Below the pieces are notes generated by a model that worked only from the letters and a program-made list of their open reading frames with translations, did not search any database and was not told where the DNA came from. A stretch of 56,728 bases of DNA, taken from a virus. Each line of letters begins with the position of its first letter. Position 1 is the stretch's first letter. Shown here piece by piece: positions 1-56,728 of this stretch. The stretch spans positions 1-56,728 of IMG/VR virus record IMGVR_UViG_3300008262_000238. One strand, given 5' to 3'. Position numbers and translations under genes: made by a program.

Positions 1-120
1 AAAGAATAAGTAGAATTACTGATACTACTAACGAAATTTTTGAGATCTTTGACATAATAATAAATATGTCATAACACACTCTTTTGAAAGTAAATAATAT
101 TTATAAAAAAAATATATATT

Positions 121-729
121 ATGAACTATACAAGAGAACAAATTGAAAATGCGGTTAAGGTAAAGGGTTACAAATGGTTTGAGGATGTGTCAAATAAAAG
201 TTATGATGTGAACATTGTTGGTGTAAGAAACAACGCACCAAGCGTGGCAGATAAAGTAACAAATGTGTTTGATGATCATTTAACATTATCATTTAAAGAT
301 GAAAATGGTGTTTGGCAGTTCTACTGCTGGATGGGAACTTGTGATCCCGGTAAAAAAGGTGTTATGGAATTTCATAACAAAAGAGGGGTTGCAAGATTAG
401 TACCGGGACAATACAGAAGTGTTTGGAAGATTGACAAACATCAAGGAAAGTATGATGCTCTTTGTCAAAGAAATGGTAATGTTACTGTGTGGAGAGATGG
501 TAATAAAGACCTTATGTTTGAGGAGAAGGTAACAGACACCGGAATGTTCGGAATAAACATTCACAAGGCAGGTCAGGACTCAACTTGGGTTGAGAACTGG
601 AGTGAGGGTTGTCAGGTATTTAAACGAGTTAAAGATTTTGATGTATTTATGTCAATTTGTAAAAAAGCAGCAAAAATACATGGAAATACATTTAGTTACA
701 CATTACTTGAATCAACAGATATTATTTAA
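121..729 (+). CDS. L,D-transpeptidase-like protein (202 aa)
   Basis: No signal peptide or membrane segment is visible. The most informative part is the C-terminal region, where INIHKAG (His148) is followed 16 residues later by WSEGCQVF (Cys164). This spacing and the S-x-G-C context resemble the His/Cys catalytic motif of YkuD-type L,D-transpeptidases, and similar INIH...W-S-x-G-C proteins occur in phages. I infer a cysteine-dependent cell-wall or amide-bond activity, but the fold is not proven. A TATTTAT box lies at 98-104 and the gene ends in a bidirectional terminator shared with the convergent gene. No Shine-Dalgarno is seen; the ATG is the first in the frame. Confidence 0.75.
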   Translation: MNYTREQIENAVKVKGYKWFEDVSNKSYDVNIVGVRNNAPSVADKVTNVFDDHLTLSFKDENGVWQFYCWMGTCDPGKKGVMEFHNKRGVARLVPGQYRSVWKIDKHQGKYDALCQRNGNVTVWRDGNKDLMFEEKVTDTGMFGINIHKAGQDSTWVENWSEGCQVFKRVKDFDVFMSICKKAAKIHGNTFSYTLLESTDII

Positions 730-737
730 TAAAGAAA

Positions 738-760
738 GGGGGTCAGTGACCCCCATTTTT
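738..760. terminator. bidirectional terminator
   Basis: A perfect dyad GGGGGTCA/TGACCCCC is followed by T-rich tracts on both strands. It lies between two convergent genes. Confidence 0.8.
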
Positions 761-1509
761 TATTTCTTAAACCAATGGTTTGAAACGTCCATCAAACCAC
801 CGAATTTACCATCCCAATTTTTGATTTGAGATCTTGGAACCCAAAATTCCATCTCACCAATCTCCTCAATTTTTTTCAGGTAATCCTCACGGAACTTCTC
901 CACCTGACTTGAGTTTGTAATATACTCAATTCCCAAATTTTTAGCACAAATCTTACCAACACCAGTCAACATTGAGAACTCATCGGTCAGAGTACGAGCA
1001 CAACAAGTACAAACAGATCCTTTCTTTGATGTCAATTTCCCTGAAAATTTAACAGCCTTTGCCGTGAAAGAAAGAACTTTGGTAACATCAATAAGAATTG
1101 GATTAAACTTAAGATCGTGCTTCTCCTTAAGGGACTCACCGATAGAACGACCGATCTTGATCGTATCACCAACCGCAGGAATGTTCACATTACGAACAAC
1201 AGGTTTATTCATTTCCTTATCAATCTGACTGATCGCAGAAGATACTTGTTTATCAGTAAGACTACCGTATTGAGCAAGTTTTGACTTGATTTCATTCACA
1301 AAGGAATTAGTACCTTCGTAAGATGCGATTTTTTTCATGTCATCGGTCATCTCCACCATTTTAGATTCAACAGGTGCTGACAAAATCTTCTCAACCGCAG
1401 ATCTCTGCTTTGGTGTGAGGGATCCGTATTTGTTAAGACTATCTTTCATTTTGTTAATGAAAGAATTTTTACCATTGTAGTTTCTTACTTTTGTTGTGAT
1501 ATCTGACAT
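760..1509 (-). CDS. DUF6011-like protein with two N-terminal repeats (249 aa)
   Basis: Two related repeats of about 30 residues fill the first 95 residues, with NKYGSLTPKQRSAVEKIL matching AQYGSLTDKQVSSAISQI. The C-terminal half holds a cysteine cluster (CTCCARTLTDEFSMLTGVGKIC), which resembles the C-x-x-C-G-R-x-L ... G-x-G-x-x-C signature of DUF6011-type phage proteins and probably binds zinc. Function is unknown; a nucleic-acid-associated role is possible. A TATCTTTG promoter lies at 1536-1543, leaving a leader of about 25 nt. Confidence 0.8.
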   Translation of the reverse strand: MSDITTKVRNYNGKNSFINKMKDSLNKYGSLTPKQRSAVEKILSAPVESKMVEMTDDMKKIASYEGTNSFVNEIKSKLAQYGSLTDKQVSSAISQIDKEMNKPVVRNVNIPAVGDTIKIGRSIGESLKEKHDLKFNPILIDVTKVLSFTAKAVKFSGKLTSKKGSVCTCCARTLTDEFSMLTGVGKICAKNLGIEYITNSSQVEKFREDYLKKIEEIGEMEFWVPRSQIKNWDGKFGGLMDVSNHWFKK

Positions 1510-1535
1510 AGGATCTTTGTTTTATGATTACATTA

Positions 1536-1543
1536 CAAAGATA
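1536..1543 (-). promoter_or_regulatory. TAnnTTTG promoter box
   Basis: TATCTTTG on the minus strand matches the Bacteroidetes -7 element and lies upstream of the 249-aa gene. Confidence 0.6.
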
Positions 1544-1544
1544 T

Positions 1545-1626
1545 ACACTCTCAGGCATTCTGGGTCTCGCACCTGACAATCCATCTTATTTAACCCTTTG
1601 GGGCGATACGGGAACCTAAGTTTATG
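1545..1626 (-). repeat. structured element, copy 1
   Basis: This non-coding stretch lies just downstream of a tRNA-Met and shares a motif with a second copy at 2503-2588 that lies downstream of a tRNA-Leu. The shared minus-strand core is ATAAACTTnnGTnCCCGTAnCGCC, then AGGGTTAAAT-AGAT. The far ends also align (AGAATGC...AGAGT). Function is unknown. Confidence 0.5.
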
Positions 1627-1633
1627 TGTTTTG

Positions 1634-1707
1634 TGGATCTTGTTGGAATCGAACCAACCACCTACTGATTATGAGTCAGTTGCTCTAACCGAATGAGCTA
1701 AAGGACC
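1634..1707 (-). tRNA. tRNA-Met (CAU)
   Basis: The D, anticodon (ACTGA-CTCATAA-TCAGT) and T arms are canonical. The acceptor stem has two mismatches, at pairs 3-70 and 4-69. The gene ends A-CA rather than ACCA. A CAU anticodon could also be tRNA-Ile2. Confidence 0.85.
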
Positions 1708-1712
1708 TTATG

Positions 1713-1797
1713 TAGTCAGGACAGGATTCGAACCTGTACTAATCCTGGCATTCACCATATTAAATTAGGAACGTGTTACCAATTACACCACCTGACT
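1713..1797 (-). tRNA. AGTCAGG-family tRNA-like gene a
   Basis: The acceptor AGTCAGG/CCTGACT, D stem GTGT/ACAC and T arm ACAGG-TTCGAAT-CCTGT are perfect. Between the D and T stems lie 35 nt in which I find no 5-bp/7-nt anticodon arm. The only stems there are CTAAT/ATTAG, or an imperfect TTCCT/AGGAT, each with a 20-nt loop. The decoding identity is undetermined. Confidence 0.6.
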
Positions 1798-1800
1798 AAT

Positions 1801-1974
1801 TTATTTTACTTGGACATCAACAAGTCCATCTTCAATATCATTTAATAGTTTTCCAATTATGTTAGAAGTAACTATTTTCTTATCACTCTTTGTTGCTTTG
1901 AAATCGGTTATGATTTCCATTCCAACCTCAATCAATCTTACAAGTTGTTCTTCGGTAAGTTCAAATTTCTTCAT
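1801..1974 (-). CDS. 57-aa protein with LTEEQL N-terminus
   Basis: This is a small uninterrupted gene between two tRNA-like genes. It starts MKKFELTEEQLVRLIEVG, which resembles the class A tag (KLTESDLTRIV) and contains L-T-E. The rest is an acidic/helical domain without recognisable motifs. The start is the only in-frame ATG near the 5' end. Confidence 0.7.
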   Translation of the reverse strand: MKKFELTEEQLVRLIEVGMEIITDFKATKSDKKIVTSNIIGKLLNDIEDGLVDVQVK

Positions 1975-1990
1975 ATTATTTTCTTTTTAG

Positions 1991-2113
1991 TAGTCAGGAC
2001 AGGACTCGAACCTGTACCAGTTTTACATTATTAAGCGAACCTAATAAATACCATACCCACTTATGACGTGAATCAGTGATGGGGATATGCGTTTACCATT
2101 CTGCCACCTGACT
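1991..2113 (-). tRNA. AGTCAGG-family tRNA-like gene b (123 nt)
   Basis: It has the shared acceptor and T arm, but 73 nt lie between the D and T stems. These can fold as an extended arm, TATCC/GGGTA enclosing CACT/AGTG, followed by a perfect hairpin TTATTA-GGTTCGCT-TAATAA in the place of a variable arm. There is no canonical anticodon loop. Confidence 0.5.
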
Positions 2114-2371
2114 AAATTAACACCCTTATTTATCCAACTCACAGGTGTCTTGGTTGTCCCCACCATAAAAGTAGGTTAGGAATAGTCAGTTCGTCCTCAC
2201 GAGGTCGGGTTGACTTTCAATCTATCTCTGTTGAGATATGTGTTACCACTGTATCAAATACAACTTACTTACCCAGTCGTTCTCCCTATACGACAAAGTA
2301 CGTTCCCCTACGGACATCAATCCGTTTCTCGTCGTGTGGGGCACACTATGGGGTGATGAACCCGCAACGTG
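2114..2371 (-). ncRNA. structured intergenic stretch
   Basis: These 258 bases lack a convincing gene. Small hairpins such as CCTC-GT-GAGG are present. The base composition is clearly less AT-rich than the protein-coding DNA, as in other tRNA-region spacers. Probably part of a long tRNA/ncRNA transcript. Confidence 0.35.
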
Positions 2372-2487
2372 ATGTCAGGGAGGGATTCGAACCCACAATG
2401 AGCAACCTTACGACTCCATAGAACCCACAAGTTTCTGGGACTATTGGTCTTGGGGACTCGGCACCATGCCTCATTACACTCCTGACA
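2372..2487 (-). tRNA. TGTCAGG tRNA-like gene (116 nt)
   Basis: The acceptor TGTCAGG/CCTGACA and a T arm (GTGGG-TTCGAAT-CCCTC, one mismatch) are intact and the end is T-CA. The centre is oversized and contains a second partial T-arm copy (TTGTGGGTTC occurs twice). No standard D or anticodon arm could be folded. Confidence 0.45.
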
Positions 2488-2502
2488 AACCCGACTCTTC
2501 AG

Positions 2503-2588
2503 CATTCTACTCCCCGCACATACATAAATGTAACACGAAATTGTATCTAATTTAACCCTACGTTGGCGGTACGGGTACTGAAGTTTAT
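2503..2588 (-). repeat. structured element, copy 2
   Basis: This is the second copy of the element at 1545-1626, again directly 3' of a tRNA. The most conserved part is 2545-2588. Confidence 0.5.
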
Positions 2589-2594
2589 CGTTGG

Positions 2595-2678
2595 TACTCG
2601 AAGAGGGACTCGAACCCTCACAACCCAATGGTCAACAGAGCTTAAACCTGTCGTGTCTACCAATTCCACCATCCGAGC
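2595..2678 (-). tRNA. tRNA-Leu (UAA)
   Basis: Class II tRNA with anticodon arm ACAGG-TTTAAGC-TCTGT, a long variable arm, T arm GAGGG-TTCGAGT-CCCTC and a full acceptor. It ends ACCA and is closely related to the copy at 7595-7678. Confidence 0.92.
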
Positions 2679-2689
2679 ATTTTAAAGAG

Positions 2690-2752
2690 TTATTTTCTCT
2701 TTCTTACCATAAAGATAAATAATATAAACAATACAAACAATATTGGTGTCAT
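2690..2752 (-). CDS. 20-aa single-span membrane peptide
   Basis: The peptide MTPILFVLFILFIFMVRKRK is one hydrophobic helix plus a basic tail. It sits alone between a tRNA-Leu and a tRNA-like gene. Similar micro-proteins occur at 2877-2942, 28117-28203, 33694-33786 and 56289-56369, which supports it as a real gene. Confidence 0.55.
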   Translation of the reverse strand: MTPILFVLFILFIFMVRKRK

Positions 2753-2767
2753 AATTTTAATTTTTAG

Positions 2768-2873
2768 TAGTCAGGACAGGATTCGAACCTGTACGTAGTC
2801 CATCGAGGTTGTATTTATAATCCAAACTACTTAATTATCACCCTGAGCGTCTAACCAATTCCGCCACCTGACT
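2768..2873 (-). tRNA. AGTCAGG-family tRNA-like gene c (106 nt)
   Basis: The acceptor, a Leu-like D arm (GCGG...ACGC) and the T arm are perfect. The 54-nt centre forms GTAGT/ACTAC next to the T arm and an imperfect TTGGA-TTATAAA-TACAA hairpin inside it. The anticodon is not assignable. Confidence 0.55.
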
Positions 2874-2876
2874 ATA

Positions 2877-2942
2877 TTAATGATTTATCTCACTTAACAT
2901 AAATCCTACAAATATTACAAATATTACTATAATCCACCCCAT
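2877..2942 (-). CDS. 21-aa single-span membrane peptide
   Basis: It starts MGWIIVIFVIFVGFML and ends SEINH: one transmembrane helix with a short polar tail, located between two tRNA-like genes. Function is unknown. Confidence 0.5.
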   Translation of the reverse strand: MGWIIVIFVIFVGFMLSEINH

Positions 2943-2958
2943 TGTTTTTTAATTTTAG

Positions 2959-3050
2959 TAGTCAGGAGAGGAATCGAACCTCTCTACAGGGAGCTACCCA
3001 ACATCCATGATCTTCCATCGGACTCGAACCGACCTTGTACCAACCTGACT
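2959..3050 (-). tRNA. AGTCAGG-family tRNA-like gene f with nested T-like arm
   Basis: The acceptor and a T arm (GAGAGG-TTCGATT-CCTCT) frame a centre without a normal D arm. The centre holds GTCGG-TTCGAGT-CCGAT, which reads either as an embedded T arm or as an anticodon arm with CGA. Downstream GGAAGATC can pair with GATCCTC at about 3090, suggesting two interleaved tRNA-like units. Confidence 0.45.
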
Positions 3051-3054
3051 ATAA

Positions 3055-3371
3055 AAAAAGATCCTGAATTGTCCCTGCACTAATCAGGAGGATCTTTTAG
3101 TTTTCTTATATTTAGTGTCTCTATATCCCTCACCGTTATAACTAGAATTCGCTAGTCCATAGTAACCATCCCCGGTGGGTTTCTACTTTCACACTCCGTC
3201 TTTATTCTATCTCACCATCAATACGAGTGGAATCAAACTCAGCGTTCAGTGCTGCCCTCAGGACATCTTCACCCTACCCCCAAAGTTACGTGGCGAGTCT
3301 CACTCGGAAGCTGAGTGTATATTGTAGGATTGTCCAGTATTCCTACAACTTGTGGATTGTATTACGATCAC
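3055..3371 (-). ncRNA. structured intergenic stretch
   Basis: No gene is supported here. The start contains GATCCT...AGGATC pairing that may belong to the interleaved tRNA-like unit with 2959-3050. Confidence 0.3.
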
Positions 3372-3508
3372 TTAAGACCCCTCACCCCCTTAATCCATAA
3401 TGGGGAATCCTTACCTAACCCGTGTAGCCTCCCCCATAGCCTTGAAGCCTTCAAGTCAGGATCACACACCATAACGATCGGATATTTTCGTTAATCGTGG
3501 GGTCTTAA
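3372..3508 (-). ncRNA. structured ncRNA closed by a 10-bp stem
   Basis: TTAAGACCCC at 3372-3381 pairs perfectly with GGGGTCTTAA at 3499-3508, enclosing 117 nt with no ORF. The strand is inferred from the surrounding tRNAs. Confidence 0.5.
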
Positions 3509-3576
3509 AAGTAGAGTATGACGTATGCTCGTTTTATAGTTGTTTCCATCCGCAAACTCACGGTTCTCTCTACTTT
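3508..3576 (-). ncRNA. structured ncRNA closed by a 9-bp stem
   Basis: AAAGTAGAG at 3508-3516 pairs with CTCTACTTT at 3568-3576. The size is tRNA-like, but no T arm is recognisable. Confidence 0.45.
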
Positions 3577-3577
3577 G

Positions 3578-3676
3578 TAGTCAGGACAGGATTCGAACCT
3601 GTGTTGCCCTTAGTTGCTCTTACTTCTCAGTAAAGTGTGGGATCGAACCACACCTGGACCAAAGTTCCACCTGACT
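3578..3676 (-). tRNA. AGTCAGG-family tRNA-like gene g with nested T-like arm
   Basis: The acceptor and T arm are perfect. After a GGA/TCC D stem comes GTGTGG-TTCGATC-CCACAC at the place of the anticodon arm, which looks like a second T arm, then a TTACT/AGTAA hairpin. If the middle loop is an anticodon loop it would read CGA, with an unusual U37. Confidence 0.5.
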
Positions 3677-3684
3677 AAATATTG

Positions 3685-3824
3685 TTGATAGTGATGGAGT
3701 ACCCGTCTCGCTCCAATCTTAACTGCTTCTTCTGACTTTTATCAGGGCCCCGGCAGAAAGGGTGCTGAATTCCTGATCCACTCTGGATTGTCGACATCCG
3801 TTGAGTGGGGAAAACCACTATCAA
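3685..3824 (-). ncRNA. structured ncRNA closed by a 9-bp stem
   Basis: TTGATAGTG at 3685-3693 pairs with CACTATCAA at 3816-3824. Inside, TGGAG/CTCCA forms a hairpin next to the terminal stem in a T-arm-like position, but with an 11-nt loop. Confidence 0.45.
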
Positions 3825-3835
3825 TATTTTAAAAA

Positions 3836-4062
3836 TGGTAAGACCTTAAGATTTACTTATTCGTGGGTCACCCCATCTTTACTACCTATACCTCGCCTTC
3901 AACATCCGTTCTACCCAAACCATCGTTTATATACCTGTTAACCTCTCGGTTATCTCTGAGTACCTCCTCAACGTTTTTAATCTGATAGGGGCTCCATTTT
4001 GCTCGTTATTTCTAACTCCTCTGTGGGATTCTGCTGATATAGGTCTATCTGCTATCTTACCA
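3836..4062 (-). ncRNA. structured ncRNA closed by an 8-bp stem
   Basis: TGGTAAGA at 3836-3843 pairs with TCTTACCA at 4055-4062. No ORF is supported in the 227 bases. Confidence 0.4.
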
Positions 4063-4067
4063 ATCTA

Positions 4068-4220
4068 TTATTTCAAAATCATATATTTAACTCCGTTAAC
4101 AATCTTAACTTCGTAATTCCCCTTATTTTGGGATCTCTTTGTTGATTTGGCGGTTTTTGTATTTTTCTCCGCTTCACCAAATTTGGTCTTAATCACCTGA
4201 TTCATTGAAAATCTTTCCAT
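4068..4220 (-). CDS. 50-aa basic protein
   Basis: The short basic protein starts MERFSMNQVIKTKFGEAEKN and is rich in Lys, Thr and Ser. It ends in a hydrophobic VKIVNGVKYMILK segment. The ATG at 4220 is preferred because 22 identical bases, including the promoter edge, precede both this ATG and the one at 56657. A longer frame upstream would run through that leader. Confidence 0.65.
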   Translation of the reverse strand: MERFSMNQVIKTKFGEAEKNTKTAKSTKRSQNKGNYEVKIVNGVKYMILK

Positions 4221-4237
4221 ATCTCTTATTGTTTCTA

Positions 4238-4245
4238 CAAAGTTA
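4238..4245 (-). promoter_or_regulatory. TAnnTTTG promoter with conserved leader
   Basis: TAACTTTG is followed by leader TAGAAACAATAAGAGAT directly before the ATG at 4220. The same leader occurs before the gene at 56657. Confidence 0.6.
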
Positions 4246-4285
4246 TAAAAAATTTTTGATCTGCCAAACATTTTTTAACTTTTTG

Positions 4286-4359
4286 TAATCAGGACAGGAT
4301 TTGAACCTGCAATCTCACCCACATACTGTAAGCGCGCGTTACCAATTAGCCACCTGACC
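4286..4359 (-). tRNA. tRNA-like gene with 9-nt anticodon loop
   Basis: The acceptor GGTCAGG/CCTGATT and T arm GCAGG-TTCAAAT-CCTGT are intact. The best anticodon arm is CTTAC/GTGAG, which leaves a 9-nt loop (AGTATGTGG) instead of 7. GUG (His) or GUA could be read from it, but neither is in the normal position. Confidence 0.55.
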
Positions 4360-4440
4360 ATGTAGTGGAGCGTCACTTATTTCTAAGTTATCCACTTCGG
4401 TTACGTTATCTTTCGATAAGAGGCTTTACCGAGCCCAAGG

Positions 4441-4538
4441 TAGTCAGGACAGGATTCGAACCTGTATTTAGGGTTATTTAATCGGGTTTCATACCGTACC
4501 TACATCGCGAGTGCGTCTACCAATTCCGCCACCTGACT
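4441..4538 (-). tRNA. AGTCAGG-family tRNA-like gene d (98 nt)
   Basis: The acceptor, D arm and T arm match gene c. The 47-nt centre has only short stems (TAGG/CCTA, CGG/CCG). No anticodon is assignable. Confidence 0.55.
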
Positions 4539-4668
4539 ATTTTTTACTGCTCACGTAGAACACACAATCTTTTTTTCGTTTGCTCTTAAAGACTATCTCT
4601 TTATCTTGCTTAACTTGCCACCATATTCCTATCCATGCATGACATTTCTTTTCTATTGTGTAATTCAT
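4537..4668 (-). CDS. 43-aa basic protein
   Basis: It starts MNYTIEKKCHAWIGIWWQVK and ends in a Lys-rich tail. The TAG stop overlaps the 5' end of the neighbouring tRNA-like gene by two bases. Function is unknown. Confidence 0.55.
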   Translation of the reverse strand: MNYTIEKKCHAWIGIWWQVKQDKEIVFKSKRKKDCVFYVSSKK

Positions 4669-4683
4669 AACTTTAATTTTTTG

Positions 4684-4778
4684 CAGTCAGGACAGGATTC
4701 GAACCTGTATTAACCTATATCCGCTTCCTTATCAGATTATCTACGATTCCTTAATCCTACCAATTCCACCACCTGACT
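4684..4778 (-). tRNA. AGTCAGG-family tRNA-like gene e (95 nt)
   Basis: The acceptor (AGTCAGG/CCTGACT) and T arm are perfect, but even the D stem is lost: the 5' D half GTGG has no partner. GATT-AAGG-AATC and AGAT-A-ATCT stems fill the centre. This is the most degenerate member of the family. Confidence 0.45.
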
Positions 4779-4935
4779 ATTTCGGGAAGGGAGCGAGCAA
4801 CTCCCTTTTATTCCCTACTAATTTTATTAGTTTGTTTCTAAGATCAAAAACTCTTTTATGTAAAAATGACCTCCTTTTTCTATTCCCGAAACTATTAAAC
4901 GGAGTTGTTATGTTATATAAACTACTTAAAGTCAT
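4777..4935 (-). CDS. 52-aa basic protein (uncertain)
   Basis: The open frame starts MTLSSLYNITTPFNSFGNRK and is rich in Arg and Lys. Its stop overlaps the adjacent tRNA-like gene. There is no promoter box close by, so it may be chance. Confidence 0.35.
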   Translation of the reverse strand: MTLSSLYNITTPFNSFGNRKRRSFLHKRVFDLRNKLIKLVGNKRELLAPFPK

Positions 4936-4993
4936 CGGCTTTATTTAACGTCTAAAACCTGCGTCTAACAACAGACCACAAAAAGACGACTCG

Positions 4994-5068
4994 TATTCCG
5001 TACGGGATTCGAACCCGTGATCTCTTCCGTGAAAGGGAAGTGTCCTAAACCAGCTAGACGAACGGAAC
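4994..5068 (-). tRNA. tRNA-Glu (UUC)
   Basis: All arms are canonical, with CTTCC-CTTTCAC-GGAAG and T arm ACGGG-TTCGAAT-CCCGT. Confidence 0.93.
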
Positions 5069-5081
5069 AAAATAATGTTGT

Positions 5082-5154
5082 GGATACATACGGGATTTGA
5101 ACCCGTGACTCCTGATTGCAAGTCAGGTGTGATCGCCAGCTTCACCAATGACCC
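5082..5154 (-). tRNA. tRNA-Ala (UGC)
   Basis: Anticodon arm CCTGA-CTTGCAA-TCAGG and T arm ACGGG-TTCAAAT-CCCGT are good. The acceptor has mismatches at pairs 3 and 4, so the usual G3:U70 identity pair is absent. Confidence 0.85.
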
Positions 5155-5192
5155 AAAATTACCCCCTCTTGAGATTACAGAGGAGTAGTCGT

Positions 5193-5282
5193 ATCGGTTT
5201 TTCCTATTTCAAAAACCTGATGGGCATCCCCGATAAAAACGTCAATCCTTACTTGGGGGAGAGGAGGATTTTCCAAACCGAT
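5193..5282 (-). ncRNA. hairpin-closed non-coding element
   Basis: ATCGGTTT at 5193-5200 pairs with AAACCGAT at 5275-5282. The strand is inferred. Confidence 0.4.
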
Positions 5283-5380
5283 TCCCAATGAGTACCACAT
5301 ACACGCGATAGTACCAGCTTCGTTAAGTTTTTATGAAGAAAACTTAAAAACTTCGGGTATCTCTTTCCCATTTTTAAAAA

Positions 5381-5447
5381 GACACAAAAAATAAGTGTAG
5401 TATTGTCCTCAAAAACCGGAGAAGATGAGGGTTCTTATTTATGTGTC
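5381..5447 (-). ncRNA. hairpin-closed non-coding element
   Basis: GACACA plus AATAAG pairs with CTTATT plus TGTGTC, and CCTC/GAGG forms an inner stem. It lies just downstream of the promoter at 5478-5485. Confidence 0.45.
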
Positions 5448-5477
5448 TTATTTAGTATTTATCTTTCATTTAGAATA

Positions 5478-5485
5478 CAAAGATA
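5478..5485 (-). promoter_or_regulatory. TAnnTTTG promoter for the tRNA region
   Basis: TATCTTTG on the minus strand is followed by no gene before the structured RNAs and tRNAs below 5450, so it probably drives them. Confidence 0.6.
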
Positions 5486-5496
5486 TACTATTTTTT

Positions 5497-6321
5497 TTAA
5501 TTTTCAAAATTTTTCACATCATTAATAATATTCAAAATATCATTTTCATACTCTTTTTTTAATAATGTTTTAACTTTGTATCTTTTTAGTTTATAATTTT
5601 CTATTATTTTTGTCTCCCTTGTTATTTCTTTTAAACTATTTTCATCGTGAAATCTTTCACCATCAATTTCAACACACAAATTCAGTTTTGGGAAAAAGAA
5701 ATCAACATAATAAATATCAAACTTGAATTGTTGTATAAAATCTAAACCTTTGGTAAGTCCGTTTTTTTCTATAAATTCTCTAAAGAATTTTTCGGGATAT
5801 GATTCTTTAATTCCGGCACATAATCTATTAGGATGTAACTCAGGATTTTTTTTAAATCTATCCTTCATATTTTTACTAAGTTTTTCTTTATACAATAAAC
5901 AACTTTTTTGACATTCACTAGAACAATATATGTTGTGATTTTTTTTAACTTTTTTACCACAAACTAAACAATTTGGTCTGACCCTCTTAACATTATTTTC
6001 TTTGTTATAGTTTTTTACACCAATAGTAATTTTATTTTTAATTTCTTCAGATAAAATCCTACCGGTATTATTAAACTTAGCACTACAACTGTTATTACAA
6101 AATCTTCTTTTATCACTTTTATATGATTTAAATGACTTACCACAATTGTAACAACTAACAATTTCTTTAGACTCTTTTTTAAGGTATTTAACACCAAGTC
6201 TAATACATTTATTAGTTATGGATCTAAATGTCATACCCATTAACTCACTTATTTCTTTATAGGTTTTACCTTGTGAAATTAATTTTTTTAATTCGTTTTC
6301 TTTGTTTTCATCCCATTTCAT
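5497..6321 (-). CDS. homing-type endonuclease, zinc fingers plus Vsr/DUF559-like domain (274 aa)
   Basis: An N-terminal helix-turn-helix (residues about 1-45, GKTYKEISELMGMT) is followed by two zinc-binding clusters: CYNCGK...FCNNSC, and CLVCGK...YCSSEC. The C-terminal nuclease domain carries D-I-Y-Y-V-D-F-F-F-P then C-V-E-I-D-G-E-R-F-H, the acidic core of Vsr/DUF559-type nucleases. The gene order (HTH, Zn, nuclease) and its place inside a tRNA array suggest a free-standing mobile endonuclease. A TATTTAT box lies at 6328-6334, 6 bp before the ATG. The very AT-rich codon use contrasts with the flanking tRNAs. Confidence 0.85.
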   Translation of the reverse strand: MKWDENKENELKKLISQGKTYKEISELMGMTFRSITNKCIRLGVKYLKKESKEIVSCYNCGKSFKSYKSDKRRFCNNSCSAKFNNTGRILSEEIKNKITIGVKNYNKENNVKRVRPNCLVCGKKVKKNHNIYCSSECQKSCLLYKEKLSKNMKDRFKKNPELHPNRLCAGIKESYPEKFFREFIEKNGLTKGLDFIQQFKFDIYYVDFFFPKLNLCVEIDGERFHDENSLKEITRETKIIENYKLKRYKVKTLLKKEYENDILNIINDVKNFEN

Positions 6322-6327
6322 ATATAT

Positions 6328-6334
6328 ATAAATA
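6328..6334 (-). promoter_or_regulatory. TATTTAT box
   Basis: The box lies 6 bp before the ATG at 6321. Confidence 0.5.
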
Positions 6335-6386
6335 TCTTGAAATGAGTTAAAATTCAGATTTGAACCTAATTTTTAGTAAATTTTTG

Positions 6387-6457
6387 AGCGGATAGATGGT
6401 ACCTCCCCATCTTCCTCAGTTTGGAAGACTGACGCATTAATTTTATGCTATACCCGC
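6387..6457 (-). tRNA. tRNA-Gly (UCC) with unusual T loop
   Basis: Acceptor GCGGGTA/TATCCGC and anticodon arm TCAGT-CTTCCAA-ACTGA are perfect. The T arm is GATGG-GGAGGTA-CCATC, lacking the usual TTCRA loop. It ends T-CA. Confidence 0.8.
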
Positions 6458-6463
6458 AAAATT

Positions 6464-6490
6464 GTGACAACCTTTGGGGTCAGTTGTCAC
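6464..6490. ncRNA. 8-bp hairpin
   Basis: GTGACAAC and GTTGTCAC pair perfectly around an 11-nt loop. The rest of the gap to 6676 shows no gene. Confidence 0.4.
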
Positions 6491-6676
6491 GTTTACGTGA
6501 ATGAGGTGATCAAACCTTCTTATATCACGGGTGTAGATTCGTCTCGTCAATCATCTCTCCCAATACGTTAGTTATTTCTCGTAAAACTAAAAAAGCCGAC
6601 TTGACACCTTGTAACCCCAATTTTAAGTGTGTGTTACCATCCTCTCTCAAGTTGAGCTCTACTGCATGCACTCCCG

Positions 6677-6750
6677 TACCGAAGAAGGGACTTGAACCCA
6701 TAACCTTGACGATATAAGCGTCCTGCTCTCACCTGTTGAGCTACCTCGGC
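6677..6750 (-). tRNA. tRNA-Ile (UAU)
   Basis: Anticodon arm GGACG-CTTATAT-CGTCA has one outer mismatch. D arm GCTC/GAGC and acceptor GCCGAGG/CTTCGGT pair well. UAU would read AUA directly. Confidence 0.85.
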
Positions 6751-6834
6751 AAAAATTGTCAGTCTTTCCTGACCGTCACCCCTAACCCACAGGTATTACC
6801 CGTATCGTAGTAAAGCTTGGTTGGCTGTGTTAGT

Positions 6835-6905
6835 AGCAACGCCTTGGAATCGCACCAAGTTAAACCGGCTTATGAGACCGGTGAGATCCTCTACCTCCCG
6901 CCTGC
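6835..6905 (-). tRNA. tRNA-Met-like (CAU), degenerate acceptor
   Basis: Anticodon arm CCGGT-CTCATAA-GCCGG and T arm CTTGG-TGCGATT-CCAAG are good. Only about four acceptor pairs form and the D arm is reduced. Confidence 0.65.
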
Positions 6906-6910
6906 TATGT

Positions 6911-7003
6911 TTGTAGATAAGAAAGGATTCGAACCCATAACGCCGTTTTTAACTCGGCATCTCCCCCAAATTGAGGATAGCGTCTACCAATTCCGCCACT
7001 CAC
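6911..7003 (-). tRNA. tRNA-Leu-like with extra hairpin before the anticodon arm
   Basis: Acceptor AGGTGAG/CTTATCT and a Leu-type D arm are present. The next hairpin (TCCTC-AATTTG-GGGGA) has a 6-nt loop. The following GCCG-AGTTAAAAA-CGGC could present UAA but has a 9-nt loop. The usual anticodon-then-variable-arm order seems disturbed. Confidence 0.5.
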
Positions 7004-7114
7004 CTATTTTTGTGATTTAGTAGTTAACACACACTCTCGTTTCACTATCTTATGTTAACAGGTTGATACACTTTACGAGTTTCCCGTTTCTTACAACCAC
7101 AATATTTTAAAAAT

Positions 7115-7251
7115 TTGAGATTTATATGTATCAGCATCATTACTCCATCGTTAAATGCTTTATGGCGGATTAGACCATACTAGTCGGAGCAAGCTAGTTC
7201 AATACATACTACCTAAAGTTTTCCCCCTCGTTTTAGTGTAATAAATCTCAA
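7115..7251 (-). ncRNA. structured ncRNA closed by an 11-bp stem
   Basis: TTGAGATTTAT at 7115-7125 pairs perfectly with ATAAATCTCAA at 7241-7251. The promoter at 7330-7337 lies upstream on the minus strand. Confidence 0.55.
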
Positions 7252-7329
7252 CAATTTCAAAGAACTTTCCCTTTTGACACGGGAGTAGGATCACCATCTC
7301 TAATCTTCCTACCCCCGTTGTTTGTCTTA

Positions 7330-7337
7330 CAAAGATA
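7330..7337 (-). promoter_or_regulatory. TAnnTTTG promoter for ncRNA/tRNAs
   Basis: TATCTTTG is just downstream of the 69-aa gene and upstream of the structured RNA at 7115-7251, with no gene between. Confidence 0.55.
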
Positions 7338-7361
7338 TGTAATGTTTTTTAATCTGCCAAA

Positions 7362-7571
7362 TTAATTGTGGATCATTTCTAAAATTTCTTCAACAGTTTC
7401 TGTTACTGAAAATCCCCCGTTGTTGTGAGTTGTAACACCAACACGAGTATGTTCTTTTTCAGTAACTCTTCCGTATTCCACTTTTTCATCAACAGGGTAA
7501 AAGTGTCCGATATGTTCAACATTCAAAACAATGATGTTCCCGTTTTTTGCTGTTAATTTGATAAATTTCAT
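7362..7571 (-). CDS. FlbD-like small protein (69 aa)
   Basis: It starts MKFIKLTAKNGNIIVLNVEH and ends in V-x-E-T-V-E-E-I-L-E-M-I. This is the pattern of FlbD-type proteins: a short beta-rich domain starting I-K-L-T-x-x-N-G with a late x-V-x-E-S-x-E-E-I helix. In phages the role is unknown. It sits between tRNA-Leu and a promoter. Confidence 0.7.
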   Translation of the reverse strand: MKFIKLTAKNGNIIVLNVEHIGHFYPVDEKVEYGRVTEKEHTRVGVTTHNNGGFSVTETVEEILEMIHN

Positions 7572-7594
7572 ATAATTTTATTTTTAATCGTTTG

Positions 7595-7678
7595 TACTCG
7601 GAGAGGGACTCGAACCCTCACTCCCGTCTGGGAACGGCAGCTTAAATGCAGCGTGTCTACCAATTCCACCATCCGAGC
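7595..7678 (-). tRNA. tRNA-Leu (UAA), second copy
   Basis: Anticodon loop TTTAAGC, variable arm CCC-AGAC-GGG and T arm GAGGG-TTCGAGT-CCCTC. The anticodon stem has one mismatch. Closely related to 2595-2678. Confidence 0.9.
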
Positions 7679-7720
7679 ATTTCACCAATATGTCAAAGAA
7701 CCTTTATCGTTTCTGCCTTA

Positions 7721-7728
7721 CAAATGTA
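7721..7728 (-). promoter_or_regulatory. TAnnTTTG promoter for tRNA-Leu
   Basis: TACATTTG lies 43 bp upstream of the tRNA-Leu 5' end. Confidence 0.5.
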
Positions 7729-7761
7729 AGTAATCTTTTTTAATTGCACAAGTCCTGAAAA

Positions 7762-7793
7762 CAAAAAACCCACCTCTTTTTGGAGATGGGTTT
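7762..7793 (-). terminator. terminator
   Basis: AACCCATCTC/GAGGTGGGTT with one mismatch, then TTTTTTG on the minus strand. Confidence 0.75.
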
Positions 7794-7815
7794 AAAATTT
7801 TTTATGTATATAATA

Positions 7816-7884
7816 TTACACCCTCTCCTTGAAAGTTGTCTCAGCTAAATCGCCCCCTATCAATGATATGTGTAAATTTTTCAT
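7816..7884 (-). CDS. 22-aa peptide (uncertain)
   Basis: The frame MKNLHISLIGGDLAETTF-KERV lies between a TATTTAT box at 7906-7912 and the terminator at 7762-7793, so it would be the only gene on that transcript. It may instead be a non-coding RNA. Confidence 0.4.
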   Translation of the reverse strand: MKNLHISLIGGDLAETTFKERV

Positions 7885-7943
7885 TTGCGTTTTTATTATT
7901 TTGTTATAAATATATAATACTTTTCAAAAGTGTCAAGTTTTTT

Positions 7944-8264
7944 TTAAAAATCTTCATCATAATCACCAAGAACCTCATAAAGGTAATCCTCATAATTCAA
8001 TGAAATATAGTCCGCTAATAACGTGAACAAGTCATCTTGAAAGTCACCCATAATATCTTTAGCCAAAGCCATGGCCTTTTTTCCCATAGTTGCATCATCA
8101 TAATCACCAAGATCGTAAAGAGATTCCCTAACCTCCTTAAACACATCATCCAATGTAATGGATATTCTCATACCTTCCATTTTATCTTCTTCGTTATCTT
8201 CTTTAATAACTCGTTTAACAATCCTTGTTAAATCCGATTCTGTTAATTTAGTTACTCTTTTCAT
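7944..8264 (-). CDS. class A tagged acidic protein (106 aa)
   Basis: The N-terminus KLTESDLTRIVKRVIKE is the class A tag, with L-T-E and I-K-E sites. The remaining 80 residues are strongly acidic (many Asp/Glu) without a known domain. A TATTTAT box lies 16 bp before the ATG. A paralogous tag opens the next gene upstream, but the bodies differ. Confidence 0.85.
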   Translation of the reverse strand: MKRVTKLTESDLTRIVKRVIKEDNEEDKMEGMRISITLDDVFKEVRESLYDLGDYDDATMGKKAMALAKDIMGDFQDDLFTLLADYISLNYEDYLYEVLGDYDEDF

Positions 8265-8318
8265 AATTTATATTTATTTTATAAATATTTTATGTTTTTT
8301 AAATGTGTCAAGTTTTTT

Positions 8319-8699
8319 TTAAAATTCTCCTTCACCCTCAATTTTACCCCAAACGTTTTTATATTCCGGGTTTTGTAAGAATAAATCGGCTTCAGTTGAT
8401 TCATTCTCCAAATCACTGATATAATCTTTTAACAAATCAATTACTTGTCTGATTCTTTCCTGTCTTTGTCTTGGACTAACTTTTCTTGATAGTTGGTGTT
8501 CTCTTGATAAATACCCGTATTCACCAGGATCACTAAAAACATTACCTTCATCTTTTCTAAAGAAGATGTCATTTAGTTTATCCCTTAAATTTAGATCTTT
8601 AGACTCTTTTTTATTGGATCTAAATCCCTCACCTTCTCTAATCACTTTTTTAACAATCCTTGTTAAATCCGATTCGGTTAATTTTATGACTTTTTTCAT
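8319..8699 (-). CDS. class A tagged protein (126 aa)
   Basis: The ATG at 8699 is chosen because it opens the class A tag (KLTESDLTRIVKKVIRE) and lies 4 bp after a TATTTAT box. A longer frame would run into the upstream tRNA. The body is charged and helical, with no known domain. L-T-E and I-R-E are candidate protease sites. Confidence 0.85.
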   Translation of the reverse strand: MKKVIKLTESDLTRIVKKVIREGEGFRSNKKESKDLNLRDKLNDIFFRKDEGNVFSDPGEYGYLSREHQLSRKVSPRQRQERIRQVIDLLKDYISDLENESTEADLFLQNPEYKNVWGKIEGEGEF

Positions 8700-8703
8700 A
8701 ATA

Positions 8704-8710
8704 ATAAATA
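8704..8710 (-). promoter_or_regulatory. TATTTAT box
   Basis: It lies 4 bp before the ATG at 8699. Confidence 0.5.
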
Positions 8711-8732
8711 TATCATTATTTGAAAATGTTTG

Positions 8733-8813
8733 TACCCCCGGAGAGATTCGAACTCTCACACCTCTCGGCATCAGATCCTAAATCTGACGTGTCTACCATT
8801 CCACCACGAGGGT
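8733..8813 (-). tRNA. tRNA-Leu (UAG)
   Basis: Anticodon arm TCAGA-TTTAGGA-TCTGA, long variable arm and T arm GAGAG-TTCGAAT-CTCTC. All stems pair. Confidence 0.93.
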
Positions 8814-8822
8814 ATTTTGTTG

Positions 8823-8894
8823 AGCTCAGGGTGGGATTTGAACCCACATACCAAGGTTTTGCAGACCTGGACTTTACCCATCAGACACCTGAGC
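8823..8894 (-). tRNA. tRNA-Cys (GCA)
   Basis: Acceptor GCTCAGG/CCTGAGC, loop CTGCAAA, T arm GTGGG-TTCAAAT-CCCAC and the Cys-typical U73. Confidence 0.92.
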
Positions 8895-8896
8895 AA

Positions 8897-9352
8897 TTAG
8901 CGGCAGTGGTGATCTGCCTCCCTTGTTGCGATTTGGTTGTTGGGCTTAATATTTGTTTTAAAACCTAACGAGTTTGCCCATCCGACCGTAGGTGAAACCA
9001 GTCGTGAACTGAAGTGTTTTTCTTCAGCATTGTAATCCAAATCAATCTCCACCTTTACATTAACTTTTTTTGTTAACCATTCCGCAACTTGTATTGAATA
9101 ATCAGCCTCATTCCATAATCTTGTCCATTTATCTTTGATCTTTTTTATCTTTTCCTTATGGTAGATGTAATGAACACCACGATTACCATATCTATAAGCA
9201 ATTGCCGTTACATATACGGTACTTCTTCTATGATTTTGAGAGTCAGTACCAATATGGATCTCAACGTATGGACATTCCCTTAATATTTCAAGCGTGTGAG
9301 ATACAACATCGGTAACCACCTCACCAGAAACCTTTCTAAATATTTTTTTCAT
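8897..9352 (-). CDS. RNase H-like DUF458 family protein (151 aa)
   Basis: The segment I-H-I-G-T-D-S-Q followed by V-Y-V-T-A-I-A-Y-R-Y-G matches the first strands of the DUF458/YkuK family, which has an RNase H-like fold with an early catalytic-type Asp. A conserved later D-L-D-Y is also present. A nucleic-acid nuclease or binding role is inferred. The gene lies between tRNA-Phe and tRNA-Cys on the same strand, with its stop 2 bp before the tRNA, so it is probably co-transcribed with both. Confidence 0.8.
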   Translation of the reverse strand: MKKIFRKVSGEVVTDVVSHTLEILRECPYVEIHIGTDSQNHRRSTVYVTAIAYRYGNRGVHYIYHKEKIKKIKDKWTRLWNEADYSIQVAEWLTKKVNVKVEIDLDYNAEEKHFSSRLVSPTVGWANSLGFKTNIKPNNQIATREADHHCR

Positions 9353-9366
9353 CTCACTACTTTTTG

Positions 9367-9442
9367 CGGAACCATAGGGAGTCGAACCCTAACTTTTGGA
9401 TTTTCAGTCCAACGTGACACACCATACTTACACCATAGTTCC
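9367..9442 (-). tRNA. tRNA-Phe (GAA)
   Basis: Anticodon arm TTGGA-CTGAAAA-TCCAA and T arm TAGGG-TTCGACT-CCCTA. The D loop is long and position 73 is G. Confidence 0.9.
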
Positions 9443-9444
9443 TT

Positions 9445-9942
9445 TTATTTAATTTCAAATGCACAACGCATTGGCCTTTTCAATTTTTGGGAATCCTCAA
9501 AGTTCCCAATAACAACACCGTCTTTGATCGTAAAGGCATGACATTTAACCAACACAATGAAAGTCCCCTTTGGATATTTCTTTACAAATGTACCAACGGT
9601 CATTTTTCTATTAACTATTTCATTTTTAACTTTAACAGGATAATCCAAAGAATTAATCATATAGTCATTTTTTCTTTCACCAACAGGATGAACTTTTTTA
9701 CCATTTACCCTAATTCCATTATCCGACATTTTAACAAGTTTCATTGGAGTACCAAATGTTCCCCTTCTTGGTTTTCTCCCAAATTCTTCGGCAACATACT
9801 TATGAGCATAATCATATGAAATTTCAAATGAAGATGCAAATGCTCTTACAACACAATCACTTGTTTCCCATTTAGCAATCTCAGAGTCATTATAACCTTT
9901 GATTGCAGTTCCTGTTGATTCGTACGGTAGTTTGTTTTTCAT
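9445..9942 (-). CDS. papain-like cysteine protease/transglutaminase-like candidate (165 aa)
   Basis: TSDCVVRAFA (Cys30), later K-C-H-A-F-T (His135) and G-N-F-E-D (Asn147/Asp150) give the Cys-His-Asn/Asp order of papain-like and transglutaminase-like enzymes. The DCVVRA motif is also common in small phage proteins. The substrate is unknown. The ATG at 9942 lies exactly 4 bp after TATCTTTG, so the mRNA is probably leaderless. A TTG 15 bp upstream would lie in the promoter. Confidence 0.75.
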   Translation of the reverse strand: MKNKLPYESTGTAIKGYNDSEIAKWETSDCVVRAFASSFEISYDYAHKYVAEEFGRKPRRGTFGTPMKLVKMSDNGIRVNGKKVHPVGERKNDYMINSLDYPVKVKNEIVNRKMTVGTFVKKYPKGTFIVLVKCHAFTIKDGVVIGNFEDSQKLKRPMRCAFEIK

Positions 9943-9946
9943 ATCA

Positions 9947-9954
9947 CAAAGATA
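9947..9954 (-). promoter_or_regulatory. TAnnTTTG promoter, 4 bp from ATG
   Basis: TATCTTTG-TGAT-ATG. Transcription would begin at or next to the start codon. Confidence 0.7.
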
Positions 9955-9989
9955 CAAAAACTTTTTTGATCGGCAAAATTAATTTTTAG

Positions 9990-10060
9990 CACGCGCCGTT
10001 AGAATCGAACTAACCCACCGAGGTTTTGGAGACCTGGCCGACACCTTGTCTGTGACGCGC
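9990..10060 (-). tRNA. tRNA-Trp (CCA)
   Basis: Anticodon loop CTCCAAA, T arm GTTAG-TTCGATT-CTAAC, acceptor GCGCGTC/GGCGCGT and G73. The D arm is short. Confidence 0.88.
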
Positions 10061-10071
10061 TTATATTATTG

Positions 10072-10144
10072 TACCCCCACAGAGATTCAAACTCCGATCC
10101 CACCCTTAGAAGGGGTGTGTCCTATTCAGTTGGACGATGGGGGC
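10072..10144 (-). tRNA. tRNA-Arg (UCU)
   Basis: Anticodon arm CACCC-CTTCTAA-GGGTG. T loop TTTGAAT. Acceptor pairs fully. Confidence 0.92.
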
Positions 10145-10149
10145 AATTG

Positions 10150-10222
10150 TACCCTCAAAGAGATTCAAACTCCTATCTCTGGATCCGTAGTCCAGGGTTT
10201 TATTCAGTTAAACTATGTGGGC
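10150..10222 (-). tRNA. tRNA-Arg (ACG)
   Basis: Anticodon arm CTGGA-CTACGGA-TCCAG. T loop TTTGAAT. One acceptor mismatch. A34 would need TadA-type deamination in the host. Confidence 0.9.
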
Positions 10223-10315
10223 AATTAAAGAATTTTGGTCAACCACTCGCATCCCACCAATCTCTTGTATCAAACTTTTTGTAGTCCAAACGATTCCTTT
10301 ATTGAACTTAATCAT
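10208..10315 (-). CDS. 35-aa frame overlapping tRNA-Arg (uncertain)
   Basis: The frame starts MIKFNKGIVWTTKSLIQEIG and its stop lies inside the tRNA-Arg 5' end. Proteins overlapping a tRNA are unusual, so this may be chance. Confidence 0.25.
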   Translation of the reverse strand: MIKFNKGIVWTTKSLIQEIGGMRVVDQNSLIAHIV

Positions 10316-10340
10316 TTTGGTAATATCTCCTACGACTCAT

Positions 10341-10415
10341 TCTCAACTCACTTGCCTAAGCCTTGTAACCAGGATATGAGCCCGGCTCGGACACCTGTCC
10401 TATCGGTATGTTGAG
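10341..10415 (-). tRNA. tRNA-Met-like (CAU) without normal T arm
   Basis: Anticodon arm CCGGG-CTCATAT-CCTGG, D-type stem GGAC-AGGT-GTCC and terminal CTCAAC/GTTGAG define a tRNA-length unit. The T-arm region does not fold. Its 5' end touches the tRNA-Ser 3' end. Confidence 0.5.
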
Positions 10416-10502
10416 GAAAGCAGTGGTAACGATCCACAATCGGTTTCTCACCGATCACATTGTTTAGCAAACAAGTCCCGTCGCCTTCAGGGATTACTTT
10501 CC
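10414..10502 (-). tRNA. tRNA-Ser (GCU)
   Basis: Class II: D stem TCCC/GGGA, anticodon loop TTGCTAA, variable arm ATCGGT-GAGAA-ACCGAT, T arm GTGG-ATCGTTA-CCAC. The T loop is ATCG-type rather than TTCR. Confidence 0.85.
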
Positions 10503-10507
10503 ATTTG

Positions 10508-10580
10508 TGCTCATCACCGGTTACGATCCGATTCTCTCCACGATATCAGCGTGGTGCTTTCCCGATTAAGCTAGATGAGC
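10508..10580 (-). tRNA. tRNA-Ile (GAU)
   Basis: Acceptor GCTCATC/GATGAGC, anticodon arm CCACG-CTGATAT-CGTGG, T arm ATCGG-ATCGTAA-CCGGT. Confidence 0.9.
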
Positions 10581-10583
10581 CTG

Positions 10584-11117
10584 TTATAATAGTTTTTCGT
10601 GTATCTCAGCATGACAATTTGAGCACACTAATAAACATTTATCCACTTCTTCTTTTAATCTGTCAAATGACAAACTCTTTCCTGAAATTGTGAAGTCTTT
10701 TTCATTTGGATTTTTATGGTGGAATTGTAGTGCGGTCAGACATTTATTATAACCACATATTTCACACTTCCCTCCCTTGTATTCAATCAATTTCTTTTTA
10801 GTTCTCTTTCTCCATGATATAACAGATTGAGACCCACTAATCTTTTTAACCCTAACAACACTTTTAACGTGTTTTTTAACAGTTTCAAAAGACCTACCCG
10901 TAATCCTTACAACTTTTTTTAAGGAACCCACTTCATCGTATAATTTTTGAAGTTGTTCTTTTTCTTCTTCTGTTACTTTTTGATTGTTGTTGCCTAATTT
11001 ATGTATCTGACAATGATACGACACTGTTGACATTGCGCAACCTAAAATTTTTGTAATTTCTTTGTAGGTTTTTCCTTCTTTCCTCAAAGATATAATTTTT
11101 TCCGAATACCTTTCCAT
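10584..11117 (-). CDS. HNH homing-type endonuclease (177 aa)
   Basis: Helix-turn-helix segments at residues about 10-45 (GKTYKEITKILGCAMS) and 60-85 precede a C-terminal HNH domain: C118-E-I-C121, F-H133-H134-K-N136, and C165-S-N-C168-H169...H173. This is the layout of free-standing phage HNH endonucleases, in which the DNA-binding part gives target preference. It sits between tRNA-Ile and tRNA-Asn. A relative with the same HNH core lies at 12740-13261 on the other strand. A TATTTAT box lies 20 bp upstream. Confidence 0.92.
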   Translation of the reverse strand: MERYSEKIISLRKEGKTYKEITKILGCAMSTVSYHCQIHKLGNNNQKVTEEEKEQLQKLYDEVGSLKKVVRITGRSFETVKKHVKSVVRVKKISGSQSVISWRKRTKKKLIEYKGGKCEICGYNKCLTALQFHHKNPNEKDFTISGKSLSFDRLKEEVDKCLLVCSNCHAEIHEKLL

Positions 11118-11167
11118 AACATTAACATTTTATATTAATAAATATCTGATAGTTCGGAAAAAATAAG

Positions 11168-11255
11168 CTGATGGGGTGGGATTCGAACCCACGGTGGAGA
11201 AAATTCTCGTCGGATTAACAGTCCGATGCGTTCGGCCAACTACGCGAACCCATCA
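11168..11255 (-). tRNA. tRNA-Asn (GUU) with long variable arm
   Basis: Anticodon arm TCGGA-CTGTTAA-TCCGA, T arm GTGGG-TTCGAAT-CCCAC, G73. Instead of the usual 5-nt variable loop there is a 17-nt arm with GAGAA/TTCTC. Confidence 0.9.
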
Positions 11256-11264
11256 ATTTTTTTG

Positions 11265-11347
11265 TGGGAGAGGAGGGACTTGAACCCCCACGTCCTCACG
11301 GAAACGGTTTTACAGACCGCCGAGCCAACCAATTGCTCAACACTCCC
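11265..11347 (-). tRNA. tRNA-Tyr (GUA)
   Basis: Class II with variable arm TCC-GTGA-GGA, anticodon loop CTGTAAA and T loop TTCAAGT. Confidence 0.92.
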
Positions 11348-11408
11348 AAATTTAGGAAATCAGAAGATGGTTGCGTGGACATCTGATTTTACGATTGGCG
11401 TTACTTTG

Positions 11409-11468
11409 GTGTATATCTCCCAACTCCGATGATACTGACCGATATACACTCTCGTGTCATTAGTATCA
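11409..11468. ncRNA. candidate H-type pseudoknot
   Basis: GTGTATATC (11409-11417) pairs with GATATACAC (11441-11449). TGATACT (11430-11436), inside that loop, pairs with AGTATCA (11462-11468), outside it. A separate hairpin AAATCAGA/TCTGATTT lies at 11357-11389. No gene is present here. Confidence 0.45.
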
Positions 11469-11490
11469 CCCTTCCCCAATCAACCTATAG

Positions 11491-11561
11491 TACCCCAAGA
11501 TGGATTTGAACCACCACCGATAGTATGTAACACTATCACGCTCCCATTACGCCATTGAGGT
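11491..11561 (-). tRNA. tRNA-Val (UAC)
   Basis: Anticodon arm ATAGT-GTTACAT-ACTAT, acceptor ACCTCAA/TTGGGGT, T loop TTCAAAT. Confidence 0.9.
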
Positions 11562-11578
11562 GTTTTAGTTTTTCAGAA

Positions 11579-11586
11579 CAAAAGTA
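11579..11586 (-). promoter_or_regulatory. TAnnTTTG promoter for tRNA-Val
   Basis: TACTTTTG ends 17 bp upstream of the tRNA-Val 5' end. Confidence 0.5.
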
Positions 11587-11630
11587 ACCATTTTTTGGTA
11601 ACTATCACCCCTTTTTACTAAATTTTTTTG

Positions 11631-11705
11631 TGACCCCGGTGAGACTTGAACTCACGACCCCTCCGTTAAAAGCGGAGTGCTCTAAACCAACTGAGCTACG
11701 AGATC
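11631..11705 (-). tRNA. tRNA-Lys (UUU)
   Basis: Anticodon arm CTCCG-CTTTTAA-CGGAG, T arm GTGAG-TTCAAGT-CTCAC. Confidence 0.93.
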
Positions 11706-11723
11706 TTCTGTTTGTCATACTTG

Positions 11724-11912
11724 TCACTTTCCATAAGACATTAGTTTTTGATTGTTTATTTTTATTTCTGTTTCTACCCTTTTTAGTTCTTCACTTAAAT
11801 CCCCACGGTAGGATGGGTCTTTACTAATTTTGGATAAACTTAAGTAATAATTGTTTAAACCCTCAAGTCTTCCTTTAATTGCAATTTTTTCACATTCTTC
11901 GTTTGTTACCAT
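11724..11912 (-). CDS. 62-aa charged helical protein
   Basis: It starts MVTNEECEKIAIKGRLEGLN and continues as a likely coiled coil. It sits between tRNA-Pro and tRNA-Lys. The start at 11912 is used because the longer frame runs into the tRNA-Pro gene. Confidence 0.65.
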   Translation of the reverse strand: MVTNEECEKIAIKGRLEGLNNYYLSLSKISKDPSYRGDLSEELKRVETEIKINNQKLMSYGK

Positions 11913-11927
11913 TTTTTTAAATTTTAG

Positions 11928-12000
11928 TAGGGTAGACAGGGGTCGAACCTGCATCGTCCACGTCCCAAACGTGGTGACTTACCAATTAGTCAACTACCCT
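11928..12000 (-). tRNA. tRNA-Pro (UGG)
   Basis: Anticodon arm CCACG-TTTGGGA-CGTGG, acceptor AGGGTAG/CTACCCT. Confidence 0.92.
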
Positions 12001-12006
12001 ATGTTG

Positions 12007-12090
12007 AGGAAGCCTGAGGTGTCGATCCCCATACCTTTCAGTACCGCCCGTTTTCAAGACGGGGTTGCAAGCCGTTGCAATTAGACTTCC
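12007..12090 (-). tRNA. tRNA-Ser (UGA)
   Basis: Anticodon arm CCCGT-CTTGAAA-ACGGG, long variable arm, T arm TGGGG-ATCGACA-CCTCA. It ends T-CA instead of the G73 usual in Ser tRNAs. Confidence 0.88.
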
Positions 12091-12099
12091 TTTTTGTTG

Positions 12100-12171
12100 A
12101 TCTCCCCCGAGGGTTCGAACCTCAATTCCATGGACCAAAACCATGTGTCCTGCCAGTTAGACGAGGGGAGA
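12100..12171 (-). tRNA. tRNA-Gln (UUG)
   Basis: Anticodon arm CATGG-TTTTGGT-CCATG, acceptor TCTCCCC/GGGGAGA, end T-CA. Confidence 0.9.
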
Positions 12172-12209
12172 ATTTAAGGCCAATATGTCAAAGAACATTT
12201 TCTTTTTTT

Positions 12210-12282
12210 GAGGTCTCTGTCGGAACTGACCCGACAACTCAACTTTACAAGAGTCGTATTTTTCCTGTTAAACTAAGAGACC
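12210..12282 (-). tRNA. tRNA-Thr (UGU)
   Basis: Anticodon arm CGACT-CTTGTAA-AGTTG, acceptor GGTCTCT/AGAGACC. The T arm GTCGG-GTCAGTT-CCGAC has a non-standard loop. The end is T-CA. Confidence 0.85.
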
Positions 12283-12292
12283 AATGTAAAAC

Positions 12293-12320
12293 AAAAAACC
12301 CGAGATTTTGTGTCTCGGGT
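12293..12320 (-). terminator. terminator
   Basis: CCCGAGA/TCTCGGG with a 7-nt loop, then TTTTTTG on the minus strand. Confidence 0.85.
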
Positions 12321-12351
12321 CTTTCATTTTTATTTTATATTTGATGATACG

Positions 12352-12462
12352 TTATACCATACTATTAAATGAAAGACACCGAAGACGCTGAAGCGTAATA
12401 TACGACTTGACCCAATTCTGACACGGGTTACTAAAGTTCATATGTTTCATTGTTGTTTTCAT
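12352..12462 (-). CDS. 36-aa peptide with own promoter and terminator
   Basis: It starts MKTTMKHMNFSNPCQNWVKS. A TATTTAT box at 12470-12476 and the terminator at 12293-12320 frame it as a one-gene transcript. Part of its DNA weakly resembles the repeated element at 1583/2545, so an RNA function is an alternative. Confidence 0.45.
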   Translation of the reverse strand: MKTTMKHMNFSNPCQNWVKSYITLQRLRCLSFNSMV

Positions 12463-12544
12463 CTTGGTTATAAATATATGTATTTTACAAAAAGTTTTAA
12501 ATTCTTTTACAAATTTAGTAATATTTTTTTATTTGACAAGCATT

Positions 12545-12658
12545 TTATTGATTTTTTTCATAAAATTCTTCTTGATCCTCTTTTAATTTATGTAAATAAA
12601 CATAAAATTCTTCAGAGTTTATAAATTCATTATGAATTATTTCTAAAATTTCGTCCAT
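12545..12658 (-). CDS. 37-aa acidic peptide, leaderless
   Basis: It starts MDEILEIIHNEFINSEEFYV: a small acidic helical protein. The ATG lies exactly 4 bp after TAACTTTG, one of four genes with this identical spacing, which supports it as real. Confidence 0.7.
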   Translation of the reverse strand: MDEILEIIHNEFINSEEFYVYLHKLKEDQEEFYEKNQ

Positions 12659-12662
12659 GTAA

Positions 12663-12670
12663 CAAAGTTA
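12663..12670 (-). promoter_or_regulatory. TAnnTTTG promoter, 4 bp from ATG
   Basis: TAACTTTG-TTAC-ATG. Confidence 0.65.
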
Positions 12671-12739
12671 AATATTTTTTTAATAAAAGACAACTTTTGT
12701 AGTTTAATTGGATATTTATATAATATAATCCATTAGACT

Positions 12740-13261
12740 ATGAAAAAAGAAGAATTAGAAAACTTGATAAATGATGGTAAGTCATTGAACCAAATTAGTA
12801 AGGAAATAGGTAAGTCTTTAACATCTGTTAGGTATTGGGCAAAAAAACACAAAATACCTTTTGAAACTAAAAATTTCTCAAATCAAGGGATAAAGGATTA
12901 TGGGGAATCAAGATTATGCCCAAGATGTAAAAAATCATGTTCTATTGATCAATTTTATGATAGGAGAGGTAAAAAAAATAGTTCAGTATATTGTAAAAAA
13001 TGTACCACTGAACAGGTTGTGGAACGAACTCAGAAATTGAAACAAGAAATGGTAAACTATAAAGGGGGTTGTTGTGAATTATGTGGGTATGACAAATATA
13101 TAGGTGCGTTAGATTTTCATCATATAAACCCAAATGAAAAAGATTTTACAATTGCAAAAGTTAGACAATATAAATTTGATGAAGTAATAAAGGAAGAATT
13201 GGATAAATGTATGTTAGTATGTTCTAATTGTCACCGTGAGATACACGGTGGATTAAAGTAG
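12740..13261 (+). CDS. HNH homing-type endonuclease with zinc ribbon (173 aa)
   Basis: An N-terminal HTH (residues 5-45, GKSLNQISKEIGKS) is followed by a zinc ribbon (C60-x-x-C63 ... C85-x-x-C88) and an HNH core: C112-x-x-C115, F-H127-H128-I-N130, C161-S-N-C164-H165...H169. The core is close to that of 10584-11117 (CGYxK, PNEKDFTI), so the two are probably recent relatives. It is the only gene on the plus strand between 0.8 and 19 kb and is inserted next to tRNA-Arg, which fits a mobile gene. A TATTTAT box lies at 12713-12719. Confidence 0.93.
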   Translation: MKKEELENLINDGKSLNQISKEIGKSLTSVRYWAKKHKIPFETKNFSNQGIKDYGESRLCPRCKKSCSIDQFYDRRGKKNSSVYCKKCTTEQVVERTQKLKQEMVNYKGGCCELCGYDKYIGALDFHHINPNEKDFTIAKVRQYKFDEVIKEELDKCMLVCSNCHREIHGGLK

Positions 13262-13335
13262 TACACCCGCCAGGATTCAAACCTGGAATCTACTCATTAG
13301 AAGTGAGTTGCATTGTTCAATTATGCTACGGGTGC
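13262..13335 (-). tRNA. tRNA-Arg (UCU), second copy
   Basis: Anticodon arm ACTCA-CTTCTAA-TGAGT, T arm CCAGG-TTTGAAT-CCTGG, acceptor GCACCCG/CGGGTGT. Its 3' end abuts the stop codon of the convergent HNH gene. Confidence 0.92.
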
Positions 13336-13341
13336 ATTTTA

Positions 13342-13527
13342 TCAGATCTTCTTTACCTCATAAGTATGACCTGAATCTGAATTAGTTTGAAAGATGTCTT
13401 TCATTTTTTCAGCATCTTCTTCTGTTTCAAATTCCCAAACTTCATTATCACTATTTAGAAGGATAACAGGTAGTCTTTTTGTGGGGATTGAACTTGATAC
13501 TTTTACGTGTTTAACTATTACATACAT
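13342..13527 (-). CDS. 61-aa protein of unknown function
   Basis: It starts MYVIVKHVKVSSSIPTKRLP, has an acidic middle (ETEEDAEKM) and probably an alpha/beta fold. It lies just upstream of tRNA-Arg on the same strand. Confidence 0.7.
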   Translation of the reverse strand: MYVIVKHVKVSSSIPTKRLPVILLNSDNEVWEFETEEDAEKMKDIFQTNSDSGHTYEVKKI

Positions 13528-13569
13528 ATGACAATTATAATAACTTATTTTTGATCTGTCAATAGGTAT

Positions 13570-13596
13570 AAAACAAAATGGGGATTACTCCCCACT
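13570..13596 (-). terminator. terminator of the large operon
   Basis: TGGGGA/TCCCCA with a 4-nt loop, then TTTTGTTTT on the minus strand, 80 bp after the 588-aa gene. Confidence 0.8.
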
Positions 13597-13674
13597 TTGC
13601 TAGATAATAAACACCTCCCTTTCTTTTGATGGTTTATCCTCACCCAACAACTACGTCAGATAAGTTTCATCGGG

Positions 13675-15441
13675 TTAATCAGTACCTTTAATTTTCTTAA
13701 GTATTGATTCAACCATAGTTTTTTTCTTCTTACTTTGTATTGCTTCTGAAATTGTATTTTTAACAATTGACTCAAGTTGCATTCCTGGAGTTTTTTGTAT
13801 TGTTTTCATATAATCTTTTAAACAAAACTTATCAATACCAACTTTTGATCTTTTCTTATCGGTTGTTTGATAACATCTATATAATGACTTTAATTCATCT
13901 CTAATTCCAAATTCACCCTCAACAAAGTTTTTATCTTCATCACATTTTATAACGGTTTCTTTTAATTTAGTTAAAGTGTTTGAATCCAAACCTTCAAGAT
14001 CCTTAAATTGTATAATTCTTTCAGATTTGAATGCTCTATAATAAAGTTGTTTAACCGCACTTTTACAAGCCTTTCTTTTTACTTCAGGTCTTGTATCTGC
14101 CGATTTTGCTGTATTTATGATATTATCAACATCAACTTTCTCTGACTCAGAATAAGATGCTTTCCATATTGGAGTTGTGTTTCCGTAATGTTTTTCATAA
14201 ACACTTCCTCCATATTGTTCAAGACTTTTGAAAAATTCACCAACAGTAGTTTTTGTTCCTAACAACTCAGGTTTATCTAATGATGGTTCAACAAAAGTAT
14301 AACCTTTTGATTCAACGAATTTTTTAACTTCAGGATTAATTACTACCTCATCTTTTTTTGGTGTTGGGGTAGGTGTAGGAGTTGTACCTTGTGGTTTTGT
14401 ATCACTCATAGGATCCGATGAAGATTTTGGTGGCATTCTACTAATGTTTTGCTCAAACAATCTTAAGTTAAGAACTTTCTTAACAACGGATTCTGACATG
14501 GTTTCATAAGAATCATCAAATGTTGATTCTTCTTCTGTTGGTTGCCAATCACTCTTAGGATCTTTAATAAGTTTAATAATTGTTTTTTGATTATTATCTA
14601 AACCTGCAGTTAAATAACCAACCTCACCTTTTTTTGCTTTACCTTGTGGGTGTATTGGGTATAAGACAACATAGTAATCACCATTTTTAAAATCATTAAC
14701 TAATTTTTGAATTCCTGATTCTGATGTTGTATCAATTTCTTGTGGTGTCAATTCAACCTTTGATTCATTTTTATCGTATTTAATTACATATACAAACGTT
14801 TGAGTTTTTGGTATAAACTTTAATGCTCCCAAATTAGTTATTTGACCATTCTTCATTAAAGTTTTCCACCATTCTTTTTGTTCTTCAGGTCCAAATTTCA
14901 ATCCACCACCAGGAGTTACAGGAGAAGAAGAACAGATTGATTCAATCTCTTCTTTTGTTGCAGAAGTTTTACCTGTTTTTAATTTTAATGCGGACTCTGT
15001 ATTTGACCCAAAGTATGAATCTTGTTTTGATCCGAGACATCCTTGTAGTTTGTAAATTGATCCATTAACATTTGGACTTCCCTTTGAGGATCCAGGATCT
15101 TTACATCCTTTTACAAATGGCCCTGTTGTACAATCATTGTATGTTTGACTTACAGGTGTTATTGTATCGTCAGTGTTTGAGGTTACTTCTTTTCTTTTAA
15201 TATGATAACTTGTACTATTGTTTGCTTTACACAAATAAGTTTTTTTATCGTATATTTTTTCACTTGCTTTGTTATAATTTTCTTCTGGTTGTCTAGACCA
15301 ACCATCTGACGCTAATGCATTAAGATCGGATTTACATTTACTAAAAGAGGGCTCTGTGGTTGGTTTACCACCTGGTTTACCACCATCTTTTTTTGGCTTA
15401 CCACTTGGTTTACCTTCACTAATATATTTAATTGGTTTCAT
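13675..15441 (-). CDS. large protein with peptidoglycan-binding-like segment (588 aa)
   Basis: The N-terminus is Gly/Lys/Pro-rich and low complexity. At about residues 125-165, IYKLQGCLGSKQDSYFG then TESALKLKTG resembles PG_binding_1 repeats (L-Q-x-x-L-G...F-G-x-x-T-x-x-A-L). A Pro/Thr-rich linker follows at about residue 360. The C-terminus is helical and basic, with several I/L-x-E motifs (SIVKNTISEA, SESVVKKVLNLRLFE). It is the last gene of a four-gene operon, with 2 bp to its upstream neighbour. A virion or cell-wall-contact role is inferred. Confidence 0.8.
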   Translation of the reverse strand: MKPIKYISEGKPSGKPKKDGGKPGGKPTTEPSFSKCKSDLNALASDGWSRQPEENYNKASEKIYDKKTYLCKANNSTSYHIKRKEVTSNTDDTITPVSQTYNDCTTGPFVKGCKDPGSSKGSPNVNGSIYKLQGCLGSKQDSYFGSNTESALKLKTGKTSATKEEIESICSSSPVTPGGGLKFGPEEQKEWWKTLMKNGQITNLGALKFIPKTQTFVYVIKYDKNESKVELTPQEIDTTSESGIQKLVNDFKNGDYYVVLYPIHPQGKAKKGEVGYLTAGLDNNQKTIIKLIKDPKSDWQPTEEESTFDDSYETMSESVVKKVLNLRLFEQNISRMPPKSSSDPMSDTKPQGTTPTPTPTPKKDEVVINPEVKKFVESKGYTFVEPSLDKPELLGTKTTVGEFFKSLEQYGGSVYEKHYGNTTPIWKASYSESEKVDVDNIINTAKSADTRPEVKRKACKSAVKQLYYRAFKSERIIQFKDLEGLDSNTLTKLKETVIKCDEDKNFVEGEFGIRDELKSLYRCYQTTDKKRSKVGIDKFCLKDYMKTIQKTPGMQLESIVKNTISEAIQSKKKKTMVESILKKIKGTD

Positions 15442-15443
15442 TA

Positions 15444-16772
15444 TTACTCAATATATTTAAATGTTCCGTTTTTATATTCATATTTAAAATCTTGACTACC
15501 ATCATTAACGATAAATATATCACCATCTTTTCTAAAAGTTTCGTTACCAGTATAATCGGATCCCCAATCATTTTTAATAAATTCAGTAAAGTCACCAATT
15601 GTTACCTCACCAACACCAACTTCAGTATTAGATTCTTCACTACTTTTCCACCATTCTTTACCACTACACAAATCTCTATAAAAGTTAGAATCTGAAATAG
15701 TCCAAAAATCAGGAATGTCAGCAAAGGACAATAAACTGCAAGTTGTTTTTTTCCAAAGACCATTATCCATACCAATAAAATCCCCAAAAGCAGACAAAGC
15801 GGTTGCTATACCAATAAAACCAACGGCACATCCTGGTGCCTTATAAAAAGTTTTCCAATCTATCTTACCAATCCCACAACTTTCTTTCAGTTTTTGTGCC
15901 ATTTTTTGTATTCTACCCAATTTTTGAGATTGTTTACCCGCCGTACCTGAGTTAATTTTTTCAATTCTAGTTCCTACTTGACCTAAAAAATCATTTACAT
16001 CTATGCTAGTTTTACCTTTATACATTGTTGTATATACAAATTCACGTAATTCCTCAGTTTGATCATCAGATAATTTATATTTTGACTCCTTTAATCCTTG
16101 ATCAAATACAATGTCAAATTCCGGGTCAGTACCTTTTACATATTTTCCAGGACTTGATATTGTTGTTGTGGTTGGGCTTGGTTTTGTTACAAATTTACTT
16201 TTACCCGCAGATCCTACAACATCATCAACTACACCTGAACTCTTCAAACTATTGTAAGAGTTATCAACAAACTCTTTTCTTAATGCGATAACTAAATCAT
16301 TTATTTGACTATCGGATTTAATTAAAGTTTCAGACATATTATTAAGATAGTCCATAACTTCACTAGAAGTGTATTTATTTCCTGATGTTTTTAATCTATT
16401 TATGGTGTCCAGGGCTTTTTTATGGACATCACCACCCAGTTGACCCCAAACTTTTTTTGCAAAATTAGTCAAATTAACATCACTTAAATTGTTAATAATT
16501 TTAATTACAACGACTTGAGCGTCACTACCTCCTTTAGCTAGTTTTGTAATATCATCAGGCTTAAGAGTTCCTTTAGGTAACCCAAACTTTTTTTCTAATT
16601 TTGTAATTTTTGCCGTAATATCATCAGTAGATTTAACACCAAACCTTACGGATGCTGAAATTATATCATCAACTATACTTTCATTAAGTATTTGAGATTT
16701 TTCCGAATCTATCTTCATCATCTCAAGAATTCTTGTTACTTCTTCTTTTAGGATCAAATTTTTATCTTTCAT
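15444..16772 (-). CDS. large helical protein with hydrophobic segment (442 aa)
   Basis: The N-terminus LILKEEVTRILEMMKIDSEK resembles the tag grammar (I/L-x-E). The first 300 residues are helical and Ser/Lys-rich. A hydrophobic stretch near residues 320-340 (GCAVGFIGIATALSAFGDFI) could insert in a membrane. The C-terminus is beta-rich and acidic. It shares the operon with the 711- and 588-aa proteins and has its own TATTTAT box at 16784-16790. Confidence 0.8.
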   Translation of the reverse strand: MKDKNLILKEEVTRILEMMKIDSEKSQILNESIVDDIISASVRFGVKSTDDITAKITKLEKKFGLPKGTLKPDDITKLAKGGSDAQVVVIKIINNLSDVNLTNFAKKVWGQLGGDVHKKALDTINRLKTSGNKYTSSEVMDYLNNMSETLIKSDSQINDLVIALRKEFVDNSYNSLKSSGVVDDVVGSAGKSKFVTKPSPTTTTISSPGKYVKGTDPEFDIVFDQGLKESKYKLSDDQTEELREFVYTTMYKGKTSIDVNDFLGQVGTRIEKINSGTAGKQSQKLGRIQKMAQKLKESCGIGKIDWKTFYKAPGCAVGFIGIATALSAFGDFIGMDNGLWKKTTCSLLSFADIPDFWTISDSNFYRDLCSGKEWWKSSEESNTEVGVGEVTIGDFTEFIKNDWGSDYTGNETFRKDGDIFIVNDGSQDFKYEYKNGTFKYIE

Positions 16773-16824
16773 TTTTTTTATTTATAAATATTTATTTTTT
16801 TTAAAAAAAATTAACCACTTGAGT

Positions 16825-18960
16825 TTATTTTTGTATTTTTGGGGAATATGTGACTCTATTATGTCCTTTTCTACCAACCTCATTAAACTTATCAAAATTT
16901 ATTGGGTTCCATTTTTTAAACCTCTCACTCCAAATATAGAAATCATAATTATCTTTATCCCTTTCCAGTTTTTCAAATTCAAAATCATTTAAAACTTCTT
17001 TTGTTGATTTTGGTTTAAGTGTAATTTTATCATCTTGTACTGGTTCTAACTTACCAAATAATTCTTCATCCTTTATATTATCCGTTTTTGTTGTTTCATT
17101 TGGTTTTCCGATTTGTTGTTTACCTCCAAACCACTTTTCGGCAGACCTATCCAATTCTTCTTCAGTTCCAAATTCAAGCATGTTAGAAGCAATATTTTCT
17201 TGACTTACTTTACTTAATTGTTCTTCTAAGACTCTAGCTTGTTCTTCTGCCTCCGGTAATCCTTTTTGTTGTATCAAATAATAGAGTTTTCTAATATCAG
17301 AATTTTGTCTATCCTCATCTCTACCAAAAACCGCCAAATATAATTTATCAATACCTACCATAGTTCCACCAACATTTATTAACATTTTTGGGATAGTACC
17401 AACTGGGAATTCCTTTTTAAATGAATTAATAATCCACGACATTGTTTGGTAGAACTTTTTTAAAGATTCCTTTGGTGATAGTTTACTCACCTCCTTCAAA
17501 AAGTTGGATGGGATGTTTTTAGTTACATTTTTACTAATTTGTTTTTCAACTCCCTGAGTGATTTCCTTCTCTATTACGCCAAGCTCCTTTTTCAAATTTT
17601 GATAAACAACTTTTTGGGTGGTTTCTAATTCACCTTTAGCACCTTTCTCTAATAATTCTAATGTTCCTTCTTTACCTAATTTAACCGCAGTTTTAGATCC
17701 TCTAAGAACTTTTAAAAATTCACCACCAGGAATAATCTCAAGGGCTAACATCATTGATCCCATATATTTATCACCCTCATAGAAATATGTTGCCGAATCA
17801 CCCAAACCTGCCGCTGTTGATACACCTAATAGAATTGGGCTTAATGGTGAAGGTATTAATCCTAAAATTAATGTACCAATTTCAACAATAGTTAAAAAAG
17901 TGTGCATATCAGAAGATGTCATTTCTCCTGTTGGATATCCACCTTTCCATCCAGGTACTTTAACCAATTTTGGGTAGTCAGCGATTTTTATTTGTGATAA
18001 ATTATCTGTACCCCAATACGTAGTAAACCAATTCCACCAACCATCAGGAAATAATTCTGATCTATATGCATTTTTGTCTAATTTAAATGTATCATTTAAA
18101 TCTTTCTGTATTTTACCCCAATCAAAATAGAAATTGGTTAAAAATGTATATTGTGGTGGTTTTAATCCTTGAGCATTTTCGTCTTTTTTTGAATTAACTT
18201 TATTTGCCATGCTCAAATTAAAACTATCTACGGTCATATAAGATCCTGGAGGACAAGTACTCCCAACTTTTTTTACACAAACTGAATATGCACTATCACC
18301 GGCACCAACTATTCTTTGTTGTATTTTATCTGTTAATTTTTTTGTTGCTCTAATTGCAGCAAGAGCAAATGCGTGGTTATTACTAATCGCACCACTAGGA
18401 TCTAATCCGTTTGATTTTAAAAAATCAATTGTGGGTTTTAATTCTTCTGTTGCCTTTTCCGATTTTATTTGTTTCAAATGGTCTTTATATTGTTGACCAT
18501 ATTTAACCCAAGCCTTTCTAATATATTCATTATCATAAGCACCTTTCGGACTCAAATTAATAGTTTTTGCAAATTCAGGGTCTTTGTTTATAATCCAACT
18601 TCTAAATTTATTTCCTTGATCTGTATTTTTTATATAAAAAACGGATCCAATACCTGATTTTTTAAAAACATTTGATAATACTGAAATTGCATTTTTATCT
18701 TTTGTTGAATCAAGATCAACATATTGATCATTAAATTCTATTCTAGACCATTTACCATCAGAAGGAGTCCAATAATAGGTTTTACCTGTTGGGCTGTCAA
18801 TTCTAATTCTATTGTATTCCTTTTCATATGTTACAATATAATCACCAACTTTTGCCGATTGCTCAACCAATACAACATTATAGTTTTCCTTTAATGTCAT
18901 TTTTGAATCGTACTTCATATTAAGAAGAACTCTATGTAATATGTCCTCCATATTATTCAT
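16825..18960 (-). CDS. 711-aa protein with long hydrophobic core
   Basis: The N-terminus EDILHRVLLNMKYDS resembles class C tags. A beta-rich domain follows. Residues about 360-425 are strongly hydrophobic and Gly/Pro-rich (LTIVEIGTLILGLIPSPLSP, then GVSTAAGLGDSATYF), a pattern seen in pre-toxin/pore-type segments of polymorphic toxins. After it comes a long coiled coil. Its ATG overlaps the stop of the upstream 83-aa gene (ATGA), which indicates translational coupling. A membrane-active virion protein is inferred; no enzyme motif is visible. Confidence 0.8.
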   Translation of the reverse strand: MNNMEDILHRVLLNMKYDSKMTLKENYNVVLVEQSAKVGDYIVTYEKEYNRIRIDSPTGKTYYWTPSDGKWSRIEFNDQYVDLDSTKDKNAISVLSNVFKKSGIGSVFYIKNTDQGNKFRSWIINKDPEFAKTINLSPKGAYDNEYIRKAWVKYGQQYKDHLKQIKSEKATEELKPTIDFLKSNGLDPSGAISNNHAFALAAIRATKKLTDKIQQRIVGAGDSAYSVCVKKVGSTCPPGSYMTVDSFNLSMANKVNSKKDENAQGLKPPQYTFLTNFYFDWGKIQKDLNDTFKLDKNAYRSELFPDGWWNWFTTYWGTDNLSQIKIADYPKLVKVPGWKGGYPTGEMTSSDMHTFLTIVEIGTLILGLIPSPLSPILLGVSTAAGLGDSATYFYEGDKYMGSMMLALEIIPGGEFLKVLRGSKTAVKLGKEGTLELLEKGAKGELETTQKVVYQNLKKELGVIEKEITQGVEKQISKNVTKNIPSNFLKEVSKLSPKESLKKFYQTMSWIINSFKKEFPVGTIPKMLINVGGTMVGIDKLYLAVFGRDEDRQNSDIRKLYYLIQQKGLPEAEEQARVLEEQLSKVSQENIASNMLEFGTEEELDRSAEKWFGGKQQIGKPNETTKTDNIKDEELFGKLEPVQDDKITLKPKSTKEVLNDFEFEKLERDKDNYDFYIWSERFKKWNPINFDKFNEVGRKGHNRVTYSPKIQK

Positions 18961-19208
18961 AATAACGTATTCGCCTTTCCTCTAACAAGTTTATTCAAGG
19001 ATTTCCAAGTTACCTTATAATCTATTTGGTTTGCCACACTTCTTGTTAATCCTGTTTCCCATTTTGTGACCGCAGGATAACCTTCACCCCCACCACCTGA
19101 AGATGGAGCTGCCGCGGCGGCATCATCTTGCTCACCAATTTCACCCTCATTATCGGTAAAAGTATATTTCTTCATTAAGAAAATTAAATCATCTAAATTT
19201 GCTTCCAT
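18957..19208 (-). CDS. 83-aa protein, first gene of the large operon
   Basis: An acidic N-terminus is followed by a low-complexity DDAAAAAPSSGGGG linker and a basic C-terminal half. A TATTTAT box lies at 19219-19225, 10 bp before the ATG. Confidence 0.75.
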   Translation of the reverse strand: MEANLDDLIFLMKKYTFTDNEGEIGEQDDAAAAAPSSGGGGEGYPAVTKWETGLTRSVANQIDYKVTWKSLNKLVRGKANTLL

Positions 19209-19248
19209 AATTATTTATATAAATACTTGTGGGAATGTAAAATTTTTG

Positions 19249-19256
19249 TATCTTTG
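19249..19256 (+). promoter_or_regulatory. TAnnTTTG promoter of the lipoprotein gene
   Basis: TATCTTTG, 27 bp before the ATG at 19284. Confidence 0.6.
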
Positions 19257-19283
19257 TGATATAAGTTAATAAATAAACCAAAT

Positions 19284-19790
19284 ATGAAAAGCATTTTTTA
19301 TTTTATCGTTTCAATCTTTATTCTAACTTCTTGTGTTAAGTATGAACAAGCACCTCTATTGAGTTTGAGTGGTGAATACCGTGTTGATAAGATCACATAT
19401 GAAGAAGTTGATAACACTTCTTCAAGTAATAACTATGTTTATTACCCTGGTGATCTATATGTTAACCCAAGTGAGGTATTTCCAATGGATACTATTGAGG
19501 TTGGTTTTACAAGAATTCATATGGATTATTCTATGATGAGATTTAAACCTATTGATAATCCTGACGGATCTGTTACTTGGACTAAGGAGTGCTACTACTA
19601 CGTTCACGGTCAAACCACACAATATGATCTTGGGTATATTCAAGTTCAAATTGATGGATCAACTCGTACATTTAAGATTATTGATGATGGTGATGAATCT
19701 TTGGTGTTGAGAACTACGGGTACTTGGGCTAGTGGTAGTGCCGGATCTGATGTTTCCGTAACAATGTTTTTGACAAGAGTCGGGCCTTGA
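19284..19790 (+). CDS. predicted lipoprotein, lipocalin-like (168 aa)
   Basis: A 16-residue signal ends in the lipobox LTSC (mature Cys17). The rest is beta-rich with a repeated YRVDKITYEE/YYYVHGQTTQ pattern, similar in style to small lipocalin-type lipoproteins of Bacteroidetes. It would be anchored in the host inner or outer membrane, so superinfection exclusion or surface modification is a possible role (inference). It is preceded by a host-type promoter and ends in a hairpin. Confidence 0.8.
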   Translation: MKSIFYFIVSIFILTSCVKYEQAPLLSLSGEYRVDKITYEEVDNTSSSNNYVYYPGDLYVNPSEVFPMDTIEVGFTRIHMDYSMMRFKPIDNPDGSVTWTKECYYYVHGQTTQYDLGYIQVQIDGSTRTFKIIDDGDESLVLRTTGTWASGSAGSDVSVTMFLTRVGP

Positions 19791-19810
19791 TTGTCCGACT
19801 CTTAAAATAA
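19776..19810. terminator. terminator between convergent genes
   Basis: AGAGTCGG/CCGACTCT stem overlapping the lipoprotein stop. Confidence 0.65.
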
Positions 19811-20110
19811 TTCAGGTTTAGGTAATTTTTTTGGATTTACGATATAGTATTCGTTAAGATAGGAGATTAACATTTCTTCATCAATGGTATCAAAATCTCC
19901 AAAGTCGTCAAATTCTTCCTCATCTTCATCCTCTTCATCATATAGATCAAAGGCTTCTTGTATTAAATCATAACCAAACTCTTCGGCTTCATCAATATTG
20001 ATTATATCATTTCTGACCTCATCTTCATCATCATTCATCATTCTGAATGATACTTCAATTCTTCTTGAGGTTTCGTGTATATAATATGAAACTATTTCGC
20101 TGACTTCCAT
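19802..20110 (-). CDS. 102-aa acidic protein
   Basis: It is strongly acidic (a run of DEEDEDEEEFDDFGDFD) with no recognised fold. Such charge could mimic DNA, but this is only a guess. Confidence 0.75.
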   Translation of the reverse strand: MEVSEIVSYYIHETSRRIEVSFRMMNDDEDEVRNDIINIDEAEEFGYDLIQEAFDLYDEEDEDEEEFDDFGDFDTIDEEMLISYLNEYYIVNPKKLPKPELF

Positions 20111-20148
20111 TTGTTTCGAACATAAACCATTATAAGATAAAAGAAATA

Positions 20149-20838
20149 TTAGTTATATTTTTTAAACCTTTTGAACATATCTAAAGATTCATTTATCTTT
20201 TGAGTTAATTCAGGTAATATTTCCTCATCAACATCATTTGTAAATTCATCTTCCATTATTGGGTCAAAATCGTCATCCTCATCGTAGTCATCACCATAAT
20301 TAAAATCATCTTCATAATAATCATTATATTTCTCAAAATCATCATCCATTTCAGATCCAACTAATCTTGTACCCTCAAAATCAGACATTCCTGGTTCAAA
20401 TATCTTTGGTAATTTTCTGTAATTTTCAGGAGAGTAATCATCAAAACGTATCTTCATTCTATGATCATCCCAACCTTCCTCAACTTCACCACAATCGGAA
20501 CATTCATCTTCCAATCCAAGTGAGATATACTCAATATTCTCGTCCTCCCAGTTTGTTTCACCATCAATATCAACGGTTCCATTGATTAGATCCATATCAC
20601 CATCTCCAATCATATCCAATCCTGAATGTGATTCGTTTATACCAATGTTTGTATATGTCTTAACCTCACCTTTATTGTTAACTGTAATTCCTTCCTTATC
20701 ATTTGCAAAATCTTGCACATAAAGAGGTTGCTGATTGTTTTGCCCATATTGAGTAACATAACCATCATAAAGTGATTTATGTTGATCTAAAATGTTTTTT
20801 CTTTCTGCTGGTGTTATACCAAAAAAATATTGTGCCAT
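20149..20838 (-). CDS. 229-aa acidic protein with ITPAERKNILDQH N-terminus
   Basis: The N-terminus ITPAERKNILDQH resembles that of the 117-aa protein at 40123-40476 (LSEEEKNSIREQH), defining a fourth, rarer tag-like motif. The middle holds C-S-D-C. The last 80 residues are almost entirely acidic plus Tyr. Unknown function. A TATTTAT box lies at 20853-20859. Confidence 0.8.
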   Translation of the reverse strand: MAQYFFGITPAERKNILDQHKSLYDGYVTQYGQNNQQPLYVQDFANDKEGITVNNKGEVKTYTNIGINESHSGLDMIGDGDMDLINGTVDIDGETNWEDENIEYISLGLEDECSDCGEVEEGWDDHRMKIRFDDYSPENYRKLPKIFEPGMSDFEGTRLVGSEMDDDFEKYNDYYEDDFNYGDDYDEDDDFDPIMEDEFTNDVDEEILPELTQKINESLDMFKRFKKYN

Positions 20839-20865
20839 AGTTTTCTTTTTTTATAAATATTAATG

Positions 20866-21507
20866 TTAAGGTATTCTTCCGCCTGCAATTTTAAAGTAGG
20901 CAACTATCATCTTTTTTGAGAATTCGTCAACCGCCTTACTAACTTTTTTTAAATTAACTTCTTCCCCTTTTTCTTGTAAGTATTTCATAGATCCTCTGAT
21001 CATTTCATCCCTAACTTCATCCGCCATTTCCAATACTTTTTCATATTCCTCTTCATTATGAATATTATCATAATGATGTTCATGTTCAATCCTTTCTCTA
21101 CCCATATAAAGATATGGTCTTGCACCAAACATATTTGTTATTGATGATGATCTTAAAGCCTTTAAATATCTGTGTAATAATCCGTGATTAAAGTATCTAA
21201 ATAATTCTCTATTTTGTTCATAAAAATTTTCGTTTAAAAAATTCTTTTTTTTTATTACAGTTTCATTTGTGGAAAATACTCTACTTTTTCTTGACTGGGA
21301 TTCCTTCATCCATTTGTCCGCACCTTCAACCAAGGAGAGTCTTGATCCATTATCCCAATTTACATAATATATTTTATCACCAAAAACTTCAGAAACACCC
21401 ATAACAGTTCCTTTCATTCCTGTTGTTATTGGGAAATCATCATTCATTTGGATACATATTACTCTATCTCCTTCTTCTAATTCCGGGTTATATTTTGACT
21501 TATCCAT
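20866..21507 (-). CDS. DUF4314-like domain protein (213 aa)
   Basis: The N-terminal domain LEEGDRVICIQMNDDFPITT then G-x-V-M-G-V...Y-V-N-W-D-N-G-S-R-L-S-L matches the small beta-barrel DUF4314 (G-D-R-V-x-L ... G-T-x-G-T-V ... W-D-N-G). The C-terminal half is helical. The ATG at 21507 is preferred: it follows a TATTTAT box by 6 bp, and a frame beginning 6 bp earlier has no ATG. Confidence 0.8.
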   Translation of the reverse strand: MDKSKYNPELEEGDRVICIQMNDDFPITTGMKGTVMGVSEVFGDKIYYVNWDNGSRLSLVEGADKWMKESQSRKSRVFSTNETVIKKKNFLNENFYEQNRELFRYFNHGLLHRYLKALRSSSITNMFGARPYLYMGRERIEHEHHYDNIHNEEEYEKVLEMADEVRDEMIRGSMKYLQEKGEEVNLKKVSKAVDEFSKKMIVAYFKIAGGRIP

Positions 21508-21513
21508 ACACAA

Positions 21514-21520
21514 ATAAATA
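21514..21520 (-). promoter_or_regulatory. TATTTAT box
   Basis: It lies 6 bp before the ATG at 21507, back to back with the plus-strand box at 21533-21539. Confidence 0.5.
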
Positions 21521-21532
21521 TATCACAATATT

Positions 21533-21539
21533 TATTTAT
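21533..21539 (+). promoter_or_regulatory. TATTTAT box
   Basis: It lies 7 bp before the ATG at 21547. Confidence 0.5.
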
Positions 21540-21546
21540 ATAAATT

Positions 21547-22167
21547 ATGAAAATAATAATCACAGAAAACCAAAAAAAATCATTATTAAATGAGTCTATT
21601 GCAAATAAAATTGCGGATTCAGTAACTAAAATGAAAAATTTCACTAAAAAAGTTATTAGTGAGTCATCCGAACAAACAGGACTTGATTTTTCGTTCTTAT
21701 TAAGTTGGGGTGCGACTCTTGGGGGTCTTATGATTCCTGTTTCTCAATTTATTGAGGGTAATCATCCAGAACTATCCTCAATGGATCTATCTCTTATTAT
21801 TATTGGTGCAATAACAACATATTATACTTCAAACAAAAAAATAATATCAAAATTACTTGATGAAATTAAAAAAAGAGGTTTAATTGATATTTTTGATGAA
21901 GTGTTGTCAGCTACCGAAAATTTAAAAAACGTATTTTTGTCTTTCGTTGAGAGTTTAAATATCACCGTTAATAGAATGTCAAATATGTTGGCATATACTT
22001 TTATAATACCTCTATTACCTCAATTACTTGAAATTGCACAATCAGGGTTTGATGAAAATTTAATTAGATCATTATCAATGAGATTGGCTGGGTATGGGGT
22101 TGTTACCATCTCAAGTACGGTATTAAAAAATTTAATAACAAAGATTATAAAAAGATTTAGAAGTTAA
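21547..22167 (+). CDS. class B tagged membrane protein (206 aa)
   Basis: The N-terminus MKIIITENQKK is the class B tag with I-T-E at residues 5-7. Three or four hydrophobic segments follow (SFLLSWGATLGGLMIPVSQF; SLIIIGAITTYYT; LAYTFIIPLLPQLLEI), ending in a basic tail. This is the only tagged protein that is clearly an integral membrane protein. If the tag means packaging, it would be delivered with the virion. Confidence 0.8.
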   Translation: MKIIITENQKKSLLNESIANKIADSVTKMKNFTKKVISESSEQTGLDFSFLLSWGATLGGLMIPVSQFIEGNHPELSSMDLSLIIIGAITTYYTSNKKIISKLLDEIKKRGLIDIFDEVLSATENLKNVFLSFVESLNITVNRMSNMLAYTFIIPLLPQLLEIAQSGFDENLIRSLSMRLAGYGVVTISSTVLKNLITKIIKRFRS

Positions 22168-22550
22168 ATCTCAATTAAGTAATGAATTTCATAACTTAAA
22201 ATATCCTCAAACATAGTATATTTAAGATCCGTGATCATACCGCCAGCAAAATTATTTTCATAACTTCTATTTAAATTCAATTTTTCATCAAAACTTATTT
22301 TTTTAAATAATTTAAACATTTTACTATTCGTATCGTTTAAAACCACAAAAAGGTCTTCAATCATTCCACTAAACTCAATACTTACCTTAACAAACACAGA
22401 AAGTGTATATACTCCACCATCATCAAGGTCAACATCAAAATCAATTTCTGTATTAGCATCTATTCCACCAACAGAATAAATTATATATTTAATCTTATCA
22501 AGTTTTTTTACCAAATCAGGATTATTTCTAAATTGTTCTTTATATGACAT
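22164..22550 (-). CDS. 128-aa protein of unknown function
   Basis: A beta-rich acidic protein (INFDVDLDDGG-type segments). Its ATG touches the stop of the upstream metalloprotease-like gene, so the two are coupled. It converges on the 206-aa gene with a 4-bp overlap. Confidence 0.75.
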   Translation of the reverse strand: MSYKEQFRNNPDLVKKLDKIKYIIYSVGGIDANTEIDFDVDLDDGGVYTLSVFVKVSIEFSGMIEDLFVVLNDTNSKMFKLFKKISFDEKLNLNRSYENNFAGGMITDLKYTMFEDILSYEIHYLIEI

Positions 22551-23162
22551 TTATTTATGATTTAATATTTTATTTATGATTTTATCACTTTCTTGATCTG
22601 ACAATCTGTGTAGATCTTTATGGGTGTCAAACCATTTTCTAACCACATCCTCAAATGGTTTTTTAGTTAATTTTGATAATCTTTTAAAACCATAATGTTG
22701 AGCGTCAATTTCATGTGGTTGACTATAATAAGTATAAGGATCTGAAGTTGTTTGTCCCCCAATATCATAAGTCTTTTTAATTTCTTGATAAAAATGTCTC
22801 AATTCATGTGCAATTAGTTCATTTAGTTCACCAATTAAATCATATAAAATACCATTTTTATTTGTTGGGTTATAAGATATATTAATTTCAATCGTTTCCT
22901 CCTCATTTACGTAATTTGCATTAACCACAAAATCATCCACACTTTCATTTTCCTCAATGGACAAATCAATAGTTAGATTAGACCCAAACTTCTTTATATT
23001 ATAAACCATTTCATCACGATCCTCAAAATATTCAGGTAATGTAAATTCACCATTATCATTTTCTTTAAAAACAATAATAATATCTCTTACCATTTCTCTT
23101 ATAGTATGTCGCATGGAATTGTTTTCTAGTAAAACTTTTTTTATACTTTCTCTCAAATTCAT
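22551..23162 (-). CDS. class C tagged zinc-metalloprotease-like protein (203 aa)
   Basis: The N-terminus MNLRESIKKVLLE is a class C tag (L-R-E and L-L-E). Residues 119-123 are HELRH, the HExxH zinc motif, inside an amphipathic helix (ELIAHELRHFYQEI). About 30 residues on, PHEIDAQHYGF may supply the third ligand. A small zincin acting in virion or host is inferred. A TATTTAT box lies 4 bp before the ATG. Confidence 0.82.
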   Translation of the reverse strand: MNLRESIKKVLLENNSMRHTIREMVRDIIIVFKENDNGEFTLPEYFEDRDEMVYNIKKFGSNLTIDLSIEENESVDDFVVNANYVNEEETIEINISYNPTNKNGILYDLIGELNELIAHELRHFYQEIKKTYDIGGQTTSDPYTYYSQPHEIDAQHYGFKRLSKLTKKPFEDVVRKWFDTHKDLHRLSDQESDKIINKILNHK

Positions 23163-23166
23163 ATTA

Positions 23167-23173
23167 ATAAATA
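23167..23173 (-). promoter_or_regulatory. TATTTAT box
   Basis: It lies 4 bp before the ATG at 23162. Confidence 0.55.
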
Positions 23174-23231
23174 TAGTAATTTTTTTTATAAATTGTTGTT
23201 TTTGTTAAACTAAAATATTATCATTGAATCA

Positions 23232-23660
23232 ATGGAATTAATATCAACACATCCTATCAAAAAATCTGATCTTGGTTTTCACGGAAATTTATTCGGAGGA
23301 AAATTACTTGCATGGCTTGATGCTTCGGCTGTTGCTTATGCTATGCAACTATGTGACACACCAAGAATGGTCACAGTATCAATTGATAAATGTATTTTTG
23401 AGAAACCCGCAAAAGAAAGTCAATTAGTTAAAATTTTTGGTTATCCATCAAATTTAGGTTTAACATCGGTTACTCTTTATATTGAAGCGAGGGCTCACAA
23501 CGTTAGAACTGGTAGACAGGAAATAATATTGAAAACTCATACCAAATTTGTTTACATTGATGAGGAAGGTCATCCAGTACCAATTGGGGAAAAAGCAAGA
23601 AAACGAATACAAACATTAATTGATAAAATAGAAACAAATGAAGATGAAAAAGAAATTTGA
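23232..23660 (+). CDS. acyl-CoA thioesterase, hotdog fold (142 aa)
   Basis: HPIKKSDLGFHGNLFGGKLL followed by A-W-L-D-A-S-A matches the N-x-F-G-G-x-x-L-x-W-x-D motif of YciA/BFIT-type acyl-CoA thioesterases, with the Asp as the catalytic-type residue. Later F-E-K-P-A and T-H-T-K-F-V-Y also fit. It would hydrolyse acyl-CoA. The gene overlaps the next one by 23 bp, an operon with the GMP reductase relative. Such a metabolic pair is unusual among the surrounding phage genes. Confidence 0.88.
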   Translation: MELISTHPIKKSDLGFHGNLFGGKLLAWLDASAVAYAMQLCDTPRMVTVSIDKCIFEKPAKESQLVKIFGYPSNLGLTSVTLYIEARAHNVRTGRQEIILKTHTKFVYIDEEGHPVPIGEKARKRIQTLIDKIETNEDEKEI

Positions 23661-24603
23661 TTTTGAACACATTACATTATTACCAAATTTGTCTTATGTG
23701 GAAACAAGATCAGAATGTGATACCACAATTAGATTTGGTAAACATAAATTTAGGTTACCTGTTGTTCCTGCAAATATGGAAAGTATCATTAATGAGGAAA
23801 TGGCTATTGAATTTGCAAAAAAGGGGTATTTTTATGTTTTACATAGATTTGGTGTTGATCAAATTGAATTCATTAGGGAGACAAAAAAATTAGGGTTGAT
23901 AAGTTCAATATCAATTGGGGTGAACAATGATTCTTATGAACTAATTGATCTGTTATCAGATATTGATATGGTTCCAGATTATATTACAATTGATATTGCT
24001 CACGGTCATTCTTTGAAAATGAAGAAAATGATCAAACACGTAAAAAGTAAATTACCTCACACATTTTTAATTGGTGGTAATGTTTGTACTCCATCGGCAG
24101 TTATTGATCTTGAGGAGTGGGGTTGTGATTCCGTTAAAGTTGGCATTGCTGGTGGATCCGCATGCACTACATACCACTCAACAGGATTTGGTAATCGTGG
24201 TTGGCAGGCAAATATGATTATGGATTGTTCTAAAGTTGCAAAAAAACCTATAATTGCGGACGGATCAATTAAAGAACATTCAGATATAGTTAAAAGTCTT
24301 GTACTGGGAGCTTCAATGGTTATGATTGGGGGGATGTTTGCCGGATATAAAGAGTCACCGGGTAAACTAATTCAAAAAGATAAAAATTGGTATAAAACTT
24401 TTTGGGGATCCGCATCATCAGAACAAAGTGGTAAATCAAGTAGAATTGAGGGGACAAAAATTTTAGTACCATATAAGGAAGAATCAATTTTTGATAAACT
24501 TAATGAAATTGAGGAATCATTACAAAGTGCCATATCCTATGCTGGGGGTAATCCCGCAACACTTGATTGTTTTTGTACCGTTGAGTACGTTGTGGTAAAA
24601 TAA
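23638..24603 (+). CDS. GMP reductase/IMP dehydrogenase family protein (321 aa)
   Basis: The TIM-barrel pattern is clear: L-P-N-L-S-Y-V-E-T-R-S at the start, VPANMES, IDIAHGHS, GGNVCTP, then V-G-I-A-G-G-S-A-C176-T-T-Y-H-S-T-G-F-G with the catalytic Cys, and GASMVMIGGMFAG. No CBS domain is present and the length matches GMP reductase (about 325 aa), which converts GMP to IMP with NADPH. IMP dehydrogenase-like activity cannot be excluded. It could adjust purine pools for phage DNA synthesis. An ATG 6 bp downstream is an alternative start. Confidence 0.9.
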   Translation: MKMKKKFDFEHITLLPNLSYVETRSECDTTIRFGKHKFRLPVVPANMESIINEEMAIEFAKKGYFYVLHRFGVDQIEFIRETKKLGLISSISIGVNNDSYELIDLLSDIDMVPDYITIDIAHGHSLKMKKMIKHVKSKLPHTFLIGGNVCTPSAVIDLEEWGCDSVKVGIAGGSACTTYHSTGFGNRGWQANMIMDCSKVAKKPIIADGSIKEHSDIVKSLVLGASMVMIGGMFAGYKESPGKLIQKDKNWYKTFWGSASSEQSGKSSRIEGTKILVPYKEESIFDKLNEIEESLQSAISYAGGNPATLDCFCTVEYVVVK

Positions 24604-25608
24604 TTATAATTCCTTTATTTTAATTACCAAATCACCATTTCCTTTAATGACTCTGTGAAATGTTTCGGAGGGGATTTTAAAACGATCCCCTTCTTTTAAC
24701 ATTTTAGGTAATTCATTATCCATTTGGAATTTCCATCCACTTCCTTTTACAACTTCAACTATTCTATCTCTTTCATCACGATGCCATTTAAGTTCGTGAT
24801 CATCAATATTCTCATCAAAAACTCTGGTTTTTATTCCGTTTTTAATTGTTTGGTTAAATGGTAATGTGGATTCGTCAAGTTTTCTACCTAAACATTTTAA
24901 TTCCCATTCTAAATTTTGTTTATGACTTTCAATTGTTGAACTACTACCCCCTTTTATTTCGGCATCTTTTAATTGAGGGATTCCATCCCTTAAAATGGGT
25001 ATCATTTTTTTTATTTGGATGTTAGATCTATCTGAATCATCCTGAGTAAATGGTTTTTCAAATAATGAGATTATTCTAACACTTAACCCATCGTTGTATT
25101 TTTCTTTACCCACAATTGAGGTATATCCAACAAAATTTTCACTTTTTAATGGTTTAAATCTTGATAAGAATTTATTGATTCTATTTTCCATTCTTTGGAA
25201 ATATTCTTCAGTATATTTTTCTTCTTTAATTGTCATTTTTTGTTCAGGTAGAAATTTTCTTACTTGAGGTATTAATTCGTCCTCATATTTTTTATATTCA
25301 TTTTTTGTTTTCATATTAATATCATAATCCGCATTCTTAAGAATTGGAAAAACCATTTTAATTCTTTTAACTAATTCCAATCCGTGTTGCCTTGCCATAT
25401 TTTTTGCGGGATATGATAAGAATTTATTAAAAATGTAAAATAAATTTATGGTGTAATTTGATTGAAATCTGTTCCACAAAATATACGGATCTATTTTAAT
25501 AAACTTAAAGTCAACATCATCTGTTCCATACACAAAAGGCTCATAATTATCAATAATTTTTCTTATTGATAATTCTAACCTATCAATCATTTTCTTATTT
25601 AATTTCAT
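24604..25608 (-). CDS. 334-aa protein with C-terminal cupin-like domain
   Basis: The first 230 residues are helical and charged without known motifs. The last 70 residues, H-E-L-K-W-H-R-D-E-R-D-R-I then G-D-R-F-K-I-P-S-E-T-F-H-R-V-I-K-G-N-G-D-L, form a cupin-like barrel with candidate metal-binding His residues. The enzymatic role is unknown. It converges directly on the GMP reductase gene (stop to stop). Confidence 0.8.
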   Translation of the reverse strand: MKLNKKMIDRLELSIRKIIDNYEPFVYGTDDVDFKFIKIDPYILWNRFQSNYTINLFYIFNKFLSYPAKNMARQHGLELVKRIKMVFPILKNADYDINMKTKNEYKKYEDELIPQVRKFLPEQKMTIKEEKYTEEYFQRMENRINKFLSRFKPLKSENFVGYTSIVGKEKYNDGLSVRIISLFEKPFTQDDSDRSNIQIKKMIPILRDGIPQLKDAEIKGGSSSTIESHKQNLEWELKCLGRKLDESTLPFNQTIKNGIKTRVFDENIDDHELKWHRDERDRIVEVVKGSGWKFQMDNELPKMLKEGDRFKIPSETFHRVIKGNGDLVIKIKEL

Positions 25609-25611
25609 AAA

Positions 25612-26247
25612 TCACCAATAACCTCCATATGTTTTACCACCCCATAGATGACCATAACGATTAATTCTACAAGCCCAATAACCTGCCTTCATTCTGTCTT
25701 TCTTATCTTTACAATTATGACGAGCTGCAAATCTTCTTCTCGCCTCAGGATTTGACACTTTAGCGGTTAAACCACCTTTAACATCTCCAAATGTTATTTT
25801 TTTGATCTTACCTGTTGATGGATTTTTAACATATACTTTATATTTCTTTCCACCACCAGTATTCCTCATAGGGTATCCAACCTTAACTTTTTTACCCTGA
25901 TATTCAGCCTCAGACAATAGTTCTTCTTCTGTCATTAGATAAGGACAATCTAAAGAAACAATCTCCCCGGTACTTAATTTTACTCTTTTACCTAAATCAG
26001 TTTCAATTAACCATTTATCACTATTACTTAATTGAATAAAACCTAAATTGTGTAGATCTCTAACCTCACAAACCAGATCAAAGTAAGAATCAGAATACGG
26101 TCTGAAAACATTTTCGGTTAATGAAATTCCATTATTTAAATGATAGGACAGGTCATCAGATATAACCACATTTTCAGTTAACATCATTTTTTTTGGTGAA
26201 AAAGACTCATTTAAGACCCTTTTTACTATATGTTCAATTTTATTCAT
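25612..26247 (-). CDS. class C tagged protein with KVYVK...FGD...RH-C domain (211 aa)
   Basis: The N-terminus EHIVKRVLNES is a class C tag (L-N-E). The C-terminal 90 residues read YKVYVKNPSTGKIKKITFGD, then F-A-A-R-H-N-C-K-D-K-K-D-R and G-Y-W-A-C-R. This compact domain recurs in many phage proteins, often next to structural genes, and its function is unknown to me. A second MMLTEN motif follows the tag. Located 3 bp upstream of the cupin gene on the same strand. Confidence 0.82.
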   Translation of the reverse strand: MNKIEHIVKRVLNESFSPKKMMLTENVVISDDLSYHLNNGISLTENVFRPYSDSYFDLVCEVRDLHNLGFIQLSNSDKWLIETDLGKRVKLSTGEIVSLDCPYLMTEEELLSEAEYQGKKVKVGYPMRNTGGGKKYKVYVKNPSTGKIKKITFGDVKGGLTAKVSNPEARRRFAARHNCKDKKDRMKAGYWACRINRYGHLWGGKTYGGYW

Positions 26248-26323
26248 ATTAATATATATTTATATACATAAATACCATAAAACTTATTGTTTATTAGATA
26301 TTTATTTAAAAAGTTTTTTTACT

Positions 26324-26848
26324 ATGAAAAGATTAATAAAAGAAAGTGATATTAAAAGAGCACTTTATAAAATTATTAAAGAGGATAATATGGATTCCTC
26401 CAAAAAAAGAGAAGTTAAACCAAGATGTATTCCTGAAAATGTCATCCAATTAGATGAGATTGTTGGGGACTCTGAAGATTTTGGTAGATACTCTTCAGGT
26501 ATCTCTAAAAGAAATAGAGGTGTTAATGGATTTGTTGACACATTAGGAATATTAAACAACATCAGATTATTTAAGGATGTTAAGGACGGTGGTGAACATT
26601 TGGCATATGAAATGATGAACAATTTAAATCGTTTCAGAAATAAAAACTATTATGATGAAACAAGTGGTCAATGTAATAAAGCAATGGATAAGATCCTTGA
26701 ACTTTACAAAGAGAATGAACACGGAACAGAATTAGTTAAGGACATTGAGAAGGTTTTAAACCTACAAGTTAGAGAAGATGAGTATACCCCTTCTCCAAGA
26801 ACAAAAGAGTATTTAAAACAATGTATTAACCTTATAAAAGGTGTATAA
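26324..26848 (+). CDS. class C tagged protein (174 aa)
   Basis: The N-terminus KRLIKESDIKRALYKIIKED mixes class A (I-K-E-S-D-I) and class C features, with I-K-E twice. The body is helical and soluble with no known domain. A TATTTAT box lies 18 bp upstream, and the gene ends near a strong terminator. Confidence 0.8.
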   Translation: MKRLIKESDIKRALYKIIKEDNMDSSKKREVKPRCIPENVIQLDEIVGDSEDFGRYSSGISKRNRGVNGFVDTLGILNNIRLFKDVKDGGEHLAYEMMNNLNRFRNKNYYDETSGQCNKAMDKILELYKENEHGTELVKDIEKVLNLQVREDEYTPSPRTKEYLKQCINLIKGV

Positions 26849-26884
26849 TTTTTAATTAGGGCCGTTGTCGTTAAGGCAACATCT

Positions 26885-26915
26885 AAAAGGGACAATTCGC
26901 TACTGTCCCTTTTTT
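26885..26915 (+). terminator. terminator
   Basis: AAAAGGGACA/TGTCCCTTTT stem followed by T-rich sequence. Confidence 0.8.
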
Positions 26916-26960
26916 ATTTGTAAAATATTTATTGTAAATAAACCTAAAAATATAAATAAA

Positions 26961-27092
26961 ATGGCAAAGGCAAAAGGATCATCATCATCACAACTAAAAC
27001 AAAGTTTTGGTAAAAAAAGAGTAGGTAAATTAAAGAGAAAATATGGCCCTAAAGAACAAAAACCAAAGGCATATAGAGGACAAGGTAGGTAA
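26961..27092 (+). CDS. 43-aa very basic protein
   Basis: It starts MAKAKGSSSSQLKQSFGKKR and ends KPKAYRGQGR, about 40% Lys/Arg plus Gly/Ser. It probably binds nucleic acid. The ATG at 26961 is preferred over an upstream one inside the terminator region. A 38-aa basic protein at 34369-34485 also starts MAKAR. Confidence 0.75.
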   Translation: MAKAKGSSSSQLKQSFGKKRVGKLKRKYGPKEQKPKAYRGQGR

Positions 27093-27145
27093 TATAGGTT
27101 TTTTACAAAAAATGTAAATATTTATAGTAATAAAAAACAAAAATT

Positions 27146-27379
27146 ATGAAGAAAAATTTTTTTAGAGAAATGTTTACAGATGAGAACGATGTAGTATCAT
27201 CAAAAAGAATTGCCGGTATGTTATGTGTTGTTGCATTAGTGATCTCATTAGTTGCAAACACTTTCACTCACGGAGACATTAAACCTTCAGATGCATTGGT
27301 TGATGCGGTTGCATTATTCGCATTTGGGGCGTTAGGGCTGACCTCAATTGATAAATTCACAAAAAATAAGTTCAAATAA
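27146..27379 (+). CDS. holin-like two-span membrane protein (77 aa)
   Basis: A charged N-terminus (FREMFTDENDVVSSKR) is followed by two hydrophobic helices (AGMLCVVALVISLVANTF and LVDAVALFAFGALGLTSI) and a basic end. This layout (S-S-K-R-x-A-G at the first helix, G-A-L-G-L-T at the second) matches small holin-type proteins seen in Bacteroidetes phages. A holin role is inferred; no lysin gene is adjacent. A TATTTAT box lies at 27119-27125. Confidence 0.75.
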   Translation: MKKNFFREMFTDENDVVSSKRIAGMLCVVALVISLVANTFTHGDIKPSDALVDAVALFAFGALGLTSIDKFTKNKFK

Positions 27380-27418
27380 AGAGGTTCAATTTAGTTTTTT
27401 CATATTATTTTTTTAATT

Positions 27419-27440
27419 CCCCTCCAAAAGAGGGGTTTTT
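27419..27440 (+). terminator. terminator
   Basis: CCCCTC/GAGGGG with a 5-nt loop, then TTTTT. Confidence 0.85.
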
Positions 27441-27455
27441 ATTTAAAAAAAATGT

Positions 27456-27463
27456 TATCTTTG
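27456..27463 (+). promoter_or_regulatory. TAnnTTTG promoter, 4 bp from ATG
   Basis: TATCTTTG-TATT-ATG. The mRNA should start at or next to the ATG. Confidence 0.7.
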
Positions 27464-27467
27464 TATT

Positions 27468-27623
27468 ATGAAAGATAAAAACATTAAAAACAAGGTGGCT
27501 CATAAGAAATATGAGAGAGTTTATGAATTTGATGATTGTACAATTATCTATAAATACGACACAAGTAAGACCACTTCTGGGCCTTTTGAGACCGAAATTA
27601 GACAGAAAAAACCTAAAAAATGA
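27468..27623 (+). CDS. 51-aa basic protein, leaderless
   Basis: It starts MKDKNIKNKVAHKKYERVYE and continues with FDDCTIIYKYDTS. A terminator upstream, a promoter 4 bp before the ATG and a terminator just after the stop frame it as a single-gene transcript. Confidence 0.8.
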   Translation: MKDKNIKNKVAHKKYERVYEFDDCTIIYKYDTSKTTSGPFETEIRQKKPKK

Positions 27624-27637
27624 CCTTTTTTAGGGGG

Positions 27638-27665
27638 TATTTTAGGGTATTTTTACCCTAAAATA
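27638..27665. terminator. perfect 12-bp hairpin, bidirectional terminator
   Basis: TATTTTAGGGTA-TTTT-TACCCTAAAATA between convergent genes. Confidence 0.75.
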
Positions 27666-27666
27666 C

Positions 27667-27876
27667 TTAATTTTTAACCAAATTTCGTCTAATTTTGGTC
27701 ATTTCATGATCAAAAGTGAACATTTTTTCCAAAATATCGTGTTTTTTCATCGTTTTTTGGTGTTTTTTAATGAAATTATTGAATAATTCACTACAAATTA
27801 GTAGTTGATCGGTGTTTTTTACTGATTTTAACACCTTTATGACCCATTCAAAGTCAGATTTAGTTGTTTTTTTCAT
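27667..27876 (-). CDS. 69-aa helical protein
   Basis: A basic helical protein (MKKTTKSDFEWVIKVLKSVK) without known motifs. Its ATG overlaps the stop of the membrane protein upstream by 4 bp, so the two are coupled. Confidence 0.75.
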   Translation of the reverse strand: MKKTTKSDFEWVIKVLKSVKNTDQLLICSELFNNFIKKHQKTMKKHDILEKMFTFDHEMTKIRRNLVKN

Positions 27877-28073
27877 TTTTTCTTAAAAAAATCACCAAAA
27901 TTTTGTAATTCCTTCATTAAATCCCTATTATTTAAAGGAAATTGAGGTGTTTTACTCATATTTTTGATCAAATTAAACATTTCTTTACCATATTTTTTCC
28001 ACCACAGGTAAAAACCAATAAAAATGGTTAAAATAACTAAAGAAAAGAATATTAGTGCTATTGATAGTATCAT
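27873..28073 (-). CDS. single-span membrane protein (66 aa)
   Basis: The N-terminal helix ILSIALIFFSLVILTIFIGF is followed by a basic cytoplasmic tail. Coupled to the 69-aa gene. Unknown role; a spanin or holin-accessory function is possible. Confidence 0.75.
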   Translation of the reverse strand: MILSIALIFFSLVILTIFIGFYLWWKKYGKEMFNLIKNMSKTPQFPLNNRDLMKELQNFGDFFKKK

Positions 28074-28116
28074 ATTTGTATGTTTTTACAAAAAATACGA
28101 TTAATTTACATCTTAA

Positions 28117-28203
28117 TCAACGTTTTTTACTGTTTTTTACATAAAAAAAGATAGAAAATATCAATATTGGTGTAATAAGACCAACTATTATCTCAATGTT
28201 CAT
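28117..28203 (-). CDS. 28-aa single-span membrane peptide
   Basis: MNIEIIVGLITPILIFSIFF plus a basic tail YVKNSKKR. It starts like the 26-aa peptide at 56289-56369 (MNIE). Confidence 0.6.
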   Translation of the reverse strand: MNIEIIVGLITPILIFSIFFYVKNSKKR

Positions 28204-28402
28204 TATTTTGGGGTTAAAATGTTTATTTATCCTGTTTAGGATCCGCAATATTATGTGTTAAACGAAAAATCGTTATTAAAGGAGTCTATTAAAATGGAAT
28301 AAATCGGTTATATCAATAAATAGTGTTCATAACTGAGTTAAAATGTGATTTTGAGTAAACAATACCTTTATTTTACCATTTATTGGGTTTATTTTTTCAT
28401 AT
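28204..28402. other. intergenic region
   Basis: No gene or clear promoter is seen. A short AACGA/TCGTT hairpin lies near 28262. Confidence 0.4.
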
Positions 28403-28675
28403 ATGGAGCGTCATTTACAGATAATTCTAAATAGAGCATTAAAAGAACATAAAGATTTGTTATATGGATCAAATTCGGAGATTATAGTTGAAAAAATTGA
28501 TTGGATTATTACCAAAAAATCACATATTATTAATGTTAAGATTATTATGGATGATCCTAATCTATATTTAGAGTCTCATCCCCACGGAATTGACTTTCTT
28601 ATCCACGAAAGTTTACCAATAATAGGAAAAATTAAAAATGCTGTAGTTATTTCAACGGTAGAGTTTAAAGATTAA
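28403..28675 (+). CDS. 90-aa protein with weak class C-like N-terminus
   Basis: The N-terminus HLQIILNRALKEHKDLLYG contains L-K-E and resembles class C. The rest is beta-rich. It overlaps the convergent 192-aa gene by 4 bp. Confidence 0.7.
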   Translation: MERHLQIILNRALKEHKDLLYGSNSEIIVEKIDWIITKKSHIINVKIIMDDPNLYLESHPHGIDFLIHESLPIIGKIKNAVVISTVEFKD

Positions 28676-29250
28676 TCCCACCACCATCTAATTCTCTCAT
28701 TTAATATTCTAAAAAGTAGATTTTGTGCTTTTTGCTGATTATATATTGAGATATAATGACAAAGTGTTCGTTTATCAATGTTAGGTTTTAGTTTTAAAAT
28801 TTTACGAACAGTAGATGGGTATTTATTAATGAAATCATCATAACGATTACTTATTACATCAATATCAAACCCTTTTGAATTGTGTTTTCCCGGAATTTCA
28901 GAAAAAACAATTTTGGATTCTTCATAATCAAGATATTCAATTTCATAAAATTCTGTTTTAACCCTCTCAATTAGATTTAATACAATTGTCATATCACGAT
29001 TATCGGTTGCAATACGTGTATGGCGATTGGCATTGACGAGTTCTTCTCTTTGTAGTTCTATTTTTTTTTGTAGAATGGTGAATATGTATGAATCATCCCA
29101 ATTTCTATCTTTATATAAAGTTGGGATCCACCTAATTATATTTTTTATTCCAGTAAAAAATGAATAAATGAAAGATGGGAAATATCTTTTTATTGATTTT
29201 CTTTCCCATGCCGAATCTTTAGGTATTTTAAGTGGTTTGTACTTTTTCAT
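28672..29250 (-). CDS. 192-aa phage protein of unknown function
   Basis: The segment W-D-D-S-Y-I-F-T-I-L-Q-K-K-I followed by helices and a C-terminal LLFRILNERIRWWWD is a pattern I associate with conserved hypothetical proteins of large phages. The function is not known. A TATCTTTG promoter at 29266-29273 leaves an 15-nt leader. Confidence 0.78.
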   Translation of the reverse strand: MKKYKPLKIPKDSAWERKSIKRYFPSFIYSFFTGIKNIIRWIPTLYKDRNWDDSYIFTILQKKIELQREELVNANRHTRIATDNRDMTIVLNLIERVKTEFYEIEYLDYEESKIVFSEIPGKHNSKGFDIDVISNRYDDFINKYPSTVRKILKLKPNIDKRTLCHYISIYNQQKAQNLLFRILNERIRWWWD

Positions 29251-29265
29251 TTTGTTATTTTAATG

Positions 29266-29273
29266 CAAAGATA
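29266..29273 (-). promoter_or_regulatory. TAnnTTTG promoter
   Basis: TATCTTTG upstream of the 192-aa gene. Confidence 0.6.
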
Positions 29274-29303
29274 GGTAAACTTTTAGGATAACAAAATAAA
29301 AAA

Positions 29304-29915
29304 TTATATTTTAGGTGGTAATGGTGGGTTGAGTAAGAATTTACGATTAACCCAAGTTCTCAACTCATTCTCAACAAAATATTCTGGAACTTCCTCATCG
29401 TCAGGCATTTCACTCGCCAATTCTGAAATATATCTGGCAAATTGTACTTTATACTTTGGTTCCATCATTGTCATTAAACCATCAGATATAAAGAATATTT
29501 TTGACAAAGGATCTTTAATACCTAATTCTCCTTCTGCAATATTAAAAGCTCTTAATACTGATTTACCCCACCAAGTTTTATAGTTTGATGTTTCTTCTAA
29601 TGTCGGTCTAACTATTTTATTTATTGCTCTTATTGCCGATCCGAATACGCCTGCAAATATGAGTTGGGGTATGAACCACGGTATTAGTCTGATTGTTGCC
29701 TTAAATCCGCCTTCACCAACAAAAAGAGCTAATCTCTTTTTTCTTGATTCCTCAACTAAAGCTCTTAATTGTCCGAATGTTATTTTACCTTGAGCATTAC
29801 AGAATCTTTCACTATCACAAATATTCTTTACCGCTTTTCCTGATGGTTCAATTGATTCAACTTCCATCATTAACTCAATAATTTTTTTTTGTTCTTCTGT
29901 AATTATTATTTTCAT
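29304..29915 (-). CDS. class B tagged protein (203 aa)
   Basis: The N-terminus MKIIITEEQKKIIELMMEVE is the class B tag with I-T-E. Residues about 75-110 are hydrophobic (RLIPWFIPQLIFAGVFGSAI) and could contact a membrane. A Cys pair (CDSERFC) precedes them. Unknown function. The ATG lies 5 bp after a TATTTAT box. Confidence 0.82.
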   Translation of the reverse strand: MKIIITEEQKKIIELMMEVESIEPSGKAVKNICDSERFCNAQGKITFGQLRALVEESRKKRLALFVGEGGFKATIRLIPWFIPQLIFAGVFGSAIRAINKIVRPTLEETSNYKTWWGKSVLRAFNIAEGELGIKDPLSKIFFISDGLMTMMEPKYKVQFARYISELASEMPDDEEVPEYFVENELRTWVNRKFLLNPPLPPKI

Positions 29916-29920
29916 ACTTA

Positions 29921-29927
29921 ATAAATA
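29921..29927 (-). promoter_or_regulatory. TATTTAT box
   Basis: It lies 5 bp before the ATG at 29915. Confidence 0.55.
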
Positions 29928-29951
29928 TTTGGCAGATAGGAATAATTGTGT

Positions 29952-29959
29952 TATATTTG
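29952..29959 (+). promoter_or_regulatory. TAnnTTTG promoter
   Basis: TATATTTG upstream of the 92-aa membrane protein. Confidence 0.55.
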
Positions 29960-29987
29960 TAGTATATTTATTTAAAACAAGATAGTT

Positions 29988-30266
29988 ATGTGTTCAAAAG
30001 AGGAAAAATTGAAGTCTTTGTCTGTTAGTGTTGAGAAATTTAAATCTAAATTGAGATTCTCAATCAATAGTTTTGTGTTTTTTCTGTCTATGATGTTTAT
30101 TCATATGATGAATCCTGTATTTGGGTCATTTGTAACAATTGGGTTTGGGATCGCCTCTCTTGTTTTTATTCAACAAATAATCCGATCTTACAATTATCTA
30201 AAGTTTTACAAGATGTCATATAATGCATATGTTATTATGCATGAAGTTATTGAGGACATGAAATAA
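29988..30266 (+). CDS. two-span membrane protein (92 aa)
   Basis: Two hydrophobic helices (INSFVFFLSMMFIHMM and FVTIGFGIASLVFIQQII) lie between charged ends. Unknown function. Followed by a strong terminator. Confidence 0.78.
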   Translation: MCSKEEKLKSLSVSVEKFKSKLRFSINSFVFFLSMMFIHMMNPVFGSFVTIGFGIASLVFIQQIIRSYNYLKFYKMSYNAYVIMHEVIEDMK

Positions 30267-30292
30267 AAAAAGGGACTCAAGTCCCTTTTTAT
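30266..30292. terminator. bidirectional terminator
   Basis: AAGGGACT/AGTCCCTT flanked by A and T runs, between convergent genes. Confidence 0.85.
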
Positions 30293-30723
30293 TATTTTTT
30301 GTATCCACCTCCGAAACTATGACCACTTTTCATACCTCCGACCATTGGTTCCATAATGTTTTTATAGAATTTAGATTTGTGAAATCTACTTGGTTCTGCC
30401 TCAAATTTAAACATTGGCATTCCTTTTGAAGTTGTTGTGATTCTAACATCACCTCTATAATTAGAGTCTTTAGCCTTCTCTAAAACTGACTCAATTGAGT
30501 TAATAAGATCTTCTTCCTCAAGACCGTTTTCTTCCAAAAGGTCTTCCATTCTTCTAATTAGATCTGTTTTAAGTTCCTCAAGTTCTTCTTTTCCAGGACC
30601 AAACATACCTTCTTCCATTTCACCATGCATACCTTCTTCCATATCCATATGCTGAGTTTCAGTAATAATTCTTTCTATTAGGTCTGTTAATTCACTTTCC
30701 GTTAATCTTATAACTTTTTTCAT
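30292..30723 (-). CDS. class A tagged protein with Met/Glu repeats (143 aa)
   Basis: The N-terminus VIRLTESELTDLIERIITE is a class A tag (L-T-E, I-T-E). It is followed by repeats MEEGMHGEMEEGMFGPGKEE and a Gly-rich C-terminus (GGMKSGHSFGGGYKK). Unknown function. Confidence 0.82.
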   Translation of the reverse strand: MKKVIRLTESELTDLIERIITETQHMDMEEGMHGEMEEGMFGPGKEELEELKTDLIRRMEDLLEENGLEEEDLINSIESVLEKAKDSNYRGDVRITTTSKGMPMFKFEAEPSRFHKSKFYKNIMEPMVGGMKSGHSFGGGYKK

Positions 30724-30779
30724 AATATTTTTTTGTTTTTTAATTATTTATCTATAAATATATTGGTTTTATAAAAAAA

Positions 30780-31274
30780 TCATTCTCCACGTAATTGAGG
30801 TATAACATTTTCAGAAAAAAACATACTAAATTCGTGTTCAATCGCTTGAATTTTATCTTTCAATCTAACGTCTTCATCTGATAATACACTATAAAAATCA
30901 AAATCTAAGAAATACCCGTTTAAGTTTGTAATAATTACCCCCAAATATTCATCTCCATCAAATTTAAGTTCACCATAATAATAAATGTTATCACCATCAG
31001 TTGATTCTTCACTAAACGTAAACTGAACAGGTAAACGAGAAATATAATCTGTGAATACCTCACCTTCTCTTTCATCATATTTTTCGGTAGGATCCACAAA
31101 CTCATCAGGTCTTCCTCCCTTATTCATATAATCAGAATAATTTTTTAAATATCTCTTTTCATCAATAGTTAATGATTCATAACCACCATCAGACATTTTA
31201 TCTAATATTGAGTCAGTTTTTTCTTGACTCTCAATTATTCTATTATATTGGGATTCTGTAATTAAGAATTTCAT
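30780..31274 (-). CDS. class B tagged protein (164 aa)
   Basis: MKFLITESQYNRIIESQEK is a class B tag with I-T-E. The body is acidic with a beta-rich second half. Its ATG overlaps the stop of the 96-aa gene upstream by 4 bp. Confidence 0.82.
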   Translation of the reverse strand: MKFLITESQYNRIIESQEKTDSILDKMSDGGYESLTIDEKRYLKNYSDYMNKGGRPDEFVDPTEKYDEREGEVFTDYISRLPVQFTFSEESTDGDNIYYYGELKFDGDEYLGVIITNLNGYFLDFDFYSVLSDEDVRLKDKIQAIEHEFSMFFSENVIPQLRGE

Positions 31275-31561
31275 TTTTTCATATAATTCATATATGCATT
31301 TTCCGCATAATCCAAAAATTTATCACCATAAATACGAACTAATCTGTTCATTATTAATTGAGGATTTTTTCTCATATACCTTAAAACATCATTTGGTATT
31401 TGTTCTTCATATTTACCAAACATTTTTTGGATCTGAACTTCCCTTGGTTGTTTCCCAACTTCTGGCTCAACACTAAATGAATTTTCATCATCAAATTCAA
31501 ATTCTTCTTTGATAACTTTAGTTAGTGCTTTTTTTATTATGTTATTTGACACATTTTTCAT
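31271..31561 (-). CDS. class C tagged protein (96 aa)
   Basis: The N-terminus NNIIKKALTKVIKEEFEFDD ends in I-K-E. The start at 31561 is preferred because it opens the tag and lies 4 bp after a TATTTAT box. A longer frame would overlap the upstream gene by 130 bp. Confidence 0.82.
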   Translation of the reverse strand: MKNVSNNIIKKALTKVIKEEFEFDDENSFSVEPEVGKQPREVQIQKMFGKYEEQIPNDVLRYMRKNPQLIMNRLVRIYGDKFLDYAENAYMNYMKK

Positions 31562-31565
31562 ACAT

Positions 31566-31572
31566 ATAAATA
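31566..31572 (-). promoter_or_regulatory. TATTTAT box
   Basis: It lies 4 bp before the ATG at 31561 and just within the gap after the 187-aa gene. Confidence 0.55.
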
Positions 31573-31580
31573 CTTTGTTT

Positions 31581-32144
31581 TTATAAAAGTTCCACATAAA
31601 TCTCGTCAGGACTAAAACTATAATTTTTACCACATATTTTATATCCCATATCCTGTATCGTATCCCTAATATCCGTATACACCTCATTCCAAATATTATC
31701 AGGAATTTCATCTATGTAAAGTAGACTATAATAATGTCCATCATCAAAAAATTCACCATCTAAAATTTGAAATTTTATTTCAAAGGAATTATCCCTATCA
31801 ACTTCTGAAATTTTTACTATCTTAAAGGTAAAGTCATATTCACCAACATATATTCCCATATCCTCCAAATCATTAGTTGTAAGAACTCTACCTTCATAAT
31901 TATTTTTTATTTCTTCCAATATGGTATCAAAACCACCATACCACTCAACGATCCATTCTTCTAATAATCCATAATGTTCCAAACCAACTGATTTTGCTAA
32001 CGCCAAATTGGCTTTTGGTTTTATTCCCATGGATTTTTGCTTATCCCATAATTTGAATATCTTGGATTTAAGTTTATCTGATGGAGTATAAAATAAACTT
32101 TCCTTTATAACTCGTCTAACTATTTTATTTAATGGTGTTTTCAT
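31581..32144 (-). CDS. class C tagged protein, LWDKQKS family copy 1 (187 aa)
   Basis: The tag LNKIVRRVIKES (I-K-E) is followed by FKLWDKQKSMGIKPKANLAL, an equivalent of which occurs in the gene directly upstream. Both then carry a W-Y-G-G motif, V-L-T-T-N-D-L and a beta-rich end. Unknown function. A 4-bp overlap links the two genes. Confidence 0.82.
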   Translation of the reverse strand: MKTPLNKIVRRVIKESLFYTPSDKLKSKIFKLWDKQKSMGIKPKANLALAKSVGLEHYGLLEEWIVEWYGGFDTILEEIKNNYEGRVLTTNDLEDMGIYVGEYDFTFKIVKISEVDRDNSFEIKFQILDGEFFDDGHYYSLLYIDEIPDNIWNEVYTDIRDTIQDMGYKICGKNYSFSPDEIYVELL

Positions 32145-32704
32145 ATGTGTATTGTTATGTGATCCAAATATGAACCAAACCCATATTCTTTAGCAACTGA
32201 ATCTATTAATTCCTTAACCAAATCTTTTATCTCATAGGATATCTCCCATCTAATTTCATCATCTATTGATTCTATGTCAGTTAAATCCAACCAGTCACCT
32301 GTTGTTATTAACTCAACCCCACCATCAATAATTTTCATAACGGCAATAATCTCAACCCCACCTTGTTGGGTATTGCGAAGACTCATTTCCTTTATTCTAA
32401 AACTGAATTCGTATCCACCAACATTGATCTCTAAATTTCTTAAATCATCTGTAGTTAAGTGTTTATTTACTAATTTATTTTTAATTTTTGAATATACTTT
32501 ATCAACTCCACCATACCAATCAACTAATATCGTATTTAAATCATATTCACCAAGCTTAAATGTATGTTTTAAGGCGGAATTAATTTTAGGTTTTATACCT
32601 AAAGATTTTTGCTTATCCCACAACTTAAATAAAGTTTTTCTGGCATATTCTTTTAATTTTAGATACTCACTTTCCAATAAAACCTTACGAATAATATCTC
32701 TCAT
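32141..32704 (-). CDS. class C tagged protein, LWDKQKS family copy 2 (187 aa)
   Basis: The tag RDIIRKVLLES (L-L-E) is followed by FKLWDKQKSLGIKPKINSAL. It has the same length and layout as its neighbour, so it is a tandem duplication with diverged ends. Confidence 0.82.
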   Translation of the reverse strand: MRDIIRKVLLESEYLKLKEYARKTLFKLWDKQKSLGIKPKINSALKHTFKLGEYDLNTILVDWYGGVDKVYSKIKNKLVNKHLTTDDLRNLEINVGGYEFSFRIKEMSLRNTQQGGVEIIAVMKIIDGGVELITTGDWLDLTDIESIDDEIRWEISYEIKDLVKELIDSVAKEYGFGSYLDHITIHI

Positions 32705-32758
32705 ATGAAATAAATATCAATTAAACATTTTACAATACCATAAATTAATCATAAACTT

Positions 32759-33202
32759 ATGAAAACAAATAAAAATATGGGAAAAGTACAAAATGGTGAT
32801 GTAGTAACGGTACATTACACAGGAAAATTGGAAGATGGATCCGTTTTTGATTCATCATTAAGTGAAGGTAGAACACCAATTACCGTTAAATTGGGTGAAG
32901 GTACTCTAATTAAAGGATTTGAAGAAGGTCTACTTGGAATGGAAGTTGGAGAAAAGAAAACCGTAAACATATCTCCAGATAATGCTTATGGATTTAAGAA
33001 TGAAGGGATGATTAATGAAGTTGCAAAAACTCAAGTACCTGAAGGAGTTAATGTTGGTGATATGTTGCAAGCAAATACACCTGCTGGACCTGTCAATGTT
33101 AGAGTTGTTGAAGTTAGGGATGAGGTTATTGTAATTGATGCAAACCACCCTTTGGTTGATAAGACTTTAATTTTTGATCTTGAGATTGTTGGGATCAATT
33201 AA
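32759..33202 (+). CDS. FKBP-type peptidyl-prolyl isomerase, SlyD-like (147 aa)
   Basis: VVTVHYTGKLEDGSVFDSS, then LIKGFEEGLLGMEVGEKKTV and P-D-N-A-Y-G are the FKBP core, with an insert-in-flap segment as in SlyD. The metal-binding His tail of SlyD is absent. It catalyses prolyl cis-trans isomerisation and acts as a folding helper. Rare in phages, so probably host-acquired. An alternative start is the ATG 18 bp downstream (MGKVQ). Confidence 0.93.
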   Translation: MKTNKNMGKVQNGDVVTVHYTGKLEDGSVFDSSLSEGRTPITVKLGEGTLIKGFEEGLLGMEVGEKKTVNISPDNAYGFKNEGMINEVAKTQVPEGVNVGDMLQANTPAGPVNVRVVEVRDEVIVIDANHPLVDKTLIFDLEIVGIN

Positions 33203-33204
33203 AT

Positions 33205-33238
33205 AAAAAAAGGTGAGATTATGTCTCACCTTTTTTTA
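33205..33238. terminator. bidirectional terminator
   Basis: AGGTGAGA/TCTCACCT with flanking A and T runs. Confidence 0.85.
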
Positions 33239-33667
33239 TTCTACATCAATTTTAAGTTCAATACTAACTATTTTTACTGTATAAAAATTTTCACTCCATC
33301 CAGGTTTGAATTTTATTTGATAATCTTCAGGTAATGCATTATAGATATCATTTAAATCGTTAGACATTTTTTCAGTGAATTTAATTCCGTACTTCTTATC
33401 ATCAATCAATGGGAGTAATGTTGAGAAACCGTATCTATCATAAAAACTTTTTAATGATTCCCTATCCCACAACTGATTTCTTTTATGTTCGTCTCCCGCA
33501 TATTCAAAAAACTTATCATAATCAATTATTATTTTAACAAAAAGAACCAGATCAAATTTATCATATTCATTTTCATTAACCATAATACCTTTAATAAATG
33601 GGTATTTCCTTTTAATACCCCTTGCAAGCATCTCAAAAGCTTTATTTTGTTTTTTGGTTAATTCCAT
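33236..33667 (-). CDS. KYPFI family protein 1 (143 aa)
   Basis: KRKYPFIKGIMVNENEYD places the KYPFI motif near residue 22. The rest follows the family pattern with F-V-K-I-I-I-D-Y. It is the most divergent of the seven family members. A TATTTAT box lies 4 bp before the ATG, immediately downstream of a TATCTTTG box, so two promoters overlap. Confidence 0.8.
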   Translation of the reverse strand: MELTKKQNKAFEMLARGIKRKYPFIKGIMVNENEYDKFDLVLFVKIIIDYDKFFEYAGDEHKRNQLWDRESLKSFYDRYGFSTLLPLIDDKKYGIKFTEKMSNDLNDIYNALPEDYQIKFKPGWSENFYTVKIVSIELKIDVE

Positions 33668-33671
33668 AACT

Positions 33672-33678
33672 ATAAATA
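33672..33678 (-). promoter_or_regulatory. TATTTAT box next to TATCTTTG
   Basis: On the minus strand TATCTTTG is directly followed by TATTTAT, then 4 bp and the ATG. Confidence 0.55.
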
Positions 33679-33693
33679 CAAAGATAATACAAA

Positions 33694-33786
33694 TTATCTT
33701 TTGTTGTATTTAAAATATTCCTTACGATCCCTAATTATTGTTATACCAATGAATAATAGTGCAAATATAAATATAAATGATTCCAT
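33694..33786 (-). CDS. 30-aa single-span membrane peptide
   Basis: MESFIFIFALLFIGITII followed by a basic tail (RDRKEYFKYNKR). Confidence 0.6.
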   Translation of the reverse strand: MESFIFIFALLFIGITIIRDRKEYFKYNKR

Positions 33787-33851
33787 ATTCTATACTTACA
33801 TACATAATACAATAAGTTAGTTAAGGTAATGTTAACAAATCTTTATTAAAT

Positions 33852-33879
33852 AAAAAACCCACCTGATGGTGGGTTTTTG
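33852..33879. terminator. terminator
   Basis: AAACCCACC/GGTGGGTTT with a TGAT loop. Confidence 0.85.
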
Positions 33880-34338
33880 TTATTTTAAGAATCTTAATTT
33901 ATATAATGTTGAATTTATTAATTCACATATCGTATCAATTTGATTTTGCAAATAGGAATCTTTACAACAATCTCTCAACCCATCAACCTTCTCATTTAGA
34001 TCTTTCATATATTTTACGGTTGATTCAGTACTACTCCATTTTTCAAAATCCATACTTTTGTACGTGTCAACAATTCCATACTTACCTTGATAAGATTCAA
34101 CTAACCCATCAATTAAAGGATCAATACCTTCGTAATATCCCTGTAGTGCGATATGTTCAGCATATGATTCTGTTTGTAGATGTAATATGTGTGATTGTGT
34201 TTGTGAGTGTAGTAATATTGATGCTAATTCTGCGAAGTCTGAAGTTTTACCTTTTGATTCTTCTTCATTTTCATCATCAACCTGTTCTAATAGTCCTCTT
34301 TTTTTCATCTCATTAAAGAGTTCTTCTTTTAAATCCAT
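33880..34338 (-). CDS. DUF5856-like, ferritin-fold protein (152 aa)
   Basis: The segment LLHSQTQSHILHLQTESYAE then H-I-A-L-Q-G-Y-Y-E-G-I and L-V-E-S-Y-Q-G-K-Y-G has the spacing of Dps/ferritin-like four-helix phage proteins (DUF5856). An acidic N-terminus precedes it. A nucleic-acid- or iron-related role is inferred only from the fold. Confidence 0.75.
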   Translation of the reverse strand: MDLKEELFNEMKKRGLLEQVDDENEEESKGKTSDFAELASILLHSQTQSHILHLQTESYAEHIALQGYYEGIDPLIDGLVESYQGKYGIVDTYKSMDFEKWSSTESTVKYMKDLNEKVDGLRDCCKDSYLQNQIDTICELINSTLYKLRFLK

Positions 34339-34368
34339 TTTTTTAAATTTTAAGTTTATTCTAAACCA

Positions 34369-34485
34369 TTATAGTTCTTTTTCAATCCTCTTTATAAGGT
34401 CATAATTTTTTTTCATTCTCATGAGATTTTTAACCAAATTTTGTCTATTTCTTTTTGGTTTTCCTTCTTTTCTTGCCTTTGCCAT
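34369..34485 (-). CDS. 38-aa basic protein
   Basis: It starts MAKARKEGKPKRNRQNLVKN, is strongly basic and helical, and starts like the 43-aa protein at 26961. A TATTTAT box lies 17 bp upstream. Confidence 0.65.
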   Translation of the reverse strand: MAKARKEGKPKRNRQNLVKNLMRMKKNYDLIKRIEKEL

Positions 34486-34520
34486 AATAGTTTATTTATA
34501 TAATAAATATCATCATAAAC

Positions 34521-34547
34521 AAAAAAACCCACCTATAAGGTGGGGTT
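34521..34547 (-). terminator. terminator
   Basis: AACCCCACCT/AGGTGGGTT stem downstream of the 62-aa gene, then T run. Confidence 0.8.
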
Positions 34548-34552
34548 AATAA

Positions 34553-34741
34553 TTATCTCATTAAACTTTCAAGTTGTTTCATAATTTTGAGTTGCCTTTG
34601 TTGTAACTCATAAATTTCTCTCTTTTGTCTATCGTTTAGATCAATTGATTCGCCTTTAATTGATGAGATTTGATTTGATAATCTTGTATGTTCATTCAAT
34701 AGTTGACCATACAAATCTGCCTTTACTTTGTTGTTGTCCAT
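34553..34741 (-). CDS. 62-aa coiled-coil protein
   Basis: Gln/Glu/Leu-rich heptads (LQQRQLKIMKQLESLM). No known motif. Confidence 0.72.
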   Translation of the reverse strand: MDNNKVKADLYGQLLNEHTRLSNQISSIKGESIDLNDRQKREIYELQQRQLKIMKQLESLMR

Positions 34742-34789
34742 AATTTAAATATAATTATTTTATTTAATAAGGAAATAATAATAAATTAT

Positions 34790-35551
34790 CTATCCTCTAC
34801 ATCTTTTTCCAAATATACCCATAAATCCTGATAATATTGAGTCTGTTTCACAATTGAAGTAATCGTTTATTTCAATACAAGATTTTGATGGGGTAAAATT
34901 TTCATCTTTTTTATTTGTACACCATTCATTTGAGATTTCCACCGCATTCCATAATGGTTCTAAAAATTTTTGTCCTTTAAAAATATTAAAAATTTTTCTT
35001 TTATCTGGTGATTTCCTTATGTCGTCCCATTTTGTTTTATTTGGGTTATTAGGATCCGATTTAATTGCAATATCCATCAAATCATTTAGGATATCATCTT
35101 CAATCCTACGATCAATAAACATACCTTCTTTAATACTTTTTTGTAATAAATCATATTGAGTCTCAATCATATTTTGATCCATATATAACTCAATCGCACG
35201 TATTAAGTTTTTAACACTATTAAGATTAGGAATAAATTCAGACCAATCGTCCCACAATTCATCATCATATCCATCATCATAAAAAATCTCAAATTGATCA
35301 TTTTTATTTAGTTCAATTAATAACCCTTGAGATATAACCTTATCATCATCACCAATAGTTTCATCTAATTTAATATATATGAAAGGATTAAATTCTTTGG
35401 TTCCCTCATCATATTTTATATCAATCGTTGGATACTTTTTTGATAGTTTATCATACGCCATTTTTAGTGTATTATAACCAACTTCAGATTCATTAATAAC
35501 TCTATCAATGATTCTTGATATATCCGCCTCCGTTAATGTTATTATTTTCAT
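34790..35551 (-). CDS. class A tagged protein (253 aa)
   Basis: The N-terminus ITLTEADISRIIDRVINES is a class A tag with L-T-E and I-N-E. The body has an acidic beta-rich part (FEIFYDDGYDDELWDDW) and a Cys-containing C-terminal part. Unknown function. Confidence 0.82.
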   Translation of the reverse strand: MKIITLTEADISRIIDRVINESEVGYNTLKMAYDKLSKKYPTIDIKYDEGTKEFNPFIYIKLDETIGDDDKVISQGLLIELNKNDQFEIFYDDGYDDELWDDWSEFIPNLNSVKNLIRAIELYMDQNMIETQYDLLQKSIKEGMFIDRRIEDDILNDLMDIAIKSDPNNPNKTKWDDIRKSPDKRKIFNIFKGQKFLEPLWNAVEISNEWCTNKKDENFTPSKSCIEINDYFNCETDSILSGFMGIFGKRCRG

Positions 35552-35563
35552 ATCTTTATATAA

Positions 35564-36175
35564 TTATTTTAATTCTTGATAAAATTTATCCGTAATACTT
35601 AATTTTGGTTTTATTAATTCATAATAATCATTATTGAAGAAGTTGATTAGATCGCTAATTGTTTTAATTTTATTAAATCTTCCTACACGGAAAAGGTTTA
35701 TAGAGTCTAAATTATAATCATAGTATGTGGAATCCCCAAAACGTTTTCCTTTAATAATATTACCATAATAAGACCCATCAAATGGTATCTCACACTCACC
35801 TTCATATAAAAATGTCGCATAACCACTAACCCATCTATCCTCAACATAATAATTAAATGATAATGTCCCATCAAAATGGTGATAAAAAACATCAACCATA
35901 GATCCATCATTATACGTATAACTCTTTTTTATTAATTCACTACCGAAGATATAATGATAAAACAAATCTTTCATTTGCTGGCAATTAAAGTTTTCAATAA
36001 TAAAAACATCTTTTAATGTTTCTATTATCAAATTCAAGTTAAAACCGGTAATTGTTTTTATCATTCCAATAGTTTTATCCTGATTATATAACGATAAAAT
36101 CAATTTTTCACTTCTAGTTTTTTTGGAAGATTCTTTAAGAATTTTATATTGGGATTCACTTATGATAAATTTCAT
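35564..36175 (-). CDS. class B tagged protein (203 aa)
   Basis: MKFIISESQYKILKESSKK is a class B tag with I-S-E. The ATG at 36175 opens the tag and sits 4 bp from a TATTTAT box; the longer frame runs through the promoter. The C-terminal half is rich in Tyr, Asp and Gly with short beta repeats. Confidence 0.82.
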   Translation of the reverse strand: MKFIISESQYKILKESSKKTRSEKLILSLYNQDKTIGMIKTITGFNLNLIIETLKDVFIIENFNCQQMKDLFYHYIFGSELIKKSYTYNDGSMVDVFYHHFDGTLSFNYYVEDRWVSGYATFLYEGECEIPFDGSYYGNIIKGKRFGDSTYYDYNLDSINLFRVGRFNKIKTISDLINFFNNDYYELIKPKLSITDKFYQELK

Positions 36176-36179
36176 AAAT

Positions 36180-36186
36180 ATAAATA
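36180..36186 (-). promoter_or_regulatory. TATTTAT box
   Basis: It lies 4 bp before the ATG at 36175. Confidence 0.5.
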
Positions 36187-36198
36187 TCCTGTAAATAC

Positions 36199-36222
36199 AA
36201 AAACCCCACATAGGTGGGGTTC
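36199..36222 (-). terminator. terminator
   Basis: AACCCCAC/GTGGGGTT then TTTG. Confidence 0.8.
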
Positions 36223-36240
36223 ATATCATTACTAAAATAA

Positions 36241-36453
36241 TCAAAGCCATTTATCCTCAAAATAAGGATAATACTTCATAAAATTTTTGTGTCTTGATAT
36301 TAACATATCGGTCTCAATAGAAATAATAAGAGACCAAATAAAGACCCCAAAATAACTAACCTCAGAAAAGGATACGAACAGGTATTTCAAAGAAATTAAG
36401 ATCACCAAAACAGATAGAACACCATTAATAAAATAAATTGTTAGATTTTTCAT
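36241..36453 (-). CDS. two-span membrane protein (70 aa)
   Basis: Two hydrophobic helices (YFINGVLSVLVILISLKYLF and VFIWSLIISIETDMLI) and a basic, aromatic C-terminus. Unknown function. Confidence 0.75.
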   Translation of the reverse strand: MKNLTIYFINGVLSVLVILISLKYLFVSFSEVSYFGVFIWSLIISIETDMLISRHKNFMKYYPYFEDKWL

Positions 36454-36465
36454 ATATAAAATGTA

Positions 36466-36936
36466 TTAAAAAGGAATGTTATTTTCAATTAGTAATTTAT
36501 CCAAACCATCAACTTCAATTCCCAATTCGGTATAAAGTTGATAGTTCAAGACATCTCTAGTACGAGATAAACCTGTAACACGACCGTGTTCTTCTTTTGT
36601 TAGCTCCACCGTTGAGGAATATTTCCTTAATAAACCTATAAATGAATCCAGACTCATATCAGGATTATTATTCAACTCAAAGAAAATATTTTTCATCGCC
36701 TTTGATCTTTGTATGAAATGATCATCAACACCTTTAACATTTGATTCAATTACTCGTTTTGATTTTAGACCTGTTCTCAATTCAGAAGAATTTGATAGAT
36801 CCCATAATGGGTTGCGATTTCGGGACATAAACATTTTGTATAAGTTAACGTCATTCTTAACTTCCCTATAACGACTTAAAAGACACTTAAAGTCTTTTAG
36901 TGTTTCCTCACACTTGAGTTTAAAATTTTCTTTCAT
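36466..36936 (-). CDS. 156-aa protein, leaderless
   Basis: A charged helical protein (MKENFKLKCEETLKDFKCLL) with no recognised motif. The ATG lies exactly 4 bp after TATATTTG, so a leaderless mRNA is expected. Unlike its neighbours it has no tag. Confidence 0.78.
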   Translation of the reverse strand: MKENFKLKCEETLKDFKCLLSRYREVKNDVNLYKMFMSRNRNPLWDLSNSSELRTGLKSKRVIESNVKGVDDHFIQRSKAMKNIFFELNNNPDMSLDSFIGLLRKYSSTVELTKEEHGRVTGLSRTRDVLNYQLYTELGIEVDGLDKLLIENNIPF

Positions 36937-36940
36937 ATTA

Positions 36941-36948
36941 CAAATATA
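36941..36948 (-). promoter_or_regulatory. TAnnTTTG promoter, 4 bp from ATG
   Basis: TATATTTG-TAAT-ATG. Confidence 0.65.
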
Positions 36949-37018
36949 GTAAAATATTTGAGAATAAAAATTTTACCCATGAATTTTATGTAATTTTTTT
37001 CTGGGATAATAGTTATAA

Positions 37019-37423
37019 TTATTCGGGAATATTTACGGCAACATACCTAACGTAAAATATACCTTTCTGATTAAAAACGTTAACCAAAATACTTTTAATT
37101 ATATCATCCAAGTTATCCCCATATCTTTCAATACTAACATTATAGGCTTCCTCATTTTCATATTCATATTCGTCATCATAACCGGCAAAAATATGAGTTA
37201 TTTTTCCAATATAACCAGATCTCATTTTAAGATCCTCCTCAATATAAACCCAATCAACTTCTTCATCAGGAAATAATTTAACGAATTCCTTAAAATCAAA
37301 ATAAATGACAATCAAATCTTCACCCACAATGTGATTATCATTTCTTTCCAATCTTATATCAACAATAAAAGGATATCTTGGTTTTAGAGAACGATATAGT
37401 TGATTTAGATATTTTTCATTCAT
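37019..37423 (-). CDS. KYPFI family protein 2 (134 aa)
   Basis: NEKYLNQLYRSLKPRYPFIV has the family start. Further shared features are I-Y-F-D-F-K-E-F-V-K-L-F-P-D-E-E-V-D, a T-H-I-F segment and a C-terminal I-K-S-I-L-V-N-V. Function unknown. Confidence 0.82.
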   Translation of the reverse strand: MNEKYLNQLYRSLKPRYPFIVDIRLERNDNHIVGEDLIVIYFDFKEFVKLFPDEEVDWVYIEEDLKMRSGYIGKITHIFAGYDDEYEYENEEAYNVSIERYGDNLDDIIKSILVNVFNQKGIFYVRYVAVNIPE

Positions 37424-37452
37424 AACAATAAATATAATAAAAAAGATTTGAG

Positions 37453-38151
37453 TTAAATATATTCTCCCGGTAATAACATACGATAAACTTCTAATCCCGT
37501 TTTTTCTTCAAACCACTCTTTGAAAAGTGGGATCCATTTCTTTCCGAATTTTTGACTTAGGTCATCATAAATCCAATCCTCAATTAATAATCTATTTTTA
37601 AACCCACCATACTCACCAAAATAAATATACGCTTCACGATCCTCTATCGTGAAAGTATATGACCCAAACGCTTTAATCTCATCCTGATAGAAATCATAAA
37701 GCTCAAACCCAACATCATAATCGGGATGTAGTCTTTGGTTAAAATAGTTTATAATAACCTCATTAACTCTTGATTCTGTAATCGTATTTTTTGTTTGATT
37801 AATATAATCGTCAATATAATTTTTTATCTTTTCTTCCAATCTATCCGTATACTCCTCCCAAAGGGAATATGACAATTCCATAGATTTACTATAATCAATA
37901 CCAATCATTTTAACCCATTCACCCATCCTAAAACCACCAGGTGTAGTAAACGTAAATTCATCAGAGCTGTTAAAGGCTAAGTCGTAAAATGTCCCATCTT
38001 TAGAAAAAGGGTATTTTATAAAGGCAACATAATTATATTTCATATACTTATATTTTTTACCCCCAAATATTTTGGTTTCATTTATAAGCATATCAAGAAA
38101 CTTATCATAAATTTTTAATTTAAATTGTGTTTCAGTTATTATGTATTTCAT
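37453..38151 (-). CDS. class B tagged protein (232 aa)
   Basis: MKYIITETQFKLKIYDKFL is a class B tag with I-T-E. The middle contains a second helix ITESRVNEVIINYFNQRL, an internal I-T-E that resembles the tag. The rest is aromatic-rich. Function unknown. Confidence 0.82.
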   Translation of the reverse strand: MKYIITETQFKLKIYDKFLDMLINETKIFGGKKYKYMKYNYVAFIKYPFSKDGTFYDLAFNSSDEFTFTTPGGFRMGEWVKMIGIDYSKSMELSYSLWEEYTDRLEEKIKNYIDDYINQTKNTITESRVNEVIINYFNQRLHPDYDVGFELYDFYQDEIKAFGSYTFTIEDREAYIYFGEYGGFKNRLLIEDWIYDDLSQKFGKKWIPLFKEWFEEKTGLEVYRMLLPGEYI

Positions 38152-38164
38152 TTACAAATATTTT

Positions 38165-38278
38165 TTAATGTGATCTATAGTTATATGTCCATTCCTCCAA
38201 CATCTTAACAAGATAATTTTCAAACACTCCTTTATGAAATCTGCGTTTAAAAAATATTGGAATCTCATTACCACTCAT
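38165..38278 (-). CDS. 37-aa peptide
   Basis: It starts MSGNEIPIFFKRRFHKGVFE. A TATTTAT box exactly 4 bp before the ATG supports it as a real gene. Confidence 0.65.
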   Translation of the reverse strand: MSGNEIPIFFKRRFHKGVFENYLVKMLEEWTYNYRSH

Positions 38279-38282
38279 ATTA

Positions 38283-38289
38283 ATAAATA
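38283..38289 (-). promoter_or_regulatory. TATTTAT box
   Basis: It lies 4 bp before the ATG at 38278. Confidence 0.55.
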
Positions 38290-38300
38290 TGGTTAAAAAT

Positions 38301-38326
38301 AAAAAACCCCACTGATGAGGTGGGGA
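38301..38326 (-). terminator. terminator
   Basis: CCCCAC/GTGGGG then TTTTTT. Confidence 0.8.
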
Positions 38327-38337
38327 TTACGTTTAAA

Positions 38338-38416
38338 AGTGTAATATAATACACTATTAGATCTTAAATTGATAAAATTCTTTTAAAATGAATTAAAAAG
38401 TGTAATATAATACACT
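38338..38416. repeat. two identical 18-bp dyads
   Basis: AGTGTAATATAATACACT occurs at 38338-38355 and again at 38399-38416, 61 bp apart. Each is an inverted repeat (AGTGTA/TACACT). The second is flanked by A and T runs, so it extends to 10 bp. Confidence 0.75.
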
Positions 38417-38429
38417 TTTTCATAAAATA

Positions 38430-38924
38430 TTATAATTCACCAGTTTCAATATAATAATTAAAGATCGTATTAAATATTTTTTTAATATACATTGGGGACA
38501 TTCTATCCAACCACACATCATATAAGTCGGTGTATTCATCATAGGCATTTCCATCTTCATCATATTCGTAAATAACAATCACAGCATAACCTTCATCATT
38601 AGATATACCAGAATTGGATAAACCAATTTGTTCAATATATGATTTATAAGTTATACCATTCTGTTCTTCTTCACCATATAATATATCTAATCCGAATTCA
38701 TGTAGATGTAATAACCTACTACCATACGCTTCTTCTTTTCTAACGGCATCCTCAATAAATTGGATCTTATTTCTGTTTGATCCAAAATAATCAGGCATAA
38801 GTTTATCAAAAACCTTAAATCCACCCAACGACTTTATTGATTGTATCAAACCCAAATCATCAATCATATTTTTAATACGATCAACAATTCCTTTTTTTTG
38901 GTTCTCATTTAAAATGATTTTCAT
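38430..38924 (-). CDS. class B tagged protein with GG module (164 aa)
   Basis: MKIILNENQKKGIVDRIKNM is a class B tag with L-N-E. It is followed by IQSIKSLGGFKVFDKLM, the G-G module otherwise found in the class C operon at 48-54 kb, so tag and module have been recombined. The C-terminal part is acidic. Confidence 0.82.
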   Translation of the reverse strand: MKIILNENQKKGIVDRIKNMIDDLGLIQSIKSLGGFKVFDKLMPDYFGSNRNKIQFIEDAVRKEEAYGSRLLHLHEFGLDILYGEEEQNGITYKSYIEQIGLSNSGISNDEGYAVIVIYEYDEDGNAYDEYTDLYDVWLDRMSPMYIKKIFNTIFNYYIETGEL

Positions 38925-38929
38925 ATATA

Positions 38930-38936
38930 ATAAATA
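38930..38936 (-). promoter_or_regulatory. TATTTAT box
   Basis: It lies 5 bp before the ATG at 38924. Confidence 0.55.
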
Positions 38937-39212
38937 TTACCTGTTTCTTTCCCAGTATTCTTTTAACTCCTGATAGAAATTGGTTTTTATGAATTGTATA
39001 AATTGATTTCTAACCATAACATATTCTTCTTCAGGTATATTCATTTTTCTAACGATATCACTTGAAACATCCCAAGCCAATTCAGTTAAAAAGTTATCAA
39101 CACTATCAATACGATAAATAGTATGACCTAACAAATATCTATAAATTTTTTCTTCTATTTCTCGGTATCTCCTAATGAACTTGGTTTGATTTTCCGTTAT
39201 AATTATTTTCAT
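38937..39212 (-). CDS. class B tagged protein (91 aa)
   Basis: MKIIITENQTKFIRRYREIE carries I-T-E. The remainder is helical and resembles the 98-aa gene upstream (Y-R-x-E-E-x-x-x-R) and the 114-aa protein at 42987. Its ATG overlaps the upstream stop by 4 bp. Confidence 0.82.
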   Translation of the reverse strand: MKIIITENQTKFIRRYREIEEKIYRYLLGHTIYRIDSVDNFLTELAWDVSSDIVRKMNIPEEEYVMVRNQFIQFIKTNFYQELKEYWERNR

Positions 39213-39505
39213 TTTTTCTTTTTTACTTTATTGTACCCTTTTCTAATCTCCTTATTAAATTGTCCTGAAACAAAGATCAAAAAATCAATCCTATTATAGT
39301 CAATATTTGGGTATCTTTCTTTAAATATTTCCGATACTCTATTAACAACCCACGACTCATATACCCCAAAGTTATCAGGTCTAATATACGATATATCCGC
39401 CTTGATAAATTCTCTTATATCATTAATAACCCTTAGAACAATTTCTTCCAATTCATAGGTTCTTCTAATCAAACCCAATTGAGCTTCGGTTATGGTAATT
39501 TTCAT
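39209..39505 (-). CDS. class B tagged protein (98 aa)
   Basis: MKITITEAQLGLIRRTYELE carries I-T-E. The ATG at 39505 opens the tag and lies 5 bp after a TATTTAT box. The C-terminus is strongly basic. Confidence 0.82.
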   Translation of the reverse strand: MKITITEAQLGLIRRTYELEEIVLRVINDIREFIKADISYIRPDNFGVYESWVVNRVSEIFKERYPNIDYNRIDFLIFVSGQFNKEIRKGYNKVKKKK

Positions 39506-39510
39506 ATTAG

Positions 39511-39517
39511 ATAAATA
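39511..39517 (-). promoter_or_regulatory. TATTTAT box
   Basis: It lies 5 bp before the ATG at 39505. Confidence 0.55.
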
Positions 39518-39529
39518 CTTTGTAAAATA

Positions 39530-39560
39530 AAAAAACCCCACCTGTAAAAGATGGGGTTAT
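39530..39560 (-). terminator. terminator
   Basis: AACCCCA/TGGGGTT imperfect stem then T run. Confidence 0.75.
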
Positions 39561-39564
39561 GGGT

Positions 39565-40101
39565 TTAAAATTTTATTTTAGTTTTAATGTGTTCCAGACC
39601 TTTTCCTTTTGCTTCAACCCATTTATTTTGACCCTTTAGACTATAATAATATTTTCCGTTAGATAATTTATAATCGTATGTTCTATCGTTGGTGGTATTT
39701 ATTTTATCTTGTTGTTTTGACATATCTAACTTCTTTGCCGCAACCGCTCTATCCCAACCTTTTTGTTTAATTAGGTTGGAAATTTGACTTAGTCTACTCT
39801 GATCCACACCACTTTCTAAGTTGATATCGGACATTTTAAATCCATTTTTTGCTAACCAAGATTGATATTCACTACTATATTCATTAAAAAAATCATCTCT
39901 AATTGATGGATCCTTATATTCCACACCTATTCTTGGTTGATTTTCATCCACAAATTTAGAAATTAATATTTTTTCCAATTCATTACCACTATTGGTTGAT
40001 TGTTCAATAATAATATTGGATTTACCATATAAACCCTCATTAATCACACGTCTTACAATTCTTGTAAGATCTCTTTCGGTAAGTTTTACTATTTTTTTCA
40101 T
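39565..40101 (-). CDS. class A tagged protein (178 aa)
   Basis: The N-terminus IVKLTERDLTRIVRRVINEG is a class A tag (L-T-E, I-N-E). The middle is helical; the last 45 residues (LSNGKYYYSLKGQNKWVEAK) form a short beta-rich module. Function unknown. Confidence 0.82.
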   Translation of the reverse strand: MKKIVKLTERDLTRIVRRVINEGLYGKSNIIIEQSTNSGNELEKILISKFVDENQPRIGVEYKDPSIRDDFFNEYSSEYQSWLAKNGFKMSDINLESGVDQSRLSQISNLIKQKGWDRAVAAKKLDMSKQQDKINTTNDRTYDYKLSNGKYYYSLKGQNKWVEAKGKGLEHIKTKIKF

Positions 40102-40122
40102 AATAATGATATTTTTTTCATT

Positions 40123-40476
40123 TTATTTCAATGACCCCCAAAGATCCCCAATAGTTGGCTCCCAATCATCACCGTCATTATCGTCAAATTCAGAATTGCC
40201 CAATAAATCCTGACAAAAAGATATTATTGATCTCAAATAGTTTTTTCTTTCATCATCAGACATTCCCATTAAATCATATTCAATATCATCAAATATTCCG
40301 TGTGTATCCAAAGGAGAATTATCATCCTCATATTGTTCAACCAGTGGGTTAACATTACCAAGTTTATTCTCAACCAACCCTTTAAAGTTTTTGATATCCA
40401 AGTTCATACCCCCGGTATGTTGTTCTCTTATTGAGTTTTTTTCCTCTTCGGATAAATTATTTAATAAATTTTTCAT
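40123..40476 (-). CDS. 117-aa protein with LSEEEKNSIREQH N-terminus
   Basis: The N-terminus LLNNLSEEEKNSIREQHTGG contains I-R-E and resembles the 229-aa protein at 20149. The middle is acidic, with DERKNYLRSIISFCQDLLGN. A disrupted second copy lies directly upstream (40521-40684 and 41163-41279). Confidence 0.82.
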   Translation of the reverse strand: MKNLLNNLSEEEKNSIREQHTGGMNLDIKNFKGLVENKLGNVNPLVEQYEDDNSPLDTHGIFDDIEYDLMGMSDDERKNYLRSIISFCQDLLGNSEFDDNDGDDWEPTIGDLWGSLK

Positions 40477-40520
40477 AATTATAATTATTTAGTTATAAAT
40501 ATCTCAATTTTTAATAATTA

Positions 40521-40684
40521 TCAATTTAAATATTCTTCTTCGTATTCACTACAATCTGCATTATCATAATAATCCTCAATTTCCCCACCAAATAATTCCT
40601 CCAAATTATCGTCAAATTCAGAATTGCCCAATAAATCCTGACAAAAAGATATTATTGATCTCAAATAGTTTTTTCTTTCATCAT
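40521..40684 (-). pseudogene. 3' fragment of a duplicate of the 117-aa gene
   Basis: It matches 40187-40259 almost base for base (DERKNYLRSIISFCQDLLGN) but has no in-frame start and ends with a different acidic C-terminus. The 5' part is at 41163-41279. Confidence 0.7.
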
Positions 40685-41098
40685 TTAATTACATCTATAC
40701 TTGTGACATTCAACTAGTTAAAAACCGATATCCTCCAACCTATTTTTGATTGCTTTTAGAACTTTACCTCTCATTTTATTTGACTTGTTCATATTACTCC
40801 AATTACTTTGCATCTTTACAAGTTTTTTCATTCCCTCTTCTCCACTACATTTATTTATATCAAATAAAATTTCATCAAGGTTTTTTCCCTCAAAAGTTGA
40901 TATTTTTGATTCACTAAAAATAACATCAGACGTATTCAATTTTTTATTTGAATTTTCTATTAGGAAGTTCCTAAAATTGTCTATGTGTTGTCTCATTTCT
41001 TTACTCATAATTTTCTTTTATATATGTTTATTTAATTCTTTCATTACTCGCGAAAATTTATTATAACCCAGATTTGCTCAAAAGAATTCTGTAATTCC
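40685..41098 (-). mobile_element. insertion splitting the duplicate gene
   Basis: This 414-bp segment lies between the two pieces of the pseudogene and is flanked by direct repeats TCATCAT (40678-40684 and 41099-41105), like a target-site duplication. It carries one ORF and no transposase. Confidence 0.4.
40718..41008 (-). CDS. 96-aa helical protein in the insertion
   Basis: It starts MSKEMRQHIDNFRNFLIENS and is basic and helical. It has no tag and no known motif. It is the only gene in the inserted segment. Confidence 0.75.
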   Translation of the reverse strand: MSKEMRQHIDNFRNFLIENSNKKLNTSDVIFSESKISTFEGKNLDEILFDINKCSGEEGMKKLVKMQSNWSNMNKSNKMRGKVLKAIKNRLEDIGF

Positions 41099-41162
41099 TC
41101 ATCATCCATTTCTTCCCAATATCTTCAAATATTCCGTGTGTATCCAAAGGAGAATTATCATC

Positions 41163-41279
41163 CTAAGATTGTTCAACCAACCCTTTAAAGTTTTTGATAT
41201 TTAAGTTCATACCCCCGGTATGTTGTTCTCTTATTGAGTTTTTTTCCTCTTCGGATAAATTATTTAATAAATTTTTCAT
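41163..41279 (-). pseudogene. 5' fragment of a duplicate of the 117-aa gene (38 codons)
   Basis: The first 32 codons match the intact gene. Then a deletion of about 36 bp and a TAG stop interrupt it. The remaining similarity continues past the stop to about 41127. Confidence 0.75.
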
Positions 41280-41322
41280 AATATAATTATTTAGTTATAA
41301 ATATCTCAATTTTTCATAAATA

Positions 41323-41706
41323 TCAAATATCAAGAAATGGAATATCCAATGTCTTAACCTTATATACGGCAGCATATTCTTCATCATATTTAACAACGGA
41401 TTGGACAAGCACATCAATAATCCTATTTACCTCTCCCCCATATTCAGATACGTCATTACCTCCGGCTGCTTCATTAAATACAAACATTGGATTCATTAAC
41501 ATCCCTCGCTTAATAAAATCAAAATCAATTGTATATTTGGGAAACATATCACGAAGAAGTTCAAGATCAATAATAAAGAAAAAATTATGTTTTCTTTCAT
41601 ACGACCATCTTGCAATTGCGATATCTTTTTTATATTCCAAGTCAATAATGAAAGGGTACTTCAAATGTACAACTCTAAGTATGTTCTTTAATAATTTTTC
41701 GTTCAT
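41323..41706 (-). CDS. KYPFI family protein 3 (127 aa)
   Basis: NEKLLKNILRVVHLKYPFII, F-F-F-I-I-D-L-E-L-L-R-D-M-F-P, then Y-G-G-E-V-N-R-I-I-D-V-L-V-Q-S-V-V-K-Y-D. First of three consecutive paralogues; 1 bp from the next. Confidence 0.83.
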   Translation of the reverse strand: MNEKLLKNILRVVHLKYPFIIDLEYKKDIAIARWSYERKHNFFFIIDLELLRDMFPKYTIDFDFIKRGMLMNPMFVFNEAAGGNDVSEYGGEVNRIIDVLVQSVVKYDEEYAAVYKVKTLDIPFLDI

Positions 41707-41707
41707 A

Positions 41708-42064
41708 TTAATTTTTAATTATTGGTCTATACATTCTATATGCGGTTTCATCATATCTGGTAATAACGCCAATTAAGATATCAATTGTTTTATTCACATC
41801 ATTACCATAGTCAATCATTGTACCATAATACCTAAATATATGAGATATGTTTGGAACCCGAATCTCTTGTTTAATATAGTAATAATCAATCTCTTCATCA
41901 GGGAACATATTATGGATTATATCAACGTCAACAACAAAAACAAAATTATGATCCGATGTACTATAAAATGGACTATCCTCCATATTATAATATTCTATAT
42001 CAATAATGAACGGATATCTGGCCTTTGCCACCTTCAATAAGTTATTTAATATTCTTTCATTCAT
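41708..42064 (-). CDS. KYPFI family protein 4 (118 aa)
   Basis: NERILNNLLKVAKARYPFII, VFVVDVDIIHNMFPDEEIDY, ISHIF, YGNDVNKTIDILI and a final RYDE segment. A tandem paralogue of its neighbours. Confidence 0.83.
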   Translation of the reverse strand: MNERILNNLLKVAKARYPFIIDIEYYNMEDSPFYSTSDHNFVFVVDVDIIHNMFPDEEIDYYYIKQEIRVPNISHIFRYYGTMIDYGNDVNKTIDILIGVITRYDETAYRMYRPIIKN

Positions 42065-42069
42065 ATATC

Positions 42070-42456
42070 TTATGTCTTTACCTTATAAATGGTTCTACGA
42101 TCCTCATCATATTTGATTATGGTCTGTATTAAAATTTGAATCATATTGTCAACCTCTCTACCATAACTTTGCGTTTCATCTGATTCAATAAACGCATGGG
42201 TGGGGAGAGTAAGAATATTACGATTGTCTTTAATAAAATACTTATCAATTCTATAATCAGGAAACATATCATGTAACATCTTAAGATCAAAAGCAAAAAT
42301 AAAGTTATGTTCCGCTTCATTCATACCTACTTGTCGGTCAACCACCTGATCATAAAATTTTTTATAATCATTCATATTATAATATTTCAAATCAATAATA
42401 AAAGGATACTTGGCTTTCACCAACCTTAATAAATTATTTAATACTCTTTCGTTCAT
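42070..42456 (-). CDS. KYPFI family protein 5 (128 aa)
   Basis: NERVLNNLLRLVKAKYPFII, IFAFDLKMLHDMFPDYRID, YGREVDNMIQILIQTIIKYD. The ATG lies 6 bp after a TATTTAT box, so this is the first gene of the three-gene unit. Confidence 0.83.
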   Translation of the reverse strand: MNERVLNNLLRLVKAKYPFIIDLKYYNMNDYKKFYDQVVDRQVGMNEAEHNFIFAFDLKMLHDMFPDYRIDKYFIKDNRNILTLPTHAFIESDETQSYGREVDNMIQILIQTIIKYDEDRRTIYKVKT

Positions 42457-42462
42457 ATAAAA

Positions 42463-42469
42463 ATAAATA
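42463..42469 (-). promoter_or_regulatory. TATTTAT box
   Basis: It lies 6 bp before the ATG at 42456. Confidence 0.5.
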
Positions 42470-42485
42470 TATCCAAATATAGAAT

Positions 42486-42507
42486 AAAAAAATCCGACGA
42501 AGTCGGG
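42486..42507 (-). terminator. second terminator
   Basis: CCGAC/GTCGG then TTTTTTT on the minus strand, 37 bp beyond the terminator at 42544-42572. Confidence 0.75.
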
Positions 42508-42543
42508 AACGGGTTATAAAAAAATATACCAAAAGGCAGAAAA

Positions 42544-42572
42544 TAAAAAACCCCACTCCTGAAGAATGGGGA
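42544..42572 (-). terminator. terminator
   Basis: CCCCA/TGGGG imperfect stem then TTTTTT. Confidence 0.75.
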
Positions 42573-42575
42573 TAT

Positions 42576-42893
42576 TTAATGTTCATATAAGATTCTATAT
42601 GATTGATTATCACTAATTGAGGTTATTAACATATTGGTTATTCTATTTAGATCATCACCAAAAGAAAGGTAATCATCAAAGATATGGGAAATGTTGGGAA
42701 CTCTAGCGTGACTTACAATATAATTATAATCAAGTTTTTCATCGGGAAACATATTATGAAGAATATCTATGTCAAAATTAAAAATAAACAAATATCTTGG
42801 TGTTCCTATTTTCTCATAAAAATCCAAACCAGTGATAAACGGAAATTTGGATCTGACAACCTTTAATACGGAATTCAATCTTTTTTGATTCAT
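42576..42893 (-). CDS. KYPFI family protein 6 (105 aa)
   Basis: NQKRLNSVLKVVRSKFPFIT, FIFNFDIDILHNMFPDEKLD, FGDDLNRITNMLI. The start at 42893 lies 5 bp after a TATTTAT box. Confidence 0.82.
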   Translation of the reverse strand: MNQKRLNSVLKVVRSKFPFITGLDFYEKIGTPRYLFIFNFDIDILHNMFPDEKLDYNYIVSHARVPNISHIFDDYLSFGDDLNRITNMLITSISDNQSYRILYEH

Positions 42894-42898
42894 ATTAG

Positions 42899-42905
42899 AT
42901 AAATA
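42899..42905 (-). promoter_or_regulatory. TATTTAT box
   Basis: It lies 5 bp before the ATG at 42893. An upstream AAAATTTTTC-type repeat follows at 42914-42945. Confidence 0.55.
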
Positions 42906-42986
42906 CTCCAAATTTATGAAAAATTTTTCCAGAATTTTTTTTAGATATAGGGGGATAAATTAGAGAAGGGGGTGATGTTATGGAAA

Positions 42987-43331
42987 TTATGATTTCATTG
43001 TTTTATAATACTTTTTCATTTCATTATAATATTTCTTTTTTAAATAGGGAACAAGTCCCTGAAAAATTTGTACCAACTCATTTCTATTTCTAAACCAATT
43101 GTCATCATCAACATCCAGATCTTTATAATCATGTATAAAAGTGCTAATCACACCTAAAACAACTGTATTAAAATAATCCTCAAAAGTATTGCTATGAAAC
43201 CAATTACCTTTAGCTTTATAATGTCGTTTAATCAGTTTATCAATAATCTCCATATCACCGATATTAGTCCTTCTTTTAATTTCAGTGGGGATTAAATTAT
43301 ATAATTGATTTTCGGTGATAATAATTTTCAT
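42987..43331 (-). CDS. class B tagged protein (114 aa)
   Basis: MKIIITENQLYNLIPTEIK carries I-T-E. A helical, Lys/Tyr-rich C-terminus (YLKKKYYNEMKKYYKTMKS) resembles the 91-aa protein at 38937. The ATG lies 5 bp after a TATTTAT box. Confidence 0.82.
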   Translation of the reverse strand: MKIIITENQLYNLIPTEIKRRTNIGDMEIIDKLIKRHYKAKGNWFHSNTFEDYFNTVVLGVISTFIHDYKDLDVDDDNWFRNRNELVQIFQGLVPYLKKKYYNEMKKYYKTMKS

Positions 43332-43336
43332 ATAAT

Positions 43337-43343
43337 ATAAATA
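43337..43343 (-). promoter_or_regulatory. TATTTAT box
   Basis: It lies 5 bp before the ATG at 43331. Confidence 0.55.
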
Positions 43344-43438
43344 CCCAAATTTTATGAAAATTTTTTTCAGTATTTGGGGGTCAATTAAAAGAGGGGGTTG
43401 TGTTTTACAGATTAGAAGGAGTTTACTTTACATATTAT

Positions 43439-43465
43439 AAAAAAACCCCACTGATGAGGGTGGGT
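43439..43465 (-). terminator. terminator
   Basis: CCCAC/GTGGG then TTTTTTT. Confidence 0.75.
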
Positions 43466-43490
43466 CAGTATTAATAATTGTTATTGGAGA

Positions 43491-44153
43491 TTAACCCCCA
43501 AATAAACCTGAACCCTTAAATTCGTTATACATCAATTCTATTTTTTCTTTTTTAAATTTTTCCAACACTTTTTCTATCTTCTCCTTTGAAAACTCACTAA
43601 TATTATCACAGTAGAAACGTTCATATTTCTTATTGATGTTTTCACAATCAATAGAATCATAATTATCCAATACATCTTCTATCATATCAATGTAATGTGT
43701 AACCGTAGAAAATCTATCCCCATGGTTCTCCTTAATCATTTTTTTTGAATCACCAAATTCTATCGCCCCCTTTATAAGACGGGTTATCTTTGTTTTCTCA
43801 TTATCAGATAACTTTAATCCCGGTTTACCATAAAGTTCCTCCAAATAATTAATTCTACCTCTTTTACTAATAATATGAATAAGTAAAATTATTTTATTTA
43901 TATCGTATGATTCTTTTATCCCAACCATAACGTGGTAATCAGACTTTTTAAAGAGGTATAAATCCATATCATCGTTTTTTGTCAAATACTCAAAATTGTT
44001 TTTAATTAATAAATCATATAATGGTTTATATTCACTTTTACCACTATACTCAAATTGAGATGAATCTATTAAGTTATCATATTGACCTTCCTGAATAACC
44101 CTCCTAACAATACGAGTTAAATCTGACTCTGTAAGTTTTATTATCTTTTTCAT
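43491..44153 (-). CDS. class A tagged protein (220 aa)
   Basis: The N-terminus IIKLTESDLTRIVRRVIQEG is a class A tag (L-T-E, I-Q-E). The body is helical and charged without a known domain. The start at 44153 is preferred because it opens the tag and lies 5 bp after a TATTTAT box; the longer frame runs into the promoter. Confidence 0.82.
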   Translation of the reverse strand: MKKIIKLTESDLTRIVRRVIQEGQYDNLIDSSQFEYSGKSEYKPLYDLLIKNNFEYLTKNDDMDLYLFKKSDYHVMVGIKESYDINKIILLIHIISKRGRINYLEELYGKPGLKLSDNEKTKITRLIKGAIEFGDSKKMIKENHGDRFSTVTHYIDMIEDVLDNYDSIDCENINKKYERFYCDNISEFSKEKIEKVLEKFKKEKIELMYNEFKGSGLFGG

Positions 44154-44158
44154 ATAAG

Positions 44159-44165
44159 ATAAATA
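44159..44165 (-). promoter_or_regulatory. TATTTAT box
   Basis: It lies 5 bp before the ATG at 44153. Confidence 0.55.
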
Positions 44166-44229
44166 TACCCACCCATTAGTATGGGGAAAATAGTTTTCAT
44201 TTTTTCCCAAAAATTTTTCCAGAATTTTT

Positions 44230-44420
44230 TTTACGAATACTTTGTTTAAGGGATTGTCCCCCCTTTTTGACTGTCAGAATGTCATATATGGGGGGCATAC
44301 GGAGGGGGGGAGGGGTATGATCCCCAATAAGGGGGTATGCCAAGATCTGAGGGAGGGGATTATAAGTTATTAACATATGTTGATAAATAATACCTCCCCC
44401 CTATCAGTTCACATATGTAA
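44230..44420. other. G-rich intergenic region with closed hairpin
   Basis: GGCATAC at 44294-44300 pairs with GTATGCC at 44335-44341 around G runs of 7, 4 and 5 and a CCCC. Another run of 6 G precedes it. A G-quadruplex or a replication/packaging signal is possible. No gene is present. Confidence 0.5.
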
Positions 44421-44435
44421 ACATAATGATTGGGG

Positions 44436-44822
44436 TTAATTATAATATGAATTAGTATTAATAAATCTAATGGTGTAATGTTCATCACTCCTCTTCACAG
44501 AATTTATTAATGCCTCAGCCAATTTAACTATGTTGGTTCCGTACTCATATAGTCTCCCATCACAAACATTAAAGTAACCATAGAAGGCTTCAATTGGTAG
44601 GTTGGATCCGTCTTCATTATTTTTTAGATATTCAAGATTAACAATTGCTTCGGGGAACATATCCTCTATCTTTTCTATATCATAATAGAATGTAAAGAAA
44701 TGGAGACCCTTATCTTTATTGTGACTAAAGTTTATGTATCTATATCTAATATCAACAATGGATGGATACTTTACCTTCATTAACTTCAGGATCCTGTCTA
44801 TTATTTTGTCATTAATTTTCAT
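44436..44822 (-). CDS. KYPFI family protein 7 (128 aa)
   Basis: RILKLMKVKYPSIVDIRYRY has KYPSI in place of KYPFI. F-Y-Y-D-I-E-K-I-E-D-M-F-P, an I-E-A-F-Y-G-Y-F segment, Y-G-T-N-I-V and a late DEHYTIRFI follow the family pattern. Confidence 0.82.
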   Translation of the reverse strand: MKINDKIIDRILKLMKVKYPSIVDIRYRYINFSHNKDKGLHFFTFYYDIEKIEDMFPEAIVNLEYLKNNEDGSNLPIEAFYGYFNVCDGRLYEYGTNIVKLAEALINSVKRSDEHYTIRFINTNSYYN

Positions 44823-44876
44823 AAGTAATATATAAAAATAAATATATTGTTCTTTGGTTATCTCAATTATTATCCG

Positions 44877-44884
44877 TATATTTG
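44877..44884 (+). promoter_or_regulatory. TAnnTTTG promoter for an ncRNA
   Basis: TATATTTG followed by about 220 bp without a gene. Confidence 0.5.
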
Positions 44885-44888
44885 TATT

Positions 44889-45060
44889 GACACTTGAGGG
44901 ATCAGTTAAGTCGGGCTGTGGGGAACAACCATTGAAGCTTAATCAGAGGCAGCCTGCTTTATAAAAATATAAGCACAAGAAATTCCCCATCGTTAATTGG
45001 GGATCAAGACATTTTTATTTTGGTTTGGATATCTTCTCAAGCTTTACGTGCTACTGCGAC
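44889..45060 (+). ncRNA. candidate ncRNA
   Basis: After the promoter come hairpins GCTTTATA-AAA-TATAAGC and CCCCATCGTTAATTGGGG and a T-rich stretch near 45015. No ORF is supported. The RNA family is not recognised. Confidence 0.4.
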
Positions 45061-45155
45061 TGAATGATTAATTCCCTACGTGGGGAACAAAGACATCTTA
45101 TAATAAATATATGGTACTACTTGAAAAGATAAAGATTTATTCGTATCTTTATTAT

Positions 45156-45323
45156 ATGATTTGGACTACCACACTTATGTTTATTGGAATGTTGTTGTTA
45201 ATATTCATCCCCATTATTATCTGTAGTGTTATTATCAACTACTTCCCCAAGTCAAAACTATCTTCATTCATTAGAAAACATATCATTACAGATCAGGATC
45301 TTGATCCACCTGCTCAACTTTGA
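45156..45323 (+). CDS. single-span membrane protein (55 aa)
   Basis: A long hydrophobic helix (MFIGMLLLIFIPIIICSVII) follows the start; the C-terminus is basic then acidic. The ATG at 45156 follows TATCTTTA closely; the ATG at 45111 would give 70 aa. Its 3' end overlaps the convergent gene by 38 bp. Confidence 0.6.
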   Translation: MIWTTTLMFIGMLLLIFIPIIICSVIINYFPKSKLSSFIRKHIITDQDLDPPAQL

Positions 45324-45594
45324 TTCTTGAATGTTCCCTGATTAACATATTCACCTCGTTGAAATCTTTCTCCGATAATCCTCTCTTCTGATAGATGTAT
45401 TCTATCACATCCCCCATATCACATCCCGTCATAATAATAAAGTTCTGAACAATTGGTTTGGATACACCCTTCATTATATGTGTCTCAAATATACAAGTTC
45501 CACTGTGGGGAAAAGTGGGATGACAGTATGTCAGAGTAATAGTACGGTTTTCCTTGGTTATCGTACATATAAATTCATCTAATAATTCCTTCAT
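45286..45594 (-). CDS. 102-aa protein of unknown function
   Basis: A mixed alpha/beta protein (FICTITKENRTITLTYCHPT) with three Cys. It ends overlapping the convergent membrane protein gene. No motif is recognised. Confidence 0.7.
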   Translation of the reverse strand: MKELLDEFICTITKENRTITLTYCHPTFPHSGTCIFETHIMKGVSKPIVQNFIIMTGCDMGDVIEYIYQKRGLSEKDFNEVNMLIREHSRIKVEQVDQDPDL

Positions 45595-45608
45595 AATTTA
45601 CATTTGTT

Positions 45609-45631
45609 AACCCCATCAGTGGGGATTTTTG
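45609..45631 (+). terminator. terminator-like hairpin
   Basis: CCCCA-TCAG-TGGGG then ATTTTTG on the plus strand. Confidence 0.5.
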
Positions 45632-46360
45632 TTAATAACTTTATGTTAAAAAACTTGTTTTTGTCAAAATGTCAGTCGTGAGTTAAACACGACACAATCC
45701 CCTCACAGGGTTTTAACCTTCCCACTCCTTCCCACAATCAACCAAAAAAACCTGACAAATTGTACCTGACAATATGTCTGGCGTCAATTTTTCCCCTCTG
45801 TAGGGGTCAAGAAAACCACTTTTTTAACTATATATAAATTCCAGCAAAAAATATATAGTTATACCTGTAGAGCGGTGGACAGTCCTTTAGGACGTTAGGT
45901 TAATCTCTTCAACCCGACTAAAAGGAGGTTCAACCCCCACTTTATGTGGGTTATAGTGTCCCTCACAACATTTCTCCCTTCAATAATAAGACACCTAAAC
46001 AACATACTAAATAGTTCCTTAAAACTGATTTATTTAAATAATCATTTATGATCCCCATGGTAAATCACAAACGAACAACATTATATGTTCTTACATATAA
46101 TTCACCACAAAATAATGAAATTATATGTAAATGAATATAATATAGAACAACTTGATCTGTTACTCTATTGTCTTCTGAATAAATGGGGGTAAGTAACGAC
46201 CTTGTTCATAAGACGAGGGTAAATAACACCCCCTTCATTAAAGATGGGGAGAACGAAACGAAGTGGGGTGATTTAAAAAAAAGGGGGGATATAAGAGTAT
46301 AGGATTAAATTATGAATGAGATCCGTAGTGAGTTTACGAACGGTAGGATGGAATGAATGA
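45632..46360. other. long non-coding region with several hairpins
   Basis: No gene is supported over about 730 bp. AACTATATAT/ATATATAGTT (45826-45860), GTCC-TTTA-GGAC, CCCACTTTATGTGGG and ACATATAATT/AATTATATGT (46093-46128) are hairpins. 46185-46300 is G-rich on the plus strand. It could be an origin, a packaging site or several ncRNAs. Confidence 0.5.
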
Positions 46361-46362
46361 TT

Positions 46363-47196
46363 TTATCCTATAGTCTTCTTATCTATTAACGATAATCTTT
46401 CAGTCTCTATATCACAATATTCTTTGGATAACTCTGAACCAATATAGTTTCTGTTTGTTAGTATACACATTTTTGATGTTGTACCACTTCCCATAAACGG
46501 ATCATATATTAAATCATTTTCATTTGACCAACTCATTATATGTCTTCTTACCAATTCTTCAGGGAATATTGCTGGATGTTTAAATGCAATCTTATCATTT
46601 GTTGTATTACCACCACCCACATAGAAATCCCATATATTATATTCAGGAACCATCTCCTTAACAAAGTAATCATTCTCATTAAACTCTCCGTCTTGATTTC
46701 TTGAGAACTTTTTCTTTCTATATGTTCTCTTATCATTACATTTATTACTTCTCTCCCTGAGTTCTATATTGGTTGTCTTTGGTTTACCTTTTGAGAACAC
46801 AAACATATACTCAAACATCTGTTGATATCTTGTCCCCGAATTTGGCATAGGATTTAATTTCCTATAGATCATTGTGTCGTGAACGTTAAACCCAATCTCC
46901 TTAAAATATAATGCTTGCCTAAATGAATTTAATGTTTCGGATCCATTAACCATGCTGTCATTTACAACCCACACAACAACTCCACCTTTTTTGGTAACCC
47001 TATATAATTCTGTTGATATTTGCTCAAACGGAAATGAATACCCATTGTGATCATCACTTATTTTTCCCACCCTGTTGTTGTAATTTCTGATTTCATCATA
47101 TGGTGGCGAAGTTATTGTTAGATCAATAAAATCATTTGGCATTGATTTCATTGTAGTTAAACAACTCTCATTATATGTCTTATTGATCTCCATCAT
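46363..47196 (-). CDS. site-specific DNA methyltransferase, beta class (277 aa)
   Basis: The catalytic motif IV (LTITSPPYDEIRNY) lies near residue 30 and the AdoMet-binding motif I (IYDPFMGSGTT) near residue 235. This order and TSPPY point to an amino-methyltransferase acting on N4-cytosine or N6-adenine. No restriction enzyme is adjacent, so it is an orphan, possibly for evading host restriction. The ATG 3 bp downstream is an equal alternative start. Confidence 0.93.
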   Translation of the reverse strand: MMEINKTYNESCLTTMKSMPNDFIDLTITSPPYDEIRNYNNRVGKISDDHNGYSFPFEQISTELYRVTKKGGVVVWVVNDSMVNGSETLNSFRQALYFKEIGFNVHDTMIYRKLNPMPNSGTRYQQMFEYMFVFSKGKPKTTNIELRERSNKCNDKRTYRKKKFSRNQDGEFNENDYFVKEMVPEYNIWDFYVGGGNTTNDKIAFKHPAIFPEELVRRHIMSWSNENDLIYDPFMGSGTTSKMCILTNRNYIGSELSKEYCDIETERLSLIDKKTIG

Positions 47197-47281
47197 TTAA
47201 TATTTTTTATTGCAATCAGGTCAACCTTATTCTTGTCTTGTGGTAAGGTACTTCACATATACCCAACCGTTATAAGTAATA

Positions 47282-47473
47282 TTATTTTTGTTCAGATATA
47301 TTTAATATTGATGAACTATGCTGTTCTCCACAATCAGAACACCAACAAACTTGTATTATCATAGACACTTTCCCAAAGTTTTTATCTTTATAAAAATCAT
47401 TACCACTTTCAATATTTGTCTCTATCATATTAGAAACAACATTTGTACTTTTACATTTTTTACATTCAAACAT
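47282..47473 (-). CDS. zinc-ribbon protein (63 aa)
   Basis: ECKKCKS near the start and C-W-C-S-D-C-G later give two Cys pairs for zinc. Function unknown. A TATTTTTG box lies upstream. Confidence 0.75.
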   Translation of the reverse strand: MFECKKCKSTNVVSNMIETNIESGNDFYKDKNFGKVSMIIQVCWCSDCGEQHSSSILNISEQK

Positions 47474-47578
47474 AGTTCATTTTTTAATTGTTAAACAAAA
47501 ATAATACAACTTATAACAAATGATAAACAACATTAAAACGATTGTTTATCATCGGACGTTATAAACAATAAAAAATTA

Positions 47579-47809
47579 TTATTGTTCTTCATCTACAATA
47601 AACCAATTTCCGTTAAAAATATTTAGTTCTCCGTTAGCGTTCTTTTGGTTAATTATCTCATACCAGTTTGTTGGTAAGTTATCTATAATTTCAATCTCAA
47701 ACTCAATATTTTCTTTATCAAGCATTAACACTTTATAGTTACCAAAATCGTAATTGTACAATAGTGTTCCAATCTCCAATTGATTTATTGTTTCTAATTT
47801 CTGTTTCAT
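47579..47809 (-). CDS. 76-aa protein of unknown function
   Basis: A beta-rich small protein (IGTLLYNYDFGNYKVLMLDK) with an acidic end. A TATATTTG promoter lies upstream near 47838. Confidence 0.72.
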   Translation of the reverse strand: MKQKLETINQLEIGTLLYNYDFGNYKVLMLDKENIEFEIEIIDNLPTNWYEIINQKNANGELNIFNGNWFIVDEEQ

Positions 47810-47870
47810 AATTTTTTACATGTTTATAACAACAAATATACAAAAAAAATTCTAATACTATTATAGTTTA

Positions 47871-48326
47871 TTAAATAGTTTGGTGATAATATTTTATATA
47901 ATAGTTAATAACCATATCATATATTTCTGAAATTACCTCATCAGATAATTCGTCGTATCCCATATATCGTCCAGCTGTAACTTGTTCCCGTTCCCGTCCA
48001 CCATAATAATATACTGAAACATAATGAGAAAATAACCCTTCTATTTGACTAAGTGTTTCATCAGTATCTGTTAATACTATTGGGGTTTCGTACATATCAT
48101 ATAGAATTAAAATGTTATTATCATCGTGATTATATACAAGATCACTTATAATTTTTATTTTTAATCGTTTGGTTAGTGAATCATCCCCTATTATATCAAG
48201 TATTCTTTTTATCCCACCGAAGATCTTTGTTGCGGTAATGAATCCAGCATCATTAATGGTTTTTATTACCATCCTTTGTTTCGGATTGGTTTCTTCCCTT
48301 AATATATGTCTAATTCTTTCTTTCAT
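47871..48326 (-). CDS. class C tagged protein with GG module (151 aa)
   Basis: MKERIRHILREETNPKQRM opens with the tag; ITATKIFGGIKRILDIIGDD is the G-G module. The rest is acidic and Tyr-rich. Last gene of the tandem operon. Confidence 0.83.
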   Translation of the reverse strand: MKERIRHILREETNPKQRMVIKTINDAGFITATKIFGGIKRILDIIGDDSLTKRLKIKIISDLVYNHDDNNILILYDMYETPIVLTDTDETLSQIEGLFSHYVSVYYYGGREREQVTAGRYMGYDELSDEVISEIYDMVINYYIKYYHQTI

Positions 48327-48327
48327 A

Positions 48328-48789
48328 TTATCCCATCGTTTCTAAATCTCCACCATCAGTTGTAAAGATGTTTTTTGGGACTATCCCATATTGATTTTTG
48401 ATCCATATTTTAATCCACAGTAAAATATAGAAATGATCACCATTTTCCATAGTGTTTATTACCTTTAAAATATCATTGGACATAAATAATGTTCCACCAT
48501 CATTCATTTCCTCCGTTAGGGCAAAATAGTTTAATCCTTCCCTGAATCTCAATAATGTATACTCATCATCATATTCATCAACAAAAATTATCTCATCCAT
48601 ATCATTAAACAAATTGAGAAATTTCATTGAGTTTTCTACCCCCAATATTCTAATCAAATTATTAACCCCTCCTACCGAACTTATTGCTTGGGAAAGTCCC
48701 GCACCTCTAATAATGGAGATGATCCTTGATCTGAGTCTTTCTTCTCTGCTTTGCTCTTCCCTTAATATATGTCTAATTCTTTCTTTCAT
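48328..48789 (-). CDS. class C tagged protein with GG module (153 aa)
   Basis: MKERIRHILREEQSREER, then LSQAISSVGGVNNLIRILGV. The remainder shares the pattern of its neighbours: acidic beta region, then W-I-K-N-Q-Y-G near the end. Spaced 1 bp from the next gene. Confidence 0.83.
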   Translation of the reverse strand: MKERIRHILREEQSREERLRSRIISIIRGAGLSQAISSVGGVNNLIRILGVENSMKFLNLFNDMDEIIFVDEYDDEYTLLRFREGLNYFALTEEMNDGGTLFMSNDILKVINTMENGDHFYILLWIKIWIKNQYGIVPKNIFTTDGGDLETMG

Positions 48790-49226
48790 TATTTAATTTC
48801 ATTTAAATGCTTTGACGTTGTGGAGATAATCATAAAATCTTTTAAATTATATTCCTGACCCAACCAATCATATAAGTAATTTATTGTATCATTATTGTTT
48901 AATTCAAAATCATCTCTTAGAACATCCACTATTTTAGCATCATCAATATAAAGTCTATTTACTATATAACTAAAAACCATCAGGTTATGGTTTTCTTTAT
49001 ATGGATATTTATACAATCCAGATATTTCTTCTGATTCTATTGGTGTCATTCCATTAAATAGATGTAGGTAATCCATTGGTGTTTCAATATTCATTATTTT
49101 TTTAAAATTATCAAAACCACCTACCATTTGAAATGTCTTTTCCACCCCAAGATCTTTGATCATAGTCATAACTCTATTTTGAATTGATCTTTCTTCTCTT
49201 AATATATGTCTAATTCTTTCTTTCAT
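48789..49226 (-). CDS. class C tagged protein with GG module (145 aa)
   Basis: MKERIRHILREERSIQNRVM, then FQMVGGFDNFKKIMNI. The C-terminal part shows Y-L-Y-D-W-L-G-Q-E-Y-N like relatives in the operon. Its stop overlaps the next start by 1 bp. Confidence 0.83.
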   Translation of the reverse strand: MKERIRHILREERSIQNRVMTMIKDLGVEKTFQMVGGFDNFKKIMNIETPMDYLHLFNGMTPIESEEISGLYKYPYKENHNLMVFSYIVNRLYIDDAKIVDVLRDDFELNNNDTINYLYDWLGQEYNLKDFMIISTTSKHLNEIK

Positions 49227-49229
49227 CTT

Positions 49230-49682
49230 TTAATCCGCATATATTATATCCCCGCTTGGTAAAAAATAGAGTGCCCTTCGGATATCCCCTTTAATGTTAT
49301 ATTCATTTTTGAACCATAGCTTTATTGTTGATGATCTATCTGATTCGTTTCTATAAAAATGACTAACCCCCTCAAGTATTCTACTACCCACATATAATTT
49401 TATATACCCATAATCTTCTTCATTAAGAACAAATTGAATGACTCCTTCATCTGTTTTATAAAATATATCATTACCATCAATTTCAATATTTAATCCTTTG
49501 AATATTTTCAAGAATTGTATTGGATTATGTATATCTAAAAACCTGAACAGATTATCCATACCTCCCACCAAATTCGCCGCAAATTTTGTCCCCTCATTTT
49601 TTATCATTGATAATAACTTCTCTTTGAAAACTTCCTTTCTTTCTTCCCTTAATATTCTTCTTATGGATTCTTGTAGGTTCAT
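49230..49682 (-). CDS. class C tagged protein with GG module (150 aa)
   Basis: MNLQESIRRILREERKEVFK (L-Q-E, L-R-E), then AANLVGGMDNLFRFLDI. The late I-K-L-W-F-K-N-E-Y-N-I-K segment matches the relatives. Confidence 0.83.
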   Translation of the reverse strand: MNLQESIRRILREERKEVFKEKLLSMIKNEGTKFAANLVGGMDNLFRFLDIHNPIQFLKIFKGLNIEIDGNDIFYKTDEGVIQFVLNEEDYGYIKLYVGSRILEGVSHFYRNESDRSSTIKLWFKNEYNIKGDIRRALYFLPSGDIIYAD

Positions 49683-49687
49683 TTTTT

Positions 49688-50002
49688 TTAATGATATAAT
49701 TTATATAATTGTTTAATTTTACCCTCAAGTACGTTGGAAACTTTTTTTACAAATTCTATCTCTTCTTGTTCTGGTAAATCTTCCCATCCCAATTCATATT
49801 CATTCCACATAATTGCCTCCACGGCTCTTAAAGTTAATTCATATTTAAATTGTTCATAACTTTCTGTTTCACCATATACTTGTTCGGCGTTTACTGGAAG
49901 TAACCTACTAACCTGATCAATATCAATTCTTCTACGAAAGAATTTTGATTCATTCAATAGTTCTTCTTTTAATATTCTTCTTATGTTCTCTTGTAGGTTC
50001 AT
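49688..50002 (-). CDS. class C tagged protein (104 aa)
   Basis: MNLQENIRRILKEELLNESK, with L-Q-E and L-K-E. No GG module; the body is unrelated to the neighbours. Confidence 0.82.
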   Translation of the reverse strand: MNLQENIRRILKEELLNESKFFRRRIDIDQVSRLLPVNAEQVYGETESYEQFKYELTLRAVEAIMWNEYELGWEDLPEQEEIEFVKKVSNVLEGKIKQLYKLYH

Positions 50003-50003
50003 A

Positions 50004-50420
50004 TTAACACCATACTGATGATACTTTTATGTCGTTTCCTCTAACTATTCCTTTTCCTAATTCATAAACCATATCTCTAATTTTTTCTTCTAAATCAATT
50101 TCTATACTTCTGTTGATCCACGCATCTAAATTGTTTGGGTCACGTAATGGAATATTAACAAGAGTTCTAATTGAATGAAACCATTTTGACACTACAAAGT
50201 TACATATTGGTTCATTTAAATCGTGTTTTAATATTGTATTAACAATAAACATCATATCTTCCTGTGTTCCTTTTAATTCAAGTATTTTATGAACTTTTTC
50301 TAACGAACCTATTACATTTGATGCCCTTAAAAACCCATTGTTTTTTACCAAATCTCTAACAACACTTTTAAGGGATCTTTCTTCCCTTAATACTCTTCTT
50401 ATGGATTCTTGTAGGTTCAT
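50004..50420 (-). CDS. class C tagged protein with GG-like module (138 aa)
   Basis: MNLQESIRRVLREERSLKSV, then FLRASNVIGSLEKVHKILEL (module with I-G-S instead of V-G-G). Confidence 0.82.
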   Translation of the reverse strand: MNLQESIRRVLREERSLKSVVRDLVKNNGFLRASNVIGSLEKVHKILELKGTQEDMMFIVNTILKHDLNEPICNFVVSKWFHSIRTLVNIPLRDPNNLDAWINRSIEIDLEEKIRDMVYELGKGIVRGNDIKVSSVWC

Positions 50421-50891
50421 TTAAAATTTTTTTATTTTAGAGAGTACGTTAATGATATTATCTAATTCTGATATAGATAGGTTTTTTAATTTTTCGGCTC
50501 CATCATAATAATTTTCCCAATCATACTCCCCCATGTCTTCATCATAACCATATTGTTTGTATGTGTAAAATCCGGCAACATAAATATCAATTACTTCCGT
50601 AATATATTTAGAATAATCTGTGTTATTATGTCTTGTATTAACAAAAATATCGTGGTCTCTAACATCAATATAATCCCCATTTTCTTCACCATATCTTTTC
50701 ACAATCTCACTTATCAATTCTATCATTTCACTTTTAGTTATATTATCTCCATATAGTTTTTTAAACTTACTATAATTCCCTACCGCTCTGATCGTATTTA
50801 ATACCCCAAACTTATCAATCATGGTCTTTAATTTATCTGTGATTGATGACTCTTCCTTTAATATTCTTCTTATGGATTCTTGTAGGTTCAT
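50421..50891 (-). CDS. class C tagged protein with GG-like module (156 aa)
   Basis: MNLQESIRRILKEESSITDK, then LNTIRAVGNYSKFKKLYGD (V-G-N variant). The C-terminal half is Tyr/Asp-rich. Confidence 0.82.
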   Translation of the reverse strand: MNLQESIRRILKEESSITDKLKTMIDKFGVLNTIRAVGNYSKFKKLYGDNITKSEMIELISEIVKRYGEENGDYIDVRDHDIFVNTRHNNTDYSKYITEVIDIYVAGFYTYKQYGYDEDMGEYDWENYYDGAEKLKNLSISELDNIINVLSKIKKF

Positions 50892-50892
50892 A

Positions 50893-51291
50893 TTATTGTT
50901 TCGGTATCATTTTTAAATATGGTAGGGGTTTATTCATCATATAATATGCTAACGCTCTGTGGTTTCCTTCATTTCCTACCGCTGGATAATCAAGTCCCCT
51001 TTTTTTAATGTCTCTAACAAGTTTTCTAATATAGGGGTCTTCCTTTGCGTTCTCAATATCCCACTCACCAAAAACAGAAAATAAATACTCCTCGTTTTCT
51101 TCAGGACTAATTAAAACATATTCATATAAATAATCTTCAGGACCCTCATCGTAATTATCTTCAAACATAACTTCTATATCTTGTTTTGTTTGTTCAGGTA
51201 ATTCGTTAAATTCATATGATTCACCAACAACCCCTTTGAACTTATTGGTTTCCTCCCTTAATATTCTTCTTATGTTTTCTTGTAGGTTCAT
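50893..51291 (-). CDS. class C tagged ParB-like protein (132 aa)
   Basis: MNLQENIRRILREETNKFKG precedes an acidic region and LDYPAVGNEGNHRALAYYMM. G-N-H-R-A-L-A is the core of ParB/sulfiredoxin-fold domains, where it binds nucleotide. Role unknown; possibly a DNA- or NTP-binding effector. Confidence 0.82.
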   Translation of the reverse strand: MNLQENIRRILREETNKFKGVVGESYEFNELPEQTKQDIEVMFEDNYDEGPEDYLYEYVLISPEENEEYLFSVFGEWDIENAKEDPYIRKLVRDIKKRGLDYPAVGNEGNHRALAYYMMNKPLPYLKMIPKQ

Positions 51292-51893
51292 TTTGTATAA
51301 TAAGTAATTATATTAATTGCATGTTTAACAACCATGCTACCCGCAAGGTTCCACATTTCATCCAGAATTGTGTCGTCACCTTTTATTACCTTTTGAAGTA
51401 TTTTCTTGTTTAATCTAACAATGTTTTCTTCATTATGTTCTAAACCATTTTCTTTTATGATTCTGTGAGATATTATGGGAATCATACTTCTTACATCTTG
51501 GATTGCCTGTTTAAACTCACTTTCGGAAGGTTTATTCAATTCTTCCCTTAATATTCTTCTTATGTTCTCTTGTAGGTTCTCAACTAATCTGTAACTAAAT
51601 CTTGGTTTTTTTAATATTTTAGCAGCAATTAACCTATGGTAACCATCTTCTAAACCTTTTTCATCATAAACCAAATCAGTTATCTTATCGGGGTTATTAA
51701 TAAAGTGTTTTATTGTCTTTATGTTTTCATTCTTGTGGTCAGATAGTGAATCCCAATTATCAACAATATCTTGTAAAGTATAATCTTTTAAAGTATTAAA
51801 CTTTGAATTTTTGTACTTACTAAATTCTTTATTAGTTGATTTAGTTTTTTTATCTTCCCTTAATATTCTTTTTATGTTCTCTTGTAGGTTCAT
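51288..51893 (-). CDS. two-tag fusion protein with ParB-like first half (201 aa)
   Basis: The first tag MNLQENIKRILREDKK is followed by a ParB-like segment (GLEDGYHRLIAAKILKKPRF) and then, in frame and without a Met, by a second tag NLQENIRRILREELNKPSE. The second half is helical (VRSMIPIISHRIIKENGLEH). The internal tag DNA matches gene starts elsewhere in the operon, with GAG in place of ATG, so two genes appear to have fused. The start at 51893 follows a TATTTAT box by 4 bp. Confidence 0.85.
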   Translation of the reverse strand: MNLQENIKRILREDKKTKSTNKEFSKYKNSKFNTLKDYTLQDIVDNWDSLSDHKNENIKTIKHFINNPDKITDLVYDEKGLEDGYHRLIAAKILKKPRFSYRLVENLQENIRRILREELNKPSESEFKQAIQDVRSMIPIISHRIIKENGLEHNEENIVRLNKKILQKVIKGDDTILDEMWNLAGSMVVKHAINIITYYTK

Positions 51894-51897
51894 AATT

Positions 51898-51904
51898 ATA
51901 AATA
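51898..51904 (-). promoter_or_regulatory. TATTTAT box (minus)
   Basis: It lies 4 bp before the ATG at 51893, back to back with the plus-strand box. Confidence 0.6.
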
Positions 51905-51909
51905 TCATA

Positions 51910-51916
51910 TATTTAT
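51910..51916 (+). promoter_or_regulatory. TATTTAT box (plus)
   Basis: It lies 6 bp before the ATG at 51923. The two divergent start codons are 29 bp apart. Confidence 0.6.
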
Positions 51917-51922
51917 CTTTAT

Positions 51923-52357
51923 ATGAAAGTTATTATAAACGAAAATAGAATGAAGCCAATTCTACGTAAACTTCTTAATATGGTATACGAAGGGTTTGAT
52001 GATATTTACTATGATTGGGCTGATTATAATTGCGGAATGGGAGTATGTTGTGATCCATATGCCGTTGGATTTACTCTACCTAAAAGTCATCATGATGACT
52101 ATCTATTTAAGTTGGTTGATGGTGAAAAATATGATGATGATGGGGATTATCCTGAAGAACTTAAAGGTGATTTACCTGAACCTTGTTATGAACGTCCAGA
52201 TCTAAAAAATCCTTACTTTGATACCATAATATTTTATGATGATTATGCCGAACGAATTAAGAATGTTTTGGGTAATGAAAAAAATTGGGAATTTGTTTTA
52301 TTGGATGTAATAAATGAAATGTTTGGGTGTGACGCAATTAGAATTATTTTTAGATAA
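51923..52357 (+). CDS. class B tagged protein (144 aa), the only plus-strand gene in the operon
   Basis: MKVIINENRMKPILRKLLNM is a class B tag with I-N-E. The body is acidic and Tyr-rich with a Cys pair (CGMGVCCD). It appears to be inserted in the class C operon: the tag remnant at 52370-52449 lies directly after it and reads the other way. Confidence 0.82.
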   Translation: MKVIINENRMKPILRKLLNMVYEGFDDIYYDWADYNCGMGVCCDPYAVGFTLPKSHHDDYLFKLVDGEKYDDDGDYPEELKGDLPEPCYERPDLKNPYFDTIIFYDDYAERIKNVLGNEKNWEFVLLDVINEMFGCDAIRIIFR

Positions 52358-52369
52358 ATTAATCCCCAC

Positions 52370-52449
52370 AATTTGACACTACTTTTGAAATAAATAGGTA
52401 ATTCAGTTTCTTCCCTTAATATTCTTCTTATGGATTCTTGTAGGTTCAT
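52370..52449 (-). pseudogene. truncated class C tag, partial gene duplication
   Basis: Bases 52382-52449 repeat 52711-52778 (tag plus ETELPIYFK). After that the frame runs into the antisense of the plus-strand gene and gives a meaningless sequence. It looks like the leftover 5' end of a duplicated gene after an insertion. Confidence 0.75.
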
Positions 52450-52778
52450 CTAATTTCGTAGAAGTGTTTTAGGTTTTGTTTTGAATAATATTTACTTAAA
52501 AAATCCCATAGTTGATTAAATCTGTTGTCACCATCACTGAGTTCTAATTCAAAGTTTTCAATTACCTCTTCTATTAAATTTGATGTGACAAGCACATTAA
52601 ATTTATATGGTGTCATCGCAAATAACTTTTTTTTATTGTCAGTGTATCTTTTTGACACCACCTTTAAAACAAATTGATATATTTGTTCAATAGTTTTCAT
52701 ATCTAACCTTCTTTTGAAATAAATAGGTAATTCAGTTTCTTCCCTTAATATTCTTCTTATGGATTCTTGTAGGTTCAT
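52446..52778 (-). CDS. class C tagged protein (110 aa)
   Basis: MNLQESIRRILREETELPIY with L-Q-E and L-R-E. A helical C-terminus follows. It overlaps the remnant start by 4 bp. Confidence 0.82.
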   Translation of the reverse strand: MNLQESIRRILREETELPIYFKRRLDMKTIEQIYQFVLKVVSKRYTDNKKKLFAMTPYKFNVLVTSNLIEEVIENFELELSDGDNRFNQLWDFLSKYYSKQNLKHFYEIR

Positions 52779-52790
52779 GTCTATTAATTA

Positions 52791-53093
52791 TTACTCATTA
52801 TTACATTTTGTATCGGTTACCATTGTAAAGAGTTTCAATGGTAATATTTTTTTTATAAATTCATTTAATTGATTATCTAAAGTCCAAGGTGATGATCCGT
52901 TATATAAAAGCAAAATGACATATAATCCATCTGAAAATACGGCAGCAACATCACACACATTTTTTTCACCAACATACGCAATTGTTATTTTTTCCAAAGC
53001 ATCAGAAAATTTACCTCTTTCAACCCCTTCCTTATTGAACTTTTTTATTGTTTGTTCTTTGAGGGCTCTTCTTATATTTTTTTTAATTTCCAT
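52791..53093 (-). CDS. class C-like tagged protein (100 aa)
   Basis: MEIKKNIRRALKEQTIKKFN ends the tag with L-K-E. The body carries IAYVGEKNVCDVAAVFSDGL and may be a compact alpha/beta fold. Confidence 0.8.
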   Translation of the reverse strand: MEIKKNIRRALKEQTIKKFNKEGVERGKFSDALEKITIAYVGEKNVCDVAAVFSDGLYVILLLYNGSSPWTLDNQLNEFIKKILPLKLFTMVTDTKCNNE

Positions 53094-53098
53094 ATATT

Positions 53099-53551
53099 TT
53101 ATTTTACAGTTGCCATTGATGGGTATTGAAATGTTTTCTCCTTAAAATTATCAACAAATCTAGCCTTTATTCCGGTTTTAGATATGAAGAAGTCTCCCAC
53201 CACCGATTGTTTTTGCCAATCTAATTTATATACTCTTGATAGTATATTCCATATCTCATCCCAATCAACATACAAAATATTTGATACTGTATCATAAACC
53301 ATTAAATTCTTACCTGGTTTTCTTCTAAATAAGATCCATTCAGGTTTTACTTCACTTGGAACCATTTCCAAATCATCAAATATTTTAATATAATCATTTG
53401 GGTTTCCGTTAAATGCAATTCTATTAATGCTTTTAACATCAATACCAATCAACTGTGAAGTTTTTTTTAACCCATATTGTTTAACCATTGAGGTTAACTT
53501 ACTTTTTAGGGATCTTTCTTCTTTTAATATTTGTCTAATTATTTCTTTCAT
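53099..53551 (-). CDS. class C tagged protein with module (150 aa)
   Basis: MKEIIRQILKEERSLKSKLT, then LKKTSQLIGIDVKSINRIAF (module without GG). The tail W-D-E-I-W-N-I-L-S-R-V-Y-K resembles the sister genes. Confidence 0.82.
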   Translation of the reverse strand: MKEIIRQILKEERSLKSKLTSMVKQYGLKKTSQLIGIDVKSINRIAFNGNPNDYIKIFDDLEMVPSEVKPEWILFRRKPGKNLMVYDTVSNILYVDWDEIWNILSRVYKLDWQKQSVVGDFFISKTGIKARFVDNFKEKTFQYPSMATVK

Positions 53552-54141
53552 TTTTTGTCATTACCACTACTATATTTTATTTTACCGAACTCATCTCGTT
53601 CCCATTTTCTCCAATCACCATTTGAATCTTTATAAGTTTTTGGCATACCATCTTTATAATATTCATATCGTTTCCAGAATCCATCTGAATTTTCATAATA
53701 TATCATATTACCGTCATCATCATATTCATTTCTTTCTTTAAATCCTTTTGAATCAACTGAAAAAACCTGAGATCCAAAATCATTATATTTATTTAAAAAC
53801 CAATCACCAAAATGTGTTTCATAATATAAAATATTACCATTTTCATTAGCAATAGTTTGTCCGAAAGGGGAAACTCTAACAGGTTCACTAAATATATAAC
53901 TAAAGATCTCTGTGAATAATTCTAAATTATCATCAAGAAAATAAGAACGTAATGTTTGAAAATAAGGTGGTTCTATACCAGATAGGACATCATCTATGTC
54001 ATTCCCAAGGGTCTTTTTTAAATTCTTAAAACCACCAACAGCATTAATTGCACGAATCAATCCGTGTTTTGATATAAGATCTTTTATTTTTTGTGTTGAC
54101 GATCTTTCCTCCCTTAATATTTGTCTAATTATTTCTTTCAT
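53548..54141 (-). CDS. class C tagged protein with GG module and YD-like repeats (197 aa)
   Basis: MKEIIRQILREERSSTQKI, then IRAINAVGGFKNLKKTLGND. The C-terminal 80 residues repeat a short unit of type Y-D-D-D-G-N-M-I-Y-Y-E-N-S-D-G-F-W-K-R-Y-E, about five times. This is a beta-repeat fibre or toxin-like pattern. The ATG at 54141 opens the tag. Confidence 0.83.
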   Translation of the reverse strand: MKEIIRQILREERSSTQKIKDLISKHGLIRAINAVGGFKNLKKTLGNDIDDVLSGIEPPYFQTLRSYFLDDNLELFTEIFSYIFSEPVRVSPFGQTIANENGNILYYETHFGDWFLNKYNDFGSQVFSVDSKGFKERNEYDDDGNMIYYENSDGFWKRYEYYKDGMPKTYKDSNGDWRKWERDEFGKIKYSSGNDKK

Positions 54142-54142
54142 T

Positions 54143-54634
54143 TTATCCAATGTGAAAATTATATCGTTTTTGGGATGTTATATCAATTTCAATATCATCC
54201 CAATCAAAATTATATTCATTACATAATATCTCACTGAAAGATCTAAATAGATATTTAATCTCATATTTTATGTTCCACCAATCATTATGAAAACGAATTT
54301 CGTCACCTAATAAATCATATGTTTTATCATATTCATTAACCTCACCTTCAATTATATCATAATAAAAAATAAGTTCATTATTGTTCGTATTTTCAATATG
54401 TTTTAAAGTAAATTTTATTTTATATCCACTCCTGTTTATTGAAAATATTTTTCCAAGTAAATACTTTGAGAGTACAATGGATGGTCTCATTTTTAATATC
54501 TTACCTATCGTTTCTATTCCTCCAAAATATAATGATGTTTCTTTTAACCCTTTGGTATCAATTAAATGTAATACTCTTTTTTGTAAAGATGTTTCTTCCT
54601 TCAATATTTTTATTATGGATTCCCTTAAAATCAT
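54143..54634 (-). CDS. class C tagged protein with GG module (163 aa), first gene of the operon
   Basis: MILRESIIKILKEETSLQKR (L-R-E, L-K-E), then LKETSLYFGGIETIGKILKM. A TATTTAT box lies 5 bp upstream of the ATG, and the genes downstream lack such a box, so it probably drives the operon. Confidence 0.83.
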   Translation of the reverse strand: MILRESIIKILKEETSLQKRVLHLIDTKGLKETSLYFGGIETIGKILKMRPSIVLSKYLLGKIFSINRSGYKIKFTLKHIENTNNNELIFYYDIIEGEVNEYDKTYDLLGDEIRFHNDWWNIKYEIKYLFRSFSEILCNEYNFDWDDIEIDITSQKRYNFHIG

Positions 54635-54639
54635 ATATT

Positions 54640-54646
54640 ATAAATA
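54640..54646 (-). promoter_or_regulatory. TATTTAT box of the class C operon
   Basis: It lies 5 bp before the ATG at 54634. Confidence 0.6.
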
Positions 54647-54702
54647 TAACAAAACCCACAATCTATTGGATCATGGGTTTGTAAAACTTGATTTTTTTTA
54701 AT

Positions 54703-54874
54703 TATTCAAAATAGAATTTGTCAACAGGAATTCGTTTCTCCATATAGTTTTTGTTTGTGTATAGTCTTGAAAATGTTATTTTTTTGTAGTATTATAAAAA
54801 CCAAAAAAAGGTTCATCAAATCCAAGTGCTTTCATTCTTAAAGCAAGTGGATATGGTACAAATTCATATTCCAT
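54703..54874 (-). pseudogene. FVPY family gene with frame break at A7
   Basis: The frame MEYEFVPYPLALRMKALGFD then EPFFGFYNTTKK ends after 32 codons (stop 54776). It is a close relative of 55921-56283. The stop follows ACA-AAA-AAA-TAA; a -1 shift in the A7 run would continue with ITFSRLYTNKNYMEKRIPVD to a TAA near 54703. Either a programmed slip, a mutation or a sequencing error in the homopolymer. Confidence 0.6.
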
Positions 54875-54875
54875 A

Positions 54876-55097
54876 TTACTTAATGTTTGTTAGTGGATAA
54901 GCATTTAAAAATCTATCTGCAACTAATTCAAAATTTTCCTTAGTTCTTGGGTAGTACTCATTAGCTGCTTCTTCCAATGCAGCTTCTACATGAAGTTTGG
55001 CAAATTCAATCATTACTTCTCTTATATCAAACTCTATACTTGGTACATTTTTATGTTGCAAGTCTAAAAATTCTTCTGCTGTTGGTATTTTTTCCAT
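54876..55097 (-). CDS. 73-aa protein of unknown function
   Basis: A helical, acidic protein (MEKIPTAEEFLDLQHKNVPS) with the segment FAKLHVEAALEEAANEY. This is a style common among small early genes of Bacteroidetes phages. Stop and next start nearly touch. Confidence 0.75.
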   Translation of the reverse strand: MEKIPTAEEFLDLQHKNVPSIEFDIREVMIEFAKLHVEAALEEAANEYYPRTKENFELVADRFLNAYPLTNIK

Positions 55098-55098
55098 A

Positions 55099-55329
55099 CT
55101 ACTTAATTTTACGATACACAGGTTCTTGTATCAGTTTATACTTAGATTCTTTCTCACAGGGAACACATTTCTGAGGAGTTCTGATTGAAAAAAGAGCTAT
55201 CAGAGAAGTTATATAAACAAAGAACCATATAACATATTTGAATGATTGTCCGTTGTTGTCAAACTTAGCAAGTGTTGCCCCAACAGGAATACATAGTATT
55301 AAAGCTGCTATTATCTCAATTATCTCCAT
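55099..55329 (-). CDS. two-span membrane protein (76 aa)
   Basis: Two hydrophobic helices (IEIIAALILCIPVGATLAKF and YVIWFFVYITSLIALFSI) and a C-terminal CVPCEK motif. The ATG at 55329 is used since the frame upstream of it has no ATG. Confidence 0.75.
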   Translation of the reverse strand: MEIIEIIAALILCIPVGATLAKFDNNGQSFKYVIWFFVYITSLIALFSIRTPQKCVPCEKESKYKLIQEPVYRKIK

Positions 55330-55403
55330 ATCACACACGTTTTAAAATTAAAAAATTACATATTAATAATACAAATATATAAAAATTGTTTGGATCCACA
55401 AAA

Positions 55404-55583
55404 TTAAACCCAAACAATTTTCTTTTTACCAACACCACAATTTAAAGATTTAGTTAACTCATCAATGAATTCTTTTTCACTTACTTTACAATATTGATCA
55501 CTCTCATTATCAAAATTCATTACCATTTTAAAATACTCAAGAATTGATTTGTCCATCTTTACTATTTGTACATTATCTTTCAT
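55404..55583 (-). CDS. 59-aa protein
   Basis: It starts MKDNVQIVKMDKSILEYFKM, is acidic with two Cys and has no known motif. Confidence 0.7.
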   Translation of the reverse strand: MKDNVQIVKMDKSILEYFKMVMNFDNESDQYCKVSEKEFIDELTKSLNCGVGKKKIVWV

Positions 55584-55588
55584 AATTT

Positions 55589-55915
55589 TTATTTTTGTTT
55601 ATTATACCAATTAATGAATTTCACAACACCATCAAAAGCGATATTTATTTCACAAGAAAAAACAGTTTCTTCAAGATCCCTAAGTATGTAAATATCATTT
55701 GCGTCTTTTGGATTACTCAATAGGTTCTTACACGTTTTAACTACTGGCATCAACCATTCCCAAGACTTATTATATTTCATTTCATTAGGCTCTAAGAAAG
55801 GAAAATCCAAATCATAAAAATAGTATCTATCATCATTTATACCTTCGTGATATCTAAGTGTTTTAATACCCATAAAGTCCGCGATCATTACATTCTTTTC
55901 TTCAATTGTTACCAT
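55589..55915 (-). CDS. 108-aa protein of unknown function
   Basis: It has the segment MVTIEEKNVMIADFMGIKTL, then W-E-W-L-M-P-V-V and a C-terminal VKFINWYNKQ. This is a conserved style of small proteins (I-A-x-F-M-G ... W-x-x-L-M-P-V-V ... W-Y-N) that I recall from Bacteroidetes phages and mobile elements. Function unknown. Confidence 0.78.
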   Translation of the reverse strand: MVTIEEKNVMIADFMGIKTLRYHEGINDDRYYFYDLDFPFLEPNEMKYNKSWEWLMPVVKTCKNLLSNPKDANDIYILRDLEETVFSCEINIAFDGVVKFINWYNKQK

Positions 55916-55920
55916 ATCTT

Positions 55921-56283
55921 TTATTTTTCTCGTTCAATAAATTCAATTAACTTTTCAAGACAAGCAATCTCTGCAAGTTCAAATGTCTCATATAAGTCAC
56001 CGTAGTATATCCTGTCCTTTTGAAAGTTATCAAGTGTATAACTCCAATTATTTTTTGTCACTTGGTTTATTTTGATTGTCCACAGGTAGTTTTCTCTAAA
56101 CCACCTAAATGCTTGTGAGAATGTTGGGGCTAAAACATTTGTTTCTGCCACATTGTTTGGATTTACATATTTAATTTTACCTAATTCCTTAAATCCGCCC
56201 ATATAAAAACTAAAACAAGGTTCATCAAAACCCAATTGTTTCAATTTTAAAGCGTGGTCATAAGGTACAAATTCTTTTTCCAT
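55921..56283 (-). CDS. FVPY family protein (120 aa)
   Basis: MEKEFVPYDHALKLKQLGFD then EPCFSFYMGG, and later PTFSQAFRWFRENYLWTIKI. The family (F-V-P-Y ... L-x-x-L-G-F-x-E-P-C ... Q-A-F-R-W-F-R) is common in Bacteroidetes phages and mobile elements, but its function is not known to me. A truncated relative is at 54703-54874. Confidence 0.82.
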   Translation of the reverse strand: MEKEFVPYDHALKLKQLGFDEPCFSFYMGGFKELGKIKYVNPNNVAETNVLAPTFSQAFRWFRENYLWTIKINQVTKNNWSYTLDNFQKDRIYYGDLYETFELAEIACLEKLIEFIEREK

Positions 56284-56288
56284 ATCTC

Positions 56289-56369
56289 TTAGTCTTTTCT
56301 ATTTATATTAATACCTATGATAATTCCCGTGATTATCCCAATCGCTAACATTAATGTTTCTATATTCAT
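56289..56369 (-). CDS. 26-aa single-span membrane peptide
   Basis: MNIETLMLAIGIITGIII then GININRKD. It is preceded by the conserved AACAATAAGAGAT leader, and its stop TAA is part of the TAAGAGAT sequence before the next start, which suggests coupling. Confidence 0.7.
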   Translation of the reverse strand: MNIETLMLAIGIITGIIIGININRKD

Positions 56370-56384
56370 ATCTCTTATTGTTTA

Positions 56385-56657
56385 TTACTCATTAATAACT
56401 TCTTTAGCCAGTCTTAAAATACAATCTTTGTATGACTCTGTTTCAACTGAACCGTAGGTTTTACCCCAAAGACCAGTAACGATTACTTGTGTCTCTTTAA
56501 ACGGTAATGGTTCATTAATTTTGGTTTTACCTAACACCAATAACATACCTTCAATCGCACCCAATCGTCTTAGAATATCTTTACTATTGTGTTTTTGATC
56601 GTGCATGTTAATAATGATAATTGAAATGTCTTTTTTGATTTCTTCTCTGGTCTTCAT
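56385..56657 (-). CDS. 90-aa protein of unknown function
   Basis: MKTREEIKKDISIIIINMHD, then LRRLGAIEGMLLVLGK, and a C-terminal part with CILRLAKEVINE. The start at 56657 follows the leader TAGAAACAATAAGAGAT and TATCTTTG; a longer frame would translate the leader. Confidence 0.78.
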   Translation of the reverse strand: MKTREEIKKDISIIIINMHDQKHNSKDILRRLGAIEGMLLVLGKTKINEPLPFKETQVIVTGLWGKTYGSVETESYKDCILRLAKEVINE

Positions 56658-56674
56658 ATCTCTTATTGTTTCTA

Positions 56675-56682
56675 CAAAGATA
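56675..56682 (-). promoter_or_regulatory. TAnnTTTG promoter with conserved leader
   Basis: TATCTTTG followed by the 17-nt leader also found before the gene at 4220. Confidence 0.65.
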
Positions 56683-56692
56683 CAACGCAAAT

Positions 56693-56724
56693 AAAAAACC
56701 CACAACCTGTTAAAGTGTGGGTTT
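56693..56724 (-). terminator. terminator of a gene outside the window
   Basis: AACCCACA/TGTGGGTT followed by TTTTTT on the minus strand. Confidence 0.8.
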
Positions 56725-56728
56725 TGAT

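Follow-up and report, generated by a model that had tools for sequence, protein, structure and literature searches.

Why should the opening of a gene be found twice in identical form, once heading an intact gene and once heading no body at all? The question is raised by a 68-bp direct repeat in a 56.7-kb fragment of an uncultured virus from IMG/VR (the window, by which the whole of the DNA analysed is meant). Between about 47.9 and 54.6 kb nearly all genes of the window lie on the minus strand, are 100-200 codons long and possess a similar short start ending in glutamate, forming an array of small head-to-tail genes with a common 14-codon start, here called the tag. Four tag types can be distinguished, type 1 (MNLQESIRRILREE) and type 2 (MKERIRHILREE) in the array, and type 3 (...LTESDLTRIVRRVINE) and type 4 (MKYIITES) elsewhere in the window, with a total of 28 tagged ORFs in 57 kb. 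The type 1 tag occurs at 10 places in the window and at 168 in 50 contig segments, ahead of bodies belonging to many families, and codon 13 is Glu in all 168. All four types end in [IL]xE, a motif that was partly built into the search pattern. An initial Met is lacking in 28 of the 168 type 1 tags, most of which lie within longer ORFs; fusion is common. Comparison of the array region with the DNA of named phages returned no match, nor did comparison of a tagged protein, the plus-strand gene described below or the type 3 tag with named phages. The tag pattern was not found in bacterial and archaeal genomes, ten tagged proteins searched against Pfam and PHROGs gave marginal matches and no confident family, and the tag DNA had no match in Rfam.

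The two copies of the repeat (copies 1 and 2 of Table 1), when aligned as the first-pass annotation had suggested, are identical at 68 of 68 bp and have the same orientation, in agreement with its description of a near-exact direct repeat. With a three-base extension (52379-52449 against 52708-52778) they match at 70 of 71 positions, the sole mismatch being at 52381/52710, and the flanks differ. On the minus strand, both copies read MNLQESIRRILREE-TELPIYFK, and their spacing of 329 bp, from start to start, is the length of gene A, the intact gene that begins with copy 2. The exact run of 68 bp is the longest among 384 same-contig pairs of type 1 tags (the next being 54 bp and the median 9 bp), and its length is far beyond chance. 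The repeat continues for nine codons (ETELPIYFK) past the tag core, and because these codons are specific to gene A, what was copied is the 5' end of that gene and not the tag alone. Relatives of gene A vary in this extension, with ETELPIFIRRR and ETELPSYIRRR in contig 3300031758_006414 (hereafter L009), and GTELPYYIRRR and EKELPIYFKRR in L005; given such variation, the perfect identity seen here suggests that the 5' end of gene A itself was copied recently. Taken alone, the repeat is no demonstration of tag movement. The earlier suggestion that tag DNA duplicates or moves as a unit is therefore not supported by the present repeat, which extends nine codons past the tag, but it does hold among relatives, where the tag is exchangeable as judged by module exchange, interchangeable tag types and synonymous-site conservation.

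Copy 1 opens at the stop codon of gene A, with an ATGA overlap that is a usual gene spacing in the array, and after 23 codons it runs antisense to the plus-strand gene, as the first-pass annotation had recognized; the last 115 bp of the orphan ORF are antisense to the 3' end of that gene. The same annotation's term for this structure, a decapitated gene start, was right as to a truncated gene start and inverted in its wording, since the head is present and the body missing. The orphan ORF is a gene head without a body, or stub. The plus-strand gene it runs into is genuine, because homologues with 56-64% amino-acid identity are present in 13 other viral loci. Stubs are rare, as only 2 of the 168 type 1 tags in the 50 contig segments head an ORF of fewer than 75 codons, namely the stub itself and a tag in 3300020578_000020 whose body is interrupted by an in-frame stop at codon 56. 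By itself, the stub is a modest, rare leftover.

Table 1. Positions of the repeat, the stub and neighbouring tagged genes in the window.
Feature	Position	Strand	Remarks
Type 1 tag, gene start	49641..49682	-	
Type 1 tag, gene start	49961..50002	-	
Type 1 tag, gene start	50379..50420	-	
Type 1 tag, gene start	50850..50891	-	
Type 1 tag, gene start	51250..51291	-	
Double-tag gene: tag, module DKKTKST..., internal tag ENLQENIRRILREE, second module	51288..51908	-	
Internal tag without start codon, in frame within double-tag gene	51538..51582	-	
Module matching L009 at 97.6% DNA identity	51540..51876	-	Both ends in tags, flanks unrelated
Type 1 tag, gene start, divergent from plus-strand gene	51852..51893	-	Layout same in L009
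Plus-strand gene, MKVIINENR- type tag	51923..52357	+	Body has other tag types in relatives
Orphan ORF (stub), 68 aa: tag and nine gene A codons, then codons without relatives	52243..52449	-	Antisense to plus-strand gene
Junction, 24 bp between plus-strand gene stop and repeat	52358..52381	.	From sequence
Copy 1: orphan tag MNLQESIRRILREE and ETELPIYFK codons	52382..52449	-	Starts at gene A stop (ATGA overlap)
Gene A, 110 aa, intact, tagged	52446..52778	-	ORF; relative in L005 77% over residues 10-110
Copy 2: start of intact gene A	52711..52778	-	From alignment

Neither junction sequence had a match when searched in other viral contigs, a set from which near-identical records may have been withheld. 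The 24 bp beyond the stop of the plus-strand gene have no counterpart in the 13 homologues, and on the far side of the plus-strand gene nothing was found that could be the rest of a second gene A. There is no identifiable homology at the junction of stub and plus-strand gene, and that end was thus not made by tag pairing. The idea that the 24-bp spacer (CCCCACAATTTG) represents half a terminator was dropped, since it is not above chance in the window.

Across relatives, tag DNA acts as an exchangeable unit, and one such exchange lies next door to the stub, in the module that the window has in common with L009. In the first tag of this module the 5' part differs between window and L009 at many positions and the 3' half is identical; at the other end, identity reaches only a little beyond the second tag, an internal one that lacks a start codon in both the window virus and L009, and the protein sequence thereafter is unrelated. 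The adjoining module of L009 is, tag to tag, 94.8% identical to 3300033076_001145 instead. Because modules of L009 match different contigs tag to tag, L009 is a mosaic with its seams in tags. Among stretches of at least 90% identity between contigs, 50 of 136 ends fall in tags, as against 7.4 expected and a maximum of 19 in 2000 local shifts, an excess that is partly built in, given that the tag by itself suffices to align one tagged gene with another. The seams inside the first tag and at the internal tag are free of this objection.

Bodies, too, are found behind different tags. In the window, the body of the plus-strand gene follows MKVIINENR; in other viruses it is preceded by MKYIITENQ or MKYIIGEDR or, as in L093, L095 and L096, by the type 1 tag. 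Besides this gene, eight body clusters possess two or more tag types. A second case of a copied gene start is provided by a relative, 3300042455_001086, in which two genes begin with a common tag and LESK (54 bp exact) and continue into unrelated bodies. The two tags lie at 5808 and 4236 (numbering of the merged segment 80136-98712), and the genes represent a productive counterpart of the stub. A separate match lies at the end of the window, where 55589-56728 is 97-100% identical in pieces to 3300008117_000011 (L015) and the adjoining tag array is strongly different, a pattern attributable either to recent exchange or to a shared flank.

With moderate confidence, we regard the stub as a dead end of recombination events for which shared tag DNA provides the anchor, and the tag as a capsid-targeting leader. 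Recombination between near-identical tags, within and between phages, would exchange or duplicate what lies behind them, and since every gene start offers 42 bp that are nearly identical, tags should pair easily. At this locus, the tag of gene A would have paired with the tag of the next gene, placing the gene A start at the next start position, the site of copy 1. The first 23 codons of gene A would have been copied recently, overlapping the gene A stop as ATGA, and the join would have met the far side of the opposite-strand gene rather than a usable body, leaving a stub whose body was lost or replaced at the junction. We infer both this order of events and homologous recombination as the agent, which is favoured in that tags are the shared stretch and bodies change place. 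Matches resembling RecA/UvsX are present in 6 of 11 relatives, all of them weak and below the curated cut-off. Phage T4 amplifies segments in tandem at microhomologies of 6-10 bp (PMC9391042); at the present locus, one junction lies at a tag, and the plus-strand junction is without recognizable homology. A more tentative extension is that the tag may be of double use, as a protein address to the head and as a DNA handle, kept nearly identical, for trading cargo bodies among genes and among phages, whereby the stub would be a failed trade.

A simpler route to the same product, in which the tags have no special part, would be that gene A was duplicated in tandem and that insertion of the plus-strand gene then replaced most of the second copy. 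Such a duplication would account for the spacing of the copies, which is that of one gene A length, and for the position of copy 1 exactly at the gene A end. The window also possesses another duplicated gene in which an unrelated ORF interrupts the second copy (40605-41326). There, 40123-40476 (minus strand) recurs in two parts, 40605-40684 (80/80) and 41117-41326, with ORF 40718-41008 between them; since this tag is absent from the interrupted duplication at 40123-41326, local duplication needs no tags. However, a second gene A body has left no remainder beyond the plus-strand gene, and the tag-bounded module exchange next door argues for involvement of the tags, so that simple duplication is possible and somewhat improbable.

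Distinctly less probable is an artefact of metagenome assembly, in which two viral variants would have been merged across the 68-bp identity. The window is an uncultured fragment, near-identical tag arrays are hard to assemble, and neither junction recurs in another viral contig, but the copies are distinguished by the mismatch next to the repeat and by their flanks, the ATGA overlap of copy 1 is a usual spacing in the array, and the search for the junctions may have lacked near-identical records.

The conservation of the tag as DNA bears on a further reading, namely that it is a dedicated nucleic-acid element, either a recombination site or a translational control in mRNA, of which the repeat is a further copy. 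Codon use was compared between 104 de-duplicated gene-start type 1 tags and bodies, with 19 internal tags in addition; the loci were found by degenerate patterns, and codon choice was therefore not selected by the search. Serine is encoded by TCC in 84% of cases in gene-start tags, 6% in bodies and 8% at the 5' ends of untagged ORFs, and arginine by AGG in 89%, 16% and 16%, respectively. For leucine, CTA accounts for 74% in gene-start tags against 9% in bodies, and for asparagine AAC accounts for 81% against 23%, with weak effects at untagged ORF 5' ends (19% and 44%). These codons are retained in the internal tags (TCC 75%, AGG 62%, AAC 80%, CTA 53%), and start-of-gene effects are thus not the explanation. 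At identical residues in homologous pairs (bodies 35-80% identical), the same codon is used in 83-87% of cases in tags versus 57-71% in bodies, and codon constancy in the tag does not depend on how far the bodies have diverged. Type 1 DNA has either been spread by frequent copying or been subject to selection at the nucleotide level. Gene conversion within genomes was rejected as the main homogenizer of tags, the difference in similarity between tags of the same contig (0.835) and of different contigs (0.815) being too small.

A nucleic-acid element would account for rare codons fixed at synonymous sites of type 1 tags across contigs, internal tags included, and for their restriction to this type, as types 2, 3 and 4 are without strong rare-codon fixation and follow ordinary body usage at nearly all positions. 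The conserved block, however, spans ATG to codon 14, as would a coding unit, Rfam contains no match, the repeat is without a terminator-like hairpin, and the pattern could equally result if tag DNA were often exchanged, all of which makes such an element very unlikely. An autonomous mobile element, whether a transposon, a shufflon or another site-specific system, was rejected for want of terminal inverted repeats and inverted tag copies, with no inverted pairs involving the tag.

Recombination anchored in the tag, the preferred reading, assigns the tag a role as a leader, and what that leader might do is indicated by the relatives of the window virus. Their records include Peptidase_S77 (the T4 gp21 family) in 9 of 12 cases and Gp23 in 8 of 12, identifying them as T4-superfamily phages; these data come from relatives, the window being a fragment with no recognized head genes. 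The head protein of the relatives is similar to that of Microcystis phage Mel-JY01 and to that of Flavobacterium phage immuto, and a [HF]LINE-[AS] site is conserved in 8 of 8 head proteins of the lineage, at the position where T4 gp23 is cut. Together with the S77 protease of the relatives and the INE site in their gp23, which it matches, the [IL]xE end of the tag suggests that the tag is probably a T4-type capsid-targeting leader. The phage prohead protease would remove it after [IL]xE, and each body would be cargo packed into the head. As far as sequence can tell, packaged cargo is the most likely role of the tagged proteins. Proteins with two tags, seen in the double-tag gene of the window and in relatives, where about 27 tags lie inside longer ORFs, would be small polyproteins if the tag is cut.

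The internal proteins of T4 are few, and are injected anti-restriction factors with a leader alone in common. The T-even internal proteins IPI, IPII and IPIII with their CTS resemble the tagged proteins in being diverse and small with only a short N-terminal leader in common, and in belonging to phages of the T4 superfamily that encode gp23 and an S77 prohead protease, the leader ending in Glu with a hydrophobic P3. In contrast, the set described here, of which packaging and cleavage are putative, is far larger (28 ORFs and four tag types), has tags inside ORFs as well, and includes one tag type conserved as DNA. The surroundings of the stub, a large array in which leader-tagged genes recombine, take the theme of the T-even internal proteins further.

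Among elements that shuffle genes, PeSLs, reportedly described by Arbiol in 2010, are said to be mobile regulatory cassettes of T4-type phages whose short repeats foster gene shuffling. The tag is likewise a short repeated element that fosters gene shuffling, but a PeSL consists of an intergenic promoter and stem-loop, whereas the tag is coding and starts at ATG. Identity with a PeSL cassette was rejected, as the element is coding from its ATG and the repeat has no terminator-like hairpin. The segmental amplification of T4 (tifA, Hp17) is, as may be the case here, a tandem partial duplication at short repeats (PMC9391042), yet here the repeated stretch is a conserved coding leader present at many genes, which can anchor repeated exchange. 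Tail-fibre adhesins of T-even phages undergo modular exchange at conserved motifs, as reported by Tetart 1998, cited in PMC3012670; there, conserved short motifs allow variable protein segments to swap, as in the array, but the genes and the position of the motif are different, whole bodies behind an N-terminal leader being swapped here.

Two further observations concern the window and its relatives. Positions 1633-13335 of the window are densely occupied by predicted tRNA genes, 24 in number, for two of which the anticodon is unassigned. Within ORFs of relatives there are CRISPR-like arrays (L005 2622-4260, L009 8590-8955, L032, L066, L037 and L111-L122), in which repeats of about 36 bp (GTGGAAGAGGTCTTAAATCATAAGGTATCTACAAC) recur with a constant 66-bp period (178 spacings) and enclose inserts that are each unique. 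The distinct inserts, 77 in all, have without exception a length of 30 bp, a final G and a reading frame free of stops, and stops occur in the other two forward frames in 21 and 46 of them. Two related contigs have trailing inserts in common, in the same order, and differ at the leading end. This translated and hypervariable array is present in more than ten viral contigs.

If the double use of the tag is true, T4-like jumbo phages would possess a system for shuffling their payload that is open-ended. Dozens of leaders exchanged as DNA would constitute a rich source of injected counter-defence proteins that could be listed by their leader alone, and the reshuffling of injected cargo by phage would become a testable proposition.
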